A stretch of 64,000 nt of DNA, taken from NCBI RefSeq assembly GCF_019797845.1, contig NZ_CP081864.1:558001-622000 (forward strand), read 5' to 3'. Under the pieces are notes generated by a model. That model was not told the DNA's origin. It saw nothing but the letters and a program-made list of their open reading frames with translations, and ran no database searches. The position numbers and the translations under genes were made by a program. Below are positions 1 through 64,000 of this stretch, in pieces. Source of the stretch: Symbiopectobacterium purcellii (GTDB lineage: Bacteria > Pseudomonadota > Gammaproteobacteria > Enterobacterales > Enterobacteriaceae). Numbering within the stretch: the stretch's first letter is position 1; every line of letters starts with the position of its first letter.

Positions 1-215
1 CTGACAAAAACAGCGAAAACGTACTGATGGCGACCGTCACCCTGCGTGAGGTGATTTTTACCCAGACACAAGCCATTACCGTTGCGTCAAAAGAGAATAT
101 GACACAAGGCGTCAGCACCTCTGCGGTGCAGAACTCGGGTACCAAGACCCCCGCAGCAGTGAACCAATCAGTGTTGGGTAAAATGGGGAGTACGGTAACA
201 GGGGCGCTTAAATGA
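1..215 (+). CDS. C-terminal end of a phage tail/baseplate protein (cut by window edge)
   Basis: The frame is open from the first bases of the window, so the upstream ATG at 27 is probably internal and the gene starts outside. About 70 residues are visible, ending in a Ser/Thr/Ala-rich stretch. It overlaps the next gene by four bases, as usual in a phage tail operon. Its position just before the baseplate plug and hub genes fits a Dit-like or baseplate-organising protein of a contractile-tail phage. That function is inferred from gene order; the fragment has no recognisable catalytic motif. Confidence 0.6.
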   Translation, partial: DKNSENVLMATVTLREVIFTQTQAITVASKENMTQGVSTSAVQNSGTKTPAAVNQSVLGKMGSTVTGALK

Positions 216-514
216 CTGTCACTGAAATCCCGTTAACCCCCAACAACCAGACCTTTGGCATTACGCTGGCGGGTACCGCGTACCAGATACGCATTCTCTG
301 GCGCGACACCTTCTGGAGTCTGGATTTAATGGACAGCGCCGGAACGGCATTAATCAACGGCATACCGTTAATCACCGGCGCAGAGTTGCTGGCGCAATAT
401 GCCCATCTGTCCCTGAATTTTCAATTGGGCGTGGTCTGCGATATCGCGGGACAGGCCAACCCGACCAAAACCGATCTCGGTACGTTCAGTCACCTTTACG
501 TCATTACGGAGTAA
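212..514 (+). CDS. Phage baseplate plug protein, Pam3 gp18-like
   Basis: A 100-residue protein with the conserved pattern of small baseplate plug proteins (an early PLTP, a central RDTFWSLDL-type segment and a GIPLITGAELLAQY-type segment). In contractile-tail phages this family closes the central channel of the baseplate next to the hub. It overlaps the previous gene by ATGA and is followed after 2 bp by the hub gene, in the usual order. The family assignment is from memory of the motif and order. Confidence 0.7.
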   Translation: MTVTEIPLTPNNQTFGITLAGTAYQIRILWRDTFWSLDLMDSAGTALINGIPLITGAELLAQYAHLSLNFQLGVVCDIAGQANPTKTDLGTFSHLYVITE

Positions 515-516
515 CC

Positions 517-1620
517 ATGTCAACCAACTGGATGCGTCATTTTGAGTTGCAACTGCTGGATAAAGACGGCCAGGGCATTTCCCTGTCAGATTTCAAGGTA
601 ACGTTTAAAATCGAAAAAATGCCCAACACTATCCATAACGGCTTTGTGGGTAATTTTCGGATTTATAACCTGTCACCCGATACGCAGAATCGTATTATGG
701 GCAATGAGTTTAGCCTTATCCGGGCGATAGCCGGCTATGACGGTATTGCCGCTGATGTCAACGCCAGTGAGGTGGGCGTGGCCCGTGAGGTGGATGCCGA
801 TAGCGTGGGCCAGTCTGATGACCGCAACTATGGCCTGATATTTAACGGTGATATCCGCTTTACCATCAAGGGCAAGGATAACCCTACCGACAGTTGGATC
901 CTGATCCAGTGCCTGGACAGTTGGGAAGGGCATTTACAGGCGCGGGTAAAAACCACGGTGGCGGCAGGCTGGACCCATAACGATCTGTTTAACCTGGGCA
1001 TGCAATCCTACGAGCCCTTTGGCATTACACGTGGTGCGGTACCGGATGTGATAAACACCACCGTATTTCCGCGCGGTCGCGTGATTTACAGCACCACCGC
1101 CGACCTGATGAACAAAATCGCCGAGAGCAATAAGGCGCTCTGGTGGTATGAAAACAACCAGGTGCATATCGTGCCCGAGGATAAGTATATTCATGAGGCT
1201 ATCGTGCTGAATGCCAATACCGGCCTGATTGGTATGCCGCAGCAAACCATGGGCGGAGGGGTTAATGTGCGTTGCCTGATTAACCCCAACATCAAACTGG
1301 GCGGGCTGATACGTATCGATCAGGCGTCAGTGTACCGTGCAGCGCTGGAAAACGCAGACGTTGCCAGAGCGAACGCGCGGTTACGGGAAGAAAATCAGGA
1401 CGGGGTGCTGAACGTTAACACGCCGCAGCCGCCCAAAATGATAGACACCGACATCGATTACGCCGGACCGGGCATTGATGCAGATGGTGATTACTTTGTG
1501 GGCATGATCACCTATACTGGCGATACGCGTGGGCAGGCGTGGTATATGGATATGCTGTGTCTGGCGAAGGGGAAAAAGGATATGATGGAAACATCTGCTG
1601 CAAAGAAAGAGGGTTACTGA
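517..1620 (+). CDS. Phage baseplate hub protein
   Basis: 367 residues. The N-terminal half has the beta-rich pattern of gp27/hub-type proteins (FELQLLDKDG, then FKVTFKIEKMPN and NFRIYNLSPDTQNRI). The hub sits under the tail tube and carries the spike. The gene lies between plug and spike genes, as in Mu-like and Pam3-like myophages. Its stop overlaps the ATG of the next small gene (TGATG), so that cargo gene is probably translationally coupled. Confidence 0.75.
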   Translation: MSTNWMRHFELQLLDKDGQGISLSDFKVTFKIEKMPNTIHNGFVGNFRIYNLSPDTQNRIMGNEFSLIRAIAGYDGIAADVNASEVGVAREVDADSVGQSDDRNYGLIFNGDIRFTIKGKDNPTDSWILIQCLDSWEGHLQARVKTTVAAGWTHNDLFNLGMQSYEPFGITRGAVPDVINTTVFPRGRVIYSTTADLMNKIAESNKALWWYENNQVHIVPEDKYIHEAIVLNANTGLIGMPQQTMGGGVNVRCLINPNIKLGGLIRIDQASVYRAALENADVARANARLREENQDGVLNVNTPQPPKMIDTDIDYAGPGIDADGDYFVGMITYTGDTRGQAWYMDMLCLAKGKKDMMETSAAKKEGY

Positions 1621-1967
1621 TGAGAAGTTTATCATTTGGCATATTGCTTTCTTTAATAGCTGTGTCATCTTCACCTGCTTTTTCAGCGATGAAATGTGGG
1701 GACTTTACCCTTAAGGCTCACGATGATGGCCTGATGTATATTAATGGTGCCAAGCCTGAAACCCAGAAAATCATTTTCTTTGATAAAAAAGATGATTATG
1801 GCAACGTTAAATTTCAATGGATGTTGTTCGATTCAACAATGGGCCGATGGCTTGGCTTGGATCATATAAACCGCAACGGAAAACCCATACTCAACGTCGA
1901 AGTCATCCGCAAAAGCATGGATGAACCTCGACGGTTTTGGTCGTATGATTGTGTGCGGGTGAATTAG
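1620..1967 (+). CDS. Small secreted protein of unknown function in the tail operon
   Basis: I chose the ATG at 1620, which overlaps the hub stop, because it gives a clean signal peptide: charged start, hydrophobic core FGILLSLIAVSSSPAFSA and an Ala-Met cleavage region. The mature part is about 95 residues with two cysteines, probably one disulphide, so a periplasmic or secreted location is likely. I recognise no family. It is not a normal baseplate component and looks like a cargo (moron) gene. A hairpin follows its stop. Confidence 0.65.
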   Translation: MRSLSFGILLSLIAVSSSPAFSAMKCGDFTLKAHDDGLMYINGAKPETQKIIFFDKKDDYGNVKFQWMLFDSTMGRWLGLDHINRNGKPILNVEVIRKSMDEPRRFWSYDCVRVN

Positions 1968-1985
1968 CCCACCACTGAGTGGGCT
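1968..1985. terminator. Convergent terminator hairpin
   Basis: GCCCAC, a six-base loop, then GTGGGC sits between two convergent genes (stops at 1967 and 2004). The flanks are A+T-rich, so it may act in both directions. Confidence 0.6.
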
Positions 1986-2003
1986 TAACATTAATATTAA
2001 ATA

Positions 2004-2366
2004 TTATTTATCTTTAAATTTTATTTCTTTGCATTCTTCTACCACTTTCATTAATTCGTCCGCTGACAGGTTTTCAAATTTAATTGAGCCTTTCTCCGTC
2101 GTTAGCGTTACTTTTTTTGAATATTTGGCTTGTATCCACTTTCTAATTATCGATGCAATAGCTATACAAGCTGGAGACGATGATGCAACAATAATTGTAA
2201 TATCAACTAAAGCACTTCCAGTGCTAACGCCAGTGCCTATAGAGTCAAAGGTCTTTATTCTTCTGCGAACCTCGTATTCACTTTCTGGTATGTTATCCTG
2301 AATTAAAGGTAGCACTCCCCTTCCAATATCTGGAGGTAATACTATGGATGTTTCTGATTTTGGCAT
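2004..2366 (-). CDS. Small protein resembling effector-associated component EACC1
   Basis: 120 residues on the strand opposite the tail operon, with A+T-rich sequence unlike its neighbours. It has a hydrophobic segment (residues about 55-75), then a basic WIQAKYSKK and a beta pattern (VTLTTEKGSIKFENLSADEL). That tail resembles the small EACC1-type proteins found beside NTPase or caspase-like effectors, but no such partner is present. The start has an AAGGA ribosome site 12 bases upstream. Probably an independently transcribed prophage cargo gene; function unknown. Confidence 0.45.
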   Translation of the reverse strand: MPKSETSIVLPPDIGRGVLPLIQDNIPESEYEVRRRIKTFDSIGTGVSTGSALVDITIIVASSSPACIAIASIIRKWIQAKYSKKVTLTTEKGSIKFENLSADELMKVVEECKEIKFKDK

Positions 2367-2545
2367 AAAAATTACTGGTCCTTATATCGAGAAACTTAAA
2401 ATAGCCCTACGGCTTATCATGAGCAGCATTTGGCTTGCAACAAATCACGACGTAACCGTGGTTTTAAGCAAGGCGTATATCAAGGGCTGCAAAAAAGATC
2501 AGTAACACGCATTACTTGCCTTTAAAATCCTGACATTTGATCAGT

Positions 2546-2570
2546 AAACCGCCACCGAGCGGTTTTTTTT
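2546..2570 (+). terminator. Rho-independent terminator before the spike gene
   Basis: AACCGCC, a short loop, then GAGCGGTT followed by eight T. It lies just upstream of the spike gene, so the ATG at 2537 is inside terminator context and is not the gene start. Confidence 0.7.
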
Positions 2571-2584
2571 CATCTGGAGAAAAG

Positions 2585-3340
2585 ATGCCCGTATCACTCA
2601 AATCACAAACTGACAGCGAGCAGGAAATGCTGCGCACGGCCACCGATCAACTCTCCGCTGCTATTCGCGTGGCGTTGCCCGGTATTGTGCAGTCGTTCAA
2701 CCCTGACACCGTGACTTGTGTTGTTCAACCCTCCATCCGAGGGCAGGACACTGACGCAGATGGCAACGTGTCATCACTGCCATTACCGCTGCTGGTGGAC
2801 GTGCCCGTAGTCTTCCCGCGTGGCGGCGGCTGTACGCTGACATTTCCTGTCTCACCGGGTGATGAGTGCCTGATTATCTTTGCCGATCGCTGCATTGATT
2901 TCTGGTGGCAATCGGGCGGCGTACAAGAGCCGGCAGACGATCGCATGCACGACTTTTCGGATGCGTTCGTTATCGTCGGTCCACAGTCGCAGGCGAAAAA
3001 GATTAGCGGTATCAGCACCAGCGCAGCACAGCTACGTACCGATGATGGCGCGGCGTTCGTTGAGGTGGCTTCCGGTCACGACATCACCGTCACCACTCCG
3101 GGCAAGCTGACCGCCAGCGCGCAGGGCGGTACCGAAATCACATCGCCCAGCATCGTACTGAATGGCGATGTCACGATTAACGGCAACCTGTCGCAAGGTA
3201 TGGGGTCTAGCGGCGGCACGGCGACAATGCAAGGGCCGGTCACTGTGACTAACGATGTTAAGGCGGGCGGTAAGAGCTTAATGACGCACACGCACGGCGG
3301 CGTGCAGCCAGGCAGTGGAGATACAGGAGCGCCGAACTGA
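2585..3340 (+). CDS. Phage baseplate spike / puncturing protein, Gp138-like (gpV-type)
   Basis: The ATG at 2585 (MPVSLK) has CTGGAG upstream; the earlier ATG lies in a terminator. About 251 residues. The N-terminal OB-fold shows the hallmarks of membrane-puncturing spikes (ALPGIVQSFNPDTVTCVVQPSI, then LVDVPVVFPRGGG and PVSPGDECLIIFADRCID). The C-terminal part has the repeating beta-helix pattern and an MTHTHGGVQPGSGDTG end, where histidines can bind a metal at the tip. The trimer would cap the contractile tail and pierce the outer membrane. Confidence 0.85.
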   Translation: MPVSLKSQTDSEQEMLRTATDQLSAAIRVALPGIVQSFNPDTVTCVVQPSIRGQDTDADGNVSSLPLPLLVDVPVVFPRGGGCTLTFPVSPGDECLIIFADRCIDFWWQSGGVQEPADDRMHDFSDAFVIVGPQSQAKKISGISTSAAQLRTDDGAAFVEVASGHDITVTTPGKLTASAQGGTEITSPSIVLNGDVTINGNLSQGMGSSGGTATMQGPVTVTNDVKAGGKSLMTHTHGGVQPGSGDTGAPN

Positions 3341-3693
3341 TGCGATATAGACGAGAAAGTGCGGACGGCGATTACACATTCGGGCAGGGCGATGACACCT
3401 GGCTGATTAACTCACCTGAAGCGGTGGCACAGGCAGTCAAAACCCGTTTCGAACTCTGGCGCGGGCAATGGTTTCTCGATACCACTGAGGGTACGCCGTG
3501 GAAACAGTCCGTACTCGGAAAACAGCGGTCGGAGATTTATAACCTTGCTATTCGTCAGCGCATTCTTGATACGAAGGGAGTCAGTGCCATCACTGAGTTC
3601 AACACGACAGTAAACAGCGCCACGCGGCGCGTATCGTTTACTGCGACCATCGAAACAATCTACGGAACAACGACAGTAACCTCGGAGGCGTAA
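3340..3693 (+). CDS. Phage baseplate wedge protein, gp25-like
   Basis: 117 residues. The conserved core WRGQWFLDTTEGTPW followed by an LDTKGVSAITEF segment is typical of gp25-type wedge proteins. It overlaps the spike gene (TGATG) and the J gene (TAATG), so the three are coupled. Confidence 0.75.
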   Translation: MRYRRESADGDYTFGQGDDTWLINSPEAVAQAVKTRFELWRGQWFLDTTEGTPWKQSVLGKQRSEIYNLAIRQRILDTKGVSAITEFNTTVNSATRRVSFTATIETIYGTTTVTSEA

Positions 3694-4892
3694 TGGCCTT
3701 AAATCTTGACACGCTGGGCTTATCGGCAACGGTAACCGCTCAGGGGATAACTGCGCCCGATTATCAGACAATCCTCAGCACCATTACTGACTATTTCAGA
3801 CAGATATACGGCAGTGATGCGTATCTTGACCCGGACAGCAAAGACGGCCAGATGGTGGCGCTGGTGGCACTGGCTATTCATGATGCCAATACCACTGCGA
3901 TTGCAGTGTATAACTCGTTTTCGCCCTCCACCGCGCTGTCGGATGGTCTGACACGTAATGTTAAAATCAACGGGATTTCACGTCATGCCGTGGTCAATTC
4001 AACGGTCGATGTGACGCTAACTGGCGTAGCAGGGACAACCATCACAAACGGCTCGGTAAAGGATACCAACGGCGTTATCTGGGATCTTCCTGCAACAGTG
4101 AGCATTGGCATTGACGGTAACGTCATTGTTACTGCGACATGTGCGACAGCAGGTGCCGTGGCCGCCGTTGCGAACTCAGTCAATCAGATTAACACGCCGA
4201 CGCGGGGATGGTTGTCTGTAACCAATCCTGGTGCGGCAGATGTAGGCGCAGCAGTAGAAACTGATGCGGCATTGCGCGTACGTCAGGCGCGTAGCGTTGC
4301 GATTGCATCACTGACTCCCTTTGAAGCTGTAGATGGCGCGCTAGCGGGAATTGATGGCGTGACACGTCACAAGCTGTATGAAAATGACACGGGTTCTGTT
4401 GACGCTAACAGACTGCCGGCACATTCGATCAGCGCCATTGTTGAGGGCGGAAACGTCACACAGATTGCACAGACAATCCGGGGGAAGAAAGGACAAGGTG
4501 TGGCGACGTTCGGCAGTACAGCCGTAACCGTACCGGACAAATATGGTAATAATCACGTGATCCGGTTCTCTCGCCCGATTAATGTCCCGATATTTGTTTC
4601 AATTTCGATGCGTGTGTTTACGGGTTACACAACAGCGGTAGATGAGCAAATGAAGCGCTCGATTGCTGACTACATCAACTCACTCGATATCGGTGATGAT
4701 GTGTTGCTGAGCCGCGTTTATTCCCCGGCCAACCTTGGCGTAGTGAGCGGCGGCGATGCACGATACTACGACATTATAGAATTAAAACTGGGGCGTACAT
4801 CGGGCAGTGTAGCGCCTACTAATGTAGTGACTGCATACGATGAATCACCAATAAGCAGCGCCGACAACATATCGATCACGGTGGCACCATGA
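3693..4892 (+). CDS. Baseplate J family protein
   Basis: 399 residues with the baseplate-J pattern: DYFRQIYGSDAYLDPDSKDGQM near the start, a middle Ig-like strand region and a C-terminal SRVYSPANLGVVSGG. This is the gp6/gpJ wedge protein linking the baseplate ring to the fibres. Length is normal for the family. Its stop overlaps the next start. Confidence 0.85.
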   Translation: MALNLDTLGLSATVTAQGITAPDYQTILSTITDYFRQIYGSDAYLDPDSKDGQMVALVALAIHDANTTAIAVYNSFSPSTALSDGLTRNVKINGISRHAVVNSTVDVTLTGVAGTTITNGSVKDTNGVIWDLPATVSIGIDGNVIVTATCATAGAVAAVANSVNQINTPTRGWLSVTNPGAADVGAAVETDAALRVRQARSVAIASLTPFEAVDGALAGIDGVTRHKLYENDTGSVDANRLPAHSISAIVEGGNVTQIAQTIRGKKGQGVATFGSTAVTVPDKYGNNHVIRFSRPINVPIFVSISMRVFTGYTTAVDEQMKRSIADYINSLDIGDDVLLSRVYSPANLGVVSGGDARYYDIIELKLGRTSGSVAPTNVVTAYDESPISSADNISITVAP

Positions 4893-5560
4893 GCAAATAC
4901 ACCGAGTTGATCCCCAACTACAACGTAACAAAACCCTTGTTCGTCCAGCATGTCGATTTAGCAACGCGTCCGTTAATCGATGTTTCCAGCCAAATGCAGG
5001 CGCTGGTTAGCGCATTCGATATCGATATTGCGGCTGGCGATCAATTGGACATTCTCGGGGAATGGATAGGCCGTTCACGTACTGTTATGCAGCCAATCGT
5101 CGGTGTTTATTTTTCATTCGACACTGACAACATTGGTTATGACCAGGGTGTCTGGCAGCGAGCGTTTGATCCTGACTCCGGTTTTGTCGATTTATCCGAT
5201 GAAGCGTACCGCATTGTGCTTCGCACAAAAATTGCGATTAACCAATGGGACGGGCAAAACGACTCTCTGCCTGCGATTCTGGAGTTTGCAACAGCTGGGT
5301 CGGGGCTGAGCATGCAGATTATTGATAATCAGGATATGACGATCTCTGTGTGGGTGTTCCCGGAAACGTCCATAGATTCAGTTTCACGGGAAATATTGGC
5401 AGTCATTCGGCAGGGATATTTAACAGTAAAAGCTGCTGGCGTTTTTTCAGGGGAGGTCCTGTATCCGTCAGTTGGGAATCAGTTTTTCGGTTTTGATATC
5501 GAAAATAAATATATCGCCGGGTTTGATGCTGGCGCATGGGAGACATCATTAAATGGCTAA
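4889..5560 (+). CDS. Phage tail protein, DUF2612 family
   Basis: 223 residues. The segment AAGDQLDILGEWIGRSR followed by FDTDNIGYDQGVW and YRIVLRTKIAINQWDG is characteristic of DUF2612 tail proteins, which take the place of the gpI/wedge-to-fibre adaptor in these baseplates. It overlaps gpJ by four bases and the fibre gene by eight. Confidence 0.75.
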   Translation: MSKYTELIPNYNVTKPLFVQHVDLATRPLIDVSSQMQALVSAFDIDIAAGDQLDILGEWIGRSRTVMQPIVGVYFSFDTDNIGYDQGVWQRAFDPDSGFVDLSDEAYRIVLRTKIAINQWDGQNDSLPAILEFATAGSGLSMQIIDNQDMTISVWVFPETSIDSVSREILAVIRQGYLTVKAAGVFSGEVLYPSVGNQFFGFDIENKYIAGFDAGAWETSLNG

Positions 5561-7055
5561 GAATGATTTTAAACCGTTTGCCACTGCGGCGAGTGCAAAC
5601 GTCACACCACAATCTGAATGGGAAAGCTTGCCAGCACTGCTTAGCGGTTTCACATCCGGCAAGGCGTCATCTGCGCAAATAAATAAAGCGCTACGGCAAT
5701 CGACGTTTATTTCTGCTGCGCTGGCGCAATTTGTTGCAGATAAAAGCAATAGCGATGTTATCGATAATGGGGATTTTTCTGGTTTTGTCGCAAAATTGTC
5801 AGAGTTAATTACTGCTGGTGATGATGTATTTCTACGAAAAGACCAGAACGGCGCTGACATTCCTGATAAAGCGCAGTTTCGCCAGAATGTTGGGTTGGTG
5901 AAACAGGCAAGCCTACTGGACGCAACTGCCGGAGCATTAATGATTAATGGCGCTCATGGCGGGGTTGGTGGTAATTCTGTGGTGCTGCCAGATGCAACCA
6001 ACCTTTTGACCTACCTTCAGGATAAGCCCAGCATGGTGGTTTCTGGAAATACGGCGTTAGTTAATGGAGCTGGTTTCGCCGCTGTGTATGATTTCAAGCG
6101 CAGTTCATCAAACTATGCAACCCTTATCGCGTACCCCATCACAAATGTAGGTAATATTGCTGTTCGTTATTTTGAAAACCCGAGTTGGGGATCGTGGCGT
6201 CCACAGGCCACCCTTGATACCGACCAGACAATTACTGGCAAAAAGATTTTCAACCGCAGTAGTGAGGCGTTGCAGATAAAAGCACTTGCTGACAATCAAT
6301 CATGCTTTATTCGCGGGCAAAAGGCTGACGACACACCACATTGGTACATAGGAAAAGGTGGTGCCGATTTTGCGGTAGCGTGGGCTAATCAGCATTCCAC
6401 GGCGGCCAATTCAATTACGCTCCGAGAAAATGGCAACATTGATATTCAGGTTTTAGCCGGTAAAACGCTAAACGCTATAATCGGGGGAGTTTCCGGCAGG
6501 TTTTTGTCTCAAGGACACAACGCTGAATCTGACGCCAACGGTATCTGGAAGGTGCCTGGGAGTGCAGGTTTAACACCAGCCGCTATAGGCGCACTGGCAG
6601 TCAGTGACATAGCAGGTATTCCGCTCCCGTTCCCCGGCGCCGTAGCGCCATCCGGTTGGCTTAAATGCAACGGTCAATCTTTTAATACGACGCAATACCC
6701 GGTTTTAGCATCCCGCTATCCCAGCGGCGTTCTGCCCGATTTGCGGGCCGAGTTTATTCGCGGCGCTGATGACGGACGCGGGGTTGATACCGGCCGAGTA
6801 TTGTTAAGCGCGCAAGGGGATGCAATTCGAAATATCACCGGGAAGTTTGCAAATAATGGCTTAGCCTGGTCAGAGGGTGCTTCATCGTCGGTTGGGGAGG
6901 GCGCATTTACAAGATTGGAGGGTTTGATCACATCCAATAATAATGTCAGCTCCGCTGGTTGCCAGTATGCATTCAATGCAGGGAATGTCGTGCCAGTAGC
7001 AAATGAAAACCGTCCACGCAACATCGCCTTTAACTACATAGTGAGAGCAGCATAA
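5553..7055 (+). CDS. Tail fibre protein with C-terminal collar domain
   Basis: 500 residues. The N-terminal about 90 residues form an adaptor (FKPFATAASANVTPQSEWESLP). The middle is variable, and the C-terminal 150 residues carry a tail-collar fold (PFPGAVAPSGWLKCNGQSFNTTQYP, LPDLRAEFIRGADDGRG, ending RPRNIAFNYIVRAA). This collar end is shared with the fibres at 28906 and 62472, so these phages probably exchange receptor-binding tips. It ends in the start of its assembly gene (TAATG). Confidence 0.85.
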   Translation: MAKNDFKPFATAASANVTPQSEWESLPALLSGFTSGKASSAQINKALRQSTFISAALAQFVADKSNSDVIDNGDFSGFVAKLSELITAGDDVFLRKDQNGADIPDKAQFRQNVGLVKQASLLDATAGALMINGAHGGVGGNSVVLPDATNLLTYLQDKPSMVVSGNTALVNGAGFAAVYDFKRSSSNYATLIAYPITNVGNIAVRYFENPSWGSWRPQATLDTDQTITGKKIFNRSSEALQIKALADNQSCFIRGQKADDTPHWYIGKGGADFAVAWANQHSTAANSITLRENGNIDIQVLAGKTLNAIIGGVSGRFLSQGHNAESDANGIWKVPGSAGLTPAAIGALAVSDIAGIPLPFPGAVAPSGWLKCNGQSFNTTQYPVLASRYPSGVLPDLRAEFIRGADDGRGVDTGRVLLSAQGDAIRNITGKFANNGLAWSEGASSSVGEGAFTRLEGLITSNNNVSSAGCQYAFNAGNVVPVANENRPRNIAFNYIVRAA

Positions 7056-7666
7056 TGAGCAACTATTCAACAGATATTGAAGCCGCCGAATTAGGCAAAA
7101 ACGGACTCAGCAAAAAAGCAGGATGGATCACTGTCTATCATGTCAACACTGAAACGGGTGAATACCAAAGCGCGAGCATGGAATACCTCATGCTCGGCGT
7201 GGGTCTCCCAGCCCACAGTTACCCTGACGAGCCAGAAATTCCGCCTGCTGGTCAAGCACTACATCGCGCGGCGGATGGCAAGTCGTGGGCGTCCTCGCCA
7301 GATTATCGTGGACAAACGGTTTACAGCACTGAAACGCGACAGGAGCAGACGGTTACTCAATTCGGCGAACTTCCGGATAACGTCACGCTGCTGAAGCCAG
7401 AAAGTGAGTTTGATGTGTGGGACGGCAAAAAATGGGTGATCGATGAGGAGGCGCAAGCGACTGCTGCGCGCAAAGCTGCGGAACAGGAACTTGCATCGCG
7501 TAAGGCGACCGCTGTGTCACGCATCAATGAACTGACGTATGCGATTAACCTCGATATCGCTACGGATGAAGAAAAAGCCGCGCTGACTGAATGGAAGAAA
7601 TATGCGGTGCTGCTGAGTCGTGTTGATGTGAATGCTGCTGATATTGAGTGGCCAGAACAGCCATAG
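7055..7666 (+). CDS. Tail fibre assembly protein (Tfa-like)
   Basis: 203 residues, coupled to the tail fibre gene. The N-terminus (MSNYSTDIEAAELGKNGL) and the WDGKKWV segment before an alanine/glutamate-rich coiled coil are typical of lambda Tfa-type chaperones. Homologues at 28906 and 62469 share the first about 60 residues and then diverge, as expected for a chaperone matched to a variable fibre tip. Confidence 0.85.
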   Translation: MSNYSTDIEAAELGKNGLSKKAGWITVYHVNTETGEYQSASMEYLMLGVGLPAHSYPDEPEIPPAGQALHRAADGKSWASSPDYRGQTVYSTETRQEQTVTQFGELPDNVTLLKPESEFDVWDGKKWVIDEEAQATAARKAAEQELASRKATAVSRINELTYAINLDIATDEEKAALTEWKKYAVLLSRVDVNAADIEWPEQP

Positions 7667-8008
7667 GGTTAGGCGAGTGGCGTATGCGTGTCGCACTGTG
7701 CCAATTTGTGACGCGGTGTGCCGTGTTATGGCGTAAAAATGCGGTGTGAATGTGATTTGTCACGCCTAAGGAAGGGAGTCGGCAAGTCGAAATGGACGGT
7801 AAGTTATTGATAAAAATGTCGTGTATTGTCGTGCTTTGTTGTGTTTTGTTGCCTGTTTTTTGAGCGATAAAGTCATTCAATATATTGATAATAATGGTTT
7901 TTATTTATTTTAACTCTGCTAAGCATGCCATAGCGCCATAAAAATACCGAGATTATTATTCAATATGTTATAGCGTATCGGTCGAAATTACTCGAAATTC
8001 GATCGAAA
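7667..8008. other. Probable phage attachment region between prophages A and B
   Basis: No gene of normal size. It lies between the last tail gene of one prophage and the 3' end of an integrase, where lambda-like phages keep att. TCGAAATTACTC is repeated at 7982-8014 and resembles Int arm-type sites. The half nearest int reappears almost unchanged at 30595-30812. I cannot fix the core sequence. Confidence 0.5.
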
Positions 8009-9076
8009 TTACTCAATCTCAGTCCACTCAGCGCCCCTGACATTTCGGTATTTATCCGTCATCTCTGATGACTTATGTCCGAGCAATTTTTGCGCATAAT
8101 CCCTCCCTTTCTCATCAGTGTAGAGTCGTGCCGCCAGGCTTCTGATTTCATGAAATGAGGGAGGTTTGCGTTCCCATGTTAATCCTGATATACGGCGCGC
8201 CTTCAAAAAAGCGGCAGATATCGTTTTTGCGGCAAATTGCTTGTATTTGGTGTTTGCGACAATATGCGCTATTCCGTTGTTTAATTTCCTGAACTGGTTC
8301 AGTACATCAGCAAGGCATAAATTGAGGCAGTCGATGCGGGTTGTCTGGGAAAACGCCAGCATCATGCCTGTTTTTGCTTGCTTGATGTAAAGCCGTCCGT
8401 CTTTTAAATCCTCCCAGCATAGCGCCTGTATATCGCCGAGGCGTTGACCTGTCACCAAAGCAAGGTCAAGGCAGGGCCCGACCCAGGCGGGTAATCTATC
8501 CGCTGCCTTGCGGATGACTTTCCACGCATCCAGGGTTATGCGCCCCCGTTGAATATTTATACGTTGGTTTCGGGTGGCTTCGGCAGGATTGCTTTTGAGT
8601 AGCCCCTCAGCAATCGCTTCACGAAACAGGTCACGTAACAACGCCCTGATGCAGTTCGCCATTGTCACTTTTCCTTCTTTTACCCACTGATGAAGGAACG
8701 AGGCAATGTCTTTGGTTTCTACCTGCTGAATAGCGAATTCACCTAAGTGGGCATTGACTGCTTTCAGGTATTTATTGTACTCGCTCATCGTTTTCGGCTT
8801 GAGTTTCCGTCCTTCGAGTATCCTCAGATAACGTTCAGTCCATTCGCTAACTGTAGTCACCTGTGTGTCGTTGATGCGGTCAACGAGCGGTGATGGTTTT
8901 GATGAGCCATAAATCGCCATATTAGCGGCGATGGCTTGCGTAATGGCCCCCTGTCGATGGCGGCCCAGGCCATACTCTTTTCCGGTGCGCGGGTCACGGT
9001 AGCAAAAATAGCCGCCATTGCGCGGTTGCAGGTTTGGCGGCAAATCGCGGTTCTTATGGCTTCTCCGGCGTGCCAT
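8009..9076 (-). CDS. int: Lambda-type tyrosine integrase
   Basis: 355 residues, close in length and layout to lambda Int. The N-terminal arm-binding domain shows YFCYRDPRTGKEYGLGRHR, followed by a core-binding domain and a catalytic domain with all six expected residues: R212 (TGQRLGD), K235, H309 and R312 (HEIRSLAARLY), H334 (LLGHKS) and Y343 (DKY). The 3' end faces the attachment region and the start overlaps xis. An identical protein is encoded at 30813-31880. It should integrate and, with Xis, excise the prophage. Confidence 0.95.
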   Translation of the reverse strand: MARRRSHKNRDLPPNLQPRNGGYFCYRDPRTGKEYGLGRHRQGAITQAIAANMAIYGSSKPSPLVDRINDTQVTTVSEWTERYLRILEGRKLKPKTMSEYNKYLKAVNAHLGEFAIQQVETKDIASFLHQWVKEGKVTMANCIRALLRDLFREAIAEGLLKSNPAEATRNQRINIQRGRITLDAWKVIRKAADRLPAWVGPCLDLALVTGQRLGDIQALCWEDLKDGRLYIKQAKTGMMLAFSQTTRIDCLNLCLADVLNQFRKLNNGIAHIVANTKYKQFAAKTISAAFLKARRISGLTWERKPPSFHEIRSLAARLYTDEKGRDYAQKLLGHKSSEMTDKYRNVRGAEWTEIE

Positions 9077-9293
9077 GTCTTATCCTCGATAACAGGGTGG
9101 GGTGAAGGGCGCTGGATGGGCCAATGTTTTTGTTCTGGGTGAGCTTGCAGGCGTTTTCCTCAACCAGATATTCGCGCCCATCTCGTATCGGTGCGGGAAA
9201 AATCATTCCGCTCCTGACCAATCGCCTGACGGTTTCCATGCAGCGCGGACGGGGTTGCCGGCGATTCCACTCGGATAAGGTGATGTATGCCAT
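9054..9293 (-). CDS. xis: Lambda Xis-like excisionase
   Basis: 79 residues from the MAYITLSEWNRRQ start, which is the start shared with the second copy; the extra Met at 9296 is not conserved. The winged-helix pattern (RPRCMETVRRLVRSGMIFPAP, DGREYLVEENA) follows lambda Xis. The 3' end overlaps int by about 23 bp, as in lambda. Xis bends attachment DNA and turns Int toward excision. Confidence 0.9.
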   Translation of the reverse strand: MAYITLSEWNRRQPRPRCMETVRRLVRSGMIFPAPIRDGREYLVEENACKLTQNKNIGPSSALHPTLLSRIRHGTPEKP

Positions 9294-9444
9294 CATTGAC
9301 CTCTGCTAAAATCAAGCCGCTGCGCCATTTGTCATGACGGTGAGCGGGTGGGGGAATGACCAATCGAAGAAATGCGGTAGTGAACGTTGCACACAGGGTG
9401 TGCAGTGATGAAGGTGATTTCAGACTGCCATGTCACAGCCTTGA

Positions 9445-9606
9445 TTAACGGGCTGGAACAGGTCGTAGAGGCTTGTCAGTCAGTTCGAGGATATCGATAA
9501 CCTTTCGGTATCCGTTTCTCAACCATTGAACCCATTTATCCAGGTGGGTTTCTTGCGGGTGATAGCTCCCCATGAGGGCAGCATGACCCGCGAATGCATA
9601 ATGCAT
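9445..9606 (-). CDS. Small phage protein, unknown (53 residues)
   Basis: A short frame beginning MHYAFAGHAALMGSYHPQ and ending PLRPVPAR, with a good AGGAG ribosome site. It runs in the same direction as xis and the upstream small gene and sits in the delayed-early left arm, where lambdoid phages carry many small genes. I have seen similar small phage proteins but know of no function. Confidence 0.6.
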   Translation of the reverse strand: MHYAFAGHAALMGSYHPQETHLDKWVQWLRNGYRKVIDILELTDKPLRPVPAR

Positions 9607-9621
9607 GGGGTGCTCCTGTTT

Positions 9622-9831
9622 TTATATTGTGATTTGGGTATCGTATTTTGCATGGCTCATGGTTTGCCAACTCAGGCCGTTATCTTTGGATAACATGCGC
9701 CAGTAGAGGGAGAGTCGTATTGATAAATAACCGGTTCGTCGTAGGCGTCTTGCATGGATAAGTCCTTCACGGTATAAGCGCTTAAATAACTTCTCCCGCT
9801 CTCTTATCCTGTTAGGTATTTTAGGTTTCAT
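9622..9831 (-). CDS. Small basic phage protein, unknown (69 residues)
   Basis: Very basic: REREKLFKRLYREGLIHARRLRRTGYLSIRL near the N-terminus suggests nucleic-acid binding. The ribosome site AAGGA overlaps the stop of the antirepressor gene just upstream, so it is co-translated with it. No domain recognised. Confidence 0.55.
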   Translation of the reverse strand: MKPKIPNRIREREKLFKRLYREGLIHARRLRRTGYLSIRLSLYWRMLSKDNGLSWQTMSHAKYDTQITI

Positions 9832-9840
9832 AATTTTTCC

Positions 9841-10626
9841 TTATGCAGCCTGAATATATTTGTCGTGGGTAAATTCACCGTTCCAGCCTTTCTTCATCGG
9901 AAGCTCGTTTTTCAGATAGTGGCGATACAGCCATTTGGCACCTTCTTTTAAAAGAATGACTTCATAAAATTGTTTCTTGCCTTTTTCGGTGTTAACGGTG
10001 ACCGTTTTCTCGGTAAAGTATTTATCTCGCGCATACGCCTTTACACGCCATTCATAGGGCTTGTTTTCTTCTTGCTGTGCGTCGTAAAGAAAATTACGCT
10101 CTGCCAAGAACAGATTTACTCCCATAATATTCACACCGTTAAGTTGCTTGCAGAACTTGACTGGCGTCATGCCGACCTGGAACAGGTTTTCCAGGCTGTC
10201 CACGGTTTGCTTAAGTTCTTCCACCTGTTCGGTATAGTTCAGCAGCATTCCGCGCAGCCATGTCGGGTCATTGAGTTGCGGTAGGGCAACAGCAGCCTTG
10301 GCTTGTTTCTCGCACTGGATGAAGTACTGGCGCGCCTCTTTGCCTTTCTCGTTGCGCTCGACCATCGAAAGCTCTTTCGCCATATCGATGCTTATAGCGT
10401 ATTCCTTGACCGGGCGGCCTCCGTTGGGGTTTTCGCCAGAATTGGCGAAAACTACATAGTCAATATTTTCGACAAATCCGTACTGCTTGATGCGGTCTTT
10501 AATCCAGTTGGAGAAATCCTTGCCGACCTTCAGGAACTCGTGAAGGTCACGGGCGTTAACCGTCTGGACGGCTTCGCCATTGATGCTATTGGTTTCGATG
10601 GCAATCAGTTGATGTTCTTTAGACAT
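9841..10626 (-). CDS. ant: Phage antirepressor, AntA/AntB type
   Basis: Start set at MSKEHQ (10626), which has GAGGA seven bases upstream. About 261 residues. The N-terminal AntA/AntB domain shows VNARDLHEFLKVGKDFSNWIKDRI, YGFVENIDY and GGRPVKEYAISIDMAKELSMVERNEKGKEARQYFIQCE. The C-terminal domain (residues about 140-260) resembles the ANT domain. Such proteins bind and inactivate phage repressors. It follows rha in the same leftward transcript after a hairpin. Confidence 0.85.
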   Translation of the reverse strand: MSKEHQLIAIETNSINGEAVQTVNARDLHEFLKVGKDFSNWIKDRIKQYGFVENIDYVVFANSGENPNGGRPVKEYAISIDMAKELSMVERNEKGKEARQYFIQCEKQAKAAVALPQLNDPTWLRGMLLNYTEQVEELKQTVDSLENLFQVGMTPVKFCKQLNGVNIMGVNLFLAERNFLYDAQQEENKPYEWRVKAYARDKYFTEKTVTVNTEKGKKQFYEVILLKEGAKWLYRHYLKNELPMKKGWNGEFTHDKYIQAA

Positions 10627-10661
10627 AGTAAGGTCCTCACAAGTCAATGTGATTAATGAAA

Positions 10662-10680
10662 CCCCGGTACGATACCGGGG
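10662..10680 (-). terminator. Strong hairpin between rha and ant
   Basis: CCCCGGTA, a three-base loop, TACCGGGG, then TTTC on the minus strand. It may be a weak terminator or an mRNA-stabilising hairpin that sets the rha:ant ratio. Confidence 0.5.
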
Positions 10681-10692
10681 CGGGATTAGTGA

Positions 10693-11451
10693 TTAGTGGC
10701 GTTGAAGGAACTGGCTAACGTTCGCCTGTTGCCATTTTTCGAGCGCGTGGGTCATCACGCCGTAATGCTGCTGCGTGCTCTCTTCAAGCATGTGCTGCAT
10801 CTCGCCCAGTACGATAGCCTCATCCTCGCGATGACGCAGAACACGGCGTATCGTCTCCTTCTCTGCGTCGAAGATGGCACCCTTGAGCGTGTTGGTAATG
10901 CTGTAGATACGGCGGCACTCTTCGGCCAGCAGGGGGAGTTGCCGGATTTCGAAGTGCTGAGGGGAGGTAACGCCCGTTACGCGGCGCAGGGCATACCAGA
11001 TGGCGTTACTCCATGCCCGGTCAAAATGAAAGCCGTTGCTCATGCTCCAAACGAGGCGGGTGAGGCTGTCAACGTCATCATTACTGAATAGTTCGGCGGC
11101 CTGTGGTTTGTATTTCGGTATTGAGCCAAGCTCTGCCTCCATGCGGTTAAACTCCACGATGTAAGCTTCCTTGAACGCTGCGGCCTTCTTGCCAGTGAAG
11201 CCCATGACGAGGAAGACGAAGCCGTCTTTGGTCATCTCAAACATCGGGCGTTTTTCGCCTTTTGGATCAGTATAATCAACCGCCTCAAAATTGAGGGCGT
11301 TAAATTTGGGGGAGCATTCAAGGTTATCTATGGCCCGTAAAACGTTATCGTGGCGCTTAGTGAAATAATCGGCAACGTCCTTGGATGTAGTAACAGCTTT
11401 ACCGTTATGGATCGTGACTTTGGGTGTAGCAAGGGCTTGTTGAAGTGTCAT
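10693..11451 (-). CDS. rha: Phage regulatory protein, Rha family
   Basis: The ATG at 11451 has GGAGG immediately upstream; the longer frame back to 11607 lies in a conserved leader and is not used. 252 residues. The N-terminal Rha domain has TSKDVADYFTKRHDNVLRAIDNLE and FEMTKDGFVFLVMGFTGKKAAAFKEAYIVEFNRME. The C-terminal half (LTRLVWSMSNGFHFDRAW onward) is homologous to that of the BRO-N protein at 51580. Rha proteins interfere with phage growth or repression when integration host factor is lacking. Confidence 0.85.
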   Translation of the reverse strand: MTLQQALATPKVTIHNGKAVTTSKDVADYFTKRHDNVLRAIDNLECSPKFNALNFEAVDYTDPKGEKRPMFEMTKDGFVFLVMGFTGKKAAAFKEAYIVEFNRMEAELGSIPKYKPQAAELFSNDDVDSLTRLVWSMSNGFHFDRAWSNAIWYALRRVTGVTSPQHFEIRQLPLLAEECRRIYSITNTLKGAIFDAEKETIRRVLRHREDEAIVLGEMQHMLEESTQQHYGVMTHALEKWQQANVSQFLQRH

Positions 11452-11627
11452 GATGACCTCCGATGGTTTCTTTGTGTTATCACCACCAGAGTTGTCACGC
11501 TCGTAGGTGGTGAACTGAACGGGGGTGACAATACCGGAGAAACCGCCCGGCCAGTCTTTCGACTGCCCCATCCAGCCCACCATAGAGGTGTAGCTTTCAG
11601 GCAACAAAAAACACGCTCGCGGCGTGT
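11452..11627 (-). promoter_or_regulatory. Terminator plus structured leader upstream of rha
   Basis: On the minus strand a terminator (ACACGC, loop, GCGTGT, then T6; 11605-11627) precedes about 150 nt of leader before rha. The leader contains TATGGTGGGCTG, TTCAGTTCACCACCTA and GGTGGTGATA. The CACCAC element can pair with either GGTGG element, giving two alternative folds. The same three blocks occur in order before the gene at 51580. Confidence 0.5.
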
Positions 11628-11728
11628 CGTTGTCGCGGTTTCATCATCGGGTTGTCACGCCCGGCACCTGAATTTGCAGATGCAGCTTGACTATAGCGCA
11701 TGGGTTCTCCTTGCGTCAATATGTTGGT

Positions 11729-11983
11729 TTATGCTGCTACACCGTTCATCATGACTCCTAAGAGCCTTGGAAACAGACTGTCGTAGAAATGGGGCTGCGT
11801 CTGGCGAGGATTGGCTGGGTCAGTGAGATTCTTGCCAAATTGCAAGCCTTTCTCTGTTAGCGACCAGAACAGCTTCTCTTTGTCGGGATGCTTGCTGCTG
11901 GGACGTGACTTTCGCTCAGTGAGTCCGAGCAATTGCAGGCGCTTGAAACCAAACTGCCAATGAACCGCGCTGCCTGAGAGCAT
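11729..11983 (-). pseudogene. Phage gene truncated by an IS903-like remnant
   Basis: The frame reads through 84 residues, but the first about 11 come from a transposase remnant in the wrong frame. The genuine part starts near FKRLQLLGLTERKS and continues to the stop with a winged-helix look (WSLTEKGLQFGKNL). The original start is missing. The parent gene is probably a small phage DNA-binding protein from the antirepressor region. Confidence 0.5.
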
Positions 11984-12103
11984 TGTTGTAGACGGACCCG
12001 TTGGTTATTTTAAACTTTTTTTGCCATGGTAACCTTATGTTGAAACGGATGCAGCTATCATACCCCCCCAATCCAATAAAAAATCGATTTATTCAGCAAA
12101 GCC
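11950..12103 (-). mobile_element. Relic of an IS903-type (IS5 family) element, one end only
   Basis: Reading leftward from 12103 the sequence begins GGCTTTGCTGAATAAATC, the IS903-type terminal repeat. The transposase start is at 12027 (MAKKV, then, after a frameshift, KITNGSVYNNALRQRG), as in IS903 transposases. It stops about 26 codons in, where it joins phage sequence. The other end is absent, so it is immobile. Confidence 0.7.
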
Positions 12104-12147
12104 ACTTCGGAGTTGGATCCGATCCTGATTAATTAGGAGTATATGTT

Positions 12148-13869
12148 ATGGGTATGAAAAATGAAGTTTCCATATGTGATTTTCTGTCAAGCACAAAAGA
12201 TAAAATTCCTCCAATAAAAACAAAAAAATACTTAAAAGATGCAGATATCTTTGAAGAAAATGATATTTTATATGGTCAATACACGGCTAAAAAAGGTGAT
12301 AAAAATTGCTTTAATATTATACACGAGCTATTAAGAAACCCCAGATCATTAAAAGATAACCACATATGTATAGCAAACAATATAAATTACAATGAAAATG
12401 AAATAGTTAAAATAACATTTAATCAATTTCAACCTGAGATTTCTTTGTGCAACCCAAAAACCAACATAGGAAAAACAGTTTTAGAAAAAGATGATGGGAT
12501 GAAAAATTTAAAAAAAATAATCCCTGTTGTGTTTTTTTTATTTAGCCACATAGGTGCTGAAGCTGCTATAAAAATCGGTAATGCTATGAATGTAGACAAA
12601 TTACTTGAGTTTGCAAAAACAGCTTACAAACTAAGATATTATAAATTTAATAGACATGTAGATTATAAAAAAATCTGCGAGGAGACACTTAAAATATTAA
12701 AATTAGATAAAGATGATTTTGATATATCTTTTCATTCAATAAAGCAAGAAATAATCGATGTGATTTTTGATGAGAATAATAGTTTTTTTGATAAAAGTAT
12801 CTCACATTCTGAAAAAAGATTAAATATTAGTCTCGCAGATGCTGAACTCTTAATATATCACAAAGACTTTTCCATAGATCTTGAATCATTGATTCAACTT
12901 TTAGATGAATACATGGGACAAAATAATTATATTTTTTCTGAAATAAAATCAATAAAAAAAAATTCCCTGCAGTATATGTTAGAATGTAAAGATGTGATAA
13001 CCGCAGGGTTCTCTCAACTTGCAGGAAAGATTGAAAAATTACATTTTGCATTAAAATCATTAGATAATAATTCTCCTTTTAATAGTTATATTAACAACTA
13101 CTTTTCTCAAATTGTAGAACCGAACCGTTTAACTAAATCAGTTATTTTTTTTAAGGCTGTTGTCAGTAAAATAAATAAAAGCATTAAAGAAATCATGGAG
13201 AATGCATTCGAGAATATTTATATCGCATCGACAAAACAAGTAGAAAAAAAATCTGAAGAAGGGAGTTATTTTTTTTCTGCTTTACTGAAAGATATGAGCA
13301 GCTTTGAAAGTGTTACCCATATAGAGAAATTTGTACAGTTACCCTATGCTTTTAACTGCTTTGCGGAGAAAAAGAAGAAATCAATAGTTTTTTGTGCTGA
13401 TAGCATATTTAGTCGAAATCCTTATAATTCAACTGTAAATACCAGAAAAACGTCGATTAATGTGGAAAATATGATAATTCATGAACTTACTCATTATGTT
13501 GAAGATACTATAGATTTTTTCTATCATGATAAACAGAAGGATGCTTTTCCTGATTTAGAAGAAGCCATAAAAGAGTTGTCAGATTTTATAAATTTAGGGG
13601 AAATTACAAACGAGGATGAACACAAATATATCGACTTGTCATTACTTAAAATAACACACCCAGAATTCATCTCACTTGGTAAATACCTAAAAATTATATG
13701 TGATAAAAACAACATAGCTTTTAATCTTTTTAATGTTAAGAATATTTCCAAGAGCAAAGCTTTTATGGATCAAGTAAGACTGTTGAATGCCGACAGTCTA
13801 ACACTTTATATTATGGATATTACAAAGTATGTCATCGATAACTTGTCTTCTGATTTATCCATGCAGTGA
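12148..13869 (+). CDS. A+T-rich putative zinc metalloprotease effector or toxin
   Basis: 573 residues with TAGGAG nine bases upstream. Base composition is far more A+T-rich than the phage genes around it, so it looks recently acquired. The key motif is IIHELTHYVEDT, with HELTH at residues 445-449, the HExxH zinc site of metalloproteases; acidic residues follow downstream (FPDLEEAIKEL) that could supply the third ligand. The first 400 residues are Lys/Asn/Ile-rich, largely helical by composition, with no signal peptide. A hydrophobic stretch lies near residues 123-140. No family is recognised. Prophage location and layout (long N-terminal region, C-terminal protease) resemble translocated effectors; that role is inferred. 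Confidence 0.7.
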   Translation: MGMKNEVSICDFLSSTKDKIPPIKTKKYLKDADIFEENDILYGQYTAKKGDKNCFNIIHELLRNPRSLKDNHICIANNINYNENEIVKITFNQFQPEISLCNPKTNIGKTVLEKDDGMKNLKKIIPVVFFLFSHIGAEAAIKIGNAMNVDKLLEFAKTAYKLRYYKFNRHVDYKKICEETLKILKLDKDDFDISFHSIKQEIIDVIFDENNSFFDKSISHSEKRLNISLADAELLIYHKDFSIDLESLIQLLDEYMGQNNYIFSEIKSIKKNSLQYMLECKDVITAGFSQLAGKIEKLHFALKSLDNNSPFNSYINNYFSQIVEPNRLTKSVIFFKAVVSKINKSIKEIMENAFENIYIASTKQVEKKSEEGSYFFSALLKDMSSFESVTHIEKFVQLPYAFNCFAEKKKKSIVFCADSIFSRNPYNSTVNTRKTSINVENMIIHELTHYVEDTIDFFYHDKQKDAFPDLEEAIKELSDFINLGEITNEDEHKYIDLSLLKITHPEFISLGKYLKIICDKNNIAFNLFNVKNISKSKAFMDQVRLLNADSLTLYIMDITKYVIDNLSSDLSMQ

Positions 13870-13883
13870 TTGGCAGTGAAATA

Positions 13884-14055
13884 AGCTTTATTAAATAAAA
13901 GTGAATGATGCTGTTATGACAAGCCTGTTTTGGATTAAAATGCTGATCGCTCCGGGATGCATCACCACGCTCTGGATGTAACAGACTGATTTTACATCAA
14001 GGGAATTTGCAGCTTTATGGCTGCACCTCATAATATCTATTTATTCAACAACGCC
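13884..14055. mobile_element. Degenerate IS903-like miniature element
   Basis: 172 bp with ends AGCTTTATTAAATAA and TTATTCAACAACGCC, variants of the IS903-type terminal repeat. The interior matches the element at 16893-17065 with many differences. No flanking target duplication remains and there is no coding capacity. Confidence 0.7.
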
Positions 14056-14135
14056 CAGCGCCGGGCTAACTTGCAAAATTTTGCAGATTGACGGTCAGAT
14101 CGCTTACACTTGACTTAACACAGGAGGATTTCCCC

Positions 14136-14618
14136 ATGGGCCAAGTCGCATTTGATACATTGCAGGCGTCAGAAGAGCTTGAAACTGCTGGCATTTCGAG
14201 AGAGCAGGCCAAAGCAATTTCTCTCGTGGTACGCAAGTCTCATGAAGTAGCGGATGTCGCTACCAAGGCAGATATTGCCGAAGTAAACCGAAATGTCGCC
14301 GATGTCCGTAAGGACCTATCCGCAGAGATAGCCAATGTCCGTAAGGACCTGTCCGCAGAGATAGCCAATGTCCGTAAGGACCTGTCCGCAGAGATAGCCA
14401 ATGTCCGTAAGGACCTGTCCGCAGAGATAGCCAATGTCCGTAAGGACCTGTCCGCAGAGATAGCCGATGTCCGTAAGGATCTGTCCGCAGATATAGCCTT
14501 GCTTCGTAAGGATGTTGAACACACTGCAAATGGACTATTGATAAAACTGAGTGCGGTGATGCTCGCTATAGCTGGTCTGGCATCGACTATTGTCACTGTG
14601 GTCATTAAGCTGCTTTGA
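14136..14618 (+). CDS. Coiled-coil membrane-anchored protein, DUF1640-like, with 11-residue repeats
   Basis: Start at MGQVAFDTL with AGGAGG eight bases upstream. 160 residues: an N-terminal domain (LQASEELETAGISREQAKAISLVVRKSHEVADVATKAD) typical of DUF1640/CCDC90-like proteins, then six tandem 11-residue units of the type NVRKDLSAEIA, then a C-terminal transmembrane helix (KLSAVMLAIAGLASTIVTVVIKLL). The repeats form a continuous coiled coil. The paralogue at 40582 has only about two units. The function in phage is unknown. Confidence 0.8.
   Translation: MGQVAFDTLQASEELETAGISREQAKAISLVVRKSHEVADVATKADIAEVNRNVADVRKDLSAEIANVRKDLSAEIANVRKDLSAEIANVRKDLSAEIANVRKDLSAEIADVRKDLSADIALLRKDVEHTANGLLIKLSAVMLAIAGLASTIVTVVIKLL
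14301..14498 (+). repeat. Six tandem 33-bp repeats inside the coiled-coil gene
   Basis: The unit encodes (N/D)VRKDLSAEIA. The middle four units are nearly identical in DNA and the outer ones slightly diverged. A 33-bp unit keeps the frame, so copy number can change by slippage or recombination without breaking the protein. Confidence 0.95.
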
Positions 14619-14689
14619 TATTTTAGCAACATGCCTCCCGCGTCAGCTGGCTCACCTGTTTGCGCAGCCGCCCGACGACGTGAAGGTAC

Positions 14690-15313
14690 TCATGCCGCCA
14701 CTTTGGCTAAGTTTCTAATAACTTCAAATTCTCTTTCAAGTTCAGCCAGGAACTGCGTTAACGCCTCCTCTATTGCAGCAACTAGTTTATCGTCCTGATG
14801 AATCCTCAACTGGTAATAGGCAAGGTCTGGCGGTAGTCTGTCGTCATAGCTGACAAAATCACACCATTTTCTGCCCGTACACATCATTTGGCCGTGCATT
14901 TGGAGTAGGTATTGGTTTTTCGGCTTACCGGTCTTGATGGTCTCTAAATGCGTCCATGTGTTGGGGCATTTTATTTCTATCAGGCCATCATTTCCGACCA
15001 AGCCATCAGGCGATGCACCAAATCCTACGATACCTGGATGGGGAATAAATCCCACTTCCGTAACTTCTGCGTCAAATTGGTTAAGCAGGTACATTTCACG
15101 CGCTATCGGCTCAAGGTCTGTTCCGCGTTGCATGGCTGCATTGGCGAATCCGCTCTCTAACTTCCCGGTCAGGCGCTGGCATATAAGCTCTGCCATGTAG
15201 TTCTGACGGCTGGCAGAATAGCCCGATTTGGTTTTAGCCATTACGTCAGACAGGCGACTGGCGGTCACATTGCCACATCGGGCGGCGAACCACTCATCAG
15301 TTCTCTGTTCCAT
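14690..15313 (-). CDS. exo: Lambda exonuclease-like (YqaJ) recombination nuclease
   Basis: Start at MEQRTDEWF (15313) with GAGGTGGAG upstream. 207 residues, close to lambda Exo (226). The nuclease site is visible as GASPDGLVGNDGLIEIKCP (D, then ExK). It would digest the 5' strand of double-strand breaks and load Bet. It overlaps bet by 17 bp and is co-transcribed leftward from pL. The copy at 41206 is about 85-90% identical. Confidence 0.9.
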   Translation of the reverse strand: MEQRTDEWFAARCGNVTASRLSDVMAKTKSGYSASRQNYMAELICQRLTGKLESGFANAAMQRGTDLEPIAREMYLLNQFDAEVTEVGFIPHPGIVGFGASPDGLVGNDGLIEIKCPNTWTHLETIKTGKPKNQYLLQMHGQMMCTGRKWCDFVSYDDRLPPDLAYYQLRIHQDDKLVAAIEEALTQFLAELEREFEVIRNLAKVAA

Positions 15314-16037
15314 GCTCCACCTCTCTGTATTCTGCTTCGAGTGGGGCGGTGTTCTTGATGCGCTCCTTCTCTGCATTGCCGATAATCTGGCGCTCTTCGT
15401 GGGTCAGGTTTTTCCATGTTTTAGCGAAGACTTCCATGCTAATCTGAGCCGCCTCTTCGCACCTGGCAATGAGTGCAGGGCGGCGCTCGTCCGTCTCTTG
15501 TCCAGCAACAACACTTGCTGGCGTGCTTTCTATAATCCGCTCCGCCTCGTCACTGTCGTAAATGCCCGCGAAGCCAAATGCCATGCGTGCACACTGAATA
15601 AGTGACTTGTGGCGCAGCATGCGGGTGGGGTGTGATTGCCACGGCTGGGTATTGCGCTTACACTCGCCCATGTATTCGGTGACTAGAGTGGGGTGTTTGC
15701 GATCTTTACGGTAAATCCTGCAAGTCGATGCGCCCTCGTCCTTATCGTAGCTGAATTCCATGCCATCGAATTGCGGATGTTCGTTAATGATGCGCGCCCA
15801 TCCATCGACCCCCACAACCGGAACAATGCCGCCCTTGTCAGGAAAGGCATAAATTTCTTTTGTCCACGGGTTGAGTCCGTACTGGTTGGCAACAATAAGC
15901 AGGGCGGTAAATTGCTCGTCGGTTACGCTACCGCCCTTGAATGCCGTATTCTTGAGCGTGCTCATTAATTCGGTGCCGGGTGCCATGCCAAGGCGTTCAG
16001 CCAGTTTTCCAGCCATGGTTGCTAATGCCGTGCTCAT
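15297..16037 (-). CDS. bet: Single-strand annealing recombinase Bet
   Basis: Start at MSTALATMAGKLAERLG with CGGAGG upstream; the frame before it is not conserved. 246 residues with the RecT/Bet core (FTALLIVANQYGLNPWTKEIYAFPDKGGIVPVVGVDGW and a GECKRNTQPWQSHPTRMLRHKSLIQCARMAFGF region). It anneals complementary single strands made by Exo. It overlaps the upstream gene by ATGA. Confidence 0.92.
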   Translation of the reverse strand: MSTALATMAGKLAERLGMAPGTELMSTLKNTAFKGGSVTDEQFTALLIVANQYGLNPWTKEIYAFPDKGGIVPVVGVDGWARIINEHPQFDGMEFSYDKDEGASTCRIYRKDRKHPTLVTEYMGECKRNTQPWQSHPTRMLRHKSLIQCARMAFGFAGIYDSDEAERIIESTPASVVAGQETDERRPALIARCEEAAQISMEVFAKTWKNLTHEERQIIGNAEKERIKNTAPLEAEYREVEHGTEN

Positions 16038-16342
16038 GCTGCATCCTCCGTGCTGTTCTGCCTGTGATAAATCCAAAAAGCCATTTCCACTTTCACCCGG
16101 TGGAAAATGGCGTCGAATACTCGCTGACTCTCGGCTTCCTGATAATCAACGTCGCTATCTTCCATGTACTCACAGGCTAGCGATGTGTAAGCATCAGGCC
16201 AGTGCTTTCTGAGCGGTTCACGAAAGCTTTCGATAGACTTCTCCGCCAATTGCTCAGCCTCTGCGTAACAGTCCTCTGTTATTTCAGGCGGCATTTCTTC
16301 CATGATTTTGCGAATGGCGTGTATCTTTGATGGATTAAGCAT
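16034..16342 (-). CDS. Conserved small phage protein upstream of bet
   Basis: Start at MLNPSKIHAIRKIMEEMPPE (16342) with AAGGGGA upstream. 102 residues, acidic and probably helical. Coupled to bet by ATGA. A closely similar gene lies in the same place in prophage C (42550-42858). It occupies the position of lambda gam, but I see no convincing Gam similarity. Confidence 0.7.
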   Translation of the reverse strand: MLNPSKIHAIRKIMEEMPPEITEDCYAEAEQLAEKSIESFREPLRKHWPDAYTSLACEYMEDSDVDYQEAESQRVFDAIFHRVKVEMAFWIYHRQNSTEDAA

Positions 16343-16520
16343 TGGGGTTCCCCTTCTGATTAACCGTTGCAATAAGCTGCTCGAATAACCGTTGCAGCCA
16401 GCTTTTGTTTTTGAAGCTCTGGCCCGTGACGATATTTGAGCGGTGATGTTCGATTGACCGAATCGGGTCAAATTTAATTTCAGGACGCACGGTGGGTGCG
16501 CCCGCGATAGCAAGTTCCAT
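16335..16520 (-). CDS. Small phage protein with variable N-terminus
   Basis: 61 residues. The last 25 (SWLQRLFEQLIATVNQKGNPNA) match the protein at 42851 exactly, while the first 35 differ, so the two prophages are recombining within this gene. It overlaps the next gene by 8 bp. Function unknown. Confidence 0.65.
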   Translation of the reverse strand: MELAIAGAPTVRPEIKFDPIRSIEHHRSNIVTGQSFKNKSWLQRLFEQLIATVNQKGNPNA

Positions 16521-16661
16521 CGTGGTTTTCCTTGATTTGGATTGATGTATAATTTTACCGATGAATATCGGCGCGGGTATAAAGAGATAGTTCAGTGTTA
16601 TCTATTATCAGTGTGATGTTGATTGCGGCGATAAGCGGATGATGGGAATGCTGGAAGTGTT

Positions 16662-17149
16662 TCAGTCATAGATACCCGTTAATTTTTTCACCTGCTTTTT
16701 GAGCCACTTATTTTCTTCCGTTAGATAGGCAAGGGTTAACTTATATTCCTTTGTTTCACTGTCATCCCCGGGGAGAATTTGAGTGTTCATCAAATAATGA
16801 GGATGGTTAATATTATTACTACCTGCTTTGTTGAATAAATAGATTTTATGCTGGCAGCCCAGTGAAACGACTGATCCCAGCAACGTAAAATCGGCTTTGT
16901 TAAATAATAGGGAATGATGCTGTTCTGACACACCTGTTTTGGACGAAAATGCTGCTCACCCCGGGATGCACCACCAAGCCCTGGGTGTAACATACTGATT
17001 TTACGTTAAGGAAATCCGCAGCCTTTATGGCTGTGCAGCATAATACCTATTTATTCAACAACGCCATTACTACCGTAAGTGATAACGCCCCTTTCCCTGT
17101 GATCAGGTTGATTGAAGGTCGTGATATGAGGTTTATTAAGTTGCATCAT
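16662..17149 (-). pseudogene. Small phage gene split by a miniature transposon
   Basis: Two halves flank the element at 16824-17065. The upstream half reads MMQLNKPHITTFNQ through ITYGSN; the downstream half reads NINHPHYLMNTQ through KKLTGIYD. Removing the element and one copy of its 9-bp duplication joins them in frame into a 78-residue protein with a basic coiled-coil end. This reconstruction supports a real gene now inactivated. Confidence 0.7.
16824..17065. mobile_element. IS903-like miniature element with 9-bp target duplication
   Basis: 242 bp beginning TGCTTTGTTGAATAAATAG and ending TTATTCAACAACGCC. It is flanked on both sides by ATTACTACC (16815-16823 and 17066-17074), the 9-bp duplication expected for IS903-type transposition. 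An internal GGCTTTGTTAAATAA at 16893 shows it is composite. No transposase. Confidence 0.85.
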
Positions 17150-17264
17150 TCAATTTTCCGTTGGCTATCAAAATATTTTCGTCAATGAGCTTTTGCATGG
17201 TGGCTCCTGTGGTGGTGTTTGAAATAACGCCATATTCTCCAAGCAGCACGACCCAACCTCAAAT

Positions 17265-17636
17265 TCAATGAACCAGCCGTGATGTATACGTCTGCTTTGC
17301 TCTGGCGGTAATGCCATACTCCGTTTTCGGCTTGCTGTACCAGATACGATGGGTAAGACGCTTAACCCTGTCGTACATTTTGGCGAAATGGTTAATTTGC
17401 TCTCTGAACCTGGCCAGTAAGTTGAAATTAACTCGTGGCGCACGTTTGCGCTTGAAGGCCAATTCAATGCGGGTAAGTGCTTTGCGTTTTACTGGCTTCT
17501 GCCCCAATACCTTATCAATACGTGATGTCACCAGTTCACGGCGGATAGCTTCTGCCTTGCGTCTGGCATGACGGCGAATAGCGGCGTTGGTTTTGCTAAC
17601 AGGATTAACGGATTTACGGTAAATGATAGTAGCCAT
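17265..17636 (-). CDS. N: N-like transcription antitermination protein
   Basis: Start at MATIIYRKSVNP (17636) with GGAGG upstream. 123 residues. The N-terminus (IIYRKS, then NAAIRRHARRKAEAIRREL at about residues 17-35) matches the arginine-rich boxB-binding region of P22 N, including the TYGKS-type beginning. The rest is basic and of unclear fold. It is the first gene of the leftward operon after cI, the position of lambda N, and a nut-like element lies in its leader. A close homologue is at 44247. Confidence 0.8.
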   Translation of the reverse strand: MATIIYRKSVNPVSKTNAAIRRHARRKAEAIRRELVTSRIDKVLGQKPVKRKALTRIELAFKRKRAPRVNFNLLARFREQINHFAKMYDRVKRLTHRIWYSKPKTEYGITARAKQTYTSRLVH

Positions 17637-17743
17637 GCTCCCCTCCAACAGATGGTTTTGGTGGTGTGGTGAGCCAGTGGTGGCCCTGGTGTTGGCTATA
17701 ATTTTTATTCAGCCCACCACATCCCAAAAACATCTGGGCAAAG

Positions 17744-17798
17744 GTTCGGCACGTTGTCGGTGCCTTTCGTAGAGCGCAAGGCTCGTTTTGAAAGAGCA
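17744..17798 (-). promoter_or_regulatory. nutL: nutL-like antitermination element
   Basis: Reading leftward: boxA TGCTCTTTC (17790-17798), a small hairpin GAGC/GCTC, then a second hairpin GGCAC-CGACAAC-GTGCC (17748-17764). The GACAA in the loop is the same as the P22 boxB pentaloop. The downstream half (CTACG.AAG.CACCGACAA) recurs in the rightward leader at 19092. Confidence 0.65.
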
Positions 17799-17837
17799 TG
17801 TATTTGAAATTTACCCAACCGCCGTCATGTTCGTGTG

Positions 17838-17925
17838 CCTCGGGCTGGCTACTTACGCTCAGGCAATCGGCGGGTAACTCGAGGTCTTGCCTGCCGGGGT
17901 ATTGCCGTTGCGGGTTGGTGGTCCA
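17838..17925. ncRNA. Conserved, strongly folded leader RNA, possibly C4/P4-CI-like
   Basis: A nested fold: GGCAAT (17862) pairs with ATTGCC (17901), and GGCGGGTAA (17869-17877) pairs with TTGCCTGCC (17887-17895) around a nine-base loop. The block is nearly unchanged at 44819 although the flanks differ. It lies between cI and N, where P4 and P1 keep antisense immunity RNAs. The strand of the active RNA is not certain, and the C4 assignment is a guess from position and shape. Confidence 0.45.
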
Positions 17926-18094
17926 CCGTCTGGCTGAAGGCTGTCTGGTGGGGTGATGGAATAGAGTTTATATATCAAAACAATTTCTGTCAAATTAAAG
18001 TTTTGTTTTTTAAACTAATGGGCGGTGTGCTTTTGCGAGTTAAATTATAACCCAATGATTATTGGGTTATAATTTATTCATTAACAGGGAGGGG

Positions 18095-18733
18095 TTAGAC
18101 GAGATCCATTTGAGTTCGAATAGCGACGCCGATGATGGTATCTAATGTATTTATTTGAATTGGCTTGTAATTATGGTTTAGTGAGTTTAGGTATAAATTC
18201 GGGCCGTCAATTGTCAATTTTTTTACTATGGTTGAATCTGTTTCTGGAAGGTACGCAGCAACAATAAGTCCGCTTGCTATTTTATATTCAGGGTCAATGA
18301 GCAAAATTGATCCCTCAGGAAGAGAAGGCCCTGAACCAGATGTGTTCAGCATTGAATCCCCTTCAACTTGAATGGCGAAGGAAAAACGCGGAGCTTTTCC
18401 AGAGGTTTCTACCCATAACTTAATGTTATTTAAGTTATTATCCATAATAACATCTCTCCATTTTACAGCTTGTTGGAGGGATATTAAGGGAATTTTCCAG
18501 GTATCAGTAATTATAACATTGTCGATTTTTCCGCCTTCAAGTAACCATTTTTCACTGACTTTCAATATTCTTGCCAAGGCTGTTACATACCTTGCGGAGG
18601 GTTCGTTTCCACCGTTAATCCATTGACTAACCGAACCTTTGGAGGCTCTAGTTGCTTGAGCTAGATCCTTGCTTTTGAGGTTTAATTCCCGCATTCGTTG
18701 ATTGATGCGTTCGGAGAGTGTTGTTTTTTTCAT
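18095..18733 (-). CDS. cI: Phage repressor, P22 C2-like (HTH plus S24 domain)
   Basis: Start at MKKTTLSERINQRM (18733); the earlier TTG lacks a ribosome site. 212 residues. The N-terminal helix-turn-helix is LKSKDLAQATRASKGSVSQWINGG. The C-terminal S24 domain keeps the catalytic Ser in VEGDSM and Lys in IVKKL. At the usual cleavage site the sequence is LQQAVKW, where P22 C2 has an Ala-Gly type site, so self-cleavage may be weak. It represses the divergent cro promoter and pL. Confidence 0.9.
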   Translation of the reverse strand: MKKTTLSERINQRMRELNLKSKDLAQATRASKGSVSQWINGGNEPSARYVTALARILKVSEKWLLEGGKIDNVIITDTWKIPLISLQQAVKWRDVIMDNNLNNIKLWVETSGKAPRFSFAIQVEGDSMLNTSGSGPSLPEGSILLIDPEYKIASGLIVAAYLPETDSTIVKKLTIDGPNLYLNSLNHNYKPIQINTLDTIIGVAIRTQMDLV

Positions 18734-18827
18734 GTTCGTATTATCAAACAAGATATGTTTTGTTTATTGATCTTTTTTGTTTTGTTATTTAAACTAAATA
18801 TGTAAAACATGATGCATAGGAAAAGTT
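18734..18827. promoter_or_regulatory. Right operator region between cI and cro
   Basis: Divergent promoters are expected here. A palindrome AAACA-N5-TGTTT (18746-18760) and a related AAACT-N5-TGTAA (18791-18805) are likely repressor/Cro sites. I could not fix a third site. Confidence 0.5.
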
Positions 18828-19076
18828 ATGTTTAAAAAACAAGTAATTGATTACTTCGGGGGCACAACCGCCACAGCCACAGCTCTAAAGGTTTCTAAGT
18901 CTACAGTCAGTCTATGGGAAGCAATAATCCCTTGGAAATACGCGCTTCTGATTGAAAAATTAACGAAAACAAAACTTAAGTTTGAACCCAGTTTGTATAC
19001 GGAAAATGTGGACACTGTATTTGGGGGGAATGTAAATCATAGCCAACTTAAAACCAGTGGCCTGAATTACACATAG
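18828..19076 (+). CDS. cro: P22 Cro-like repressor
   Basis: 82 residues. MFKKQVIDYFGGTTATATALKVSKSTVSLWEAIIPWKYALLIEKLT follows P22 Cro closely, including the helix-turn-helix. The C-terminal 20 residues are longer than in P22. Divergent from cI, first gene of the rightward operon. Confidence 0.85.
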   Translation: MFKKQVIDYFGGTTATATALKVSKSTVSLWEAIIPWKYALLIEKLTKTKLKFEPSLYTENVDTVFGGNVNHSQLKTSGLNYT

Positions 19077-19091
19077 CCTAACCAGCAGCAC

Positions 19092-19140
19092 CGCTCTTCA
19101 CAACGGACACTCGTCCTACGGAAGTCACCGACAACGTGGC
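19092..19140 (+). promoter_or_regulatory. nutR: nutR-like antitermination element
   Basis: boxA CGCTCTTCACA (19092-19102), close to lambda boxA, then hairpin GGAC-ACTC-GTCC and a second hairpin GTCAC-CGACAAC-GTGGC (19124-19140). Located between cro and cII as in lambda. Confidence 0.7.
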
Positions 19141-19279
19141 GAACTCAACATCCTACAGTAACACATTCACTGTGACTGGCTCACGGCTTCGTCACGTCTG
19201 TTGATCACCAAAATACAGGTGCCGTGTATCCACATGCGCATTTAATTACTTATTTGTTTCTAGAAGGAGATTATCACAC

Positions 19280-19558
19280 ATGAACCACGCAACACAAAGC
19301 AAGAAAGCCGCTCACATCGAGTCGGCATTACTCAACAAGTTAGCCCTGATGGGACAGAAAGCCTTTGCCGCCGCCATGAACGTACCGGAGTACCAGGTCA
19401 GTCGCTGGAAGAGCGGCCTGTTTCGCCAGGTCAGCCTGATGCTGGCCGTGCTGAACTACGGCATTGCTGATGATGAAATGGCTGAGTTAGCCAAACGGCT
19501 GGCGGGGTATTTGACCAAAGAAAAAACCGGTAAGTGGGCAAACACTTTTCCGGCTTAG
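19280..19558 (+). CDS. cII: Lambda CII-like transcription activator
   Basis: 92 residues. IESALLNKLALMGQKAFAAAMNVPEYQVSRWKSG is the CII helix-turn-helix, followed by the tetramerisation part (LMLAVLNYGIADDEMAELAKRLAGYL). AGAAGGAG lies upstream. It would activate the establishment promoter of cI and int. The copy at 46449 differs at only a few residues. Confidence 0.92.
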   Translation: MNHATQSKKAAHIESALLNKLALMGQKAFAAAMNVPEYQVSRWKSGLFRQVSLMLAVLNYGIADDEMAELAKRLAGYLTKEKTGKWANTFPA

Positions 19559-19592
19559 AAACGCAAATAACTCATTAATTTCAGGAGGAATT

Positions 19593-19757
19593 ATGGCACG
19601 AAACAGCCAGAATCTCAAGCAGGAAGAGGAAAGAACGCACCCTGATTCACCTGATGGATTAGTTGTCGCTGCCGTTAATAACAGGCCGTTCGCTAAGCGG
19701 CTTATCGATGTTTTCAGACTGGCTAAATCGAGGGTGAAAAAAGATGGCCGCACCTAA
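19593..19757 (+). CDS. Small phage protein between cII and O
   Basis: 54 residues starting MARNSQNLKQEEERTHP, with AGGAGG upstream. The same start and ribosome site occur at 46761, but the C-terminal halves differ. It overlaps the replication gene by 14 bp. Function unknown. Confidence 0.65.
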   Translation: MARNSQNLKQEEERTHPDSPDGLVVAAVNNRPFAKRLIDVFRLAKSRVKKDGRT

Positions 19758-20490
19758 CCTAAAACTGGTTCACACCTCAGAAGAGGTTATGGAGCATCGC
19801 GTGGCGGATACAGATGATGGCTTCATGCGCATTGCCAACGAGCTTACAGACAGCATTTTAATGGCCGATTTAACCGCTCGGCAATTGAAGGTCATGCTCG
19901 CCGTTATGCGCAAGACCTACGGATTTAACAAAGCAATGGATCGTCTCACTAATACACAGATAGCAGCCATTACAGGCATTCACCATACGCATGTTTGCGC
20001 CGCAAAACGCCAGCTTATTGAGCGTAATTTTTTGGTCAGTGATGGGATGAAAATTGGCGTTAACAAAATCGTTTCTCAGTGGGTTAGCCAAGTCAGCAAA
20101 CCATTAGCCAAACCAGCTAAAGAAACATTAGCCAAGTCAGCTAATAGCCATAAGCCAACTCAGCTAAACACAAAAGACATTATTCAAAAGACAATAAATA
20201 CAAATACCCCCTTACCCCCTACGGGTGAAAGTGCGAAGGGTGAAAAACCATCCAAAAGAAAATCAAACCCAATCCAATACGACAACTACCTGAACGCCTA
20301 CAACGAAGCCGTGGGTGACAGACTGCCTCACGCTGTTGAAGCCAACGACGAGCGAAAACGGAAACTTGCTGCTCTGGTTAAATCTCTGGCTACGCCAAAC
20401 CTGTGCGGGAAAAATCATTCCGCTCCTGACCAATCGCCTGACGGTTTCCATGCAGCGCGGACGGGGTTGCCGGCGATTCCACTCGGATAA
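19744..20490 (+). pseudogene. O: Replication protein O, truncated and fused to unrelated sequence
   Basis: The first about 220 residues are a lambda O-like initiator: an N-terminal winged-helix domain (ILMADLTARQLKVMLAVMRKTYGFNKAMDRLTNTQIA), an iteron-containing linker and the start of the C-terminal domain. At 20402 the phage sequence ends and continues as reverse-complement xis DNA, which adds 28 meaningless residues. The helicase-recruiting end and the downstream P/DnaB gene are lost, so this prophage cannot replicate by this route. Confidence 0.8.
20084..20167 (+). other. Replication origin iterons inside O
   Basis: Four 17-bp imperfect palindromes of the form TTAGCCAAGTCAGCTAA start at 20084, 20104, 20128 and 20151, spaced about two helical turns apart. 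As in ori-lambda they lie within the initiator gene and would be bound by its product. Confidence 0.75.
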
Positions 20491-20635
20491 GGTGATGTAT
20501 GCCATCATTGACCTCTGCTAAAATCAAGCCGCTGCGCCATTTGTCATGACGGTGAGCGGGTGGGGGAATGACCAATCGAAGAAATGCGGTAGTGAACGTT
20601 GCACACAGGGTGTGCAGTGATGAAGGTGATTTCAG
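20403..20635 (-). pseudogene. 5' part of xis and its upstream region, duplicated
   Basis: A 233-bp block identical to 9191-9423, containing the first about 35 codons of xis read leftward. It is joined to O on the left and to the fimbrial island on the right. It matches copy A of xis rather than the diverged copy at 32097, so it arose by recombination with the prophage B copy. Confidence 0.85.
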
Positions 20636-20905
20636 GCGGTAACAGCCTTGATTAAGGTGCTGGTGCAGGTCGTGTCAGCGCCAATGATATAAGTCCCTAA
20701 ATCACCATTTGATTTGTCCGCCCTTCTACAGCAGTAGACGCCATTGAAAGTGGGGTCGGTATTGCGTCTGAGTTCCCTGCTGATGGTCGAGCGAGGCATA
20801 TCAAGCTCTCTGGCGATGGTAGCTTGGTTGACACCTTCACCACGTCGCTTTTCGATGTAGAACCGTTCTTTCTGAGTCAGATGTTTTCCCTGTATGCAAC
20901 AGGCT
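20632..20905 (-). pseudogene. IS30-family transposase fragment (N-terminal HTH only)
   Basis: Reading leftward: LTQKERFYIEKRRGEGVNQATIARELDMPRSTISRELRRN, the helix-turn-helix of IS30-type transposases, followed by about 40 further residues and a stop. There is no start codon in frame and no catalytic domain. The identical fragment is at 32219-32492. Confidence 0.6.
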
Positions 20906-21103
20906 CTCCAGTAAGGCCAGAACGCTCATTTTATCCGGGTCTGGCCAGTGTGCCACTTTGTTGCGTTTCGAGTGGGAATGGGGCAATAAATCCGATCATC
21001 AAAATAAATATTGGACATTTTTTCCGATAGTGCCGTTTTGCCTGGGCGGTTTATGCCGGGAATCCGTAGTGTGTGACTATCAAATAATTTATTTCGATAA
21101 GTC

Positions 21104-21132
21104 TTGACGATCTATGTGTGGTTGTGTATAAT
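21104..21132 (+). promoter_or_regulatory. Sigma-70 promoter for fimbrial operon 1
   Basis: TTGACG, 17 bases, TATAAT: a near-consensus promoter pointing at the fimbrial genes, about 430 bp upstream of the chaperone. A miniature element has inserted between it and the first gene. Confidence 0.75.
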
Positions 21133-21230
21133 GCTCTCAAAGGGGTGTTTTGGGAAAGTTCGCACGACAGTATCATCGGCACGTTCATTGTGTGGGGGTA
21201 TTATTTCTGATAGCCAATCAACGTATTGAA

Positions 21231-21395
21231 GGCTTTGTTGAATAAACATATTTTATGCTGCACCCCCGGTGAAACGACAGATCATCGCAACGCAAAATCA
21301 TGCAGTTAGATAAAACTGTACACCTGATGTGACAAGCATTTTCAACCAAAAATTGCATGGAAAAACAGCATGATTCACTATTATTCAACAAAGCC
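21231..21395. mobile_element. IS903-like miniature element in the fimbrial leader
   Basis: 165 bp with perfect ends GGCTTTGTTGAATAA and TTATTCAACAAAGCC and a 9-bp target duplication CGTATTGAA on both sides (21222-21230, 21396-21404). Non-coding. It lies in the 5' untranslated region of the fimbrial transcript. Confidence 0.92.
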
Positions 21396-21560
21396 CGTAT
21401 TGAATACATGATCGTCTTAATGCGCCGTAAATACGTATATATGCCGTCACCAACGGTCGGGGCGTGTGTTTTTCTCTCTCGGTTATGCTGGGCATGGAAC
21501 TGTTTTAATCTGTTTGTTACCGGCTCAGATAAATGAATATTAATTTTATTAAGGTTTGTC

Positions 21561-22295
21561 ATGCGGCTTCGTTCACTTATTTTCGGTGTGACTGCGTTTT
21601 TTTGTTTTTTTCTGGCTGCAGATGCTGTCGCGGCAATGTACGTCTACCCGATGGTAGCCTCTCTTGATGACAAAAGCACCAGGCAACTGACGCTTGTATC
21701 AAAAGATGATGATGTGCAATTTGTTAAAGTGACGCTGAAACGAATAGAAAATCCCGGCACGCCGCAGGAGCGTGAAGTTGTCTCCGATATTGGCGGTGAT
21801 ACCGGCATTGCTGTGGTGCCCTCGAAAATTGCGCTGGCAGCCGGCAGTGAAAGGATTGTCCGAATTGTATCAATGTTACCACCAGAGAAAGAAACAACCT
21901 GGCGTATTTACTTTGAGTCTGTAGATAAAAACACCTTCTCTTCTGAGATTACCGGGAAATCATCAAATAAAGATATTTCCACCCGGGTGGGTGTCAATAT
22001 AATCTGGGGTGTTTTATTGCATGTGCCGCCTCAGAATATAGTGGTCAGCATGAAATACCGTCCGGGCTCATCTGAAATCTTAAATGATGGTACGGTCAGA
22101 TTGCAATTAAAGGAAATTGGCATCTGTGATAAGCAGGGGAACTGCAAATGGCAAAACAAAGTGAAAACAATTTATCCAGATATGCAGGTCATCCTTAAAG
22201 ATTTTACGTTCAAACCAGGTGAGCAGTACAAGTTTAAATATACAGATGTTACAACCGGCAATGTGAAGGAGATAACGCCTGAGGCATTGCCATAG
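21561..22295 (+). CDS. Alpha-class (CS1/CFA-I type) fimbrial chaperone
   Basis: 244 residues with a signal peptide (FGVTAFFCFFLAADAVA). The periplasmic two-domain chaperone pattern is AMYVYPMVASLDDKSTRQLTLVSKDD with SERIVRIVSMLPPEKETTWRIYFE. It resembles CooB/CfaA-type alternate chaperones, which donate a strand to fimbrial subunits before the usher. First gene of a four-gene operon; identical to 33148-33882. Confidence 0.88.
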   Translation: MRLRSLIFGVTAFFCFFLAADAVAAMYVYPMVASLDDKSTRQLTLVSKDDDVQFVKVTLKRIENPGTPQEREVVSDIGGDTGIAVVPSKIALAAGSERIVRIVSMLPPEKETTWRIYFESVDKNTFSSEITGKSSNKDISTRVGVNIIWGVLLHVPPQNIVVSMKYRPGSSEILNDGTVRLQLKEIGICDKQGNCKWQNKVKTIYPDMQVILKDFTFKPGEQYKFKYTDVTTGNVKEITPEALP

Positions 22296-22329
22296 TACTT
22301 TTTAAGAACAGTTGATTTAAGGGTAACTG

Positions 22330-22836
22330 ATGAAAAAAATTCTTTCATATTCACTGCTTTCTGCAGCCATTCTGACTTTCACATCCGCGCATGCTGTGAC
22401 AAGAGACATCACCGTCACGGCATCGATTGATCCGACCGTGGATATCACGCTCTCTGACGGCACGGCTTTGCCGGACACCATTGCCATGTCGTATTTGCCG
22501 AGTCATGGGCTCAATTCCGTCTCAAGGAGTGTGAAGCTCTGGTCTAACTCAGCCACTGCTGACCTGACTATTGCCCTGGCAACAAGTTCACCATCACTGA
22601 GCGCACCGACGACGACCACCACCATCCCTCTTACGGTGACGCTGAACGGTATCGAGCTTAATACGGCGAGCTCGAAACTGGAGTTTGCCGAGTATTTCCC
22701 GAACGGGATTACTAACGGCTCAATCACAATCCCTCTGGTGATATCCCAGACAACCAAGGGTGTTGTCAGTACTGCGGGTGACTACAGCGGAACCGTCTCC
22801 CTGGTTCTGGCGCAGGCAACAAGCCAAGGCTCCTGA
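22330..22836 (+). CDS. Major fimbrial subunit, CS1 type
   Basis: 168 residues. The signal peptide ends SAHA, and the mature start VTRDITVTASIDPTVDITLSDG carries the donor-strand motif typical of CooA/CfaB pilins (ITVTASIDPTVD). No cysteines, as in the class. It forms the fimbrial shaft. Followed by a strong hairpin. Identical to 33917-34423. Confidence 0.9.
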   Translation: MKKILSYSLLSAAILTFTSAHAVTRDITVTASIDPTVDITLSDGTALPDTIAMSYLPSHGLNSVSRSVKLWSNSATADLTIALATSSPSLSAPTTTTTIPLTVTLNGIELNTASSKLEFAEYFPNGITNGSITIPLVISQTTKGVVSTAGDYSGTVSLVLAQATSQGS

Positions 22837-22847
22837 TTTATTAATTC

Positions 22848-22874
22848 ATACCTGGCGGCAACCCCGTCAGGTAT
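22848..22874 (+). promoter_or_regulatory. 11-bp stem-loop between pilin and usher genes
   Basis: ATACCTGGCGG, five-base loop, CCGTCAGGTAT-type arm: 11 pairs with one G-T. No T-run follows, so it is more likely an mRNA processing or stabilising hairpin that raises pilin over usher. The second copy lies at 34435-34461. Confidence 0.6.
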
Positions 22875-22892
22875 CTTCTGTGCGGGTTTTAT

Positions 22893-25595
22893 GTGAACCG
22901 ATTTCCAGTCTGTAGTATTCTCTTTCCTTTTGCAGTCATCATTCCAGCGATATCTCATGCCACTATGCGTGTCCCGGCAGGGTTTGAAGAGTTGATTCAG
23001 GGTCAGGAATTTCAGTCAGAGGTTCAGGTATATGGTCAGTCTCTTGGCATGGCCCGTATCCGGGTGGACCTTGAAAATATAACCTTTCTTGAGCCTGATA
23101 AATTATCGCTGGCCATCGCGAAACTTTACGGCAATCCCTCCGGACTTGATTCCCTGCTGACAAAAAAACTTCATCTGCCATTGAGCAGGAATGGCCAGTT
23201 ATCATGCAGTGCCCACCGGGGGCGTGTCGGCTGTGATTATCTCAAAACAGACAGCCTCGGTCTTATTTATGATGAAAACAATAATGTAGTCAGACTGTTT
23301 CTCAGCGACCGTTACACTCTTCACGAGCCTGAAGACAGTGGTTATTACCAGGCCACGCCAGCAGGCCGCAATGCACTTATTCACCAGCAGGCTCTAAATC
23401 TGGCCACGACGGGTCAGTATCAATCACTGACATTAAGAGGTAATGGCACTCTCGGGCTGGGAGAAACCAGCTATGCCAATGTGGACTGGAGCTGGCTGAG
23501 CCAGCGTTCTGGTCATTCCGGTACCCAGCAGGCGGAAGCCTCTAATGCGTATTTCAGGCAGGATTTTCTGAAACGCATCTATATCCAGGCCGGACTGATG
23601 AATTCTCAGGATATCTATACGAATGCGGGGGGGAATATAGCCCTGAATCAGTTGCCGATAGGGCGCATTCGCGGCTTTCGTATGGGGTCGACTCTGGCGT
23701 GGGCAAATAAAAGCAAAATGTCAGCAGGCACGCCTGTGAACCTGTTTTTACCCCGGGATGCGCGAGTGGATGCCTACCGGGATAATCAGTTGCTCAACAC
23801 GTTCTACCTCAAAGCCGGCATGCAGTTACTCGATACCAGTATGTTACCGGCGGGCAGTTACACGCTGACCTTGCGTATTTATGAGAATAACCAGCTCGTA
23901 CGAACGGAATCACAGCTTTATACCCGCCAGGAGATAGGGTGGGGGAACGGATTTCAGTGGTTCCTGCAGGCGGGTTCACCGGACAGTGAACGCTCCTCCA
24001 TGACTACGGATGCTTCACATGAGCATTTTGTCATGCATGCCGGCGGTCGCCTCCCTCTGACAGACACGCTGGCGCTTACGGCCGGAACGGCTGTACTCAG
24101 TGAGTCTGAATATGCCGAAGCGGCAGCCGACTGGCTTCATGGATTTGACGCGGGGGGGCAGCTGAGCACGCGGGTCAGCTCGCTGCAAGGCAGCGATGGT
24201 TCCCGAGGGAATACCCAGCAGGTGAGTTACAACGATGGTTTCGCTCTCAGCTTTTACCGCACATCACGGACGGCGGATGACTGTAATGTCCAGCGCTCGC
24301 ATATTTATGACTTCACGGGCTGCTACAAAAACACCAGCGTGATGTTGTCTGTTCCCGTAATGAGCTGGCAGGTCATTGTGGGTTATACCCTTAGCGATAA
24401 TCAGGGGCGTTATGTTTACCGTCAGGACCTGGATGAAAACAGTGCTGAATATAATGCCGGTGCCCCCTGGGAACAGGTGTACCAGTCCCGCTCCCGTAGC
24501 GAGAACTGGCAGCTTGGTCTGAATCGCAGCTTTGCTGTCAATGGCCTCAATATAAACACGCGGCTGAGCGCTTATGTCAGAAATGTCAGCACCTACAGCA
24601 GCCCCGACAAAGGCGGGTATATCGGGGTATCAATATCCCGCAGTACGAAACTTTCAGGCGGAGCTCGCCGGACAACCAGCGCCGGCGTCAGCTGGCAGTC
24701 TGGACAGCCAAGTGGAAGTCAGCTTGGGTACAGTACATCAATGACCCAATATGGCGAAGATAACGGAAATGACCGCATAGGCGTGGCATTGTCAGGCGTC
24801 AATACTGATACGGTGAATGGCTCGGTCACCGGAAGTACCGGCAGTCAGTACGGTGATGGCACGCTGACGGTAAGTGATGCGTGGGACCGTTCAGGAAGCC
24901 GCCGGCATACCTTTGGCAGCAGCGGAGCCTACAACTCCTCCCTGGTGGTGGACCGGTCAGGCGTGGCGCTGGGGCGCTGGAGTAATGACGGCGCGGCCTC
25001 AGCCTTTGGTGTCTCCGTCGGGCAGAGTGATGGCGAGACCGGTTCCCGGGTCAGTATCTCCGGTCTCGGGCGTCGGACGGATATCACAAGCGGGCGGCGG
25101 GCAGTGTTTACGACGCAGGGATATCAGGAAAGCAGATTCAGTATCAATGAGTCGGGCGTCCCCTCTGACGGGGTGGCGGCTGAAATCACCCGGGGTACGG
25201 GCACGACCACGGCCTTTATGGCTCCCGGTAAAATACTTAATAAAGAGGTTACCGTGAGTCCGCGCTATATCTGGCTCGGCCGGTTGCTTGATGGTTCACG
25301 TCAGCCTCTTGAGGGCGCTATCCCCCTCAATGTGGCGTCATGGACGTCAGTCGGTGACGGCGGTTTTACCATGGAGACGGAGTCACGCATGGACCAGCTG
25401 TACGTTATGCGGGCAGACCGGTTCTGGGTGTGTGCACTGAAGGTGCGGAAAGTACGCGATGTCGTTCGCTATCTGGGTGCCACCACGTGCCAGCGCACAG
25501 ATATGGCGCATCTGCCGTCAGCAGAGCGTCGTCAGGTTACCCTGATGACCGCCGGGTCAGAGCGTACAAACAGCCCGGTAGCAATGACAGACTAA
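22893..25595 (+). CDS. Outer-membrane fimbrial usher, CS1/TcfC type
   Basis: 900 residues, GTG start (MNRFPVCSILF), signal peptide ending ISHA. The long central beta-barrel has an N-terminal domain and plug region (LEDTS-like segments, QLPIGRIRGFRMGSTLAWANKS) and the CooC/CfaC-type C-terminal domain (RYIWLGRLLDGSRQPLEGAIPLN). It secretes chaperone-bound subunits and assembles them tip first. Identical to 34480-37182. Confidence 0.9.
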   Translation: MNRFPVCSILFPFAVIIPAISHATMRVPAGFEELIQGQEFQSEVQVYGQSLGMARIRVDLENITFLEPDKLSLAIAKLYGNPSGLDSLLTKKLHLPLSRNGQLSCSAHRGRVGCDYLKTDSLGLIYDENNNVVRLFLSDRYTLHEPEDSGYYQATPAGRNALIHQQALNLATTGQYQSLTLRGNGTLGLGETSYANVDWSWLSQRSGHSGTQQAEASNAYFRQDFLKRIYIQAGLMNSQDIYTNAGGNIALNQLPIGRIRGFRMGSTLAWANKSKMSAGTPVNLFLPRDARVDAYRDNQLLNTFYLKAGMQLLDTSMLPAGSYTLTLRIYENNQLVRTESQLYTRQEIGWGNGFQWFLQAGSPDSERSSMTTDASHEHFVMHAGGRLPLTDTLALTAGTAVLSESEYAEAAADWLHGFDAGGQLSTRVSSLQGSDGSRGNTQQVSYNDGFALSFYRTSRTADDCNVQRSHIYDFTGCYKNTSVMLSVPVMSWQVIVGYTLSDNQGRYVYRQDLDENSAEYNAGAPWEQVYQSRSRSENWQLGLNRSFAVNGLNINTRLSAYVRNVSTYSSPDKGGYIGVSISRSTKLSGGARRTTSAGVSWQSGQPSGSQLGYSTSMTQYGEDNGNDRIGVALSGVNTDTVNGSVTGSTGSQYGDGTLTVSDAWDRSGSRRHTFGSSGAYNSSLVVDRSGVALGRWSNDGAASAFGVSVGQSDGETGSRVSISGLGRRTDITSGRRAVFTTQGYQESRFSINESGVPSDGVAAEITRGTGTTTAFMAPGKILNKEVTVSPRYIWLGRLLDGSRQPLEGAIPLNVASWTSVGDGGFTMETESRMDQLYVMRADRFWVCALKVRKVRDVVRYLGATTCQRTDMAHLPSAERRQVTLMTAGSERTNSPVAMTD

Positions 25596-25630
25596 TACGT
25601 TTACACCAATAATCCAGACCGTGAGAGCCG

Positions 25631-26695
25631 ATGAAAACAAACATTTATTGCTGGCTGACAGCCCTGTGCTGGCTGGTATCGCTGCCTGTGCTGGCTGACC
25701 TGCCGACAAGCAACACGACGACCGTGACGGAGACGATGGACACCAGTTCGCTGCCCGCCCCGCTGTATATCTGGAATAAGGTTATCGTTGGCAGCAGTAC
25801 TGGGACGAACTCAACTAACGTAGGCATGGTCTGTAAAAGCAGCACGGACAGCACCAATGGAGCTTGTCCGACAGCCCTTTCTTGGACTGGCTTGGCCCCG
25901 GGCTTCATTACGCTGACGTTCACCCAGGACCGCACCGGGCAGACAAAGACCCTGACTGTGGCTGGAGTGCGTAATATTGGATCGGCCAATTCATTTAAAC
26001 CTTGGACCGGGGTAAATTCTGGTGGTCTTTATGCGCCAATACTTACTTATAGTATCGCGCAGAGTGAGTTAAGCAGCCTGACTGACGGAGTCTGGCGCGC
26101 CACTTTGGTGATGGATTACTACAATTATTCTCCAGCTACGTATGTGGCCACCTGGACTGCCAGCATCACTCTGACTGTCACCTCAGAAAGTGCCCAGCAG
26201 GTGTATTTCCCGGCCTTTGCGTCCACAGATGCAACTGTTGACCTGGACGTTCGCGGGCTCTTATCGACAACCACAAGCGGTTCGGCCTCGCTGGATATGT
26301 GTCTGTATGACGGCGCGAATGCGGCAGGAAAAACGATAATCCTGTCGCTAAGTGATCAGGGGGCTTCACCTTCAGACCGTACCTCGGGTCTTTTCTCCGT
26401 CTACCGGACCGGAGGGAGTGCGGCGGATGCGGCAGACCGCATTGACTTTGCCATCACGGTAAAAAATCCGGTTACCCGCGCTGCGCAGACGGTGAAGAAT
26501 GGCGAGTCCATCACCTGGACAGCACCGGATGGGGGGTTCACCGCACGACTGGTCACCCTGCCAGACTACACGACATCCACGTATTGTGTTCCGGCGCCGC
26601 TGACATTTACCACCCAGACTTTTAAGCCCTCAACTAAACACAGCGGCGATTATACCGGGACGGTGACGGTCACCTATACCCCAAGCACCAGCTGA
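25631..26695 (+). CDS. Fimbrial tip adhesin, allele 1
   Basis: 354 residues, signal peptide MKTNIYCWLTALCWLVSLPVLA. Last gene of the operon, size and place of CooD/CfaE minor tip subunits. The C-terminal pilin domain (from about residue 215) is identical to allele 2. The N-terminal lectin-like domain differs from allele 2 in blocks at residues 50-64, 82-92, 111-136, 166-169 and 206-211, with identical DNA between. Cysteines at 68 and 79 are kept. It presumably binds the receptor; the ligand is unknown. Confidence 0.85.
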   Translation: MKTNIYCWLTALCWLVSLPVLADLPTSNTTTVTETMDTSSLPAPLYIWNKVIVGSSTGTNSTNVGMVCKSSTDSTNGACPTALSWTGLAPGFITLTFTQDRTGQTKTLTVAGVRNIGSANSFKPWTGVNSGGLYAPILTYSIAQSELSSLTDGVWRATLVMDYYNYSPATYVATWTASITLTVTSESAQQVYFPAFASTDATVDLDVRGLLSTTTSGSASLDMCLYDGANAAGKTIILSLSDQGASPSDRTSGLFSVYRTGGSAADAADRIDFAITVKNPVTRAAQTVKNGESITWTAPDGGFTARLVTLPDYTTSTYCVPAPLTFTTQTFKPSTKHSGDYTGTVTVTYTPSTS

Positions 26696-26779
26696 AAAAA
26701 CAGCGTTCACCCTGACGGGATGAATCCTTTTTGGGTCATGTATTCAATCCCCAATTCCCAAACGAAATGCAACAAAGTG

Positions 26780-27176
<397 letters not shown>

Positions 27177-27211
27177 CTATGCACCTCTAACTTACACATC
27201 AACGTGATGAA

Positions 27212-27620
27212 ATGAAAATAAAAACAACCTTCCTGATTGCAATTCTCTCCGTTTTTTTTATCAAATTGCTCCGTTTATATGGCTACCCAGCAACCTGAAA
27301 AGAAGGATGTCAGTCTTTTTAAGAAAGGCACTCCGCGTAGCATTCTGCTTGGGGAATTTGGGTACCCAATTGCGCAGACTGAGCATGATGGGAAGAAGTG
27401 GGATATCTGGAAATTTACTCAAGGGTATGGTGGTGGGGCTAAAGCTGGGAGGGCTGTTGGACATGCCGCCGCCGATGTATTAACGCTTGGGCAGTGGGAG
27501 GTTGTCGGGACTCCAATAGAATCATCCGCAAATGGCAATCGTGTAGCTTATGAAATTGCTTATGACGAACACGGCAATGTATCTGACGTTATCCTGCTAA
27601 CCGAGAAAAGCGGCAAATAA
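27212..27620 (+). pseudogene. Putative lipoprotein with a frameshift in a T8 tract
   Basis: The ATG at 27212 begins a signal peptide (MKIKTTFLIAILSVF), but the eight T at 27252-27259 throw it out of frame. Reading seven T instead gives VFLSNCSVYMATQQPEKKD, a clean lipobox (LSNC) and a 130-residue lipoprotein. The 3' part stays open in the shifted frame to 27620. The mature part contains WDIWKFTQGYGGGAKAGRAVGH. Broken gene, phase-variable gene or slippage cannot be told apart here. Function unknown. Confidence 0.65.
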
Positions 27621-27643
27621 CCCGGGGTTCCGGGTTATTTCTT
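27619..27643 (+). terminator. Terminator overlapping the lipoprotein stop
   Basis: AACCCGG, four-base loop, CCGGGTT, then ATTTCTT. The stem begins in the stop codon. Confidence 0.65.
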
Positions 27644-27717
27644 ATCCGAATAAATATGCTTCAGAGTATCACCGCAGATTTGCTCTGTGGTGACGACTCA
27701 CGCCTGGAGAAAAGTCA

Positions 27718-28906
27718 ATGCCAGCAACATCAGAAGATCGGCTTTTTGGCCTTACAACTTCAGTAGCAGTAAAGCCGCCAGTGGCTATTTCTGCCGATCA
27801 CAATGTAACAACTTTCGGTGAGCAGAGGATAACCTCGTCAACGATGGCGGGAGACAGGGACAGTAACCACAACGCAGGATATGCGCGTCCTGCTGATGAA
27901 CCAGGATGACAAGCGCGATAATGGGATATGGTTAGCGGGGCCGGTTATGTGGCGGCGAGCGTCTGACTTTGACGGTGCGAGGGATGTTGCTAATGGGACC
28001 ATGGTTTTCAGCATTTACGGTGACTGTTGGCAGGTAGAAGGCACTAACCCAATTCGCATCGGGTATGACGAAATCACATTCCGTTCCACCTATCCGTTTT
28101 CAGGGGATTTGACTCTTTATCAGCGCACTATCCGCGCCCCTGATCCGTTTGTGGCACCCTTGCCGCCAATCACCCAACTCGAAGGGAAAATACTGGCGGT
28201 TTCTGGCGGTAAGCCTATTGGGGTTTTGCCGGAGTCCGGTAGCGCGGCTGATGTGTTAATTCAACTAGCCGCAACATCAGGGGCCGGATTGGTTGTGGGA
28301 ACATCCGGCAATACAGTTCAGACAGAAATTAACGACATTAAAGAGGATCTGGTTGATATTTCCACAAACGGAGCAAGTAAACTGTCCACTCCCAGAAATA
28401 TTAACGGCGTTCCGTTTGATGGTACAGCTAACATTACCTTGCCGTTGGATCTTCCTGTTGGCTCTCCCGTTCCCTATGCCTTATCAACCCCGCCCGCTGG
28501 TTGGCTCCAGTGCAACGGCCAGACATTCAACAAAACCACCTATCCGCAATTGGCGCTTGCCTATCCGTCTGGAGTGTTACCTGACCTGCGCGGCGAATTT
28601 ATTCGTGGCTGGGATGATGGGCGCGATGTTGATCCTGGGCGTTCACTGCTCTCAGCGCAGAATGATGCGATGCAACCGATAACAGCAAAATGGGCTATGG
28701 ACGATCAAGCCGCCGGTGGAGGTATCGATTATCCCCCCTGCGGGGCCTTATACATCGACAGCACCGCGAGGGTTAATTACGACGCGGTATCAACACGCAA
28801 TAGTTTTGGCGCACGCGGGGTGTTTGATTCATCGCTACAAACACGAACCGCTAACGAAACCCGCCCGCGCAACATCGCCTTTAACTACATTGTGAGAGCA
28901 GCATAA
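27718..28906 (+). pseudogene. Podovirus-type tail fibre/spike gene with a one-base frameshift
   Basis: Frame 1 (27718-27909) is the start of a head-binding domain known from podovirus tail proteins (MPATSEDRLFGLTTSVAVKPPV, NVTTFGEQRITSS). The rest (MRVLLMNQDDKRDNGIWLAG onward) is in another frame from about 27866. Removing one G from the GGG in GACAGGGACAG restores RTVTTTQDMRVLL and one continuous 396-residue protein. The C-terminal collar domain (PPAGWLQCNGQTFNKTTYP to FNYIVRAA) is shared with 61717-62472. Confidence 0.75.
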
Positions 28907-29553
28907 TGAGCAACTATTCTACTGATATTGAGACTGCCGAATTAGGCGAAAATGGACTCAGCAAAAAGGCTGGCTGGATCACTGTCTATCGCGCGCATCA
29001 TTTCACGCGCGAATACCACAGCGCCAGCATGGAGTATCTCATGCTTGGTGTAGGCCTTCCCGCCCACAGTTACCCCGATGAACCAGAGTTACCGCCTGTT
29101 GGGCAAGCGCTGCATCGCTCGGCTGATGGCAAGTTGTGGGAATTTTCACCCGATCATCGCGGGCAAACGGTTTACGGCACAGAAACACGGCAGGAACAGA
29201 CTGTCACCCAATTCGGCGAACTGCCGGATAATGTCACGTTACTGAAGCCCGAGACCGAGTTCGATGAGTGGAACGGAAAAAAGTGGGTGACAGACACGAA
29301 AGCCCAGCAAGCGGCGGAATCACTAGCTGAGCAGCAGGCGGCACAACAGGAGTTAAGCTCACGCCTTACTGTAGCGAATACCCGCATTGAGACGCTGAGC
29401 GATGCGGTTGATCTGGATATGGCTACTCATGAAGAGAAAACCGCGTTAAAGGGGTGGAGAACGTACCGGGTGCAGCTGAGCCGCATTGATATCAGCACAG
29501 CGCCGGATATCGACTGGCCGGAAGCGCCCGAAGGTGGAAAAACGGTGAATTAG
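28906..29553 (+). CDS. Tail fibre assembly protein
   Basis: 215 residues, coupled to the fibre gene by TAATG. MSNYSTDIETAELGENGLSKKAGWITVY, then a variable middle and WNGKKWVTDTKAQQ before an Ala/Gln-rich coiled coil. Its stop overlaps the convergent Rpn gene by four bases. Confidence 0.85.
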   Translation: MSNYSTDIETAELGENGLSKKAGWITVYRAHHFTREYHSASMEYLMLGVGLPAHSYPDEPELPPVGQALHRSADGKLWEFSPDHRGQTVYGTETRQEQTVTQFGELPDNVTLLKPETEFDEWNGKKWVTDTKAQQAAESLAEQQAAQQELSSRLTVANTRIETLSDAVDLDMATHEEKTALKGWRTYRVQLSRIDISTAPDIDWPEAPEGGKTVN

Positions 29554-30494
29554 CGTCGGTCGTCGAACAGGGTAGCCAACTCGTCGTCGGAAAGGCCGGT
29601 CGACATTTTGACAAGAGTACGTTCAACGCCGTTGGCGAGAAGTTGCCTTGCAATGTTGAGCGAGGCGGTATGCTCGCCTTCTTGGCGTCCTTCTTGGCGA
29701 CCTTCTTGGCGACCGAGGTGAATGCCTTCTTGGCGACCTTCCTGGCGTAGCTGTTCTGCAATGGTCATGACATCCTCCTGATAATCTTGTGTCTGTGCGG
29801 CTATGGTATGCAAGAACTGTCTGGTGTCTGAGGTTTCGCCTCGACCTACAATGTAGTACATCAGGCTACGAAACTGCTCTTTAGGTATCGCCCATAGATT
29901 GAGCAGGCGGGCGATATCTCCTGCCAGTTCCAGCATGTCCCGAGTACGGATGTGTTTTTGCACCAATTCCAGCAGTGCTACCCGCCGATGAGAGAGTATT
30001 TCATCATCCGGCATAGCGGTGATATCGACCAGCGGGAATGCCTGTGTATAGACTGATTCTGCCAGTTCAGGGTCAGTAAAGCAATCGAGCCATTGGGTGC
30101 TGTAGGGGTAGGGCGACGTGGTGCCGTGGTAGAACAGGAGTGGAATGACCACGGGCAAGGTCTCGTTGCCTTGCTCTAGGTGGCGCTGCATGGCTGCCAT
30201 GCTATAACGCATTAAACGCCACGCCATTAACTTCTCAGGGCTACTTTGGTGCTCGATGAGTGTATAAATGTAGCCTCTCCCCGCATTTGTCTGCACGGAA
30301 TAGAGCATATCCGAACACTGGGTGCGCAGGTCGTCTTCGATAAAACTGCCGGACTCCATCGCAAGTGTGCTGAAATCACAGCGCTCACGCAGGTGTGGTG
30401 GTAGATGGATTTCCAAAAAGTCTCGGGCCACAGCGATATCACCGAGAAACTTTTTGAACAGAGAATCATGTTGGGAAAGTGAGGATGTTGTCAT
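29550..30494 (-). CDS. Rpn family recombination-promoting nuclease
   Basis: 314 residues. The N-terminal PD-(D/E)XK fold is typical of RpnA/YhgA proteins (HDSLFKKFLGDIAVARDFLEIHLP, DMLYSVQTNAGRGYIYTLIEHQS with D and ExQ, then MAWRLMRYSMAAMQRHLEQ). The C-terminus has repeated RQEG units from a 12-bp tandem repeat (29677-29742), a feature seen in the family. It lies between the tail genes and the attachment region, a common cargo position. It probably nicks DNA and promotes recombination. Confidence 0.88.
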   Translation of the reverse strand: MTTSSLSQHDSLFKKFLGDIAVARDFLEIHLPPHLRERCDFSTLAMESGSFIEDDLRTQCSDMLYSVQTNAGRGYIYTLIEHQSSPEKLMAWRLMRYSMAAMQRHLEQGNETLPVVIPLLFYHGTTSPYPYSTQWLDCFTDPELAESVYTQAFPLVDITAMPDDEILSHRRVALLELVQKHIRTRDMLELAGDIARLLNLWAIPKEQFRSLMYYIVGRGETSDTRQFLHTIAAQTQDYQEDVMTIAEQLRQEGRQEGIHLGRQEGRQEGRQEGEHTASLNIARQLLANGVERTLVKMSTGLSDDELATLFDDRR

Positions 30495-30812
30495 CGGCGA
30501 AGTATACCTTGCTCAGGTTACGGTATGCCATCGGGATTTCCAGCGCGGGGTGAATGTGATTTGTGACACCTAAGGAAGGGTGTTGGAAAGTCGAAATGGA
30601 CGGCAAGTTATTGATAAAAATGTCGTGTATTGTCGTGCTTTGTTGTGTTTTGTTGCCTGTTTTTTGAGCGATAAAGTCATTCAATATATTGATAATAATG
30701 GTTTTTATTTATTTTAACTCTGCTAAGCATGCCATAGCGCCATAAAAATACCGAGATTATTATTCAATATGTTATAGCGTATCGGTCGAAATTACTCGAA
30801 ATTCGATCGAAA
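30495..30812. other. Attachment region, second copy
   Basis: From 30595 to the end of int this is the same DNA as 7791-8008 (two or three base changes at the outer edge), including the TCGAAATTACTC repeats. The outer 100 bp is only partly alike. No gene. It marks the junction between the tail end of one prophage and the integrase of the next. Confidence 0.55.
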
Positions 30813-31880
30813 TTACTCAATCTCAGTCCACTCAGCGCCCCTGACATTTCGGTATTTATCCGTCATCTCTGATGACTTATGTCCGAGCAATTTTTGCGCA
30901 TAATCCCTCCCTTTCTCATCAGTGTAGAGTCGTGCCGCCAGGCTTCTGATTTCATGAAATGAGGGAGGTTTGCGTTCCCATGTTAATCCTGATATACGGC
31001 GCGCCTTCAAAAAAGCGGCAGATATCGTTTTTGCGGCAAATTGCTTGTATTTGGTGTTTGCGACAATATGCGCTATTCCGTTGTTTAATTTCCTGAACTG
31101 GTTCAGTACATCAGCAAGGCATAAATTGAGGCAGTCGATGCGGGTTGTCTGGGAAAACGCCAGCATCATGCCTGTTTTTGCTTGCTTGATGTAAAGCCGT
31201 CCGTCTTTTAAATCCTCCCAGCATAGCGCCTGTATATCGCCGAGGCGTTGACCTGTCACCAAAGCAAGGTCAAGGCAGGGCCCGACCCAGGCGGGTAATC
31301 TATCCGCTGCCTTGCGGATGACTTTCCACGCATCCAGGGTTATGCGCCCCCGTTGAATATTTATACGTTGGTTTCGGGTGGCTTCGGCAGGATTGCTTTT
31401 GAGTAGCCCCTCAGCAATCGCTTCACGAAACAGGTCACGTAACAACGCCCTGATGCAGTTCGCCATTGTCACTTTTCCTTCTTTTACCCACTGATGAAGG
31501 AACGAGGCAATGTCTTTGGTTTCTACCTGCTGAATAGCGAATTCACCTAAGTGGGCATTGACTGCTTTCAGGTATTTATTGTACTCGCTCATCGTTTTCG
31601 GCTTGAGTTTCCGTCCTTCGAGTATCCTCAGATAACGTTCAGTCCATTCGCTAACTGTAGTCACCTGTGTGTCGTTGATGCGGTCAACGAGCGGTGATGG
31701 TTTTGATGAGCCATAAATCGCCATATTAGCGGCGATGGCTTGCGTAATGGCCCCCTGTCGATGGCGGCCCAGGCCATACTCTTTTCCGGTGCGCGGGTCA
31801 CGGTAGCAAAAATAGCCGCCATTGCGCGGTTGCAGGTTTGGCGGCAAATCGCGGTTCTTATGGCTTCTCCGGCGTGCCAT
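30813..31880 (-). CDS. int: Lambda-type tyrosine integrase, second copy
   Basis: Protein identical to the one at 8009-9076 over all 355 residues, with R212, K235, H309, R312, H334 and Y343 present. Identity extends through about 1.45 kb of DNA, from the attachment region into xis. Two identical integrases with the same arm sites could each act on either prophage, which would favour exchange, deletion and duplication between them. Confidence 0.95.
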   Translation of the reverse strand: MARRRSHKNRDLPPNLQPRNGGYFCYRDPRTGKEYGLGRHRQGAITQAIAANMAIYGSSKPSPLVDRINDTQVTTVSEWTERYLRILEGRKLKPKTMSEYNKYLKAVNAHLGEFAIQQVETKDIASFLHQWVKEGKVTMANCIRALLRDLFREAIAEGLLKSNPAEATRNQRINIQRGRITLDAWKVIRKAADRLPAWVGPCLDLALVTGQRLGDIQALCWEDLKDGRLYIKQAKTGMMLAFSQTTRIDCLNLCLADVLNQFRKLNNGIAHIVANTKYKQFAAKTISAAFLKARRISGLTWERKPPSFHEIRSLAARLYTDEKGRDYAQKLLGHKSSEMTDKYRNVRGAEWTEIE

Positions 31881-32097
31881 GTCTTATCCTCGATAACAGG
31901 GTGGGGTGAAGGGCGCTGGATGGGCCAATGTTTTTGTTCTGGGTGAGCTTGCAGGCGTTTTCCTCAACCAGATATTCGCGCCCATCTCGTATCGGTGCGG
32001 GAAAAATCATTCCGCTCCTGACCAATCGCCTGACGGTTTCCATGCAGCGCGGACGGGTTTGCCGCCGGTTCCACTCGGATAAGGTGATGTATGCCAT
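31858..32097 (-). CDS. xis: Lambda Xis-like excisionase, second copy
   Basis: 79 residues, differing from the first copy by one residue (NRRQTRPR for NRRQPRPR). DNA identity with copy A breaks down near 32054, upstream of codon 15. Upstream of the start the two regions are only distantly alike. Confidence 0.9.
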   Translation of the reverse strand: MAYITLSEWNRRQTRPRCMETVRRLVRSGMIFPAPIRDGREYLVEENACKLTQNKNIGPSSALHPTLLSRIRHGTPEKP

Positions 32098-32218
32098 TAT
32101 TTACCTCTGCTAAAATCAAGCCGCTGCGCCATTTGTCATGGTGGCAAGGGGGGATTTGTGAATCTCAGAAACGGTACCGTGAAGGTTGCAGGCAGGGTGT
32201 GCGGTGATGAAGGTGATT

Positions 32219-32492
32219 TCAGGCGGTAACAGCCTTGATTAAGGTGCTGGTGCAGGTCGTGTCAGCGCCAATGATATAAGTCCCTAAATCACCATTTGAT
32301 TTGTCCGCCCTTCTACAGCAGTAGACGCCATTGAAAGTGGGGTCGGTATTGCGTCTGAGTTCCCTGCTGATGGTCGAGCGAGGCATATCAAGCTCTCTGG
32401 CGATGGTAGCTTGGTTGACACCTTCACCACGTCGCTTTTCGATGTAGAACCGTTCTTTCTGAGTCAGATGTTTTCCCTGTATGCAACAGGCT
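32219..32492 (-). pseudogene. IS30-family transposase fragment, second copy
   Basis: Same as 20632-20905: helix-turn-helix only, no catalytic domain. Lies between xis and the fimbrial promoter. Confidence 0.6.
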
Positions 32493-32690
32493 CTCCAGTA
32501 AGGCCAGAACGCTCATTTTATCCGGGTCTGGCCAGTGTGCCACTTTGTTGCGTTTCGAGTGGGAATGGGGCAATAAATCCGATCATCAAAATAAATATTG
32601 GACATTTTTTCCGATAGTGCCGTTTTGCCTGGGCGGTTTATGCCGGGAATCCGTAGTGTGTGACTATCAAATAATTTATTTCGATAAGTC

Positions 32691-32719
32691 TTGACGATCT
32701 ATGTGTGGTTGTGTATAAT
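32691..32719 (+). promoter_or_regulatory. Sigma-70 promoter for fimbrial operon 2
   Basis: Same TTGACG-17-TATAAT as in copy 1. Confidence 0.75.
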
Positions 32720-32817
32720 GCTCTCAAAGGGGTGTTTTGGGAAAGTTCGCACGACAGTATCATCGGCACGTTCATTGTGTGGGGGTATTATTTCTGATAG
32801 CCAATCAACGTATTGAA

Positions 32818-32982
32818 GGCTTTGTTGAATAAACATATTTTATGCTGCACCCCCGGTGAAACGACAGATCATCGCAACGCAAAATCATGCAGTTAGATAA
32901 AACTGTACACCTGATGTGACAAGCATTTTCAACCAAAAATTGCATGGAAAAACAGCATGATTCACTATTATTCAACAAAGCC
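32818..32982. mobile_element. IS903-like miniature element, second fimbrial leader
   Basis: Same 165-bp element and same CGTATTGAA duplication as at 21231, so it inserted before the island was duplicated. Confidence 0.92.
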
Positions 32983-33147
32983 CGTATTGAATACATGATC
33001 GTCTTAATGCGCCGTAAATACGTATATATGCCGTCACCAACGGTCGGGGCGTGTGTTTTTCTCTCTCGGTTATGCTGGGCATGGAACTGTTTTAATCTGT
33101 TTGTTACCGGCTCAGATAAATGAATATTAATTTTATTAAGGTTTGTC

Positions 33148-33882
33148 ATGCGGCTTCGTTCACTTATTTTCGGTGTGACTGCGTTTTTTTGTTTTTTTCT
33201 GGCTGCAGATGCTGTCGCGGCAATGTACGTCTACCCGATGGTAGCCTCTCTTGATGACAAAAGCACCAGGCAACTGACGCTTGTATCAAAAGATGATGAT
33301 GTGCAATTTGTTAAAGTGACGCTGAAACGAATAGAAAATCCCGGCACGCCGCAGGAGCGTGAAGTTGTCTCCGATATTGGCGGTGATACCGGCATTGCTG
33401 TGGTGCCCTCGAAAATTGCGCTGGCAGCCGGCAGTGAAAGGATTGTCCGAATTGTATCAATGTTACCACCAGAGAAAGAAACAACCTGGCGTATTTACTT
33501 TGAGTCTGTAGATAAAAACACCTTCTCTTCTGAGATTACCGGGAAATCATCAAATAAAGATATTTCCACCCGGGTGGGTGTCAATATAATCTGGGGTGTT
33601 TTATTGCATGTGCCGCCTCAGAATATAGTGGTCAGCATGAAATACCGTCCGGGCTCATCTGAAATCTTAAATGATGGTACGGTCAGATTGCAATTAAAGG
33701 AAATTGGCATCTGTGATAAGCAGGGGAACTGCAAATGGCAAAACAAAGTGAAAACAATTTATCCAGATATGCAGGTCATCCTTAAAGATTTTACGTTCAA
33801 ACCAGGTGAGCAGTACAAGTTTAAATATACAGATGTTACAACCGGCAATGTGAAGGAGATAACGCCTGAGGCATTGCCATAG
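33148..33882 (+). CDS. Alpha-class fimbrial chaperone, copy 2
   Basis: All 244 residues identical to 21561-22295. With two identical chaperones, either can serve both operons, so mixed fimbriae with either tip are possible. Confidence 0.88.
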   Translation: MRLRSLIFGVTAFFCFFLAADAVAAMYVYPMVASLDDKSTRQLTLVSKDDDVQFVKVTLKRIENPGTPQEREVVSDIGGDTGIAVVPSKIALAAGSERIVRIVSMLPPEKETTWRIYFESVDKNTFSSEITGKSSNKDISTRVGVNIIWGVLLHVPPQNIVVSMKYRPGSSEILNDGTVRLQLKEIGICDKQGNCKWQNKVKTIYPDMQVILKDFTFKPGEQYKFKYTDVTTGNVKEITPEALP

Positions 33883-33916
33883 TACTTTTTAAGAACAGTT
33901 GATTTAAGGGTAACTG

Positions 33917-34423
33917 ATGAAAAAAATTCTTTCATATTCACTGCTTTCTGCAGCCATTCTGACTTTCACATCCGCGCATGCTGTGACAAGAGACATCACC
34001 GTCACGGCATCGATTGATCCGACCGTGGATATCACGCTCTCTGACGGCACGGCTTTGCCGGACACCATTGCCATGTCGTATTTGCCGAGTCATGGGCTCA
34101 ATTCCGTCTCAAGGAGTGTGAAGCTCTGGTCTAACTCAGCCACTGCTGACCTGACTATTGCCCTGGCAACAAGTTCACCATCACTGAGCGCACCGACGAC
34201 GACCACCACCATCCCTCTTACGGTGACGCTGAACGGTATCGAGCTTAATACGGCGAGCTCGAAACTGGAGTTTGCCGAGTATTTCCCGAACGGGATTACT
34301 AACGGCTCAATCACAATCCCTCTGGTGATATCCCAGACAACCAAGGGTGTTGTCAGTACTGCGGGTGACTACAGCGGAACCGTCTCCCTGGTTCTGGCGC
34401 AGGCAACAAGCCAAGGCTCCTGA
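33917..34423 (+). CDS. Major fimbrial subunit, copy 2
   Basis: All 168 residues identical to 22330-22836. Identical shafts mean the two operons would make fimbriae differing only at the tip. Confidence 0.9.
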   Translation: MKKILSYSLLSAAILTFTSAHAVTRDITVTASIDPTVDITLSDGTALPDTIAMSYLPSHGLNSVSRSVKLWSNSATADLTIALATSSPSLSAPTTTTTIPLTVTLNGIELNTASSKLEFAEYFPNGITNGSITIPLVISQTTKGVVSTAGDYSGTVSLVLAQATSQGS

Positions 34424-34479
34424 TTTATTAATTCATACCTGGCGGCAACCCCGTCAGGTATCTTCTGTGCGGGTTTTAT

Positions 34480-37182
34480 GTGAACCGATTTCCAGTCTGT
34501 AGTATTCTCTTTCCTTTTGCAGTCATCATTCCAGCGATATCTCATGCCACTATGCGTGTCCCGGCAGGGTTTGAAGAGTTGATTCAGGGTCAGGAATTTC
34601 AGTCAGAGGTTCAGGTATATGGTCAGTCTCTTGGCATGGCCCGTATCCGGGTGGACCTTGAAAATATAACCTTTCTTGAGCCTGATAAATTATCGCTGGC
34701 CATCGCGAAACTTTACGGCAATCCCTCCGGACTTGATTCCCTGCTGACAAAAAAACTTCATCTGCCATTGAGCAGGAATGGCCAGTTATCATGCAGTGCC
34801 CACCGGGGGCGTGTCGGCTGTGATTATCTCAAAACAGACAGCCTCGGTCTTATTTATGATGAAAACAATAATGTAGTCAGACTGTTTCTCAGCGACCGTT
34901 ACACTCTTCACGAGCCTGAAGACAGTGGTTATTACCAGGCCACGCCAGCAGGCCGCAATGCACTTATTCACCAGCAGGCTCTAAATCTGGCCACGACGGG
35001 TCAGTATCAATCACTGACATTAAGAGGTAATGGCACTCTCGGGCTGGGAGAAACCAGCTATGCCAATGTGGACTGGAGCTGGCTGAGCCAGCGTTCTGGT
35101 CATTCCGGTACCCAGCAGGCGGAAGCCTCTAATGCGTATTTCAGGCAGGATTTTCTGAAACGCATCTATATCCAGGCCGGACTGATGAATTCTCAGGATA
35201 TCTATACGAATGCGGGGGGGAATATAGCCCTGAATCAGTTGCCGATAGGGCGCATTCGCGGCTTTCGTATGGGGTCGACTCTGGCGTGGGCAAATAAAAG
35301 CAAAATGTCAGCAGGCACGCCTGTGAACCTGTTTTTACCCCGGGATGCGCGAGTGGATGCCTACCGGGATAATCAGTTGCTCAACACGTTCTACCTCAAA
35401 GCCGGCATGCAGTTACTCGATACCAGTATGTTACCGGCGGGCAGTTACACGCTGACCTTGCGTATTTATGAGAATAACCAGCTCGTACGAACGGAATCAC
35501 AGCTTTATACCCGCCAGGAGATAGGGTGGGGGAACGGATTTCAGTGGTTCCTGCAGGCGGGTTCACCGGACAGTGAACGCTCCTCCATGACTACGGATGC
35601 TTCACATGAGCATTTTGTCATGCATGCCGGCGGTCGCCTCCCTCTGACAGACACGCTGGCGCTTACGGCCGGAACGGCTGTACTCAGTGAGTCTGAATAT
35701 GCCGAAGCGGCAGCCGACTGGCTTCATGGATTTGACGCGGGGGGGCAGCTGAGCACGCGGGTCAGCTCGCTGCAAGGCAGCGATGGTTCCCGAGGGAATA
35801 CCCAGCAGGTGAGTTACAACGATGGTTTCGCTCTCAGCTTTTACCGCACATCACGGACGGCGGATGACTGTAATGTCCAGCGCTCGCATATTTATGACTT
35901 CACGGGCTGCTACAAAAACACCAGCGTGATGTTGTCTGTTCCCGTAATGAGCTGGCAGGTCATTGTGGGTTATACCCTTAGCGATAATCAGGGGCGTTAT
36001 GTTTACCGTCAGGACCTGGATGAAAACAGTGCTGAATATAATGCCGGTGCCCCCTGGGAACAGGTGTACCAGTCCCGCTCCCGTAGCGAGAACTGGCAGC
36101 TTGGTCTGAATCGCAGCTTTGCTGTCAATGGCCTCAATATAAACACGCGGCTGAGCGCTTATGTCAGAAATGTCAGCACCTACAGCAGCCCCGACAAAGG
36201 CGGGTATATCGGGGTATCAATATCCCGCAGTACGAAACTTTCAGGCGGAGCTCGCCGGACAACCAGCGCCGGCGTCAGCTGGCAGTCTGGACAGCCAAGT
36301 GGAAGTCAGCTTGGGTACAGTACATCAATGACCCAATATGGCGAAGATAACGGAAATGACCGCATAGGCGTGGCATTGTCAGGCGTCAATACTGATACGG
36401 TGAATGGCTCGGTCACCGGAAGTACCGGCAGTCAGTACGGTGATGGCACGCTGACGGTAAGTGATGCGTGGGACCGTTCAGGAAGCCGCCGGCATACCTT
36501 TGGCAGCAGCGGAGCCTACAACTCCTCCCTGGTGGTGGACCGGTCAGGCGTGGCGCTGGGGCGCTGGAGTAATGACGGCGCGGCCTCAGCCTTTGGTGTC
36601 TCCGTCGGGCAGAGTGATGGCGAGACCGGTTCCCGGGTCAGTATCTCCGGTCTCGGGCGTCGGACGGATATCACAAGCGGGCGGCGGGCAGTGTTTACGA
36701 CGCAGGGATATCAGGAAAGCAGATTCAGTATCAATGAGTCGGGCGTCCCCTCTGACGGGGTGGCGGCTGAAATCACCCGGGGTACGGGCACGACCACGGC
36801 CTTTATGGCTCCCGGTAAAATACTTAATAAAGAGGTTACCGTGAGTCCGCGCTATATCTGGCTCGGCCGGTTGCTTGATGGTTCACGTCAGCCTCTTGAG
36901 GGCGCTATCCCCCTCAATGTGGCGTCATGGACGTCAGTCGGTGACGGCGGTTTTACCATGGAGACGGAGTCACGCATGGACCAGCTGTACGTTATGCGGG
37001 CAGACCGGTTCTGGGTGTGTGCACTGAAGGTGCGGAAAGTACGCGATGTCGTTCGCTATCTGGGTGCCACCACGTGCCAGCGCACAGATATGGCGCATCT
37101 GCCGTCAGCAGAGCGTCGTCAGGTTACCCTGATGACCGCCGGGTCAGAGCGTACAAACAGCCCGGTAGCAATGACAGACTAA
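34480..37182 (+). CDS. Fimbrial usher, copy 2
   Basis: All 900 residues identical to 22893-25595, GTG start. The lack of drift over 2.7 kb indicates a recent duplication or continued gene conversion. Confidence 0.9.
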   Translation: MNRFPVCSILFPFAVIIPAISHATMRVPAGFEELIQGQEFQSEVQVYGQSLGMARIRVDLENITFLEPDKLSLAIAKLYGNPSGLDSLLTKKLHLPLSRNGQLSCSAHRGRVGCDYLKTDSLGLIYDENNNVVRLFLSDRYTLHEPEDSGYYQATPAGRNALIHQQALNLATTGQYQSLTLRGNGTLGLGETSYANVDWSWLSQRSGHSGTQQAEASNAYFRQDFLKRIYIQAGLMNSQDIYTNAGGNIALNQLPIGRIRGFRMGSTLAWANKSKMSAGTPVNLFLPRDARVDAYRDNQLLNTFYLKAGMQLLDTSMLPAGSYTLTLRIYENNQLVRTESQLYTRQEIGWGNGFQWFLQAGSPDSERSSMTTDASHEHFVMHAGGRLPLTDTLALTAGTAVLSESEYAEAAADWLHGFDAGGQLSTRVSSLQGSDGSRGNTQQVSYNDGFALSFYRTSRTADDCNVQRSHIYDFTGCYKNTSVMLSVPVMSWQVIVGYTLSDNQGRYVYRQDLDENSAEYNAGAPWEQVYQSRSRSENWQLGLNRSFAVNGLNINTRLSAYVRNVSTYSSPDKGGYIGVSISRSTKLSGGARRTTSAGVSWQSGQPSGSQLGYSTSMTQYGEDNGNDRIGVALSGVNTDTVNGSVTGSTGSQYGDGTLTVSDAWDRSGSRRHTFGSSGAYNSSLVVDRSGVALGRWSNDGAASAFGVSVGQSDGETGSRVSISGLGRRTDITSGRRAVFTTQGYQESRFSINESGVPSDGVAAEITRGTGTTTAFMAPGKILNKEVTVSPRYIWLGRLLDGSRQPLEGAIPLNVASWTSVGDGGFTMETESRMDQLYVMRADRFWVCALKVRKVRDVVRYLGATTCQRTDMAHLPSAERRQVTLMTAGSERTNSPVAMTD

Positions 37183-37217
37183 TACGTTTACACCAATAAT
37201 CCAGACCGTGAGAGCCG

Positions 37218-38309
37218 ATGAAAACAAACATTTATTGCTGGCTGACAGCCCTGTGCTGGCTGGTATCGCTGCCTGTGCTGGCTGACCTGCCGACAAGCAA
37301 CACGACGACCGTGACGGAGACGATGGACACCAGTTCGCTGCCCGCCCCGCTGTATATCTGGAATAATGTTACCGTTGGCAGCAGCGATGTTGGCAGCAGC
37401 GTTGAGAGTAGCTCATATAAAGTAGGCATGGTCTGTAAAAGCAGCACGGACAGCACCAATGGTGCTTGTCCGACAACCCTTACTTGGAATGATGTGGCCC
37501 CGGGCTTAATTACGCTGACGTTCACCCAGGACCGCACCGGGCAGACAAAGACCCTGACTGTGAGTGGATTGCGTAATAATCGAGAGTCCAATTATAGCCC
37601 TTGGACCTCGGTAACTTTTAATAGAGATCCAAGAAACACGCCAATATTTACTTATAGTATCGCGCAGAGTGAGTTAAGCAGCCTGACTGACGGAGTCTGG
37701 CGCGCCACTTTGGTGATGGATTACTACAACTGGACATCTACGTATGTGGCCACCTGGACTGCCAGCATCACTCTGACTGTCACCTCAGAAAGTGCCCAGC
37801 AGGTGTATTTCCCGGCCTTTGTGTCCACAGATGCAACTGTTGACCTGGGCGTTTCCGGGCTGAACAATGCAGACTTATCGACAACCACAAGCGGTTCGGC
37901 CTCGCTGGATATGTGTCTGTATGACGGCGCGAATGCGGCAGGAAAAACGATAATCCTGTCGCTAAGTGATCAGGGGGCTTCACCTTCAGACCGTACCTCG
38001 GGTCTTTTCTCCGTCTACCGGACCGGAGGGAGTGGGGCGGATGCGGCAGACCGCATTGACTTTGCCATCACGGTAAAAAATCCGGTTACCCGCGCTGCGC
38101 AGACGGTGAAGAATGGCGAGTCCATCACCTGGACAGCACCGGATGGGGGGTTCACCGCACGACTGGTCACCCTGCCAGACTACACGACATCCACGTATTG
38201 TGTTCCGGCGCCGCTGACATTTACCACCCAGACTTCTAAGCCCTCAACTAAACACAGCGGCGATTATACCGGGACGGTGACGGTCACCTATACCCCAAGC
38301 ACCAGCTGA
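37218..38309 (+). CDS. Fimbrial tip adhesin, allele 2
   Basis: 363 residues, nine longer than allele 1. The signal peptide, the first 49 residues and the C-terminal pilin domain match allele 1. The receptor-facing half differs in several loops with insertions (GSSDVGSSVESSSYK; RNNRESNYSPWTSVTFNRDPRN; GVSGLNNADL) set between stretches of identical DNA. Nearly all differences alter the protein. This looks like loops under diversifying selection on a fixed scaffold. Confidence 0.85.
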   Translation: MKTNIYCWLTALCWLVSLPVLADLPTSNTTTVTETMDTSSLPAPLYIWNNVTVGSSDVGSSVESSSYKVGMVCKSSTDSTNGACPTTLTWNDVAPGLITLTFTQDRTGQTKTLTVSGLRNNRESNYSPWTSVTFNRDPRNTPIFTYSIAQSELSSLTDGVWRATLVMDYYNWTSTYVATWTASITLTVTSESAQQVYFPAFVSTDATVDLGVSGLNNADLSTTTSGSASLDMCLYDGANAAGKTIILSLSDQGASPSDRTSGLFSVYRTGGSGADAADRIDFAITVKNPVTRAAQTVKNGESITWTAPDGGFTARLVTLPDYTTSTYCVPAPLTFTTQTSKPSTKHSGDYTGTVTVTYTPSTS

Positions 38310-38393
38310 AAAAACAGCGTTCACCCTGACGGGATGAATCCTTTTTGGGTCATGTATTCAATCCCCAATTCCCAAACGAAATGCAACAAAGTG

Positions 38394-39941
<1,548 letters not shown>

Positions 39942-40029
39942 TTTAAATATACCCTATTAACTTAACGTTTTTCAGTGCCTGGGTGCTTATTGATTTTCTG
40001 TTATAAGCTCCAAACTAGTCCAATGGATA

Positions 40030-40151
40030 GGCTTTGTTGAATAAATAGATTTTATGCTGGCAGCCCAGTGAAACGACGGATCCTCGTAACGTAAAATCAT
40101 GCAGTTAGACCTCATGAGAAAACTGTACAACTGAGGTGACAAGCATTTTAT
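40030..40151. mobile_element. Truncated IS903-like miniature element
   Basis: Begins GGCTTTGTTGAATAAATAG and continues as the element at 21231, but breaks off where the next copy starts. Only one end is present. Confidence 0.8.
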
Positions 40152-40324
40152 GGCTTTGTTGAATAAACATATTTTATGCTGTACCCCCGGTGAAACGACA
40201 GATCCTCGCAACGCAAAATCATGCAGTTAGGCCTCATGATAAAACTGTATACCTGATATGACAAGCATTTTCAACCAAAACTTGCATGGAAAAACAGCAT
40301 TATTCACTATTATTCAACAAAGCC
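40152..40324. mobile_element. IS903-like miniature element, complete
   Basis: 173 bp with ends GGCTTTGTTGAATAA and TTATTCAACAAAGCC. It abuts the truncated copy. The flanks do not show a 9-bp duplication, so it has been rearranged since insertion. Confidence 0.85.
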
Positions 40325-40581
40325 GCTCAGACGCTGATTCGCCACCGCATGGTTACGTTAATGGTACTTGTCCGGCCACTATTGCGCCCCGTTTCGCGGC
40401 GGGATAAAGGGCCTGATTTTCTTTCTCAGCAACGCATCGTGGCATTTTCAATGACAACTAATTTAGACATAACAATTTCTCCATAATTAAACGTATGTAG
40501 TTATCAGAGGACTAACGGGTAAAATTTTGCAGATTGGCGGTCAGATCGCTTACACTTGGCTTAACACAGGAGGATTTCCCC

Positions 40582-41043
40582 ATGGGCCAGGTTGCATTTG
40601 ATACATTGCAGGCGTCAGAAGAACTTGAAACCGCTGGTATCTCCAGAGAACAAGCTAAGGCGATTTCGCTCGTCGTACGCAAGTCTCATGAGGTGGCGGA
40701 TGTGGCCACCAAGGCCGATATAGTTGAAGTCAAGCACGAAATTGCCGAAGTAAACCGAAATGTCGCCGATGTCCGTAAAGATATGGCTCATCGCTTCGAG
40801 AAGACCGACGCTCAGATAGCCGATGTCCGTAAGGACCTGTCCGCAGAGATAGCCGATGTGCGTAAGGACCTGTCCGCAGAGATTGGCAACGTGCGCAAGG
40901 ATATGGAAATCGTCCGCAAAGATTTACAGCTTGAAATGGCGGGTATTCGCTCCGAGCAGAAGTTAATTCGCTGGATGCTGAGTGCTGGAATTTTGGGTAT
41001 TCTCTCTCTGGTTGTGAAAGCTTTTCTCGTCACAGCCCTTTGA
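40582..41043 (+). CDS. Coiled-coil membrane-anchored protein, DUF1640-like
   Basis: Start MGQVAFDTL with AGGAGG upstream. 153 residues. The N-terminus is nearly identical to 14136-14618, but only about two VRKDLSAEIA units are present, preceded by a different coiled coil (VKHEIAEVNRNVADVRKDMAHRFEK). It ends in a different transmembrane helix (WMLSAGILGILSLVVKAFLV). Same upstream sequence as the first copy (GCAAAATTTTGC region lost one side). Confidence 0.8.
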   Translation: MGQVAFDTLQASEELETAGISREQAKAISLVVRKSHEVADVATKADIVEVKHEIAEVNRNVADVRKDMAHRFEKTDAQIADVRKDLSAEIADVRKDLSAEIGNVRKDMEIVRKDLQLEMAGIRSEQKLIRWMLSAGILGILSLVVKAFLVTAL

Positions 41044-41058
41044 GCAATTCTGCCCATT

Positions 41059-41136
41059 GGGTCGGTAGCTTAGTGTGGAAGAGCGTACGTGTTCCCCAAC
41101 CGTAAGATGCGGGTTCGATTCCTGCTCGACCCTCCA
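41059..41136 (+). tRNA. tRNA-like gene with a non-standard anticodon arm
   Basis: 78 nt. Acceptor GGGTCGG pairs with TCGACCC (one G-T), followed by T and an encoded CCA. The D stem is GCTT/GAGC, the T arm GCGGG-TTCGATT-CCTGC. The anticodon arm pairs only TACG/CGTA, leaving an 11-base loop TGTTCCCCAAC, so the anticodon cannot be assigned with confidence (CCC or CCA register). Could be a decayed phage tRNA or an att-related tRNA remnant. Confidence 0.6.
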
Positions 41137-41205
41137 GCTTTCAGCAACTCCGCTCCAGCGTCAGACTGAACTCACCTGTATAGCCGCCCGACGACGTGCA
41201 TGCAC

Positions 41206-41829
41206 TCATGCTGCTATCTTGGCTAAGGTCCTGATAGCCTCAAGTTCTCTTTCAAGTTCAGCCAGGAACTGGGTCAACGCTTCCTCTATTTCAGCAACCA
41301 ATTTATCGTCCTGATGAATTCTCAACTGGTAATAGGCAAGGTCTGGCGGTAGCCTGTCGTCATAGCTGACAAGATCACACCACTTTCGGCCCGTACACAT
41401 CATTTGGGCGTGCATTTGGAGCAAGTACTGCTGTTTTGGCTTACCAGTCTTGATGGTCTCTAAATGCGTCCATGTATTGGGGCACTTGATTTCAATCAGA
41501 CCATCGCACCCTACGAGTCCGTCAGGCGATGCACCAAATCCTGCGATATCTGGATGGGGAATAAATCCCACTTCCGTCACTTCTGCGTCAAATTGGTTAA
41601 GCAGGTACATCTCCCGCGCCACCGGTTCAAGTTCAGTGCCGCGCTGCATGGCGGCGTTGGAGTAACTTGCTTCCACCTTTCCGGTTAGGCGCTGGCATAT
41701 AAGCTCTGCCATGTAGTTTTGACGGCTGGTAGCGTATCCAGATTTCGTTTTCGCCATCACGTCAGACAGGCGACTGGCGGTCACGTTGCCACAACGGGCG
41801 GAAAACCATTCATCACTGCGCTGTTGCAT
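41206..41829 (-). CDS. exo: Lambda exonuclease-like nuclease, prophage C
   Basis: Start MQQRSDEWFSARCG with GAGGTGGAG upstream. 207 residues with FGASPDGLVGCDGLIEIKCP as the nuclease centre. About 17 bp overlap with bet. Confidence 0.9.
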   Translation of the reverse strand: MQQRSDEWFSARCGNVTASRLSDVMAKTKSGYATSRQNYMAELICQRLTGKVEASYSNAAMQRGTELEPVAREMYLLNQFDAEVTEVGFIPHPDIAGFGASPDGLVGCDGLIEIKCPNTWTHLETIKTGKPKQQYLLQMHAQMMCTGRKWCDLVSYDDRLPPDLAYYQLRIHQDDKLVAEIEEALTQFLAELERELEAIRTLAKIAA

Positions 41830-42553
41830 GCTCCACCTCTCTGTATTCTGCTTCGAATGGGGTGGTGTTCTTGATGCGCTCCTTCTCTGCATTGCCGATA
41901 ATCTGGCGCTCTTCCTGCGAGAGGCTCTTCCATGTTTCAGCGAAGACTTCCATGCTCATCTGAGCCGCCTCTTCGCACCGGGCAATGAGTGCAGGGCGGC
42001 GCTCATCCGTTTCCTTTCCGACGAGAACGCTTGCCGGGCTGCTTTCGATGATCCGCTCCGCCTCGTCACTGTCGTAAATGCCCGCGAAGCCAAATGCCAT
42101 GCGTGCACACTGGATCAGTGACTTGTGGCGTAGCATACGGGTGGGGTGTGATTGCCACGGCTGGGTATTGCGCTTACACTCGCCCATGTATTCGGTGACT
42201 ACAGTGGGGTGTTTGCGATCTTTGCGGTAAATCCTGCAAGTGGATGCGCCCTCATCCTTATCGTAGCTGAATTCCATGCCATCGAATTGCGCATGTTCGT
42301 TAATGATCCGCGCCCAACCATCGACACCAACAACCGGGACAATACCGCCCTTATCAGGGAATGCGTAAATCTCTTTCGTCCACGGGTTAAGCCCGTACTG
42401 GTTGGCAACGATAAGCAAGGCGGTAAATTGCTCATCAGTGACGCTAGCCCCCTTGAACGCCGTATTCTTGAGCGTGCTCATCAATTCGGTGCCGGGTGCC
42501 ATGCCAAGGCGTTCAGCCAGTTTTCCAGCCATGGTTGTTAATGCTGTGCTCAT
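41813..42553 (-). CDS. bet: Single-strand annealing recombinase Bet, prophage C
   Basis: 246 residues, near-identical to the prophage B protein in the Bet core. ATGA overlap with the upstream gene. Exo and Bet in both prophages give a strong potential for recombination between the repeats in this window. Confidence 0.92.
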   Translation of the reverse strand: MSTALTTMAGKLAERLGMAPGTELMSTLKNTAFKGASVTDEQFTALLIVANQYGLNPWTKEIYAFPDKGGIVPVVGVDGWARIINEHAQFDGMEFSYDKDEGASTCRIYRKDRKHPTVVTEYMGECKRNTQPWQSHPTRMLRHKSLIQCARMAFGFAGIYDSDEAERIIESSPASVLVGKETDERRPALIARCEEAAQMSMEVFAETWKSLSQEERQIIGNAEKERIKNTTPFEAEYREVEHATAQ

Positions 42554-42858
42554 GCTGCATCCTCCGTGCTGTTCTGCCTGTCATAAATCCAAAAAGCTCG
42601 CTCAACCTTTACTCGGTAGAAAATAGCGTCAAATATGCGGTGGCTTTCTGTTTCCTGATAATCAACATCGCTATCTTCCATGTACTCACAGGCTTGCTCG
42701 GTGTAAGCGTCGGGCCAGTGCCTTCTGAGCGAGTCACGAAACCTTTCGATAGACTTCTCCGCCAATTGCTCAGCCTCTGCGTAACAGTCTTCGGTTATTT
42801 CAGGCGGCATTTCTTCCATGATTTTGCGAATAGCCTGTATCTTTGATGGATTAAGCAT
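42550..42858 (-). CDS. Conserved small phage protein upstream of bet, prophage C
   Basis: 102 residues from MLNPSKIQAIRKIMEEMPPE, close to 16034-16342. Same spacing and overlap. Function unknown. Confidence 0.7.
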   Translation of the reverse strand: MLNPSKIQAIRKIMEEMPPEITEDCYAEAEQLAEKSIERFRDSLRRHWPDAYTEQACEYMEDSDVDYQETESHRIFDAIFYRVKVERAFWIYDRQNSTEDAA

Positions 42859-43033
42859 TGGGGTTCCCCTTCTGATTAACCGTTGCAATAAGCTGCTCGA
42901 ATAACCGTTGCAGCCAGCTTTTAGGCACAAACGATGCGCTGCTGAGGGTGTTTATCTTGTGGTACTGGATTGTTTTAATGGCGTCGAAACCTGAGCTACC
43001 CATAGGGATAGCCCTGACATTGATGTATGCCAT
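42851..43033 (-). CDS. Small phage protein, variable N-terminus, prophage C
   Basis: 60 residues. N-terminus MAYINVRAIPMGSSGFDAIK is unlike the copy at 16335, but the last 22 residues are the same. It has AGGAG upstream. The next 310 bases (43034-43347) hold no gene I can support. Confidence 0.65.
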   Translation of the reverse strand: MAYINVRAIPMGSSGFDAIKTIQYHKINTLSSASFVPKSWLQRLFEQLIATVNQKGNPNA

Positions 43034-43347
43034 TGGGTAACTCCTGATTGATTAGATTCGAGTGTGCGGGATAAGGCTGTATTTCAGAGCGATGAATACT
43101 TGCATTGCCTGCTCGCGGCTAATGCTGGTATTTGCAGTGAGAGTATTAACGATAGGCGGAATTGTGTGTGCTGAATGCAAGAACGGCCTTTTTCACCCTG
43201 AGTGGGCCAGTTTTACATCGGTAGCGACATGTATGTAAGTGCCTGCTTTGGTGACCCTCTCAGGCGGAGAGGGTTCTCGTGTACCCCTACAGCGAGAAAT
43301 CGGATAAACTCTGATCACCCCTACAGAGAGCAAAGAGAGTCGCACCG

Positions 43348-43896
43348 ATGAACAACTTATGGTGGCAGGAATTAATGGGTATTTTCCTGCAAGGAGTGAC
43401 ACTTAACTAGTTGATTCATATGATTATCATACTGATTGTCTTGATAGTGGCTCTGCCAACCAGTGCGAAAGAATGGATTAACCTTCACAACCCTGAAATT
43501 CTTCTTGACTATTGGATGTACTACATACTGCTGTTCTGTGTTAGCTATGTGCTTAACGGCGCTGCAAATTCTGCGCATCAGGCGATATCCTCACGATCCA
43601 GAGCATTAAGTGAGCGCCAAGCAAAAGCGCGTGAAGAACAGTCCATCTTCGATATTTTTGAGTCATTAACACTCAAGGAAAAATATCATCTTTCCTGTGC
43701 CGTAAGTGCCAATAACATCCTGCTCACGGATGAAGGTGATGAGGCTGCGATAGGATTGGTGGTGAAGGGGTTGCTTAATTATGCTGGAACCAGATTAGGT
43801 AGTGATCGCAAGGTCAAAGACAAATTCTCAATACCCGATGAATTTTATGACCGGTGTTACATCCGTTTCGCTGGAAAGTTAGATGATCATCATTGA
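43348..43896 (+). pseudogene. sieB: Superinfection exclusion gene sieB-like, with an in-frame amber codon
   Basis: MNNLWWQELMGIFLQGVTLN is followed by TAG (43408-43410) and continues in the same frame to 43896 as 161 more residues with a membrane helix (IIILIVLIVALPTSA) and a second one (YWMYYILLFCVSYVL). Reading through gives about 182 residues, like SieB of P22/lambda, and the gene is on the opposite strand to the pL operon as in those phages. An internal ATG at 43420 could still make a short Esc-like form. SieB family assignment rests on position, size and membrane pattern. Confidence 0.6.
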
Positions 43897-43927
43897 TGAG
43901 CTAATCGAACAAGAAAGGGCTGAAAAA

Positions 43928-44209
43928 TTATCGGTCAAAGGGCAATGAGCCGCACTTTTCTCTTGCATCGAGTTCAGGGTATGGCTCAACAAGCATGTCG
44001 TCATGCGGTATAAGGTGGAGAGTGGCAGCATCGACTATTGCCAGTGCGGTACTCAGACCTAGTGTACTGGTTTCATTGAGCGGGAGTTCGGCTCCAGCCA
44101 TGTGTAGCACATAGCGTATGTTCATGATTGCATACCTTAATTCGTGAATTTCACGCTCCCTTGTAGCAATCACGCTTAACGCATAGCTGTGGTCATCTTT
44201 GGCATTCAT
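43928..44209 (-). CDS. Small phage protein, unknown (93 residues)
   Basis: GAGGTGA precedes the ATG. Begins MNAKDDHSYALSVIATREREIHELRYAI (helical), Leu/Ala-rich middle. Second gene of the pL operon after N. No known domain. Confidence 0.65.
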   Translation of the reverse strand: MNAKDDHSYALSVIATREREIHELRYAIMNIRYVLHMAGAELPLNETSTLGLSTALAIVDAATLHLIPHDDMLVEPYPELDAREKCGSLPFDR

Positions 44210-44246
44210 ATTTCACCTCGCTTTATAAATACTGCTCGGCTTACAT

Positions 44247-44618
44247 TCAATTATCGAGCCGCAATGTATACGTCTGGCTTGCTCTGGCGGTAATGCCGTA
44301 CTCCGTTTTCGGTTTGCTGTACCAGATTAGATTGCTAAGACGCTTAACCCTGTCGTACATTTTGGCGAAATGGTTAATTTGCTTCCTGAACCTCGCCAGT
44401 ATGCCGAAATAAATTCGTGGCGTACGTTTGCGCTTGAAGGCCAATTCAATGCGGTTAAGCGCTTTGCGTTTTTCTGGCTTCTGACCTAAAGCTTTATCGA
44501 TACGGAATGTCACCAGTTCACGACGGATGGCTTCTGCCTTGCGTCTGGCATGACGGCGAATAGCGGCGTTGGTTTTGCTAACAGGATTAACGGATTTACG
44601 GTAAATGATAGTAGCCAT
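44247..44618 (-). CDS. N: N-like transcription antitermination protein, prophage C
   Basis: 123 residues, about 85% identical to 17265-17636. The arginine-rich segment NAAIRRHARRKAEAIRREL is unchanged, consistent with the matching hairpins in both leaders. Confidence 0.8.
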   Translation of the reverse strand: MATIIYRKSVNPVSKTNAAIRRHARRKAEAIRRELVTFRIDKALGQKPEKRKALNRIELAFKRKRTPRIYFGILARFRKQINHFAKMYDRVKRLSNLIWYSKPKTEYGITARASQTYTLRLDN

Positions 44619-44727
44619 GAGTCCTCCAACAGATGGTTTTGGTGGTGCGGTGAAGGGGTATAGTCCTTGTGTTGGCTATAATTTTTATTCAGCCCACCAC
44701 ACCCCAAAAACATCTGGGCAAAGGTTC

Positions 44728-44778
44728 GGCACTTTGTCGGTGCCTTCCGTAGAGCGCAAGGCTCGTTTTGAAAGAGCA
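44728..44778 (-). promoter_or_regulatory. nutL: nutL-like element, prophage C
   Basis: boxA TGCTCTTTC (44770-44778), hairpin GAGC/GCTC, hairpin GGCAC-CGACAAA-GTGCC (44728-44744). Same as prophage B except one loop base and one linker base. Confidence 0.65.
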
Positions 44779-44818
44779 TGTATTTGAGATTTTCCCCAAC
44801 CGCCGTCATGTTCGTGTG

Positions 44819-44906
44819 CCTCGGGCTGGCTACTTACGCTCAGGCAATCGGCGGGTAACTCGAGGTCTTGCCTGCCGGGGTATTGCCGTTGCGGGTTGCT
44901 GGTCCA
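44819..44906. ncRNA. Conserved folded leader RNA, prophage C copy
   Basis: Same nested fold as 17838-17925 with practically no change, although the sequence further upstream is unrelated. Conservation of both stem arms supports an RNA or a fixed DNA site. Confidence 0.45.
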
Positions 44907-44935
44907 CGGTCTGGCTGGTGGGTTGATGCATTAAG

Positions 44936-44974
44936 AATACCTTGGATATTTTAAAAGTAAATACAATGGGTAAT
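44936..44974. promoter_or_regulatory. Left operator sites of prophage C
   Basis: AATACCTTGGATATT (44936-44950) and AATACAATGGGTAAT (44960-44974) fit the AATAC-N5-GTATT site found three times at the right operator. Spacing is 24 bp. Confidence 0.65.
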
Positions 44975-45213
44975 TAAATTTGGTATTGATACTTCATGCT
45001 TATGATTTTATTTAATTTAAATATTTTCGCATCAGATGATCAGCATTTGTTAACTGCCTATAAAAATCTTTATGCGAGAAATCTTGCGCAGAGCGTGAAT
45101 GCTTAGTGAAAGGAAGAGATCGAACAGATCCAAGTTGAGTTGGTTAGTGAGGATAGGTGGGGGGGGGAGATAGTGAATATTTTAAAAATTGCTGTTAAGT
45201 CAGCACTATGAGT

Positions 45214-45945
45214 TCAATAGAATGTGTTCTCCGGCCATTGCGCGTGTATCACCCTTCCAATCAATTGGCAGCTTTCGTGACATTTTAGCAAGGGAAAGTG
45301 CGGATTCAGAGGCTCTAAGTAAGAGATCCCACCATCTTTGATGTAACGCTTGAAGGTAAAATCAATGCCATCCATGCTAGCTATACAGAAATCGCCGGGT
45401 GTTACAGATTCTTCAGGGTCTACGAGTATTAGCATTCCTTCTGGAAAACTTGGCCGAGAACCTGTAGGTGAAGTCATGGAGTGACCTTCAACTTCTAACC
45501 AAAAGGAGCTATCGCTTGCTTTGCGGGTTGTTGATACCCACTGCTTAGCATCAGATAAGAAGAATGATTTTTCTGCGTTGGTAAAAAATTCAGCTTGAAT
45601 GGTGCTGAATAAGGGGTATTCATACGCTTTTAGGGCTGTAAATGTAGCGTCTGTACTTGAATTGCTAGTGACATATTGTGAAACAGTCTGTGCCAGCGAG
45701 GGGCTAAAATCACTGATTTGCACTCCCAGTAGTGATGCGAACGCGGAGGCTATCGGCACGTTTAACGGATTTCTACCATTAAGATAATGCCCTACAGCTC
45801 CTTGGGAGATGCCTAATGAGTCAGCTATTGTGTATTGTGTAAAGCCCATCTCTCTCTTTTTTAATTCATACAAAGCTTTCAACCTTACGGCATCAGCTTG
45901 CTGCTCGGGAGTTAAAGGTTTTTTCAAAAATGTCTTCTTTTTCAT
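45214..45945 (-). CDS. cI: Lambda CI-like repressor with altered cleavage site
   Basis: 243 residues aligning with lambda CI end to end. [26 protein letters not shown]. The dimerisation/S24 domain keeps [22 protein letters not shown] (catalytic Ser) and FTFKRYI (catalytic Lys). Where lambda has HVQAGMF this protein has TIQAEFF, with Glu in place of the P1' Gly (codons at 45589-45594). RecA-stimulated self-cleavage should be impaired. Divergent from cro with three operators between. Confidence 0.95.
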
Positions 45946-45956
45946 GGGTACATGAT

Positions 45957-46021
45957 AATACCAATTGTATTGCCATCAAAATATTAGAGGTATTGATTGT
46001 TTTGAATACCTGATGTATTCT
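45957..46021. promoter_or_regulatory. Right operators O3, O2, O1 and promoter pR
   Basis: Three sites of the form AATAC-N5-GTATT: AATACCAATTGTATT (45957-45971), AATATTAGAGGTATT (45980-45994) and AATACCTGATGTATT (46005-46019). Centres are 23 and 25 bp apart, as in lambda. pR is TTGATT (45993-45998), 17 bp, TATTCT (46016-46021), overlapped by O1 and O2. Confidence 0.85.
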
Positions 46022-46049
46022 AGAGCCATAAGTAAAACGGAGGTTCGCC

Positions 46050-46238
46050 ATGATCAAGATGACACTAGTTGATTACGTCAAAATTCATGGACAAGCGAAA
46101 ACTGCTTATGACTTTGGCGTGATTCAGTGTGCAATTAGTAAAGCGATCCGGGCTGGACGTAATATTTTTGTTACAGTTATGCCCGATGAGTCTGTGAAGG
46201 GAGAGGAAATAAAACCTTTCCCTAGTTTTAAAAAATAG
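46050..46238 (+). CDS. cro: Lambda Cro-like repressor
   Basis: 62 residues. MTLVDYVKIHGQAKTAYDFGVIQCAISKAIRAGRNIFVTV and EEIKPFPS match lambda Cro throughout. GGAGG lies seven bases before the ATG. A different immunity type from prophage B, so the two repressors should not cross-react. Confidence 0.92.
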   Translation: MIKMTLVDYVKIHGQAKTAYDFGVIQCAISKAIRAGRNIFVTVMPDESVKGEEIKPFPSFKK

Positions 46239-46255
46239 AGATCTATGTAAGTCAC

Positions 46256-46304
46256 TGCTCTTCACAACGGACAGTCGTCCTACGGAAGCCACCGACAACG
46301 TGGC
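46256..46304 (+). promoter_or_regulatory. nutR: nutR-like element, prophage C
   Basis: boxA TGCTCTTCACA, hairpin GGAC-AGTC-GTCC, hairpin GCCAC-CGACAAC-GTGGC (46288-46304). The last stem is fully paired here; in the leftward leaders it is GGCAC/GTGCC, a compensated change. Confidence 0.7.
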
Positions 46305-46448
46305 GAACGCAACATCCCACAGTAACACACTCAATGTGACTGGCTCACGGCTTCGTCACGTCTGTTGATCACCCAATGACACCACTGGTGCCGTGTATTT
46401 ACATGCGCATTTGATTACTTATTCATTTCTATAAGGAAAGTATCACAC

Positions 46449-46727
46449 ATGAATCCTGCAACACAAAGCAAGAAAGCTGCTCACATCGAGTCGGCGCTAC
46501 TCAACAAGTTAGCCCTGATAGGACAGAAAGCCTTTGCCACCGCCATGAACGTACCGGAGTACCAGGTCAGTCGCTGGAAGAACGGTCTGTTTCGCCAGGT
46601 CAGCCTGATGCTGGCCGTGCTGAACTACGGCATTGCCGATGATGAAATGGCTGAGTTAGCCAAACGGCTGGCGGGGTATTTGACCAAAGAAAAAGCCGGT
46701 CAGTGGGCAAACACTTTTCCGGCGTAA
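46449..46727 (+). CDS. cII: Lambda CII-like activator, prophage C
   Basis: 92 residues, five or six substitutions from 19280-19558. The same HTH (YQVSRWKNG). AAGGAAAG upstream. Confidence 0.92.
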   Translation: MNPATQSKKAAHIESALLNKLALIGQKAFATAMNVPEYQVSRWKNGLFRQVSLMLAVLNYGIADDEMAELAKRLAGYLTKEKAGQWANTFPA

Positions 46728-46760
46728 CAAACAACAAACCATTTGATTTCAGGAGGAATT

Positions 46761-46925
46761 ATGGCACGAAACAGCCGGAATTTCAAGCAAAAGGGCACGT
46801 GTCGTCCTCATCCTGACCCCGAAACATTGATGCCAGAGGATGCGGCGAAGAAATTCGCCGAATTCTTCCGCCTGCAACAGCAACTTTACCTGGCTCAGCA
46901 TGAGTCCGAGGAGAAAAGCAAATGA
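46761..46925 (+). CDS. Small phage protein between cII and O, prophage C
   Basis: 54 residues from MARNSRNFKQKGTCRPHPDP with AGGAGG upstream. Helical Gln/Glu-rich end. Shares only its first 10 residues with the prophage B gene. Overlaps the replication gene by ATGA. Confidence 0.65.
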   Translation: MARNSRNFKQKGTCRPHPDPETLMPEDAAKKFAEFFRLQQQLYLAQHESEEKSK

Positions 46926-47707
46926 GCATGTTATTAATGGCTAAGGCCATGAGTATCAAAGTTGGCAACCCGCTACGCAAGCTGGTTCTCCTTAAACTGG
47001 CTGATAATGCCAACTACAAAGGGGAGGCATGGCCGTCTATTCCCCATATTGCTCAACAGTGTGAAATGGCAGAGCGCACCGTTCAAGGCCATGTTCAGTC
47101 TCTGCAAAAAAGTGGCTTTCTCTGGATAGAAAAACGCAAGGGAAGCAACGGTATTAATCAGTCAAACATTTACCACCTTACGTTAGAGAAAGGGGAAAAA
47201 GAATCACTGAAGAGTGGTGCATGTCCTGCATCCTCTGATGGTGCAACTGCTACACCCCATGGTGAATCTCCTGCACCACATGGTGCAAATGCTGCACCAG
47301 GGGATGGTGCATCTGCTGCACCCAGAATCAGTCACTCTTTTGAACCAGTCATGGAACCTAAACCCCCCTTACCCCCTACCGGGGGCGATGAAGGGTCTTC
47401 CCTGCAAAGCCAAAAAACCAAAACAGCGCCACCTGACTATCAGGCTGTACTTCAGGCTTACAATGATGCCGCGGGAAATCGCCTGCCCAATGCCTCGACC
47501 CTGAACGATGCCCGCCGCCGGGCTATCAAGCGACTGTTGAGCGAGCTGGCAGAGCCCACGCCAGAAGCCGCCGGAAAGTATTTCCAGTACTTCATGGAGA
47601 CCGCCAAGCCGTTTTACTTTGGCGAAAATCCCCGTCAGTGGCAGGCCAATTTTGATTACCTGCTACGCAGCGATACCCTGCTGAAAACCCGCGAGGGTGC
47701 GTTATGA
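46922..47707 (+). CDS. Phage replication initiator with N-terminal HTH
   Basis: 261 residues. The N-terminal winged helix (SIPHIAQQCEMAERTVQGHVQSLQKSGFLWI) is followed by a low-complexity Ala/Pro/Gly/His linker that encodes the iterons, and a C-terminal domain (YQAVLQAYNDAAGNRLPNAS, YFQYFMETAKPFYFGENPRQWQANFDYLL) that would recruit helicase. It has the place of lambda O but a different DNA-binding domain from prophage B. Overlaps the helicase by four bases. Confidence 0.8.
   Translation: MSMLLMAKAMSIKVGNPLRKLVLLKLADNANYKGEAWPSIPHIAQQCEMAERTVQGHVQSLQKSGFLWIEKRKGSNGINQSNIYHLTLEKGEKESLKSGACPASSDGATATPHGESPAPHGANAAPGDGASAAPRISHSFEPVMEPKPPLPPTGGDEGSSLQSQKTKTAPPDYQAVLQAYNDAAGNRLPNASTLNDARRRAIKRLLSELAEPTPEAAGKYFQYFMETAKPFYFGENPRQWQANFDYLLRSDTLLKTREGAL
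47216..47322 (+). other. Replication origin: five palindromic iterons
   Basis: Five 17-bp units of the form GGTGCAAATGCTGCACC start at 47216, 47240, 47261, 47282 and 47306, with regular spacing of 24, 21, 21 and 24 bp. They lie inside the initiator gene, as in ori-lambda. Confidence 0.85.
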
Positions 47708-49110
47708 CCCAAAGTATACCGACCGTGCCGTACAGTCTGGATGCGGAAGAAGGGGTGATTGGTAGCCTGCTACTGGATGCGCAGAGCGACAATGCTCAGA
47801 GCGTGATGGCTTTTCTCAAACCCGAATCGTTCCACAGCAGTCATTGCCAGGCGATATTTTCCGTGCTGAAGGAGATGAATATACACCGCAAGACTATCGA
47901 CAGCCTCACGGTGAACGACGAATTAGAAAACCGTGGTTTGCTCCATCTGGTAGGTGGATTTTCCTACTTGGCCCAGATAGCAAAAAATACGCCCAGTGCC
48001 GCTAATGTGGTGGGATATGCCCATGTCGTGCGGGACAAGGCTACAGAACGTTTTGCACTGCGTCAGGCTAACCAGATCACGGCGTTGTTTTACGAACGGA
48101 ACGGGATGAGCGCAGCGGAAAAACTGGACGTTGCCCAACGGTTGATAACCGAAGCAACCGACTATGCTCAAACCGGCAACCGACAGGGATTACGGCGCAT
48201 TGACGAGGTTGCCGACCGGTGGATACTGGCGATTGAAGCGCGCTGTAATGATCCTGAGGCCCATCGTGGCCTGTCAACAGGGATACCCGACCTGGATAAA
48301 CTGCTGTACCCGAAATTTATCGTTAAAGGCTCGCTGTTCGTGATAGGTGCGCGGCCCAAGATGGGAAAAACGACGGTGATGACCGAGATGGCTCTGCATA
48401 TGGGCGATGTCGCGAAGCTCCCCGTCGCCATATTCAGTCTGGAAATGTCAGAAGAACAGATTTTCGAGCGCATGGTAGGGCAGCAGGCACACGTGAACAC
48501 CGACATGTTCTATCAGGGAGCGAAAAATCAGGAAGACTGGAAAAAGGTTTACGCGGCGGTTGAACGGATGCGCAATCACCCTCGGATCTGGCTGGACGAT
48601 CAACCGGGGATGACGCTGGCGCACATCCAGGCAGAGTGCCGGAAACTAAAACGGAGCGAAGGGAAAATCGGCATGATTGGCGTGGATTACCTGACGCTGA
48701 TGACGACCGATAAAGCCGATACCAATGCGCTGGCGTTTGGCAATATCACCAAGGCGCTGAAGAATCTTGCCAAAGAACTGGATACTGTCGTGGTGTTACT
48801 GACCCAGCTAAACCGCAATCTGGAAGAGCGTGCCAACAAACGCCCCATGCCCAGTGACAGCCGGGAAAGTGGTCAGATTGAGCAGGATTGTGATTATTGG
48901 CTGGGTATTTACAAGGAGCGCGTTTACGACGACCACGCCGACGAAACGTTAACTGAACTCATTCTTCGCCTCAATCGGCATGGCAAAACGGGGACAGTGT
49001 ACGTTGACCAACGCGATGTAGAAATTTACCCCTGTGACCAGCAAGAGGCTGAGCGGCGAGCCGGTAAACAGGCGAACAGAAAGCCGCTGAAGGAAGTCAT
49101 GGGATTTTAA
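47704..49110 (+). CDS. DnaB-type replicative helicase
   Basis: 468 residues. N-terminal domain YSLDAEEGVIGSLLLDAQS; RecA-like motor with Walker A GARPKMGKTT, FSLEMSEEQIFERM, GVDYLTLM and VVLLTQLNR. Equivalent to P22 gp12: the phage brings its own helicase instead of a P-type loader. The N-terminal start overlaps the initiator gene. Confidence 0.92.
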   Translation: MTQSIPTVPYSLDAEEGVIGSLLLDAQSDNAQSVMAFLKPESFHSSHCQAIFSVLKEMNIHRKTIDSLTVNDELENRGLLHLVGGFSYLAQIAKNTPSAANVVGYAHVVRDKATERFALRQANQITALFYERNGMSAAEKLDVAQRLITEATDYAQTGNRQGLRRIDEVADRWILAIEARCNDPEAHRGLSTGIPDLDKLLYPKFIVKGSLFVIGARPKMGKTTVMTEMALHMGDVAKLPVAIFSLEMSEEQIFERMVGQQAHVNTDMFYQGAKNQEDWKKVYAAVERMRNHPRIWLDDQPGMTLAHIQAECRKLKRSEGKIGMIGVDYLTLMTTDKADTNALAFGNITKALKNLAKELDTVVVLLTQLNRNLEERANKRPMPSDSRESGQIEQDCDYWLGIYKERVYDDHADETLTELILRLNRHGKTGTVYVDQRDVEIYPCDQQEAERRAGKQANRKPLKEVMGF

Positions 49111-49126
49111 AGCGAGGGAAATAGGC

Positions 49127-49213
49127 ATGACAGCGTATCTAACAGAATTCATCGTGGGGCTGCTGGCAATAGCGGCCCTTTTTGTTTGGGTGGGTAAATT
49201 CAGAGGTGGGTGA
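49127..49213 (+). CDS. Tiny single-span membrane protein (28 residues)
   Basis: MTAYLTEFIVGLLAIAALFV then WVGKFRGG: one transmembrane helix. GAGGGAAATAGG upstream. The stop overlaps the next ATG (TGATG). Confidence 0.5.
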   Translation: MTAYLTEFIVGLLAIAALFVWVGKFRGG

Positions 49214-49308
49214 TGGATAAAACACGCTTCCTGCTGCGTGATGAACGAATACGAAAAAACCTGAAAACGTTTATTGAACTGTTCAAAAATGAACCTGACA
49301 AGGAGTAA
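49213..49308 (+). CDS. Tiny basic protein (31 residues)
   Basis: MDKTRFLLRDERIRKN, then a helical end rich in Lys and Glu. Coupled by TGATG to the preceding tiny gene and followed closely by the ninB-like gene. Function unknown. Confidence 0.45.
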   Translation: MDKTRFLLRDERIRKNLKTFIELFKNEPDKE

Positions 49309-49311
49309 TTA

Positions 49312-49764
49312 TTGGAGCTATCGAAAGATGGCATCCGTCTTCACAAGAGCAACTTTCAGGCCATAGGCCAACAGCTACAACCCCTTCTCGAATCTGGCGA
49401 ATGTTACCGCCTCATAATCAAACCGTGGCGTGACAAGCGCAGCACCTCTCAGAACAGCCTTTCCCACAGGTGGTACGCAGAAATCAGCGCCTATCTGATT
49501 AAGCGCGGCAAGCCTTTTGCGTCTCCAGAATGGGTTAAAGACGCTATGAAACACACGTATCTGGGTTATGCAGGTAGAGAAATGGTTGATGTGGTGACGG
49601 GTGCAAAAACAACGGTAAACCGTCTACGGCATACGGCAGGCCTCGATACGGGCGACATGCATTTCTATCTCACGCAGGTAGAGGGGTGGGCGCGTGAAAT
49701 CGGGTGCAACCTGACGATACCTAACGACTGCGAATATAAAAAACTCAAACAGGCGCAGAACTAA
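49312..49764 (+). CDS. NinB/YbcN-like recombination protein
   Basis: 150 residues, TTG start six bases after AAGGAG. IIKPWRDKRSTSQNSLSHRWYAEISAYLIKRG and LDTGDMHFYLTQVEGWAREIGCNLTIPND match the YbcN branch of lambda Orf/NinB proteins, which assist RecF-pathway recombination. Located in a nin-like region between replication and Q. Confidence 0.75.
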   Translation: MELSKDGIRLHKSNFQAIGQQLQPLLESGECYRLIIKPWRDKRSTSQNSLSHRWYAEISAYLIKRGKPFASPEWVKDAMKHTYLGYAGREMVDVVTGAKTTVNRLRHTAGLDTGDMHFYLTQVEGWAREIGCNLTIPNDCEYKKLKQAQN

Positions 49765-50111
49765 TGAGCACACGAAAACGGATCCGTGAGTATTTCAAAT
49801 CTCACGACAAAGCAACTTACACCCAGATACGCGAATACTGTCAAAAACATGGCTTTCTCAGCGGCAATATCGCATTCGCCGTGAACAACATGATGAACCG
49901 TGGCGAGCTTGCTAGAACCGGTAACGCTGGCTCTTACCTGTATTCCCCGACCGAGCTACTTAATGGGGAGATAGCCACTGGCAGGCCGCTAGGTGCAAAG
50001 GATAAGCAGCCTCGTGCACGCAAAAGCAAGCAAGTTGAGGCGGTGAGGAGATTTGACCAACTACTGCGCGAGGTGCGTTATTCAGGGGATTATTTTGGGA
50101 GAGTCGGATGA
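49764..50111 (+). CDS. Phage protein with winged-helix-like N-terminus, unknown
   Basis: 115 residues. RKRIREYFKSHDKATYTQIREYCQKHGFLSGNIAFAVNNMMNRGELARTG looks like a winged helix; the basic tail (GAKDKQPRARKSKQ) suggests DNA contact. Overlaps both neighbours (TAATG, ATGA). Confidence 0.7.
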   Translation: MSTRKRIREYFKSHDKATYTQIREYCQKHGFLSGNIAFAVNNMMNRGELARTGNAGSYLYSPTELLNGEIATGRPLGAKDKQPRARKSKQVEAVRRFDQLLREVRYSGDYFGRVG

Positions 50112-50308
50112 AGAAAATACCTTTCAAGTACGATGGGTTAACTAGTGAAGAGGCGGAGCTCCTCGTCAGGCACTACAAAGACAACGGCTATCGCGCTGTC
50201 AGGTCACTGAGCAGCGACCCGAAATACTGGGATGTCGTTGTCACCCTTTATGAACAGCACTACCTCAAACCAACGCCACGCTCAATGGTTAACAGGATGT
50301 GGAGGTAA
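50108..50308 (+). CDS. Small nin-region protein, unknown (66 residues)
   Basis: MKKIPFKYDGLTSEEAELLVRHYK then DNGYRAVRSLSSDPKYWDVVV. Coupled upstream by ATGA. No known function. Confidence 0.65.
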   Translation: MKKIPFKYDGLTSEEAELLVRHYKDNGYRAVRSLSSDPKYWDVVVTLYEQHYLKPTPRSMVNRMWR

Positions 50309-50310
50309 AT

Positions 50311-50772
50311 ATGGCGCTAAAACGCGATAAGCATGACGCGGTATTTTCTGAGCTTGTGCGCGAGAGAACCAACTGGCAGTGCGATTATTGCGGTAACTAT
50401 TTTCATCACGACCACGGCCATCTTCATTGCTCCCACTTCAAGTCCCGTCGACACAAGGCAACCCGATACCATCCCTTCAATGCTTTTGCTCATTGCGCCG
50501 GCTGCCACCGTAAATTGGGTGAAGATCCGTATGAGTTCACGATGCACGCCAGTATCACTTATGGGGAGAGGGTTATTGACCGCGTGGCGCATCTGGCAGC
50601 AGTGCCGGTGCGGCTAAAGTCGTGGCAGATGGATGAGATTTATCAGCACATGAAAACTGAGCTCAAGCGCCTGCGGGAATTACGGGCCGGCGGAAATATC
50701 TGGCGAATCGAGTTCACGCTACCACCCTGGTATCAGGAGGGCGTTACCTATCGCGTGGGGGAAGCGGCATGA
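50311..50772 (+). CDS. NinG-like zinc/HNH-type recombination protein
   Basis: Start MALKRDKHDAVF with GGAGG upstream. 153 residues. Cysteine pairs and histidines (WQCDYCGNYFHHDHGHLHCSHFKSRRHKATRYHP, then FAHCAGCHRKLGEDPYEF) form an HNH/zinc-finger arrangement seen in phage NinG-type proteins. A nuclease or junction-processing role is inferred. Confidence 0.7.
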   Translation: MALKRDKHDAVFSELVRERTNWQCDYCGNYFHHDHGHLHCSHFKSRRHKATRYHPFNAFAHCAGCHRKLGEDPYEFTMHASITYGERVIDRVAHLAAVPVRLKSWQMDEIYQHMKTELKRLRELRAGGNIWRIEFTLPPWYQEGVTYRVGEAA

Positions 50773-50927
50773 GACAGCGTGTGCGACTGACGGCGGAAGA
50801 TATTCCGCTTATCCGGGCGCTACTGTACTCCGGCATGCCGGTGGCTGAGGTGGCGAGGAAATTCGAGACCAGCAAGCAGCATATCTACAGCATCAGGAAC
50901 GGCAAAAACTGGGGGGCGGTGAAATGA
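50769..50927 (+). CDS. Small HTH protein (52 residues)
   Basis: [23 protein letters not shown] followed by [25 protein letters not shown], a compact helix-turn-helix. ATGA overlaps at both ends. Probably a DNA-binding accessory of the late-gene switch. Confidence 0.65.
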
Positions 50928-51313
50928 GAGATATACAGCAGGTTATGGAGCGCTGGGGCGCATGGGTGGCAGATAACCGAGAGGATGTTTGCTGGCCTCC
51001 TGTTGCTGCGGGTTTTTCCGGGCTTATTCCGTCAAGGGTTCGTAGTCGCATTCAGTGCTGTGATGATGATGGACTCATTATTTCTAACGTTATGGCTGGG
51101 TTACGTAGTAAACATCCAGTGCCCCATAACCTGTTGTTTGATTATTACGTGTTTGGCAAAACATTTATGCAATTGGCTCATGAGCACCATTGCTCTGATG
51201 GGCACATAGGCAAGAAGCTACAAAACGCTGAGGGCATCATTGACGGCTATCTCATGGCGCTGGATATCCGACTGGAAATGGACAAATACGTCAGCCGTGA
51301 GGCCGTAGCTTGA
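50924..51313 (+). CDS. Q: Antitermination protein Q
   Basis: 129 residues. [83 protein letters not shown] follow the short Q family of lambdoid phages. It acts on the late promoter just downstream. No other late regulator is seen. Confidence 0.9.
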
Positions 51314-51400
51314 CGATGAAGAGTATCCGGGGCTATATTTACCTTGCAGTCGCAAAATCGACTGTTGGGATTGGTCTCCCAGATACCTAATCGACTCATA

Positions 51401-51421
51401 AGCCGCGTTAGCGGTTTTTTT
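51401..51421 (+). terminator. Terminator downstream of Q (tR'-like)
   Basis: CCGC-GTTA-GCGG followed by seven T. It is the first terminator that Q-modified polymerase would have to cross. Confidence 0.8.
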
Positions 51422-51579
51422 ATGCGTAAAGCACAGCAATACTCAGATTATGGTGGGCTGTGTGGAAGAGCCACAAAGCTCACCGGACGGTTAGGCCGGG
51501 AAGACCAATTCCGCACAGTTCACCACCTATCGATTGGTCTCGGTAGTGGTGATAGTACACCTAACCAGAGGTATCTATC
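51422..51579 (+). promoter_or_regulatory. Structured leader before the BRO-N antirepressor gene
   Basis: Contains TATGGTGGGCTG, CAGTTCACCACCTA and GGTAGTGGTGATA in the same order as the leader at 11452-11604. The central CACCAC can pair with either flank. Also has CGGACGGTTAGGCCGGG hairpin material. Confidence 0.5.
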
Positions 51580-52326
51580 ATGACAAAAGCAACTACCCCA
51601 GTAGCGTTTTCATTTCATGAAACCCACGATGTTCGCATTCAACTTATTGAAGGTGAGCCGTGGTTCTGTCTGAAAGATGTATGCGATATTCTTGCTGTTA
51701 CAGTAGCAAGCCCATCCCGTTTTCAAATGGATATGGAGGGGGTTACAAAAAATGTAATCCCTACAGAAGGCGGCAAGCAGCACCTGACTTTTGTCAACGA
51801 ACCGAACCTCTACCGCGTCATCTTCCGCAGCAACAAGCCAGAAGCGAAGCAATTTCAGGATTGGGTATTTAATGAAGTCTTGCCAACAATCCGTAAGACG
51901 GGCAGCTACGAGAGAAACTCAGCAGTAGAACCGTTGTCACCTAACGATATGAGCAACCTTACTCGCCTTGTCTGGCTAATGACCAATGGCATGAAGTTCG
52001 AGAGGGCGTGGAATGCTGGTGTATGGCATTGCCTGCGTTCTGTAACCGGTAGACCATCACCGGAGCCCTTCTCAGTAAATGATTTGCCAGCCCTCGGTGA
52101 AGAATGTCGCAGACTGTTGAAAGTTACCTCAAGATTCAACTCGGTAGTCTACGACTTCGAGAAAGAGGTTATCCGCTCGGTAGTCAGGCGGCGTGGCGAC
52201 ATGGAGTTGATGATCGAAAAGATGAAAGGCCAAATGCTGGAATTTCAGGATAATGAACGTGACGGAATGCTCGCTCTGGATAAGTTATGCGAGTCCGGCG
52301 TAAAAAATTTACTTTATCGCCAATAA
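51580..52326 (+). CDS. Antirepressor-type protein: BRO-N domain plus Rha-type C-terminus
   Basis: 248 residues. N-terminal BRO-N domain (FSFHETHDVRIQLIEGEPWFCLKDVCDIL, NEPNLYRVIFRSNKPEAKQFQDWVFNEVLPTIRKTGSY). The C-terminal half (LTRLVWLMTNGMKFERAWNAGVWHCLRSVTG and EECRRLLKVTS) matches that of the Rha protein at 10693. So one C-terminal domain is attached to two unrelated N-terminal domains. It follows Q and probably belongs to late or lysogenic expression. Confidence 0.8.
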   Translation: MTKATTPVAFSFHETHDVRIQLIEGEPWFCLKDVCDILAVTVASPSRFQMDMEGVTKNVIPTEGGKQHLTFVNEPNLYRVIFRSNKPEAKQFQDWVFNEVLPTIRKTGSYERNSAVEPLSPNDMSNLTRLVWLMTNGMKFERAWNAGVWHCLRSVTGRPSPEPFSVNDLPALGEECRRLLKVTSRFNSVVYDFEKEVIRSVVRRRGDMELMIEKMKGQMLEFQDNERDGMLALDKLCESGVKNLLYRQ

Positions 52327-52397
52327 GGTGTTTACGTACGTAAAAAACGCAATATCATGGTAAGAGTGACTACTGCGTCATGATACTTATCGAACTC

Positions 52398-52462
52398 AAG
52401 CCCTAGCCTAAACGCTGGGGCTTTTCACATTCAAGGCTGAGCTAATTGCTCGGCTTTTTTAT
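52398..52462 (+). terminator. Two tandem terminators before the lysis genes
   Basis: AAGCCCTAGC/GCTGGGGCTT with TTTT (52398-52425) and AGGCTGAGC/GCTCGGCTT with T6 (52433-52462). Together they isolate lysis genes from early transcription. Confidence 0.8.
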
Positions 52463-52507
52463 TTCCCCTTTTCAGTAACACACAGCGCCCACTTAGCGGA
52501 TGAGGCT

Positions 52508-52762
52508 ATGACACGAATGAGCACTCTCTACAGCAGGCTTTCATACGGAAGCGGAACGGGGCTAATAGGGCTGGGCGCATCTGCCCGAGCCTACGCTCAG
52601 GCAACAAAAGAAAGCGTATGGTTGCTTGCAAACAAAATGGCCGGGTTAACGCTCGGTGATTGGGCGATCATCGTCGGTATGGTCTGCACTATCGGCACCT
52701 TTGCTATCAACTGGTACTACCGCAGGAAGGAATACCAGTTAAGGGAAAAAGGCGGTGCGTGA
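52508..52762 (+). CDS. Pinholin-type holin (phage 21 S-like)
   Basis: 84 residues. A first glycine/alanine-rich weak helix (SYGSGTGLIGLGASARAYA) and a second strong one (DWAIIVGMVCTIGTFAINWYY), then a charged tail RRKEYQLREKGG: the layout of S21 pinholins. It times lysis by depolarising the membrane. TGATG overlap with the endolysin. Confidence 0.8.
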   Translation: MTRMSTLYSRLSYGSGTGLIGLGASARAYAQATKESVWLLANKMAGLTLGDWAIIVGMVCTIGTFAINWYYRRKEYQLREKGGA

Positions 52763-53289
52763 TGTCGAAAGCAAGCAAACTCAGTGCGGCAATGCTGGCG
52801 CTTATTGCTGCTGGCGCATTAGCACCTGTCATGATGGCGCAATTCCAGACTGAAAAAGAGTCTGTCCGTATGAATGCCTACCCTGATGGCGGCGGTATCT
52901 GGACGATTTGCGGTGGCGTGACACGGGTAGATGGCAAGCCAGTCGTGAAGGGCATGAAGCTGACCACTGAACAGTGCGCAAAGATTGACGCCATAGAGCA
53001 GCAAAAAGCGCTCGATTGGGTGGATCGTAACGTTAACGTGCCGCTCACTGAGGTGCAAAAAGTCGGTATTGCCTCGTTTTGTCCGTGGAGCATCGGCCCC
53101 GGTAACTGCTTCACCTCAACGTTCTACCGCAAATTGAATGCAGGCGATCTGATGGGTGCCTGTAAAGAGATTAAGCGCTGGATTTGGGACGGGGGCAAAG
53201 ATTGTCGTATCCGCTCAAACAACTGCTACGGGCAGATAGCGCGGCGTGATCAGGAATCAGCGCTTTCGTGTTGGGGGCTGGGAGTATGA
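52762..53289 (+). CDS. SAR endolysin, glycoside hydrolase 24 (lysozyme)
   Basis: 175 residues from MSKASKLSAAMLALIAAGALAP; the N-terminal weakly hydrophobic Ala/Gly helix is a signal-anchor-release segment. The catalytic triad pattern E-D-T is seen in ESVRMNAYPDGGGIWTICGGVT. Cysteines at the C-terminus (CRIRSNNC, SCWG) may control activation. It cleaves peptidoglycan once released by the pinholin. Confidence 0.88.
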   Translation: MSKASKLSAAMLALIAAGALAPVMMAQFQTEKESVRMNAYPDGGGIWTICGGVTRVDGKPVVKGMKLTTEQCAKIDAIEQQKALDWVDRNVNVPLTEVQKVGIASFCPWSIGPGNCFTSTFYRKLNAGDLMGACKEIKRWIWDGGKDCRIRSNNCYGQIARRDQESALSCWGLGV

Positions 53290-53819
53290 AAATCCTTCGC
53301 GGTTGGCAAATTACCGGACTGGCCCTGTTGGCCGGAATAGCACTCGGTGGGTACGTGCAAGGGCTACGCTGGAGTGCTGATGTAGCAGAACGCGGCCAGA
53401 AAGCCTCTGACGAGATCAGCGCTGGTCAGCAGGCTGTCATTGCGGGTCAGGCGTTCCAGTTTCAACGCTTCAATGAAATAGCGCGCCAGGCCAATCAGTA
53501 CGGCATCAACATTAGGGCCCAATCCGATGAAAAGCAGCGTGTTTACCGCACCATCATCAAGTGTGAACCGGCTAGCCGCCGGTGCGTTCCTGATGATGTT
53601 GCTAGCCGGTTGCTCGACTACACGAACAGTCTACGTGCCAGCGCAATGCACACCGCTACCGGCAAGTCTGACGCAGCCAGTGTTAGCGCCATTACCACCG
53701 CCTGCCGATTGACATACGCGCAGGCCGTTTACTGGATTGATCCGCTGCTGACGGTGATTGACCAGGCGAATAGCCAACTGTCAGGTATCAGGGAAATTGA
53801 AGGGTCACGCAACCACTGA
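53286..53819 (+). CDS. Rz: Rz inner-membrane spanin
   Basis: 177 residues. One N-terminal membrane anchor (ITGLALLAGIALGGYVQGL) then a periplasmic coiled coil (ADVAERGQKASDEISAGQQAVIAGQ). ATGA overlap with the endolysin. Works with Rz1 to fuse inner and outer membranes. Confidence 0.8.
   Translation: MKILRGWQITGLALLAGIALGGYVQGLRWSADVAERGQKASDEISAGQQAVIAGQAFQFQRFNEIARQANQYGINIRAQSDEKQRVYRTIIKCEPASRRCVPDDVASRLLDYTNSLRASAMHTATGKSDAASVSAITTACRLTYAQAVYWIDPLLTVIDQANSQLSGIREIEGSRNH
53527..53712 (+). CDS. Rz1: Rz1 outer-membrane lipoprotein spanin, nested in Rz
   Basis: 61 residues entirely inside Rz in another frame. Signal peptide with lipobox LLAGC, then a short Pro-rich mature part (PLPASLTQPVLAPLPPPAD), as in classical Rz1. 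Confidence 0.85.
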   Translation: MKSSVFTAPSSSVNRLAAGAFLMMLLAGCSTTRTVYVPAQCTPLPASLTQPVLAPLPPPAD

Positions 53820-53867
53820 CACGGCGCAACGCTGTGAAGAAGTGGAACGTCTGCGAAACCAAACAAT

Positions 53868-54034
53868 GAGCCTCGGCACCGTCCGGGGCTTTCTTTTCGC
53901 CTGCGCATCCTCGTGCGCACAAAACCAAGAGTCTTTCGGGATATGAGCCTGAGACAGAGTGGCGGTTTCATCGCTAACCCCTCTTGGGCCACTCCTGTCT
54001 ACGAGGCAGGCTCTATCACCAAAAGGAAATAGTG
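53868..54034 (+). promoter_or_regulatory. Terminator and leader before the first Rha-type gene downstream of lysis
   Basis: AGCCTCGG/CCGGGGCT with TTCTTTT (53868-53898) ends the lysis transcript. About 135 nt follow, containing GGCCACTCCTG and CACGAGGCAGG-type pairing segments, before AAAGGAAATAGTG and the ATG at 54035. Same terminator-leader-antirepressor layout as at 11452 and 51401. Confidence 0.5.
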
Positions 54035-54724
54035 ATGCAATTAGTGGAAATAAAGAAACTTGATCTCGTAGCGAATACTATGGAGATTGCTGAAGGTGTT
54101 AAGAAAGATCATGACACCATCATCAAGCTTGTTGACCGTAATAAAGCCGATCTGGAAGAGTTCGGGCCACTCGGATTTGAAATCCGTATGGTTGAAAGAA
54201 GTCAAGGTGGTGGCAAGCCTCTTCGTGTTGCATTTCTCAACGAGCAGCAAACTACACTCTTAATTACCTATATGCGCAACAATGATGTTGTGCGTGCTTT
54301 TAAAAAGCGTCTAGTTGCTGAATTCTTTCGTATGCGCAAGGCATTAGCGGGCAAAAAAATAGATCGCAATACCGCCCAGCTTGAGTACCGCCCAATGACT
54401 GACGCTATCAAGCATGAGCGTGAGGCTCAGGGGAAAACCATTGCGCCACATCACTTCAGCAATGAGGCAGATTTAATAAACCGTATTGCACTGGGTATGA
54501 CATCCGCAAAATTTCGCGTCCACCATGAAATAGGTAAGAAAGAATCCATCCGTGACTATCTGACGCCAGAGCAAATCCACTGCATTACCGAACTGCAACG
54601 CGCCAATACGGTATTCATTGGCATGGGCTGGGACGTTGAACAACGCAAGGGCACGCTGATGGGAATATTCACCAAAAACCATCGCCAGCCACTGATTGAA
54701 GAACAACACCGACTGGCAGCTTAG
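54035..54724 (+). CDS. Phage regulatory protein, Rha family
   Basis: 229 residues. MQLVEIKKLDLVANTMEIAEGVKKDHDTIIKLVDRNKADLEEFG and FLNEQQTTLLITYMRNNDVVRAFKKRLVAEFFRMR are the Rha domain (VxExhhxDHxxVhxxI pattern). The C-terminal KilA/ANT-like part includes EQIHCITELQRANTVFI. Probably antagonises a repressor; no direct evidence here. Confidence 0.8.
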   Translation: MQLVEIKKLDLVANTMEIAEGVKKDHDTIIKLVDRNKADLEEFGPLGFEIRMVERSQGGGKPLRVAFLNEQQTTLLITYMRNNDVVRAFKKRLVAEFFRMRKALAGKKIDRNTAQLEYRPMTDAIKHEREAQGKTIAPHHFSNEADLINRIALGMTSAKFRVHHEIGKKESIRDYLTPEQIHCITELQRANTVFIGMGWDVEQRKGTLMGIFTKNHRQPLIEEQHRLAA

Positions 54725-54751
54725 TATGACAAAAAGCGAAAGAGAAACGTT

Positions 54752-54937
54752 GAGGCTCGGTTAATCCTGGCCCTTTTTTTGTGTCCTGCAATATTCCCAC
54801 ACGCCATGCCCGGCGTAATCAAAGCATAGAGTCTTACAGAAACAAGCCTTGGAGAAATGCTGGTTCAGGCCGGTAGCCGTCTCTATGCGCAAGCGTTTCT
54901 GGGCAACAAGGCCCGTTTCTATAAGGTAGCTACCGCT
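54752..54937 (+). promoter_or_regulatory. Terminator and leader before the second Rha-type gene
   Basis: GGCTCGG/CCTGGCC with T7 (54752-54780), then about 155 nt with GGTTCAGGCCGGTAGCCGTC and paired GGCAACAAGGCC segments, before AAGGTAG and the ATG at 54938. Confidence 0.5.
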
Positions 54938-55525
54938 ATGACTACATCATTAGTTGTTTTATCCAGCCATGAAGCCCCGACCATGAGCAGTCTTGAAATG
55001 GTCGATTACATTAACGCCGAACGCAAAGCGAAAGCAGAAGCCGAGGGGTTGAAGTTCCCATGCAAGAAGTATCGTCGTCTTCAACACAATAATTTCATGG
55101 CGAAAACGCCCAAAGTATTGGGCGAAAATCAATCTGCTAAATTTTTAGCAGATTACACAGACGAAAAAGGTCGCACATATCCCTGCTACCGCTTCTTTAA
55201 GCGTGAAGCCTGTTTGATGGCAATGAGCTACAGCTACGAACTTCAGGCGCAGGTATTCGATCACATGACCGCTCTCGAAGGTGGCAAGGATATTAACCTA
55301 CTTGATTTCACCGGATTGGCAGAGATGGCAATCAGCGAGATGCAAAATCGTGTTGCAGCCGCTGAAAAGTTTTCCTTTAAGGAGCATGCTCAGGTAGTAA
55401 GTGCTTTGTTCACCCTGCGTAAGAAAGAAAAGAAGGCCATTAAGAAAGCCGAGCAGTTGGTTAAAGACCTTATCCAGTTCAGGTTGTGCGATTTGGGCGA
55501 TTTCCCTGATGGAGAGCCAGCATGA
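54938..55525 (+). CDS. Second Rha-type regulatory protein
   Basis: 195 residues from MTTSLVVLSSHEAPTMSS. SSLEMVDYINAERKAKAEAEG, FPCKKYRRLQHNNFM, ENQSAKFLADYTDEKGRTYPCYRFFKREACLMAMSYSYELQAQVFDHMTALE: the Rha pattern of promoter-region phage regulators. The C-terminal part is Lys-rich (RKKEKKAIKKAEQLV). Distinct from the preceding Rha, so it is not a simple duplicate. Confidence 0.78.
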   Translation: MTTSLVVLSSHEAPTMSSLEMVDYINAERKAKAEAEGLKFPCKKYRRLQHNNFMAKTPKVLGENQSAKFLADYTDEKGRTYPCYRFFKREACLMAMSYSYELQAQVFDHMTALEGGKDINLLDFTGLAEMAISEMQNRVAAAEKFSFKEHAQVVSALFTLRKKEKKAIKKAEQLVKDLIQFRLCDLGDFPDGEPA

Positions 55526-55728
55526 ACCATCCTGATTTCATCCACGCTAACGTGAAGTCGAAACTCATCAGTGACGGGTTTGCTATCTCCGTAGCTCAGA
55601 TGTGTGCAAACAAAGCGCTAGACCACTACCGCTGTTCAAGCTCAGCATCAGGGAGGGGGAAGATATTTGACGATTGCTTTCGCATAGCAAAGGCATGGGC
55701 GATGAAGTACCAGCCCAAAAAGAAATGA
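55522..55728 (+). CDS. Small phage protein before terminase, unknown
   Basis: 68 residues, ATGA overlap with the Rha-type gene. MNHPDFIHANVKSKLISDGF, ends KAWAMKYQPKKK. Unknown. Confidence 0.6.
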   Translation: MNHPDFIHANVKSKLISDGFAISVAQMCANKALDHYRCSSSASGRGKIFDDCFRIAKAWAMKYQPKKK

Positions 55729-55782
55729 CGAAATCGAGAGCATTCGGCAAATAGAAGCGCAACGTCAAGAAAGGAAATAACC

Positions 55783-56430
55783 ATGGCAAAACCGGACTGG
55801 GAGGCCATCGAATCGGCTTACCGCGCTGGTTTGCTGTCACTCCGGGAAATCGCATCACAGCATAGTATTAGTGAAGGTGCCATACGTAAGCGGGCAAAGC
55901 GCGATGATTGGTCGCGTGACCTCGCAGCAAAGGTGAGAGAGCGTGCCGACGATTTGGTACGCAAAGCGGAGGTACGCAAACAGGTACGGAGTGAAGTTAC
56001 TTTCACCGAGCGCGTACTTGTAGAGGCCACTGCTGAGGTTATCGCGACGGTGCGCATGGCTCAGCGCGGAGATATCAAGCGTGCACGGGAAATAACCAAC
56101 GCTCTGTTTGATGAACTGGGTGCTCAGTGTGCAGATGTTGAAGCGTTGCACAAACTCGGTGATTTGCTGATTGAGCCAGACGATAACGGGCGCGACAAGC
56201 TGAACGAGATTTACCGTGCGATAATAGGGATGCCGGAGCGAGTGAAAGCCGTTAAGGCTCTCAGTGAAGCACTGAGGAATCTTATTGGACTGGAGCGGCA
56301 GGCTTACGGGCTAGATACCGAAGTCGCACCAACCACTGGTGATGACAGCAAAGAAAAAAACATCAATGACCTGGCTCGCCGGGTTGCATTCGTGTTCACC
56401 CAATCAATGAAAGAAAGTTCTGGCACATAG
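55783..56430 (+). CDS. Terminase small subunit
   Basis: 215 residues. The N-terminal HTH SLREIASQHSISEGAIRKRAKRDDWSRDL is typical of terminase small subunits that read pac/cos. AAGGAA upstream, 40 bp before the large subunit. Confidence 0.85.
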   Translation: MAKPDWEAIESAYRAGLLSLREIASQHSISEGAIRKRAKRDDWSRDLAAKVRERADDLVRKAEVRKQVRSEVTFTERVLVEATAEVIATVRMAQRGDIKRAREITNALFDELGAQCADVEALHKLGDLLIEPDDNGRDKLNEIYRAIIGMPERVKAVKALSEALRNLIGLERQAYGLDTEVAPTTGDDSKEKNINDLARRVAFVFTQSMKESSGT

Positions 56431-56469
56431 CGTCGCTGCGATTAATCAAGGACAAATCAGGCATTCTCC

Positions 56470-58068
56470 ATGACAATTTCCTTTGATGACGTACTGGATC
56501 GCCTTTCAGGGCTTAACCCTGCACAGTTGGCAGAGGTTGAAAAAGAGGTGATGAAGGCCACGGGTGAAATGTTATGGGTGCCAAATCCAGGCCCACAAAC
56601 AGAAGCATATTACTGTGAAGCCGATGAACTGTTCTATGGCGGTCAGGCGGGTGGCGGCAAGTCAGCGCTAATTAATGGCTTAGCAGTCATGAATCATGAG
56701 CGCTCGCTGATACTGCGACGCATTCGAGAGGATGCAAAGAAGCTCGCAGAGGCTGAGTTAATTGGGCGTTTGTTTGATGGCTCTCGTGATGGGTGGAACG
56801 GTTCTGATCTGGTTTGGCGTTATGGAAAGAAGCTAATCCAGTACGGCGGCTGCGAAATGGAAGTGGATAAGCAGCGCTATAAAGGCGACCCCCACGACCT
56901 GATTTGCTTTGACGAAGTGACGGACTTTAGCGAAACGCAGTTCGAATTTATTACTATCTGGAATCGTTCTGCTACAAAAGGGCAACGCTGTCGTGTTGTA
57001 GCAACCGGGAACCCACCTACGAGTGCTACTGGCCTATGGGTGATTCGCCGGTGGGGTGCATGGCTTGATCCTAACCATCCAAACCCAGCTAACCCTGGGG
57101 AATTACGCTGGTACATTCGTAACGAGCAGGGTGAAGAGGTTGAAGTAAATGGTAGAGGTCCGCACGGTTATGCACCAGAGGGTTCACCCATTGAGGCTAA
57201 ATCACGCACCTTCATACCGGCTAGGCTTAGTGACAATCCCGATCTATTTGCTGATGGAGAATACTCCAGAACGCTTAATCTTCTTCCCAAAGCGTTGCGT
57301 GATGCATACCGAGACGGTCGCTTCCAGGCATCATTAGAAGACGACCCGTATCAATGTATACCGACAGCATGGGTACAGGCTGCAATGCAGCGCTGGACCC
57401 CGCAACCGCCTATAAACGTACCTATGTGCGCCATCGGCGTAGATGTGGCTCAAGGCGGTTCTGATAATACCGTCCTGTCTCCACGACATGGCTCATGGTT
57501 TGCGATTTTAATCAAGGTCCCAGGCAAAGACACGCCTGGTGGTACTGATGTCGCCGGGATTGTCATATCAAAAAGGCGCGACGGTGCAAAGGTCATTATT
57601 GATATCGGTGGCGGGTGGGGCGGCGACGCCTACGCGCATTTGAGAGAGAACGGCGTTGATGCCGTCTCTTTCATGGGGATCAAACCATCGGTTAGGCGGA
57701 CGCAGGATAAAAAGCTCAAATTCTACAACATTAGAACGGAGGCTTATTGGTCGTTTCGTGAGGCACTCAATCCAGACCAGCCAGGTGGCTCTCAAATCGC
57801 ACTCCCCAACGACCAGGCGCTCCTTTCCGACCTGACAGCGCCAACCTACGTGGTTAAGCGAGCGCATGATGGCGGCGTCATTCATCTTGAACCGAAAGAA
57901 AAACTAAAAGCGCGTCTCGGCAGATCACCCGATGACGGTGACTCGGTGGTCATGTCTTGGTTCGACGGCGAGAAGCAATTCAACGTAAGGGGAGGCTATA
58001 GAGTCCGCTCCAGCAATGCTGCGCCCACGGTCAATCTTGGGCATTCAAAAATGAAGAGGAAACGATAA
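56470..58068 (+). CDS. Terminase large subunit
   Basis: 532 residues. ATPase: Walker A GGQAGGGKSAL (residues 57-67) and Walker B HDLICFDEVTDF, then ATGNPPTS coupling. Nuclease: IGVDVAQGGSDNT, VIIDIGGGWGGDAY and SPDDGDSVVMS. It packages DNA into the procapsid. Podovirus type by its neighbours. Confidence 0.93.
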   Translation: MTISFDDVLDRLSGLNPAQLAEVEKEVMKATGEMLWVPNPGPQTEAYYCEADELFYGGQAGGGKSALINGLAVMNHERSLILRRIREDAKKLAEAELIGRLFDGSRDGWNGSDLVWRYGKKLIQYGGCEMEVDKQRYKGDPHDLICFDEVTDFSETQFEFITIWNRSATKGQRCRVVATGNPPTSATGLWVIRRWGAWLDPNHPNPANPGELRWYIRNEQGEEVEVNGRGPHGYAPEGSPIEAKSRTFIPARLSDNPDLFADGEYSRTLNLLPKALRDAYRDGRFQASLEDDPYQCIPTAWVQAAMQRWTPQPPINVPMCAIGVDVAQGGSDNTVLSPRHGSWFAILIKVPGKDTPGGTDVAGIVISKRRDGAKVIIDIGGGWGGDAYAHLRENGVDAVSFMGIKPSVRRTQDKKLKFYNIRTEAYWSFREALNPDQPGGSQIALPNDQALLSDLTAPTYVVKRAHDGGVIHLEPKEKLKARLGRSPDDGDSVVMSWFDGEKQFNVRGGYRVRSSNAAPTVNLGHSKMKRKR

Positions 58069-58292
58069 TGAGTGGAGCGGCTAAGGCAGTTGGAAATATT
58101 GTCGGGTCAATTCTCGGGACGGGTAATAGTTCTCCGAATGTAACGGTGGCCACTGAGCCAGAAAAGGAAATGCCGACAGAGGATATGGATGCAGTTAAAG
58201 CGGCAAGGCGTAAGAGCGTGATCGCACAGCAACAGCGAAGCGGACGTAGTAGCACTATTTTAACGGGTGGCAGTAATCGATTGGGTGGTTAA
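58068..58292 (+). CDS. Small phage protein between terminase and portal
   Basis: 74 residues. Gly-rich start MSGAAKAVGNIVGSILGTGNSS, then EDMDAVKAARRKSVIAQQQRSGRSSTILTGG, a tail common in podovirus head genes. TAATG overlap with terL. Confidence 0.65.
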   Translation: MSGAAKAVGNIVGSILGTGNSSPNVTVATEPEKEMPTEDMDAVKAARRKSVIAQQQRSGRSSTILTGGSNRLGG

Positions 58293-58294
58293 CG

Positions 58295-59920
58295 ATGGAT
58301 AGCAGAGCGAGTGAGTTGATAAAACAGGGCGATTTCCTGTTCGGAAAGAAAACGACTTTGCTGTCGCTCTGGCAAGAAACCGCAGAAAACTTCTACCCTG
58401 AGCGCGCTGATTTCACAATATGCCGGTCTCTGGGGGCTGAGTTCGCCGATCACCTAATGACTTCTTATCCAACGCTGGCCCGTCGCGAGTTGGGTGATGC
58501 TTTCTCTACGATGTTGCGCCGGGGAAAATGGTTCACTCTCTCCGTTGGTGAAAACTCACCGAATCAGTCAGCTAAAGTCTGGCTCGAATGGGCAAGAGAT
58601 ATTCAATATCGCGCCATGTATGACAAACGCACACAGTTTGTGAAAGCCACAAAACAAGGTGATCACGATTACGCGGCATTCGGGCAGTGTGCCATCAGTG
58701 TTGAGCTAAACAGAAACGCAGATGGCCTTCTGTATCGTTGCTGGCACCTTCGAGATTTGGCCTGGTGTGAAAATGCAGAGGGTGCGATTGATACTATTCA
58801 TCGCAAGTGGGAGCCAACAGCGCGTGATTTAAAGCATCTGTTTGGCAACAACGTGGCGCAGAAAGTAAATGGCGCGTTGGAGAAAGACCCGTACCAGAAG
58901 ATTAAGTGTCGCCACATTGTTGTTCCGTCTGAGTACTATCAGACAGGAAAGAAATTCAATGCGCCTTTCGTCTCCATCTACATTGACGTGGATAATCAAC
59001 ACGTGATGGAAGAGACTCCATCATTCGACAAAATTTATTGCCTTCCACGCTGGCAAACGGTATCTGGTTCTCAATATGCATACTCACCAGCAACTATCGT
59101 CGCGCTACCAGATGCGCGGCTGATTCAGTCTATTACCCGCGTGTTATTGGAAGCTGGCGAGAAATCAGTGGATCCGCCAATGGTGGCAAATCGCGAGGTG
59201 TTCCGCGATGACTTCAACCTAATGGCGGGCGGTATAACCTGGGCTGATATCGAGCTTGATACTGATATCCGAAACGTGATCGCCGAGTTTGGCAAGAGCA
59301 CATCACTACCGACCGGGATTAACATCCGCGACGATGTTCGTTCGATGATCCACCAGGCATTTTACCTGAACAGCCTGACTTTGCCCGATACCAGCGGTAT
59401 GACAGCTTATGAAGTTAGTCAGCGTGTCCAAGAGTACATTCGGCAGGCAACGCCGCTATTCTCTCCGATGGAGCCGGAATACAACGGCGACCTGTGCGAT
59501 ATGACGTTTAATAAACTGATGCGGGCCGGGGCATTCGGTTCGGTCTATGACATACCGGAATCGCTACAGGGTGAAGATGTTCAGTTTACGTTTGAAAGCC
59601 CGCTACAGACTGCGCTGGGCCAAGAGAAGCAAGGACAGGCTCAGGCTGTTGCACAGATTCTGCTGGGTGCTGCGCAACTTGAGCAGGCTCCCGGCGCTGT
59701 AAATGTCGATGTCAACGGCATGATCCGCGATGCAATCTCTGGCTCTGGCGCTCCGGCCAAATGGCTACGCAGTGAAGATGAAGTGGCACAGATTCAGCAG
59801 CAAAATCAAGCAATGCAACAGCAAGCAGCAGAGGTTGCACAATTGCAGCAGGGTGCTCAAACGGTAAGCGATGTGGCAAACGCCGCTCAGTCAGTTCAAT
59901 CACTCGCGGGGGCGGCATGA
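58295..59920 (+). CDS. Podovirus-type portal (head-to-tail connector)
   Basis: 541 residues. WQETAENFYPERADFTICRSLGAEF, LARRELGDAFSTMLRRGKWFTLSV, and GMTAYEVSQRVQEYIRQATPLFSPME follow the connector family of BPP-1/epsilon15-like podoviruses. The C-terminus is Gln/Ala-rich coiled coil. It forms the DNA entry ring. Confidence 0.88.
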   Translation: MDSRASELIKQGDFLFGKKTTLLSLWQETAENFYPERADFTICRSLGAEFADHLMTSYPTLARRELGDAFSTMLRRGKWFTLSVGENSPNQSAKVWLEWARDIQYRAMYDKRTQFVKATKQGDHDYAAFGQCAISVELNRNADGLLYRCWHLRDLAWCENAEGAIDTIHRKWEPTARDLKHLFGNNVAQKVNGALEKDPYQKIKCRHIVVPSEYYQTGKKFNAPFVSIYIDVDNQHVMEETPSFDKIYCLPRWQTVSGSQYAYSPATIVALPDARLIQSITRVLLEAGEKSVDPPMVANREVFRDDFNLMAGGITWADIELDTDIRNVIAEFGKSTSLPTGINIRDDVRSMIHQAFYLNSLTLPDTSGMTAYEVSQRVQEYIRQATPLFSPMEPEYNGDLCDMTFNKLMRAGAFGSVYDIPESLQGEDVQFTFESPLQTALGQEKQGQAQAVAQILLGAAQLEQAPGAVNVDVNGMIRDAISGSGAPAKWLRSEDEVAQIQQQNQAMQQQAAEVAQLQQGAQTVSDVANAAQSVQSLAGAA

Positions 59921-60216
59921 CGAAAGCACCAGCACCATATGAGCCTTATCTATGGGCTGACAACCTGAATGTTGTGTATGCGTTCAAGACATTAAATGCA
60001 GGAACAGCAAGCGAAGAACAGCAAAAGCTAATTATGAAGTCGCTGATGGATATTACCGGCTATTACGACCTTAGCTATCGCCCCGATAGTGAGCGAGACA
60101 CAGCATTTGCAGAGGGCAAGCGCTTTATTGGCGCTCAGTTGGTGAAGATGGTCAACCTGCCCGGTGCTATGATAGAGCAATCCAAGCAGCGAAAGAAACA
60201 ATCACCCCCTAAATAA
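59917..60216 (+). CDS. Bbp19-like phage structural protein
   Basis: 99 residues. YEPYLWADNLNVVYAFKTL, ITGYYDLSYRPDSERDTAFAEGKRFIGAQLVKMV resembles the Bbp19 protein of Bordetella podovirus BPP-1, also beside the portal. ATGA overlap. Confidence 0.65.
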   Translation: MTKAPAPYEPYLWADNLNVVYAFKTLNAGTASEEQQKLIMKSLMDITGYYDLSYRPDSERDTAFAEGKRFIGAQLVKMVNLPGAMIEQSKQRKKQSPPK

Positions 60217-60238
60217 CCCGCTTCGGCGGTTTTTTTTT
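60217..60238 (+). terminator. Terminator between portal and scaffold operons
   Basis: CCGC-TTCG-GCGG followed by nine T. Confidence 0.8.
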
Positions 60239-60249
60239 GAGGAAATCCC

Positions 60250-61209
60250 ATGCTTTTTCGAAACATGCTCCTGAAATATTATGCCGAAGCAGGCGATGAA
60301 GGCAGCGCAGACGGCGCACCTACAGCAACGGCTACGCAGGAGAAGCAAACCACAGCGCAGCAAGAAACCACCGCCAATGCTGAGACAACGAACGTTCTCA
60401 ACTCGCCGGATAAAGAACCCCCGGCAGCACCACAGAAATTTCCTGAGAACTGGCGCGATCAGTTGGCTGGCGATGATGCCAAGTACCGTAAACAGCTTGA
60501 GCGCTACTCGTCGCCAGAGGCTTTGGCAAAGGCGCATCGCGAGTTGCAAGCCAAGCTCAGTTCCGGTGAATTCAAAACTGCCAAGTTGCCTGATAAGCCA
60601 ACTGATGAAGAGTTAGCGAACTGGCGCAAAGAGAACGATGTTCCCGATAAATCGGATGATTATCTTGATGGGTTGCCATCTGGCATCGTGTTTGATGATG
60701 CGGAAAGGGCTCGCGTTGGTTCGTTCCTGGCTGAGATGCACGGCAAGAACGTTTCTAAAGAACATGTGCAAGCTGCTATCGAGTGGAATCAGCGCCAGAT
60801 TGAGCAGGAAATGGTTGAGCGCCATGAGCGTAACCTTGCCGCCCAGCAAAGCACGGAAGATGAATTGCGGCAAGAGTGGGGCCCTGAGTACCGGCGCAAC
60901 ATCAATCTGATTAACGGCATGTTGGAAGGTTTGCCGCAGGATGCTAAAGAGCTCTTCCTGGGCGCGCAAACCGCTGACGGCGTATCCATATTCAACAACC
61001 CTGGCGTCGCTAAATTCTTCGTTGATCTCGCTCGCCAAGTTAACCCTGTGGGCACAGTTGTTCCCGGCACAAACAACATATCGGCAATTGATACCGAGAT
61101 TGAGCAGATAGAGAAAGTAATGAAAGAGAATCGATCTGCCTACAACAAAGATTCGAAAATGCAAGATCGCTATATGCAACTTCTCGAAGCAAAAGAGCGT
61201 TTCACCTAG
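60250..61209 (+). CDS. Phage scaffolding protein
   Basis: 319 residues, acidic and helical, low-complexity Ala/Thr/Gln start (residues 15-65), then FPENWRDQLAGDDAKYRKQLERYSSPEALAKAHRELQAKL, a pattern of podovirus scaffold proteins. The C-terminal coiled coil (IDTEIEQIEKVMKENRSAYNKD) would bind the capsid. Confidence 0.75.
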   Translation: MLFRNMLLKYYAEAGDEGSADGAPTATATQEKQTTAQQETTANAETTNVLNSPDKEPPAAPQKFPENWRDQLAGDDAKYRKQLERYSSPEALAKAHRELQAKLSSGEFKTAKLPDKPTDEELANWRKENDVPDKSDDYLDGLPSGIVFDDAERARVGSFLAEMHGKNVSKEHVQAAIEWNQRQIEQEMVERHERNLAAQQSTEDELRQEWGPEYRRNINLINGMLEGLPQDAKELFLGAQTADGVSIFNNPGVAKFFVDLARQVNPVGTVVPGTNNISAIDTEIEQIEKVMKENRSAYNKDSKMQDRYMQLLEAKERFT

Positions 61210-61336
61210 CAGTACAAATCCGCACATACGGCCCCGTTTTGCAAGCAACGGCCCCTCTTCACTGAGGACACCCCGCTATTGCTTGAAGAAAGGATACCCC
61301 CTCGGTGCCATATTCAACCGATGAGGAAATAAAAAA

Positions 61337-61825
61337 ATGGCGAGTACCGCGTTTCAAACACTATACCGCAATGAATTCATTGCCGGTTTCGAACAGAACC
61401 AATCACTGGTTCGACAAACTACCATTACTGACGGCATTCCAAAGGGAAACCAGTTTGTATTCCTGGTGGCCGACTCTGGTGGCGCTACCGCGGTGACGCG
61501 TGGCGTTAACGGCATGATCCCCGCGCGCGCAGACAACCTGAATCAATACACAGCAACGCTGGTTGAATGGCACGATCTGGTGCGTAAGACAAATTACAAC
61601 GTCTTTGCCAGCCAGGGCGATCAACGCGCCATTATGCAAGGTACAACAATGGCCGTGCTCAATCGCAAAATTGACCAGGACATTATCAGCGGACTATCCG
61701 CGCCCCTGATCCGTTTGTGGCACCCTTGCCCCCAATCGGCCAACTCGAAGGAAAAATACTTGCGGTTTCTGGCGGTAAGCCTATTGGGGTTTTGCCGGAG
61801 TCCGGTAGCGCGGCAGAGGTGTTAA
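61337..61825 (+). pseudogene. Major capsid protein, cut after about 120 residues
   Basis: MASTAFQTLYRNEFIAGFEQNQSLVRQTTITDG... to DQDIISGL is the beginning of a capsid protein of this podovirus type. At about 61695 the sequence passes into the tail fibre gene in the wrong frame and ends at 61825. The join lies in shared TTATCAGCG(G/C)ACTA sequence. No functional capsid can be made. Confidence 0.8.
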
Positions 61826-62472
61826 TTCAACTAGCCGCAACATCAGGGGCCGGATTGGTTGTGGGAGCATCTGGCAATACGGTTCAGACAGAAATTAACG
61901 ATATTAAAGAGGAACTGGTTGATATTTCCACAAACGGAGCAAGTAAACTGTCCACTCCCAGAAATATTAACGGCGTTCCGTTTGATGGTACAGCTAACAT
62001 TACCTTGCCGTTGGATCTTCCTGTTGGCTCTCCCGTTCCCTATGCCTTATCAACCCCGCCCGCTGGTTGGCTCCAGTGCAACGGCCAGACATTCAACAAA
62101 ACCACCTATCCGCAATTGGCGCTTGCCTATCCGTCTGGAGTGTTACCTGACCTGCGCGGCGAATTTATTCGTGGCTGGGATGATGGGCGCGATGTTGATC
62201 CTGGGCGTTCACTGCTCTCAGCGCAGAATGATGCGATGCAACCGATAACAGCAAAATGGGTGATAGACGATATGGCGGCTGGCGGTGACATCAATTATCC
62301 CCCCTCCGGGGCCTTATACATCGACAGCAGCGAGAGGGTTAATTACGACGCGGTATCAACACGTGCGAGAAGTGGCGCACGCGGGGTGTTTGATTCCTCG
62401 CTACAAACACGAACCGCTAACGAAACCCGCCCGCGCAATATCGCCTTTAACTACATTGTGAGAGCAGCATGA
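61717..62472 (+). pseudogene. Tail fibre gene lacking its N-terminal part
   Basis: Almost the same as 28132-28906: TQLEGKILAVSGGKPIGVLPE through the collar domain to FNYIVRAA. The head-binding domain is missing because of the fusion with the capsid gene. An in-frame start (MAPLPPIGQ) exists as GTG but has no clear ribosome site. The collar differs from the first copy in a variable segment around residues 190-230. Confidence 0.75.
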
Positions 62473-63101
62473 TGAGCAACTATTCCACTGATATTGAGAC
62501 TGCCGAATTAGGCGAAAACGGCCTCAGCAAAAAGGCTGGCTGGATCACGGTCTATCATGTGCATCCGGACACACGGGAATACTTGAGTGCCAGTGATGAA
62601 TATCTGATGGCGGACGTAGGTTTACCTGCGCACAGTTACCCCGATAAACCGGTGTTGCCGCCGGCGGGTCAGGCATTACGGCGCAGCCTTGACGGGTTGT
62701 CTTGGGAGCATGTACCCGATTATCGGGGTAAAACCGTTTACAACACCGGGACACGTGAAGCCTCGACTGTCGCGGCGATGGGTGAGCTACCCGAAGCGGT
62801 AATGCTACTGGCTCCGGCAACGGAATTTGATACCTGGAACGGCAAGAAATGGGTAACAGACAAAGCCGCCCAACACACAGCAGAAGTCCAAGCGGCGCAG
62901 CAGGCGGCAAAGCAGGAATTAGCTTCACGGCTGACCGTTGCGAGTGCGCGTATTCAGCCGCTACAGGATGCAGCAGACCTCGATATGGCCACGGAAGTAG
63001 AGAGGGCGCAGCTTGTCGCGTGGAAAAAATATCGCGTGCTGCTTAACCGTGTAGATATCAGCAAAGCGCCGGATATCGACTGGCCGGTAGTGTCGGAGTG
63101 A
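62469..63101 (+). CDS. Tail fibre assembly protein
   Basis: 210 residues. First 30 residues as in the other two copies, then VYHVHPDTREYLSASDEYLMADVGLPA and a distinct chaperone end. Overlaps the fibre (ATGATG) and its stop overlaps the next start. Confidence 0.82.
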   Translation: MMSNYSTDIETAELGENGLSKKAGWITVYHVHPDTREYLSASDEYLMADVGLPAHSYPDKPVLPPAGQALRRSLDGLSWEHVPDYRGKTVYNTGTREASTVAAMGELPEAVMLLAPATEFDTWNGKKWVTDKAAQHTAEVQAAQQAAKQELASRLTVASARIQPLQDAADLDMATEVERAQLVAWKKYRVLLNRVDISKAPDIDWPVVSE

Positions 63102-63315
63102 TGGCCGATGAGCTGGAAAAGCTCCTGCCTGAGGCGGTGAGCAATTGGGGTGATTACCACGCACCTGATGGCACGGTCATCAAAGAGGTGAACGTCGTCA
63201 GCTACGGCAGCATATCGCGTTACTGATTGAAGCGATACAAGACCTGTCCGCGAAAGTGAACGAGCAGCAGGTGTACATAGATGGGCTTAACGCGTTGATG
63301 CCTTTATATAAATTT
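63101..63315 (+). pseudogene. Fragment of a tail-spike intramolecular chaperone (peptidase S74-like), frameshifted
   Basis: MADELEKLLPEAVSNWGDYH to VVSYGSISRY ends at 63226. In another frame, QHIALLIEAIQDLSAKVNEQQ continues the same protein: the SYGxxHxxLIxAIQxL pattern ends S74 self-cleaving chaperones. The start of the parent gene is absent. Left over from an exchange of tail tips. Confidence 0.6.
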
Positions 63316-63337
63316 GTTTGTTTTCAGGAGATACAGT

Positions 63338-64000
63338 ATGGATTCTTTTAGTGAAGTAAAAAAAGTAAGTGTTTTCAATGTATTAATTTATCAAGAAATT
63401 AATATATTAAAACAAGAGTGTTGTTTTTTACTTGAAAAAGCAAAGATTTATTCTAATGGGTTACATCAAGCATGCATTATGATAAAAATTGCCCTTAATG
63501 ATGAGGAAGGTAATGTATTGAATGTATCTGAAAAACAACTTATTAACTATTTAAGTTTTTATTGCGAAAACGAAAATGAATTATCACCTTATGTAATTAT
63601 TGATAGAAACCAATATGAATATGTAACTCCAATTACTGATCTTCATGGCAGAAAATTATATCAACATGAAAAAAATGTTACAGAGATAAAATATTTCGTT
63701 AGAGCTATCAAAGCAGGTGAGTATAAAATATGTGTAAAATTTTCACCACCGGGATTTCAATCATCAGATTGCCCAGAGAAAAAAATTCACATCAAGGCAA
63801 TAGAGCAAGAGTCAATATATGACGAACAAGTTTATGTGACATATACTAATAAAAAACTCGAACATGAATTAGGATGGACAAGTTTCAGCAAGTACTTGGG
63901 AAGGTCAAGTGAACATTATTCAGGAAAGGTGCAAAAAAATATATATACTATGTTTCCAAGAAACACACATGCAGACAACACTAATATATTATCTTCACAT
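63338..64000 (+). CDS. A+T-rich unknown protein, runs off the window
   Basis: The ATG at 63338 has AGGAG nine bases upstream, and the frame stays open for all 221 codons to the edge. Begins MDSFSEVKKVSVFNVLIYQEIN; later stretches YVIIDRNQYEYVTPITD and EYKICVKFSPPGFQ suggest a beta-rich fold. No signal peptide. Composition is much more A+T-rich than the phage genes. It takes the cargo position after the tail module, like the HELTH gene. No family recognised. Confidence 0.65.
   Translation, partial: MDSFSEVKKVSVFNVLIYQEINILKQECCFLLEKAKIYSNGLHQACIMIKIALNDEEGNVLNVSEKQLINYLSFYCENENELSPYVIIDRNQYEYVTPITDLHGRKLYQHEKNVTEIKYFVRAIKAGEYKICVKFSPPGFQSSDCPEKKIHIKAIEQESIYDEQVYVTYTNKKLEHELGWTSFSKYLGRSSEHYSGKVQKNIYTMFPRNTHADNTNILSSH

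Follow-up and report, generated by a model that had tools for sequence, protein, structure and literature searches.

Surface fibres determine the host or tissue that a bacterium can hold. The cargo usually attributed to prophages consists of toxins and effectors. In E. coli, the operons of CS1-CFA/I fimbriae are plasmid-borne according to the portion of PMC3559732 available to us, and the receptor pocket of the CFA/I tip adhesin CfaE has been assigned to residues R67, H140, R181 and R182 (excerpts of PMC7573445). In Salmonella, a survey of prophage regions recovered 22 ushers, all but one of the prophages being incomplete or questionable, and the conclusion of that survey, in the sections available, is that prophages are likely not a primary route for fimbriae (PMC9238391). 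In the Salmonella ste fimbriae, a single adhesin gene has been interpreted as a recombinant of two, and recombination between sister adhesins was proposed (parts of PMC3373541). The APSE phage of Hamiltonella is described, in the accessible text of PMC8579659, as a temperate phage with variable virulence-gene content.

Here we describe a full fimbrial operon of the CS1 type that is repeated in a bounded prophage array and whose two tip adhesins differ around the predicted binding pocket; prophages are rarely credited with fimbriae. Among the papers listed by literature searches, none names CS1 or alpha-class fimbriae in prophages, as far as titles and the openings of abstracts disclose.

Four operon copies in a tandem prophage array

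The window analysed here is a stretch of 64,000 bases (558001-622000 of the contig) from Symbiopectobacterium purcellii, and it contains operon A1, with tip A, and operon B2, with tip B. The original prediction, made from the sequence of this window, described two fimbrial operons. This is right for the window, but in the genome (4.94 Mb, single contig) the same alpha-class (CS1/TcfC-type) chaperone-usher operon occurs four times, inside tandem prophages, two copies with tip A (genome positions 583596 and 629453) and two with tip B (528135 and 595183). A search of the 4.94-Mb genome gave these four TcfC usher matches and no fifth. The genes of the two window copies are as follows.

21561..22295, + strand: operon A1 fimbrial chaperone, 244 aa; best NCBIfam match TcfA
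22330..22836, + strand: operon A1 CS1-type major pilin, 168 aa; PF04449, 69.1 bits
22893..25595, + strand: operon A1 TcfC-type usher, 900 aa; PF17271, PF16967, PF15976
25631..26695, + strand: operon A1 CblD/CfaE-type tip adhesin, allele A, 354 aa; PF07434, 233.7 bits; match to CfaE (3vac), E 3.5e-20
33148..33882, + strand: operon B2 chaperone, identical to A1
33917..34423, + strand: operon B2 CS1-type pilin, identical to A1
34480..37182, + strand: operon B2 TcfC-type usher, identical to A1
37218..38309, + strand: operon B2 tip adhesin, allele B, 363 aa; PF07434, 233.3 bits

The pilin, the usher and the two-domain tip place the operon in the alpha class (CS1/class 5), with all of their Pfam matches above cut-off. 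The chaperone, which is the first gene of the operon, has no Pfam match and scores 133 bits (E 1.2e-38) against NCBIfam TcfA, under the equivalog cut-off of 500; its counterpart in Pantoea is annotated 'fimbrial protein'. Reading frames are open in all four operon copies. A sigma-70-like match (11/12) lies at 32691-32719, in a region (31880-33300) that gave four matches in total, close to the 2.5 expected by chance.

The prediction had placed both tip genes correctly, and its claim that the chaperone, pilin and usher proteins are identical between the window copies extends to the DNA: A1 and B2 show 0 substitutions in 5,163 aligned bp (window 20617-25779) spanning these three genes. A four-way alignment found no variable column among the copies in the same interval, and each tip allele has one and the same sequence in its two copies. 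Shared shaft genes with two alternative tip alleles are thus present as had been proposed; that the strain produces alternative fimbriae is a step that these sequences suggest.

All four operons lie within four tandem, head-to-tail, lambda-type prophages (P1-P4) that form a 113-kb array from attL at 521674 to attR at 634591. A putative 8-base attachment core (GCTAAGCA) is found at both ends of the array, with one mismatch at attL, and at the internal junctions at 565918, 588722 and 622992. Every unit begins with a gene for a 355-aa lambda-type integrase, and the 1,068 bases of this gene do not differ between the four units. Searches of PHROGs and Pfam identified phage rep O, terminase, portal, head-tail, tail fibre, replication and recombination genes in the array. 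The phage features of the window to which we refer below are these.

7918..7925, no strand: putative attachment core, P1/P2 junction (GCTAAGCA)
8009..9076, - strand: integrase of prophage P2 (355 aa), with the same DNA sequence in each of the four prophages
30722..30729, no strand: putative attachment core, P2/P3 junction (GCTAAGCA)
30813..31880, - strand: prophage P3 integrase, lambda-type; PF09003, PF00589; phrog_7244
41206..42553, - strand: prophage P3 exonuclease and Bet-like annealing protein; phrog_149, phrog_252

The operon adjoins the integrase in P1 (tip B), P3 (tip B) and P4 (tip A). In P2, the integrase-proximal slot holds an AntA antirepressor and a gene for a 573-aa protein in place of the operon, so that the slot is found without the operon in a sister prophage. 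The P2 layout runs from antirepressor-like genes and the 573-aa gene through phage early genes and a cut Phage_rep_O gene to a 10.3-kb right arm, nearly identical to P4, that carries operon A1 with tip A. As all four copies lie between the attL and attR of tandem prophages, together with integrase and other phage genes, we conclude that the operon is prophage cargo (a moron) and not merely a duplicated chromosomal locus.

Several further genes of the array were observed. The 573-aa protein of P2 (12148-13869, + strand) has an HELTH motif and no Pfam or NCBIfam match; its gene looks like cargo in the slot used by the operon in the sister prophages. A pectate-lyase-like protein with a signal-like start (38775-39941, - strand; PF00544, 24.8 bits against a cut-off of 24) is encoded beside operon B in P1 and P3, a tRNA-Gly (ccc) gene (41059-41136, + strand) lies within P3, and a Rpn-family recombination-promoting nuclease (29550-30494, - strand) lies at the right end of P2 and P4. 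Two coiled-coil genes (14088-14618 and 40534-41043, the latter matching the CCDC90-like PF07798) contain a repeated VRKDLSAEIA unit, the copy number of which varies between prophages.

The operon has close relatives on plasmids of 0.33-0.41 Mb in Pantoea stewartii (two records) and Pantoea sp. JZ29, where it is 87.5-87.7% identical at the DNA level over approximately window 21421-26732 and the tips are ~80% identical to those described here. On the left this homology ends near an IS-end-like repeat, which we take to be IS903-like, and on the right near an IS3-family remnant.

21226..21395, no strand: IS-end-like repeat left of operon A1; further copies at 32813-32982 and 40025-40324
26770..27176, + strand: IS3-family remnant right of operon A1; second copy at ~38384-38790

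The remnant is ~86-87% identical to stretches of Serratia plasmids annotated as IS3 family transposase and contains an rve_3 fragment below cut-off. Since the homology to Pantoea stops near IS-like sequences on both sides, these boundaries suggest that insertion elements brought the operon into the phage.

Two tip alleles and the position of their differences

Tips A and B are identical at 313 of 352 aligned residues; the other 39 are replaced, and five indels account for a further 13 residues. At the DNA level, the change between A1 and B2 begins just past 25779, with 54 substitutions and 39 gap columns in ~480 bases (474 aligned bp). Further downstream there are 2 substitutions in 436 bases of the pilin domain and 4 in 481 bases of the IS remnant. 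The number of substitutions in the tip varies with gap placement (54 + 2 in the nucleotide alignment, 69 in the codon alignment). The five or six short blocks of substitutions and indels that had been predicted are readily recognized and map within 25780-26259.

25780..25819, + strand: variable block 1 of tip A; includes the residue that aligns with CfaE R67; 15 extra bases in tip B
25874..25906, + strand: variable block 2 of tip A; includes the residues that align with CfaE S86 and T91
25961..25999, + strand: variable block 3a of tip A
26009..26042, + strand: variable block 3b of tip A; includes the residue that aligns with CfaE H140
26125..26135, + strand: variable block 4 of tip A; positions of CfaE R181 (A/B change silent only) and R182
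26220..26259, + strand: variable block 5, start of the pilin domain; 12 extra bases in tip B
37367..37873, + strand: stretch of tip B with all six variable blocks

The accompanying claim that all blocks lie in the N-terminal adhesin half describes 34 of the 39 replaced residues, but the C-terminal pilin domain contains block 5 together with isolated replacements at columns 275 and 342. Slippage may have added to the 15-base insertion in tip B, since the first 12 bases of the insertion recur directly after it.

As two AlphaFold models of the tip were unusable (mean pLDDT 37.0 and 39.4), the blocks were placed relative to the receptor pocket by a HMMER sequence alignment to CfaE, to which the tip is only ~26% identical. 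In this alignment CfaE R67 corresponds to N63 of tip A (K in B, Q in Pst1, R in Pst2 and JZ29), H140 to G132 (P in B, T in Pantoea), R181 to N165 (N in B, T or S in Pantoea, and so variable in Pantoea only) and R182 to Y166 (W in all others); the placement of R67 and of R181/R182 agrees in a profile of 19 tips. We also inspected CfaE positions 84, 85, 87, 88, 138, 139, 141, 142, 144, 145 and 183, of which 144 and 145 have no aligned residue in the tip.

By this mapping the A/B differences concentrate at the receptor-binding region. The replaced columns include three of the four pocket residues (R67, H140 and R182; p = 0.03), five of six when the antibody-epitope residues S86 and T91 are added (p = 0.0017), and five of seven when the CsbD epitope residue T84, a conserved column, is added as well (p = 0.005). 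The column of CfaE S85, the partner of CsbD T84, is conserved in all five alleles, which counts against the pocket reading. All six pocket and epitope columns vary among the five alleles, against a background of 49 of 160 adhesin columns. The tips of related strains vary in largely the same loops: the three Pantoea alleles differ at 14 of 160 adhesin columns, and nine of these 14 are among the 34 A/B columns (p = 3e-4).

Nei-Gojobori counts (NG86, with multi-hit codons split along paths) gave 55.4 replacement and 13.6 silent substitutions between tips A and B (dN 0.074, dS 0.052, dN/dS 1.41). The ratio is not significantly above 1 for the whole gene (p = 0.39) or for the blocks (p = 0.17), and dN significantly greater than dS, the mark of codon-level positive selection, was therefore not seen. 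The original prediction had counted only about one silent change; we found four purely silent codons (columns 61, 82, 172 and 217), and the region-by-region counts do not support diversifying selection as read from scarce silent change.

Silent change is itself concentrated in the blocks. Within the six blocks there are 12.6 silent changes in 51.2 sites and 53.4 replacements in 149.8 sites, compared with 1.0 in 200.0 and 2.0 in 586.0 in the rest of the mature protein, which corresponds to a ~50-fold concentration of silent change (p = 4e-9), although the blocks were drawn from the A/B differences themselves, so that within-block figures are inflated and the A/B contrast is partly built in. Changes in the blocks fall evenly on the first, second and third positions of codons (21/25/20), and of the 40 block codons that differ, 19 do so by 2-3 changes. 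When the same partition is applied to other pairs, silent divergence is 0.51 inside and 0.31 outside the blocks for A and Pst1, and 0.098 and 0.050 for Pst1 and Pst2; among the six pairs tabulated, the fifty-fold contrast is found for A/B alone. Since the contrast is far smaller in A/Pst1 and Pst1/Pst2, silent change is not inherently so concentrated in these stretches. The loops look old and the scaffold looks new, which points to short-tract exchange. The prediction had offered selection or cassette-like exchange as alternatives; selection as it was worded does not stand, and exchange fits better. Because silent change concentrates in the blocks, short-tract replacement of the loops appears to fit these data better than the accumulation of selected point changes.

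Origin of the two tips

We propose that the operon is a prophage-borne alpha-class operon whose tips share a recent scaffold and had their loops remade by short-tract recombination between divergent alleles, with selection retaining different binders, and we assign this reading a probability of roughly 0.6. Lambda-type temperate phages carry a complete CS1/CFA/I-like operon as cargo, and four of them lie head to tail at one chromosomal attachment site. Tips A and B would descend from a recently common scaffold, and short tracts of other, divergent tip alleles would have replaced the loops during phage co-infection or recombination with resident prophages, possibly assisted by the phage exonuclease/Bet pair. 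Selection would then keep tips that bind different surface sugars or proteins. As the chaperone, usher and pilin are interchangeable, a shaft common to all copies could be capped with A or with B by whichever copy is expressed. That recombination produced the differences, that they alter binding and that the tips are interchangeable on one shaft is inferred from sequence. No donor allele was found for any block, and recombination is read from the pattern of differences only.

The first alternative is one contiguous import after duplication, in which one copy received a single tract (from ~25780 to at least 27082) of a divergent allele whose scaffold had been preserved by ordinary strong constraint and whose loops had been altered by selection. 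Low-density differences do continue downstream of the blocks (6 in 917 bp of pilin domain and IS remnant, against 0 in 5,163 upstream; p = 1e-5), as expected of a tract ending beyond the gene. However, the 78 silent sites between the adhesin-domain blocks should hold ~19 silent changes at the block rate and hold one, a comparison that is not decisive as the block rate is inflated. We consider this import unlikely.

Point mutation with codon-level positive selection after duplication, for which the pathoadaptive evolution of FimH is the model, seems less probable still. It would accommodate the 39 replaced residues beside four purely silent codons, and the variation of largely the same loops in Pantoea, but the dN/dS tests gave no significant excess, silent change is concentrated together with the replacements, and 19 codons have 2-3 changes when there are none in the adjoining 5.16 kb.

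An assembly error, by which copies were chimeric or falsely multiplied in this repetitive array, is in our view improbable. The array has long near-identical repeats of 10.1 and 10.3 kb, which are hard to assemble, and in P2 the cut rep O gene runs into an arm resembling that of P4. Against such an error, the genome is one contig, each allele is found in two different prophage contexts, the frames are open in four copies, and the Pantoea tips vary in largely the same loops.

Targeted hypermutation, for example by a diversity-generating retroelement, would confine change to short blocks as seen, but we give it almost no credence and reject such a retroelement, given five indels between A and B, a search for direct repeats (window 15000-45000, seeds of 20, minimum length 60) in which the variable stretch had no copy beyond A and B, and no nearby reverse transcriptase, the sole matches in the genome being at 4.29 Mb, far from the array. 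Those matches (genome 4288979-4289679) form two adjoining stretches in different frames, so the element there is probably broken. Antigenic variation from silent cassettes is known from the pilS and vls systems. We rejected it for these tips: DNA and protein searches of the genome matched only the four full copies and found no partial donor copies, in a search that very short fragments could escape.

Returning to short-tract recombination between tip alleles, a broader and more doubtful form of it is that the tandem prophages act as an adhesin store and mixing chamber, in which every phage delivers an entire fimbrial operon, recombination within the array (perhaps by exonuclease/Bet) leaves the assembly genes interchangeable and swaps receptor loops in patches, and induction or infection spreads the resulting specificities from one bacterium to another. 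The array is a candidate for lysogenic conversion of adhesion, and the presence of two tips in prophage copies suggests a route to new attachment specificities. Tips A and B, which occur naturally as a matched pair, also lend themselves to the study of how loops of the tip determine specificity.

Distribution and comparison with known systems

Tip matches were found in 38 of 392 genomes of the family, including this one, and among the others the most similar tip is 44% identical; a search of four other genomes of the genus gave no tip relative. Carriage of the operon by prophages is not the rule among these relatives. A survey of 22 of the 37 other tip-bearing genomes, for the lambda-type integrase arm domain only, found that domain in six, with three on the tip contig (175 kb, 238 kb and ~1 Mb away) and three on other contigs. 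Five relatives carry at least two CfaE-like tip genes within a few kilobases, which are perhaps tandem tip genes.

In IMG/VR, searches for alleles of the same species or for copies of the phage (with patterns for the usher and the integrase and an exact pattern of 29 bases) confirmed nothing, and scans of genome contigs with the tip and usher gave no confirmed relative. A full CS1 operon (pilin, usher and tip above cut-off) lies at 5600-10942 of one unrelated 30.8-kb contig in IMG/VR, with an usher 30% identical to the one described here. This contig also has a phage integrase, a lytic tail protein and a weak excisionase-like match; four of ten proteins submitted matched PHROGs, one of them, a tail protein, strongly, and part of the contig may be host DNA. 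The sole usher match in the phage collection is an unannotated 3-kb contig of a Salmonella phage record, which is probably host DNA.

The nearest NCBIfam names are those of the Tcf fimbriae of Salmonella Typhi, namely TcfA (chaperone), TcfC (usher) and TcfD (tip). All of these matches are far below the equivalog cut-offs, and the operon is therefore not filed as a Tcf orthologue. The APSE phage has related DNA (69-73% identity over ~8% of the query, within window 11480-14480), but the word 'fimbria' occurs 0 times in the accessible text of PMC8579659, whereas the phages of this array carry a fimbrial operon.

The ushers in Salmonella prophage regions resemble the present case in that chaperone-usher genes lie within predicted prophages. 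They differ in class, as the available sections of PMC9238391 list FimD, StbC, StdB, SafC and one kappa usher and none of the alpha class, and those sections do not describe a tandem array, a repeated operon or paired tip alleles. The ste fimbriae of Salmonella likewise combine common assembly genes with variable or doubled adhesins, but there, as far as the excerpts of PMC3373541 go, two adhesins lie within one operon, whereas here whole operons are repeated in separate prophages.

The tip is related to CfaE (E 3.5e-20 in a single search, 2.1e-45 by profile), although the positions of R181 and R182 are not arginines in these tips. Alleles of CsbD vary near the receptor pocket (parts of PMC7573445), as do tips A and B. 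The Pantoea plasmid operons share the variable loops, which are largely those that differ between A and B, but each plasmid record has one tip place, compared with two tip alleles in four copies here, and no phage genes are among the listed neighbours (from an incomplete gene table), in contrast to the prophage setting of the present operon. The likeness to CFA/I of enterotoxigenic E. coli (class 5, alpha) lies in the domain families of the pilin, usher and tip. The difference lies in carriage, since the E. coli operons are found on plasmids in the available part of PMC3559732 and the operon described here occurs four times, with two tips, as cargo of prophages.
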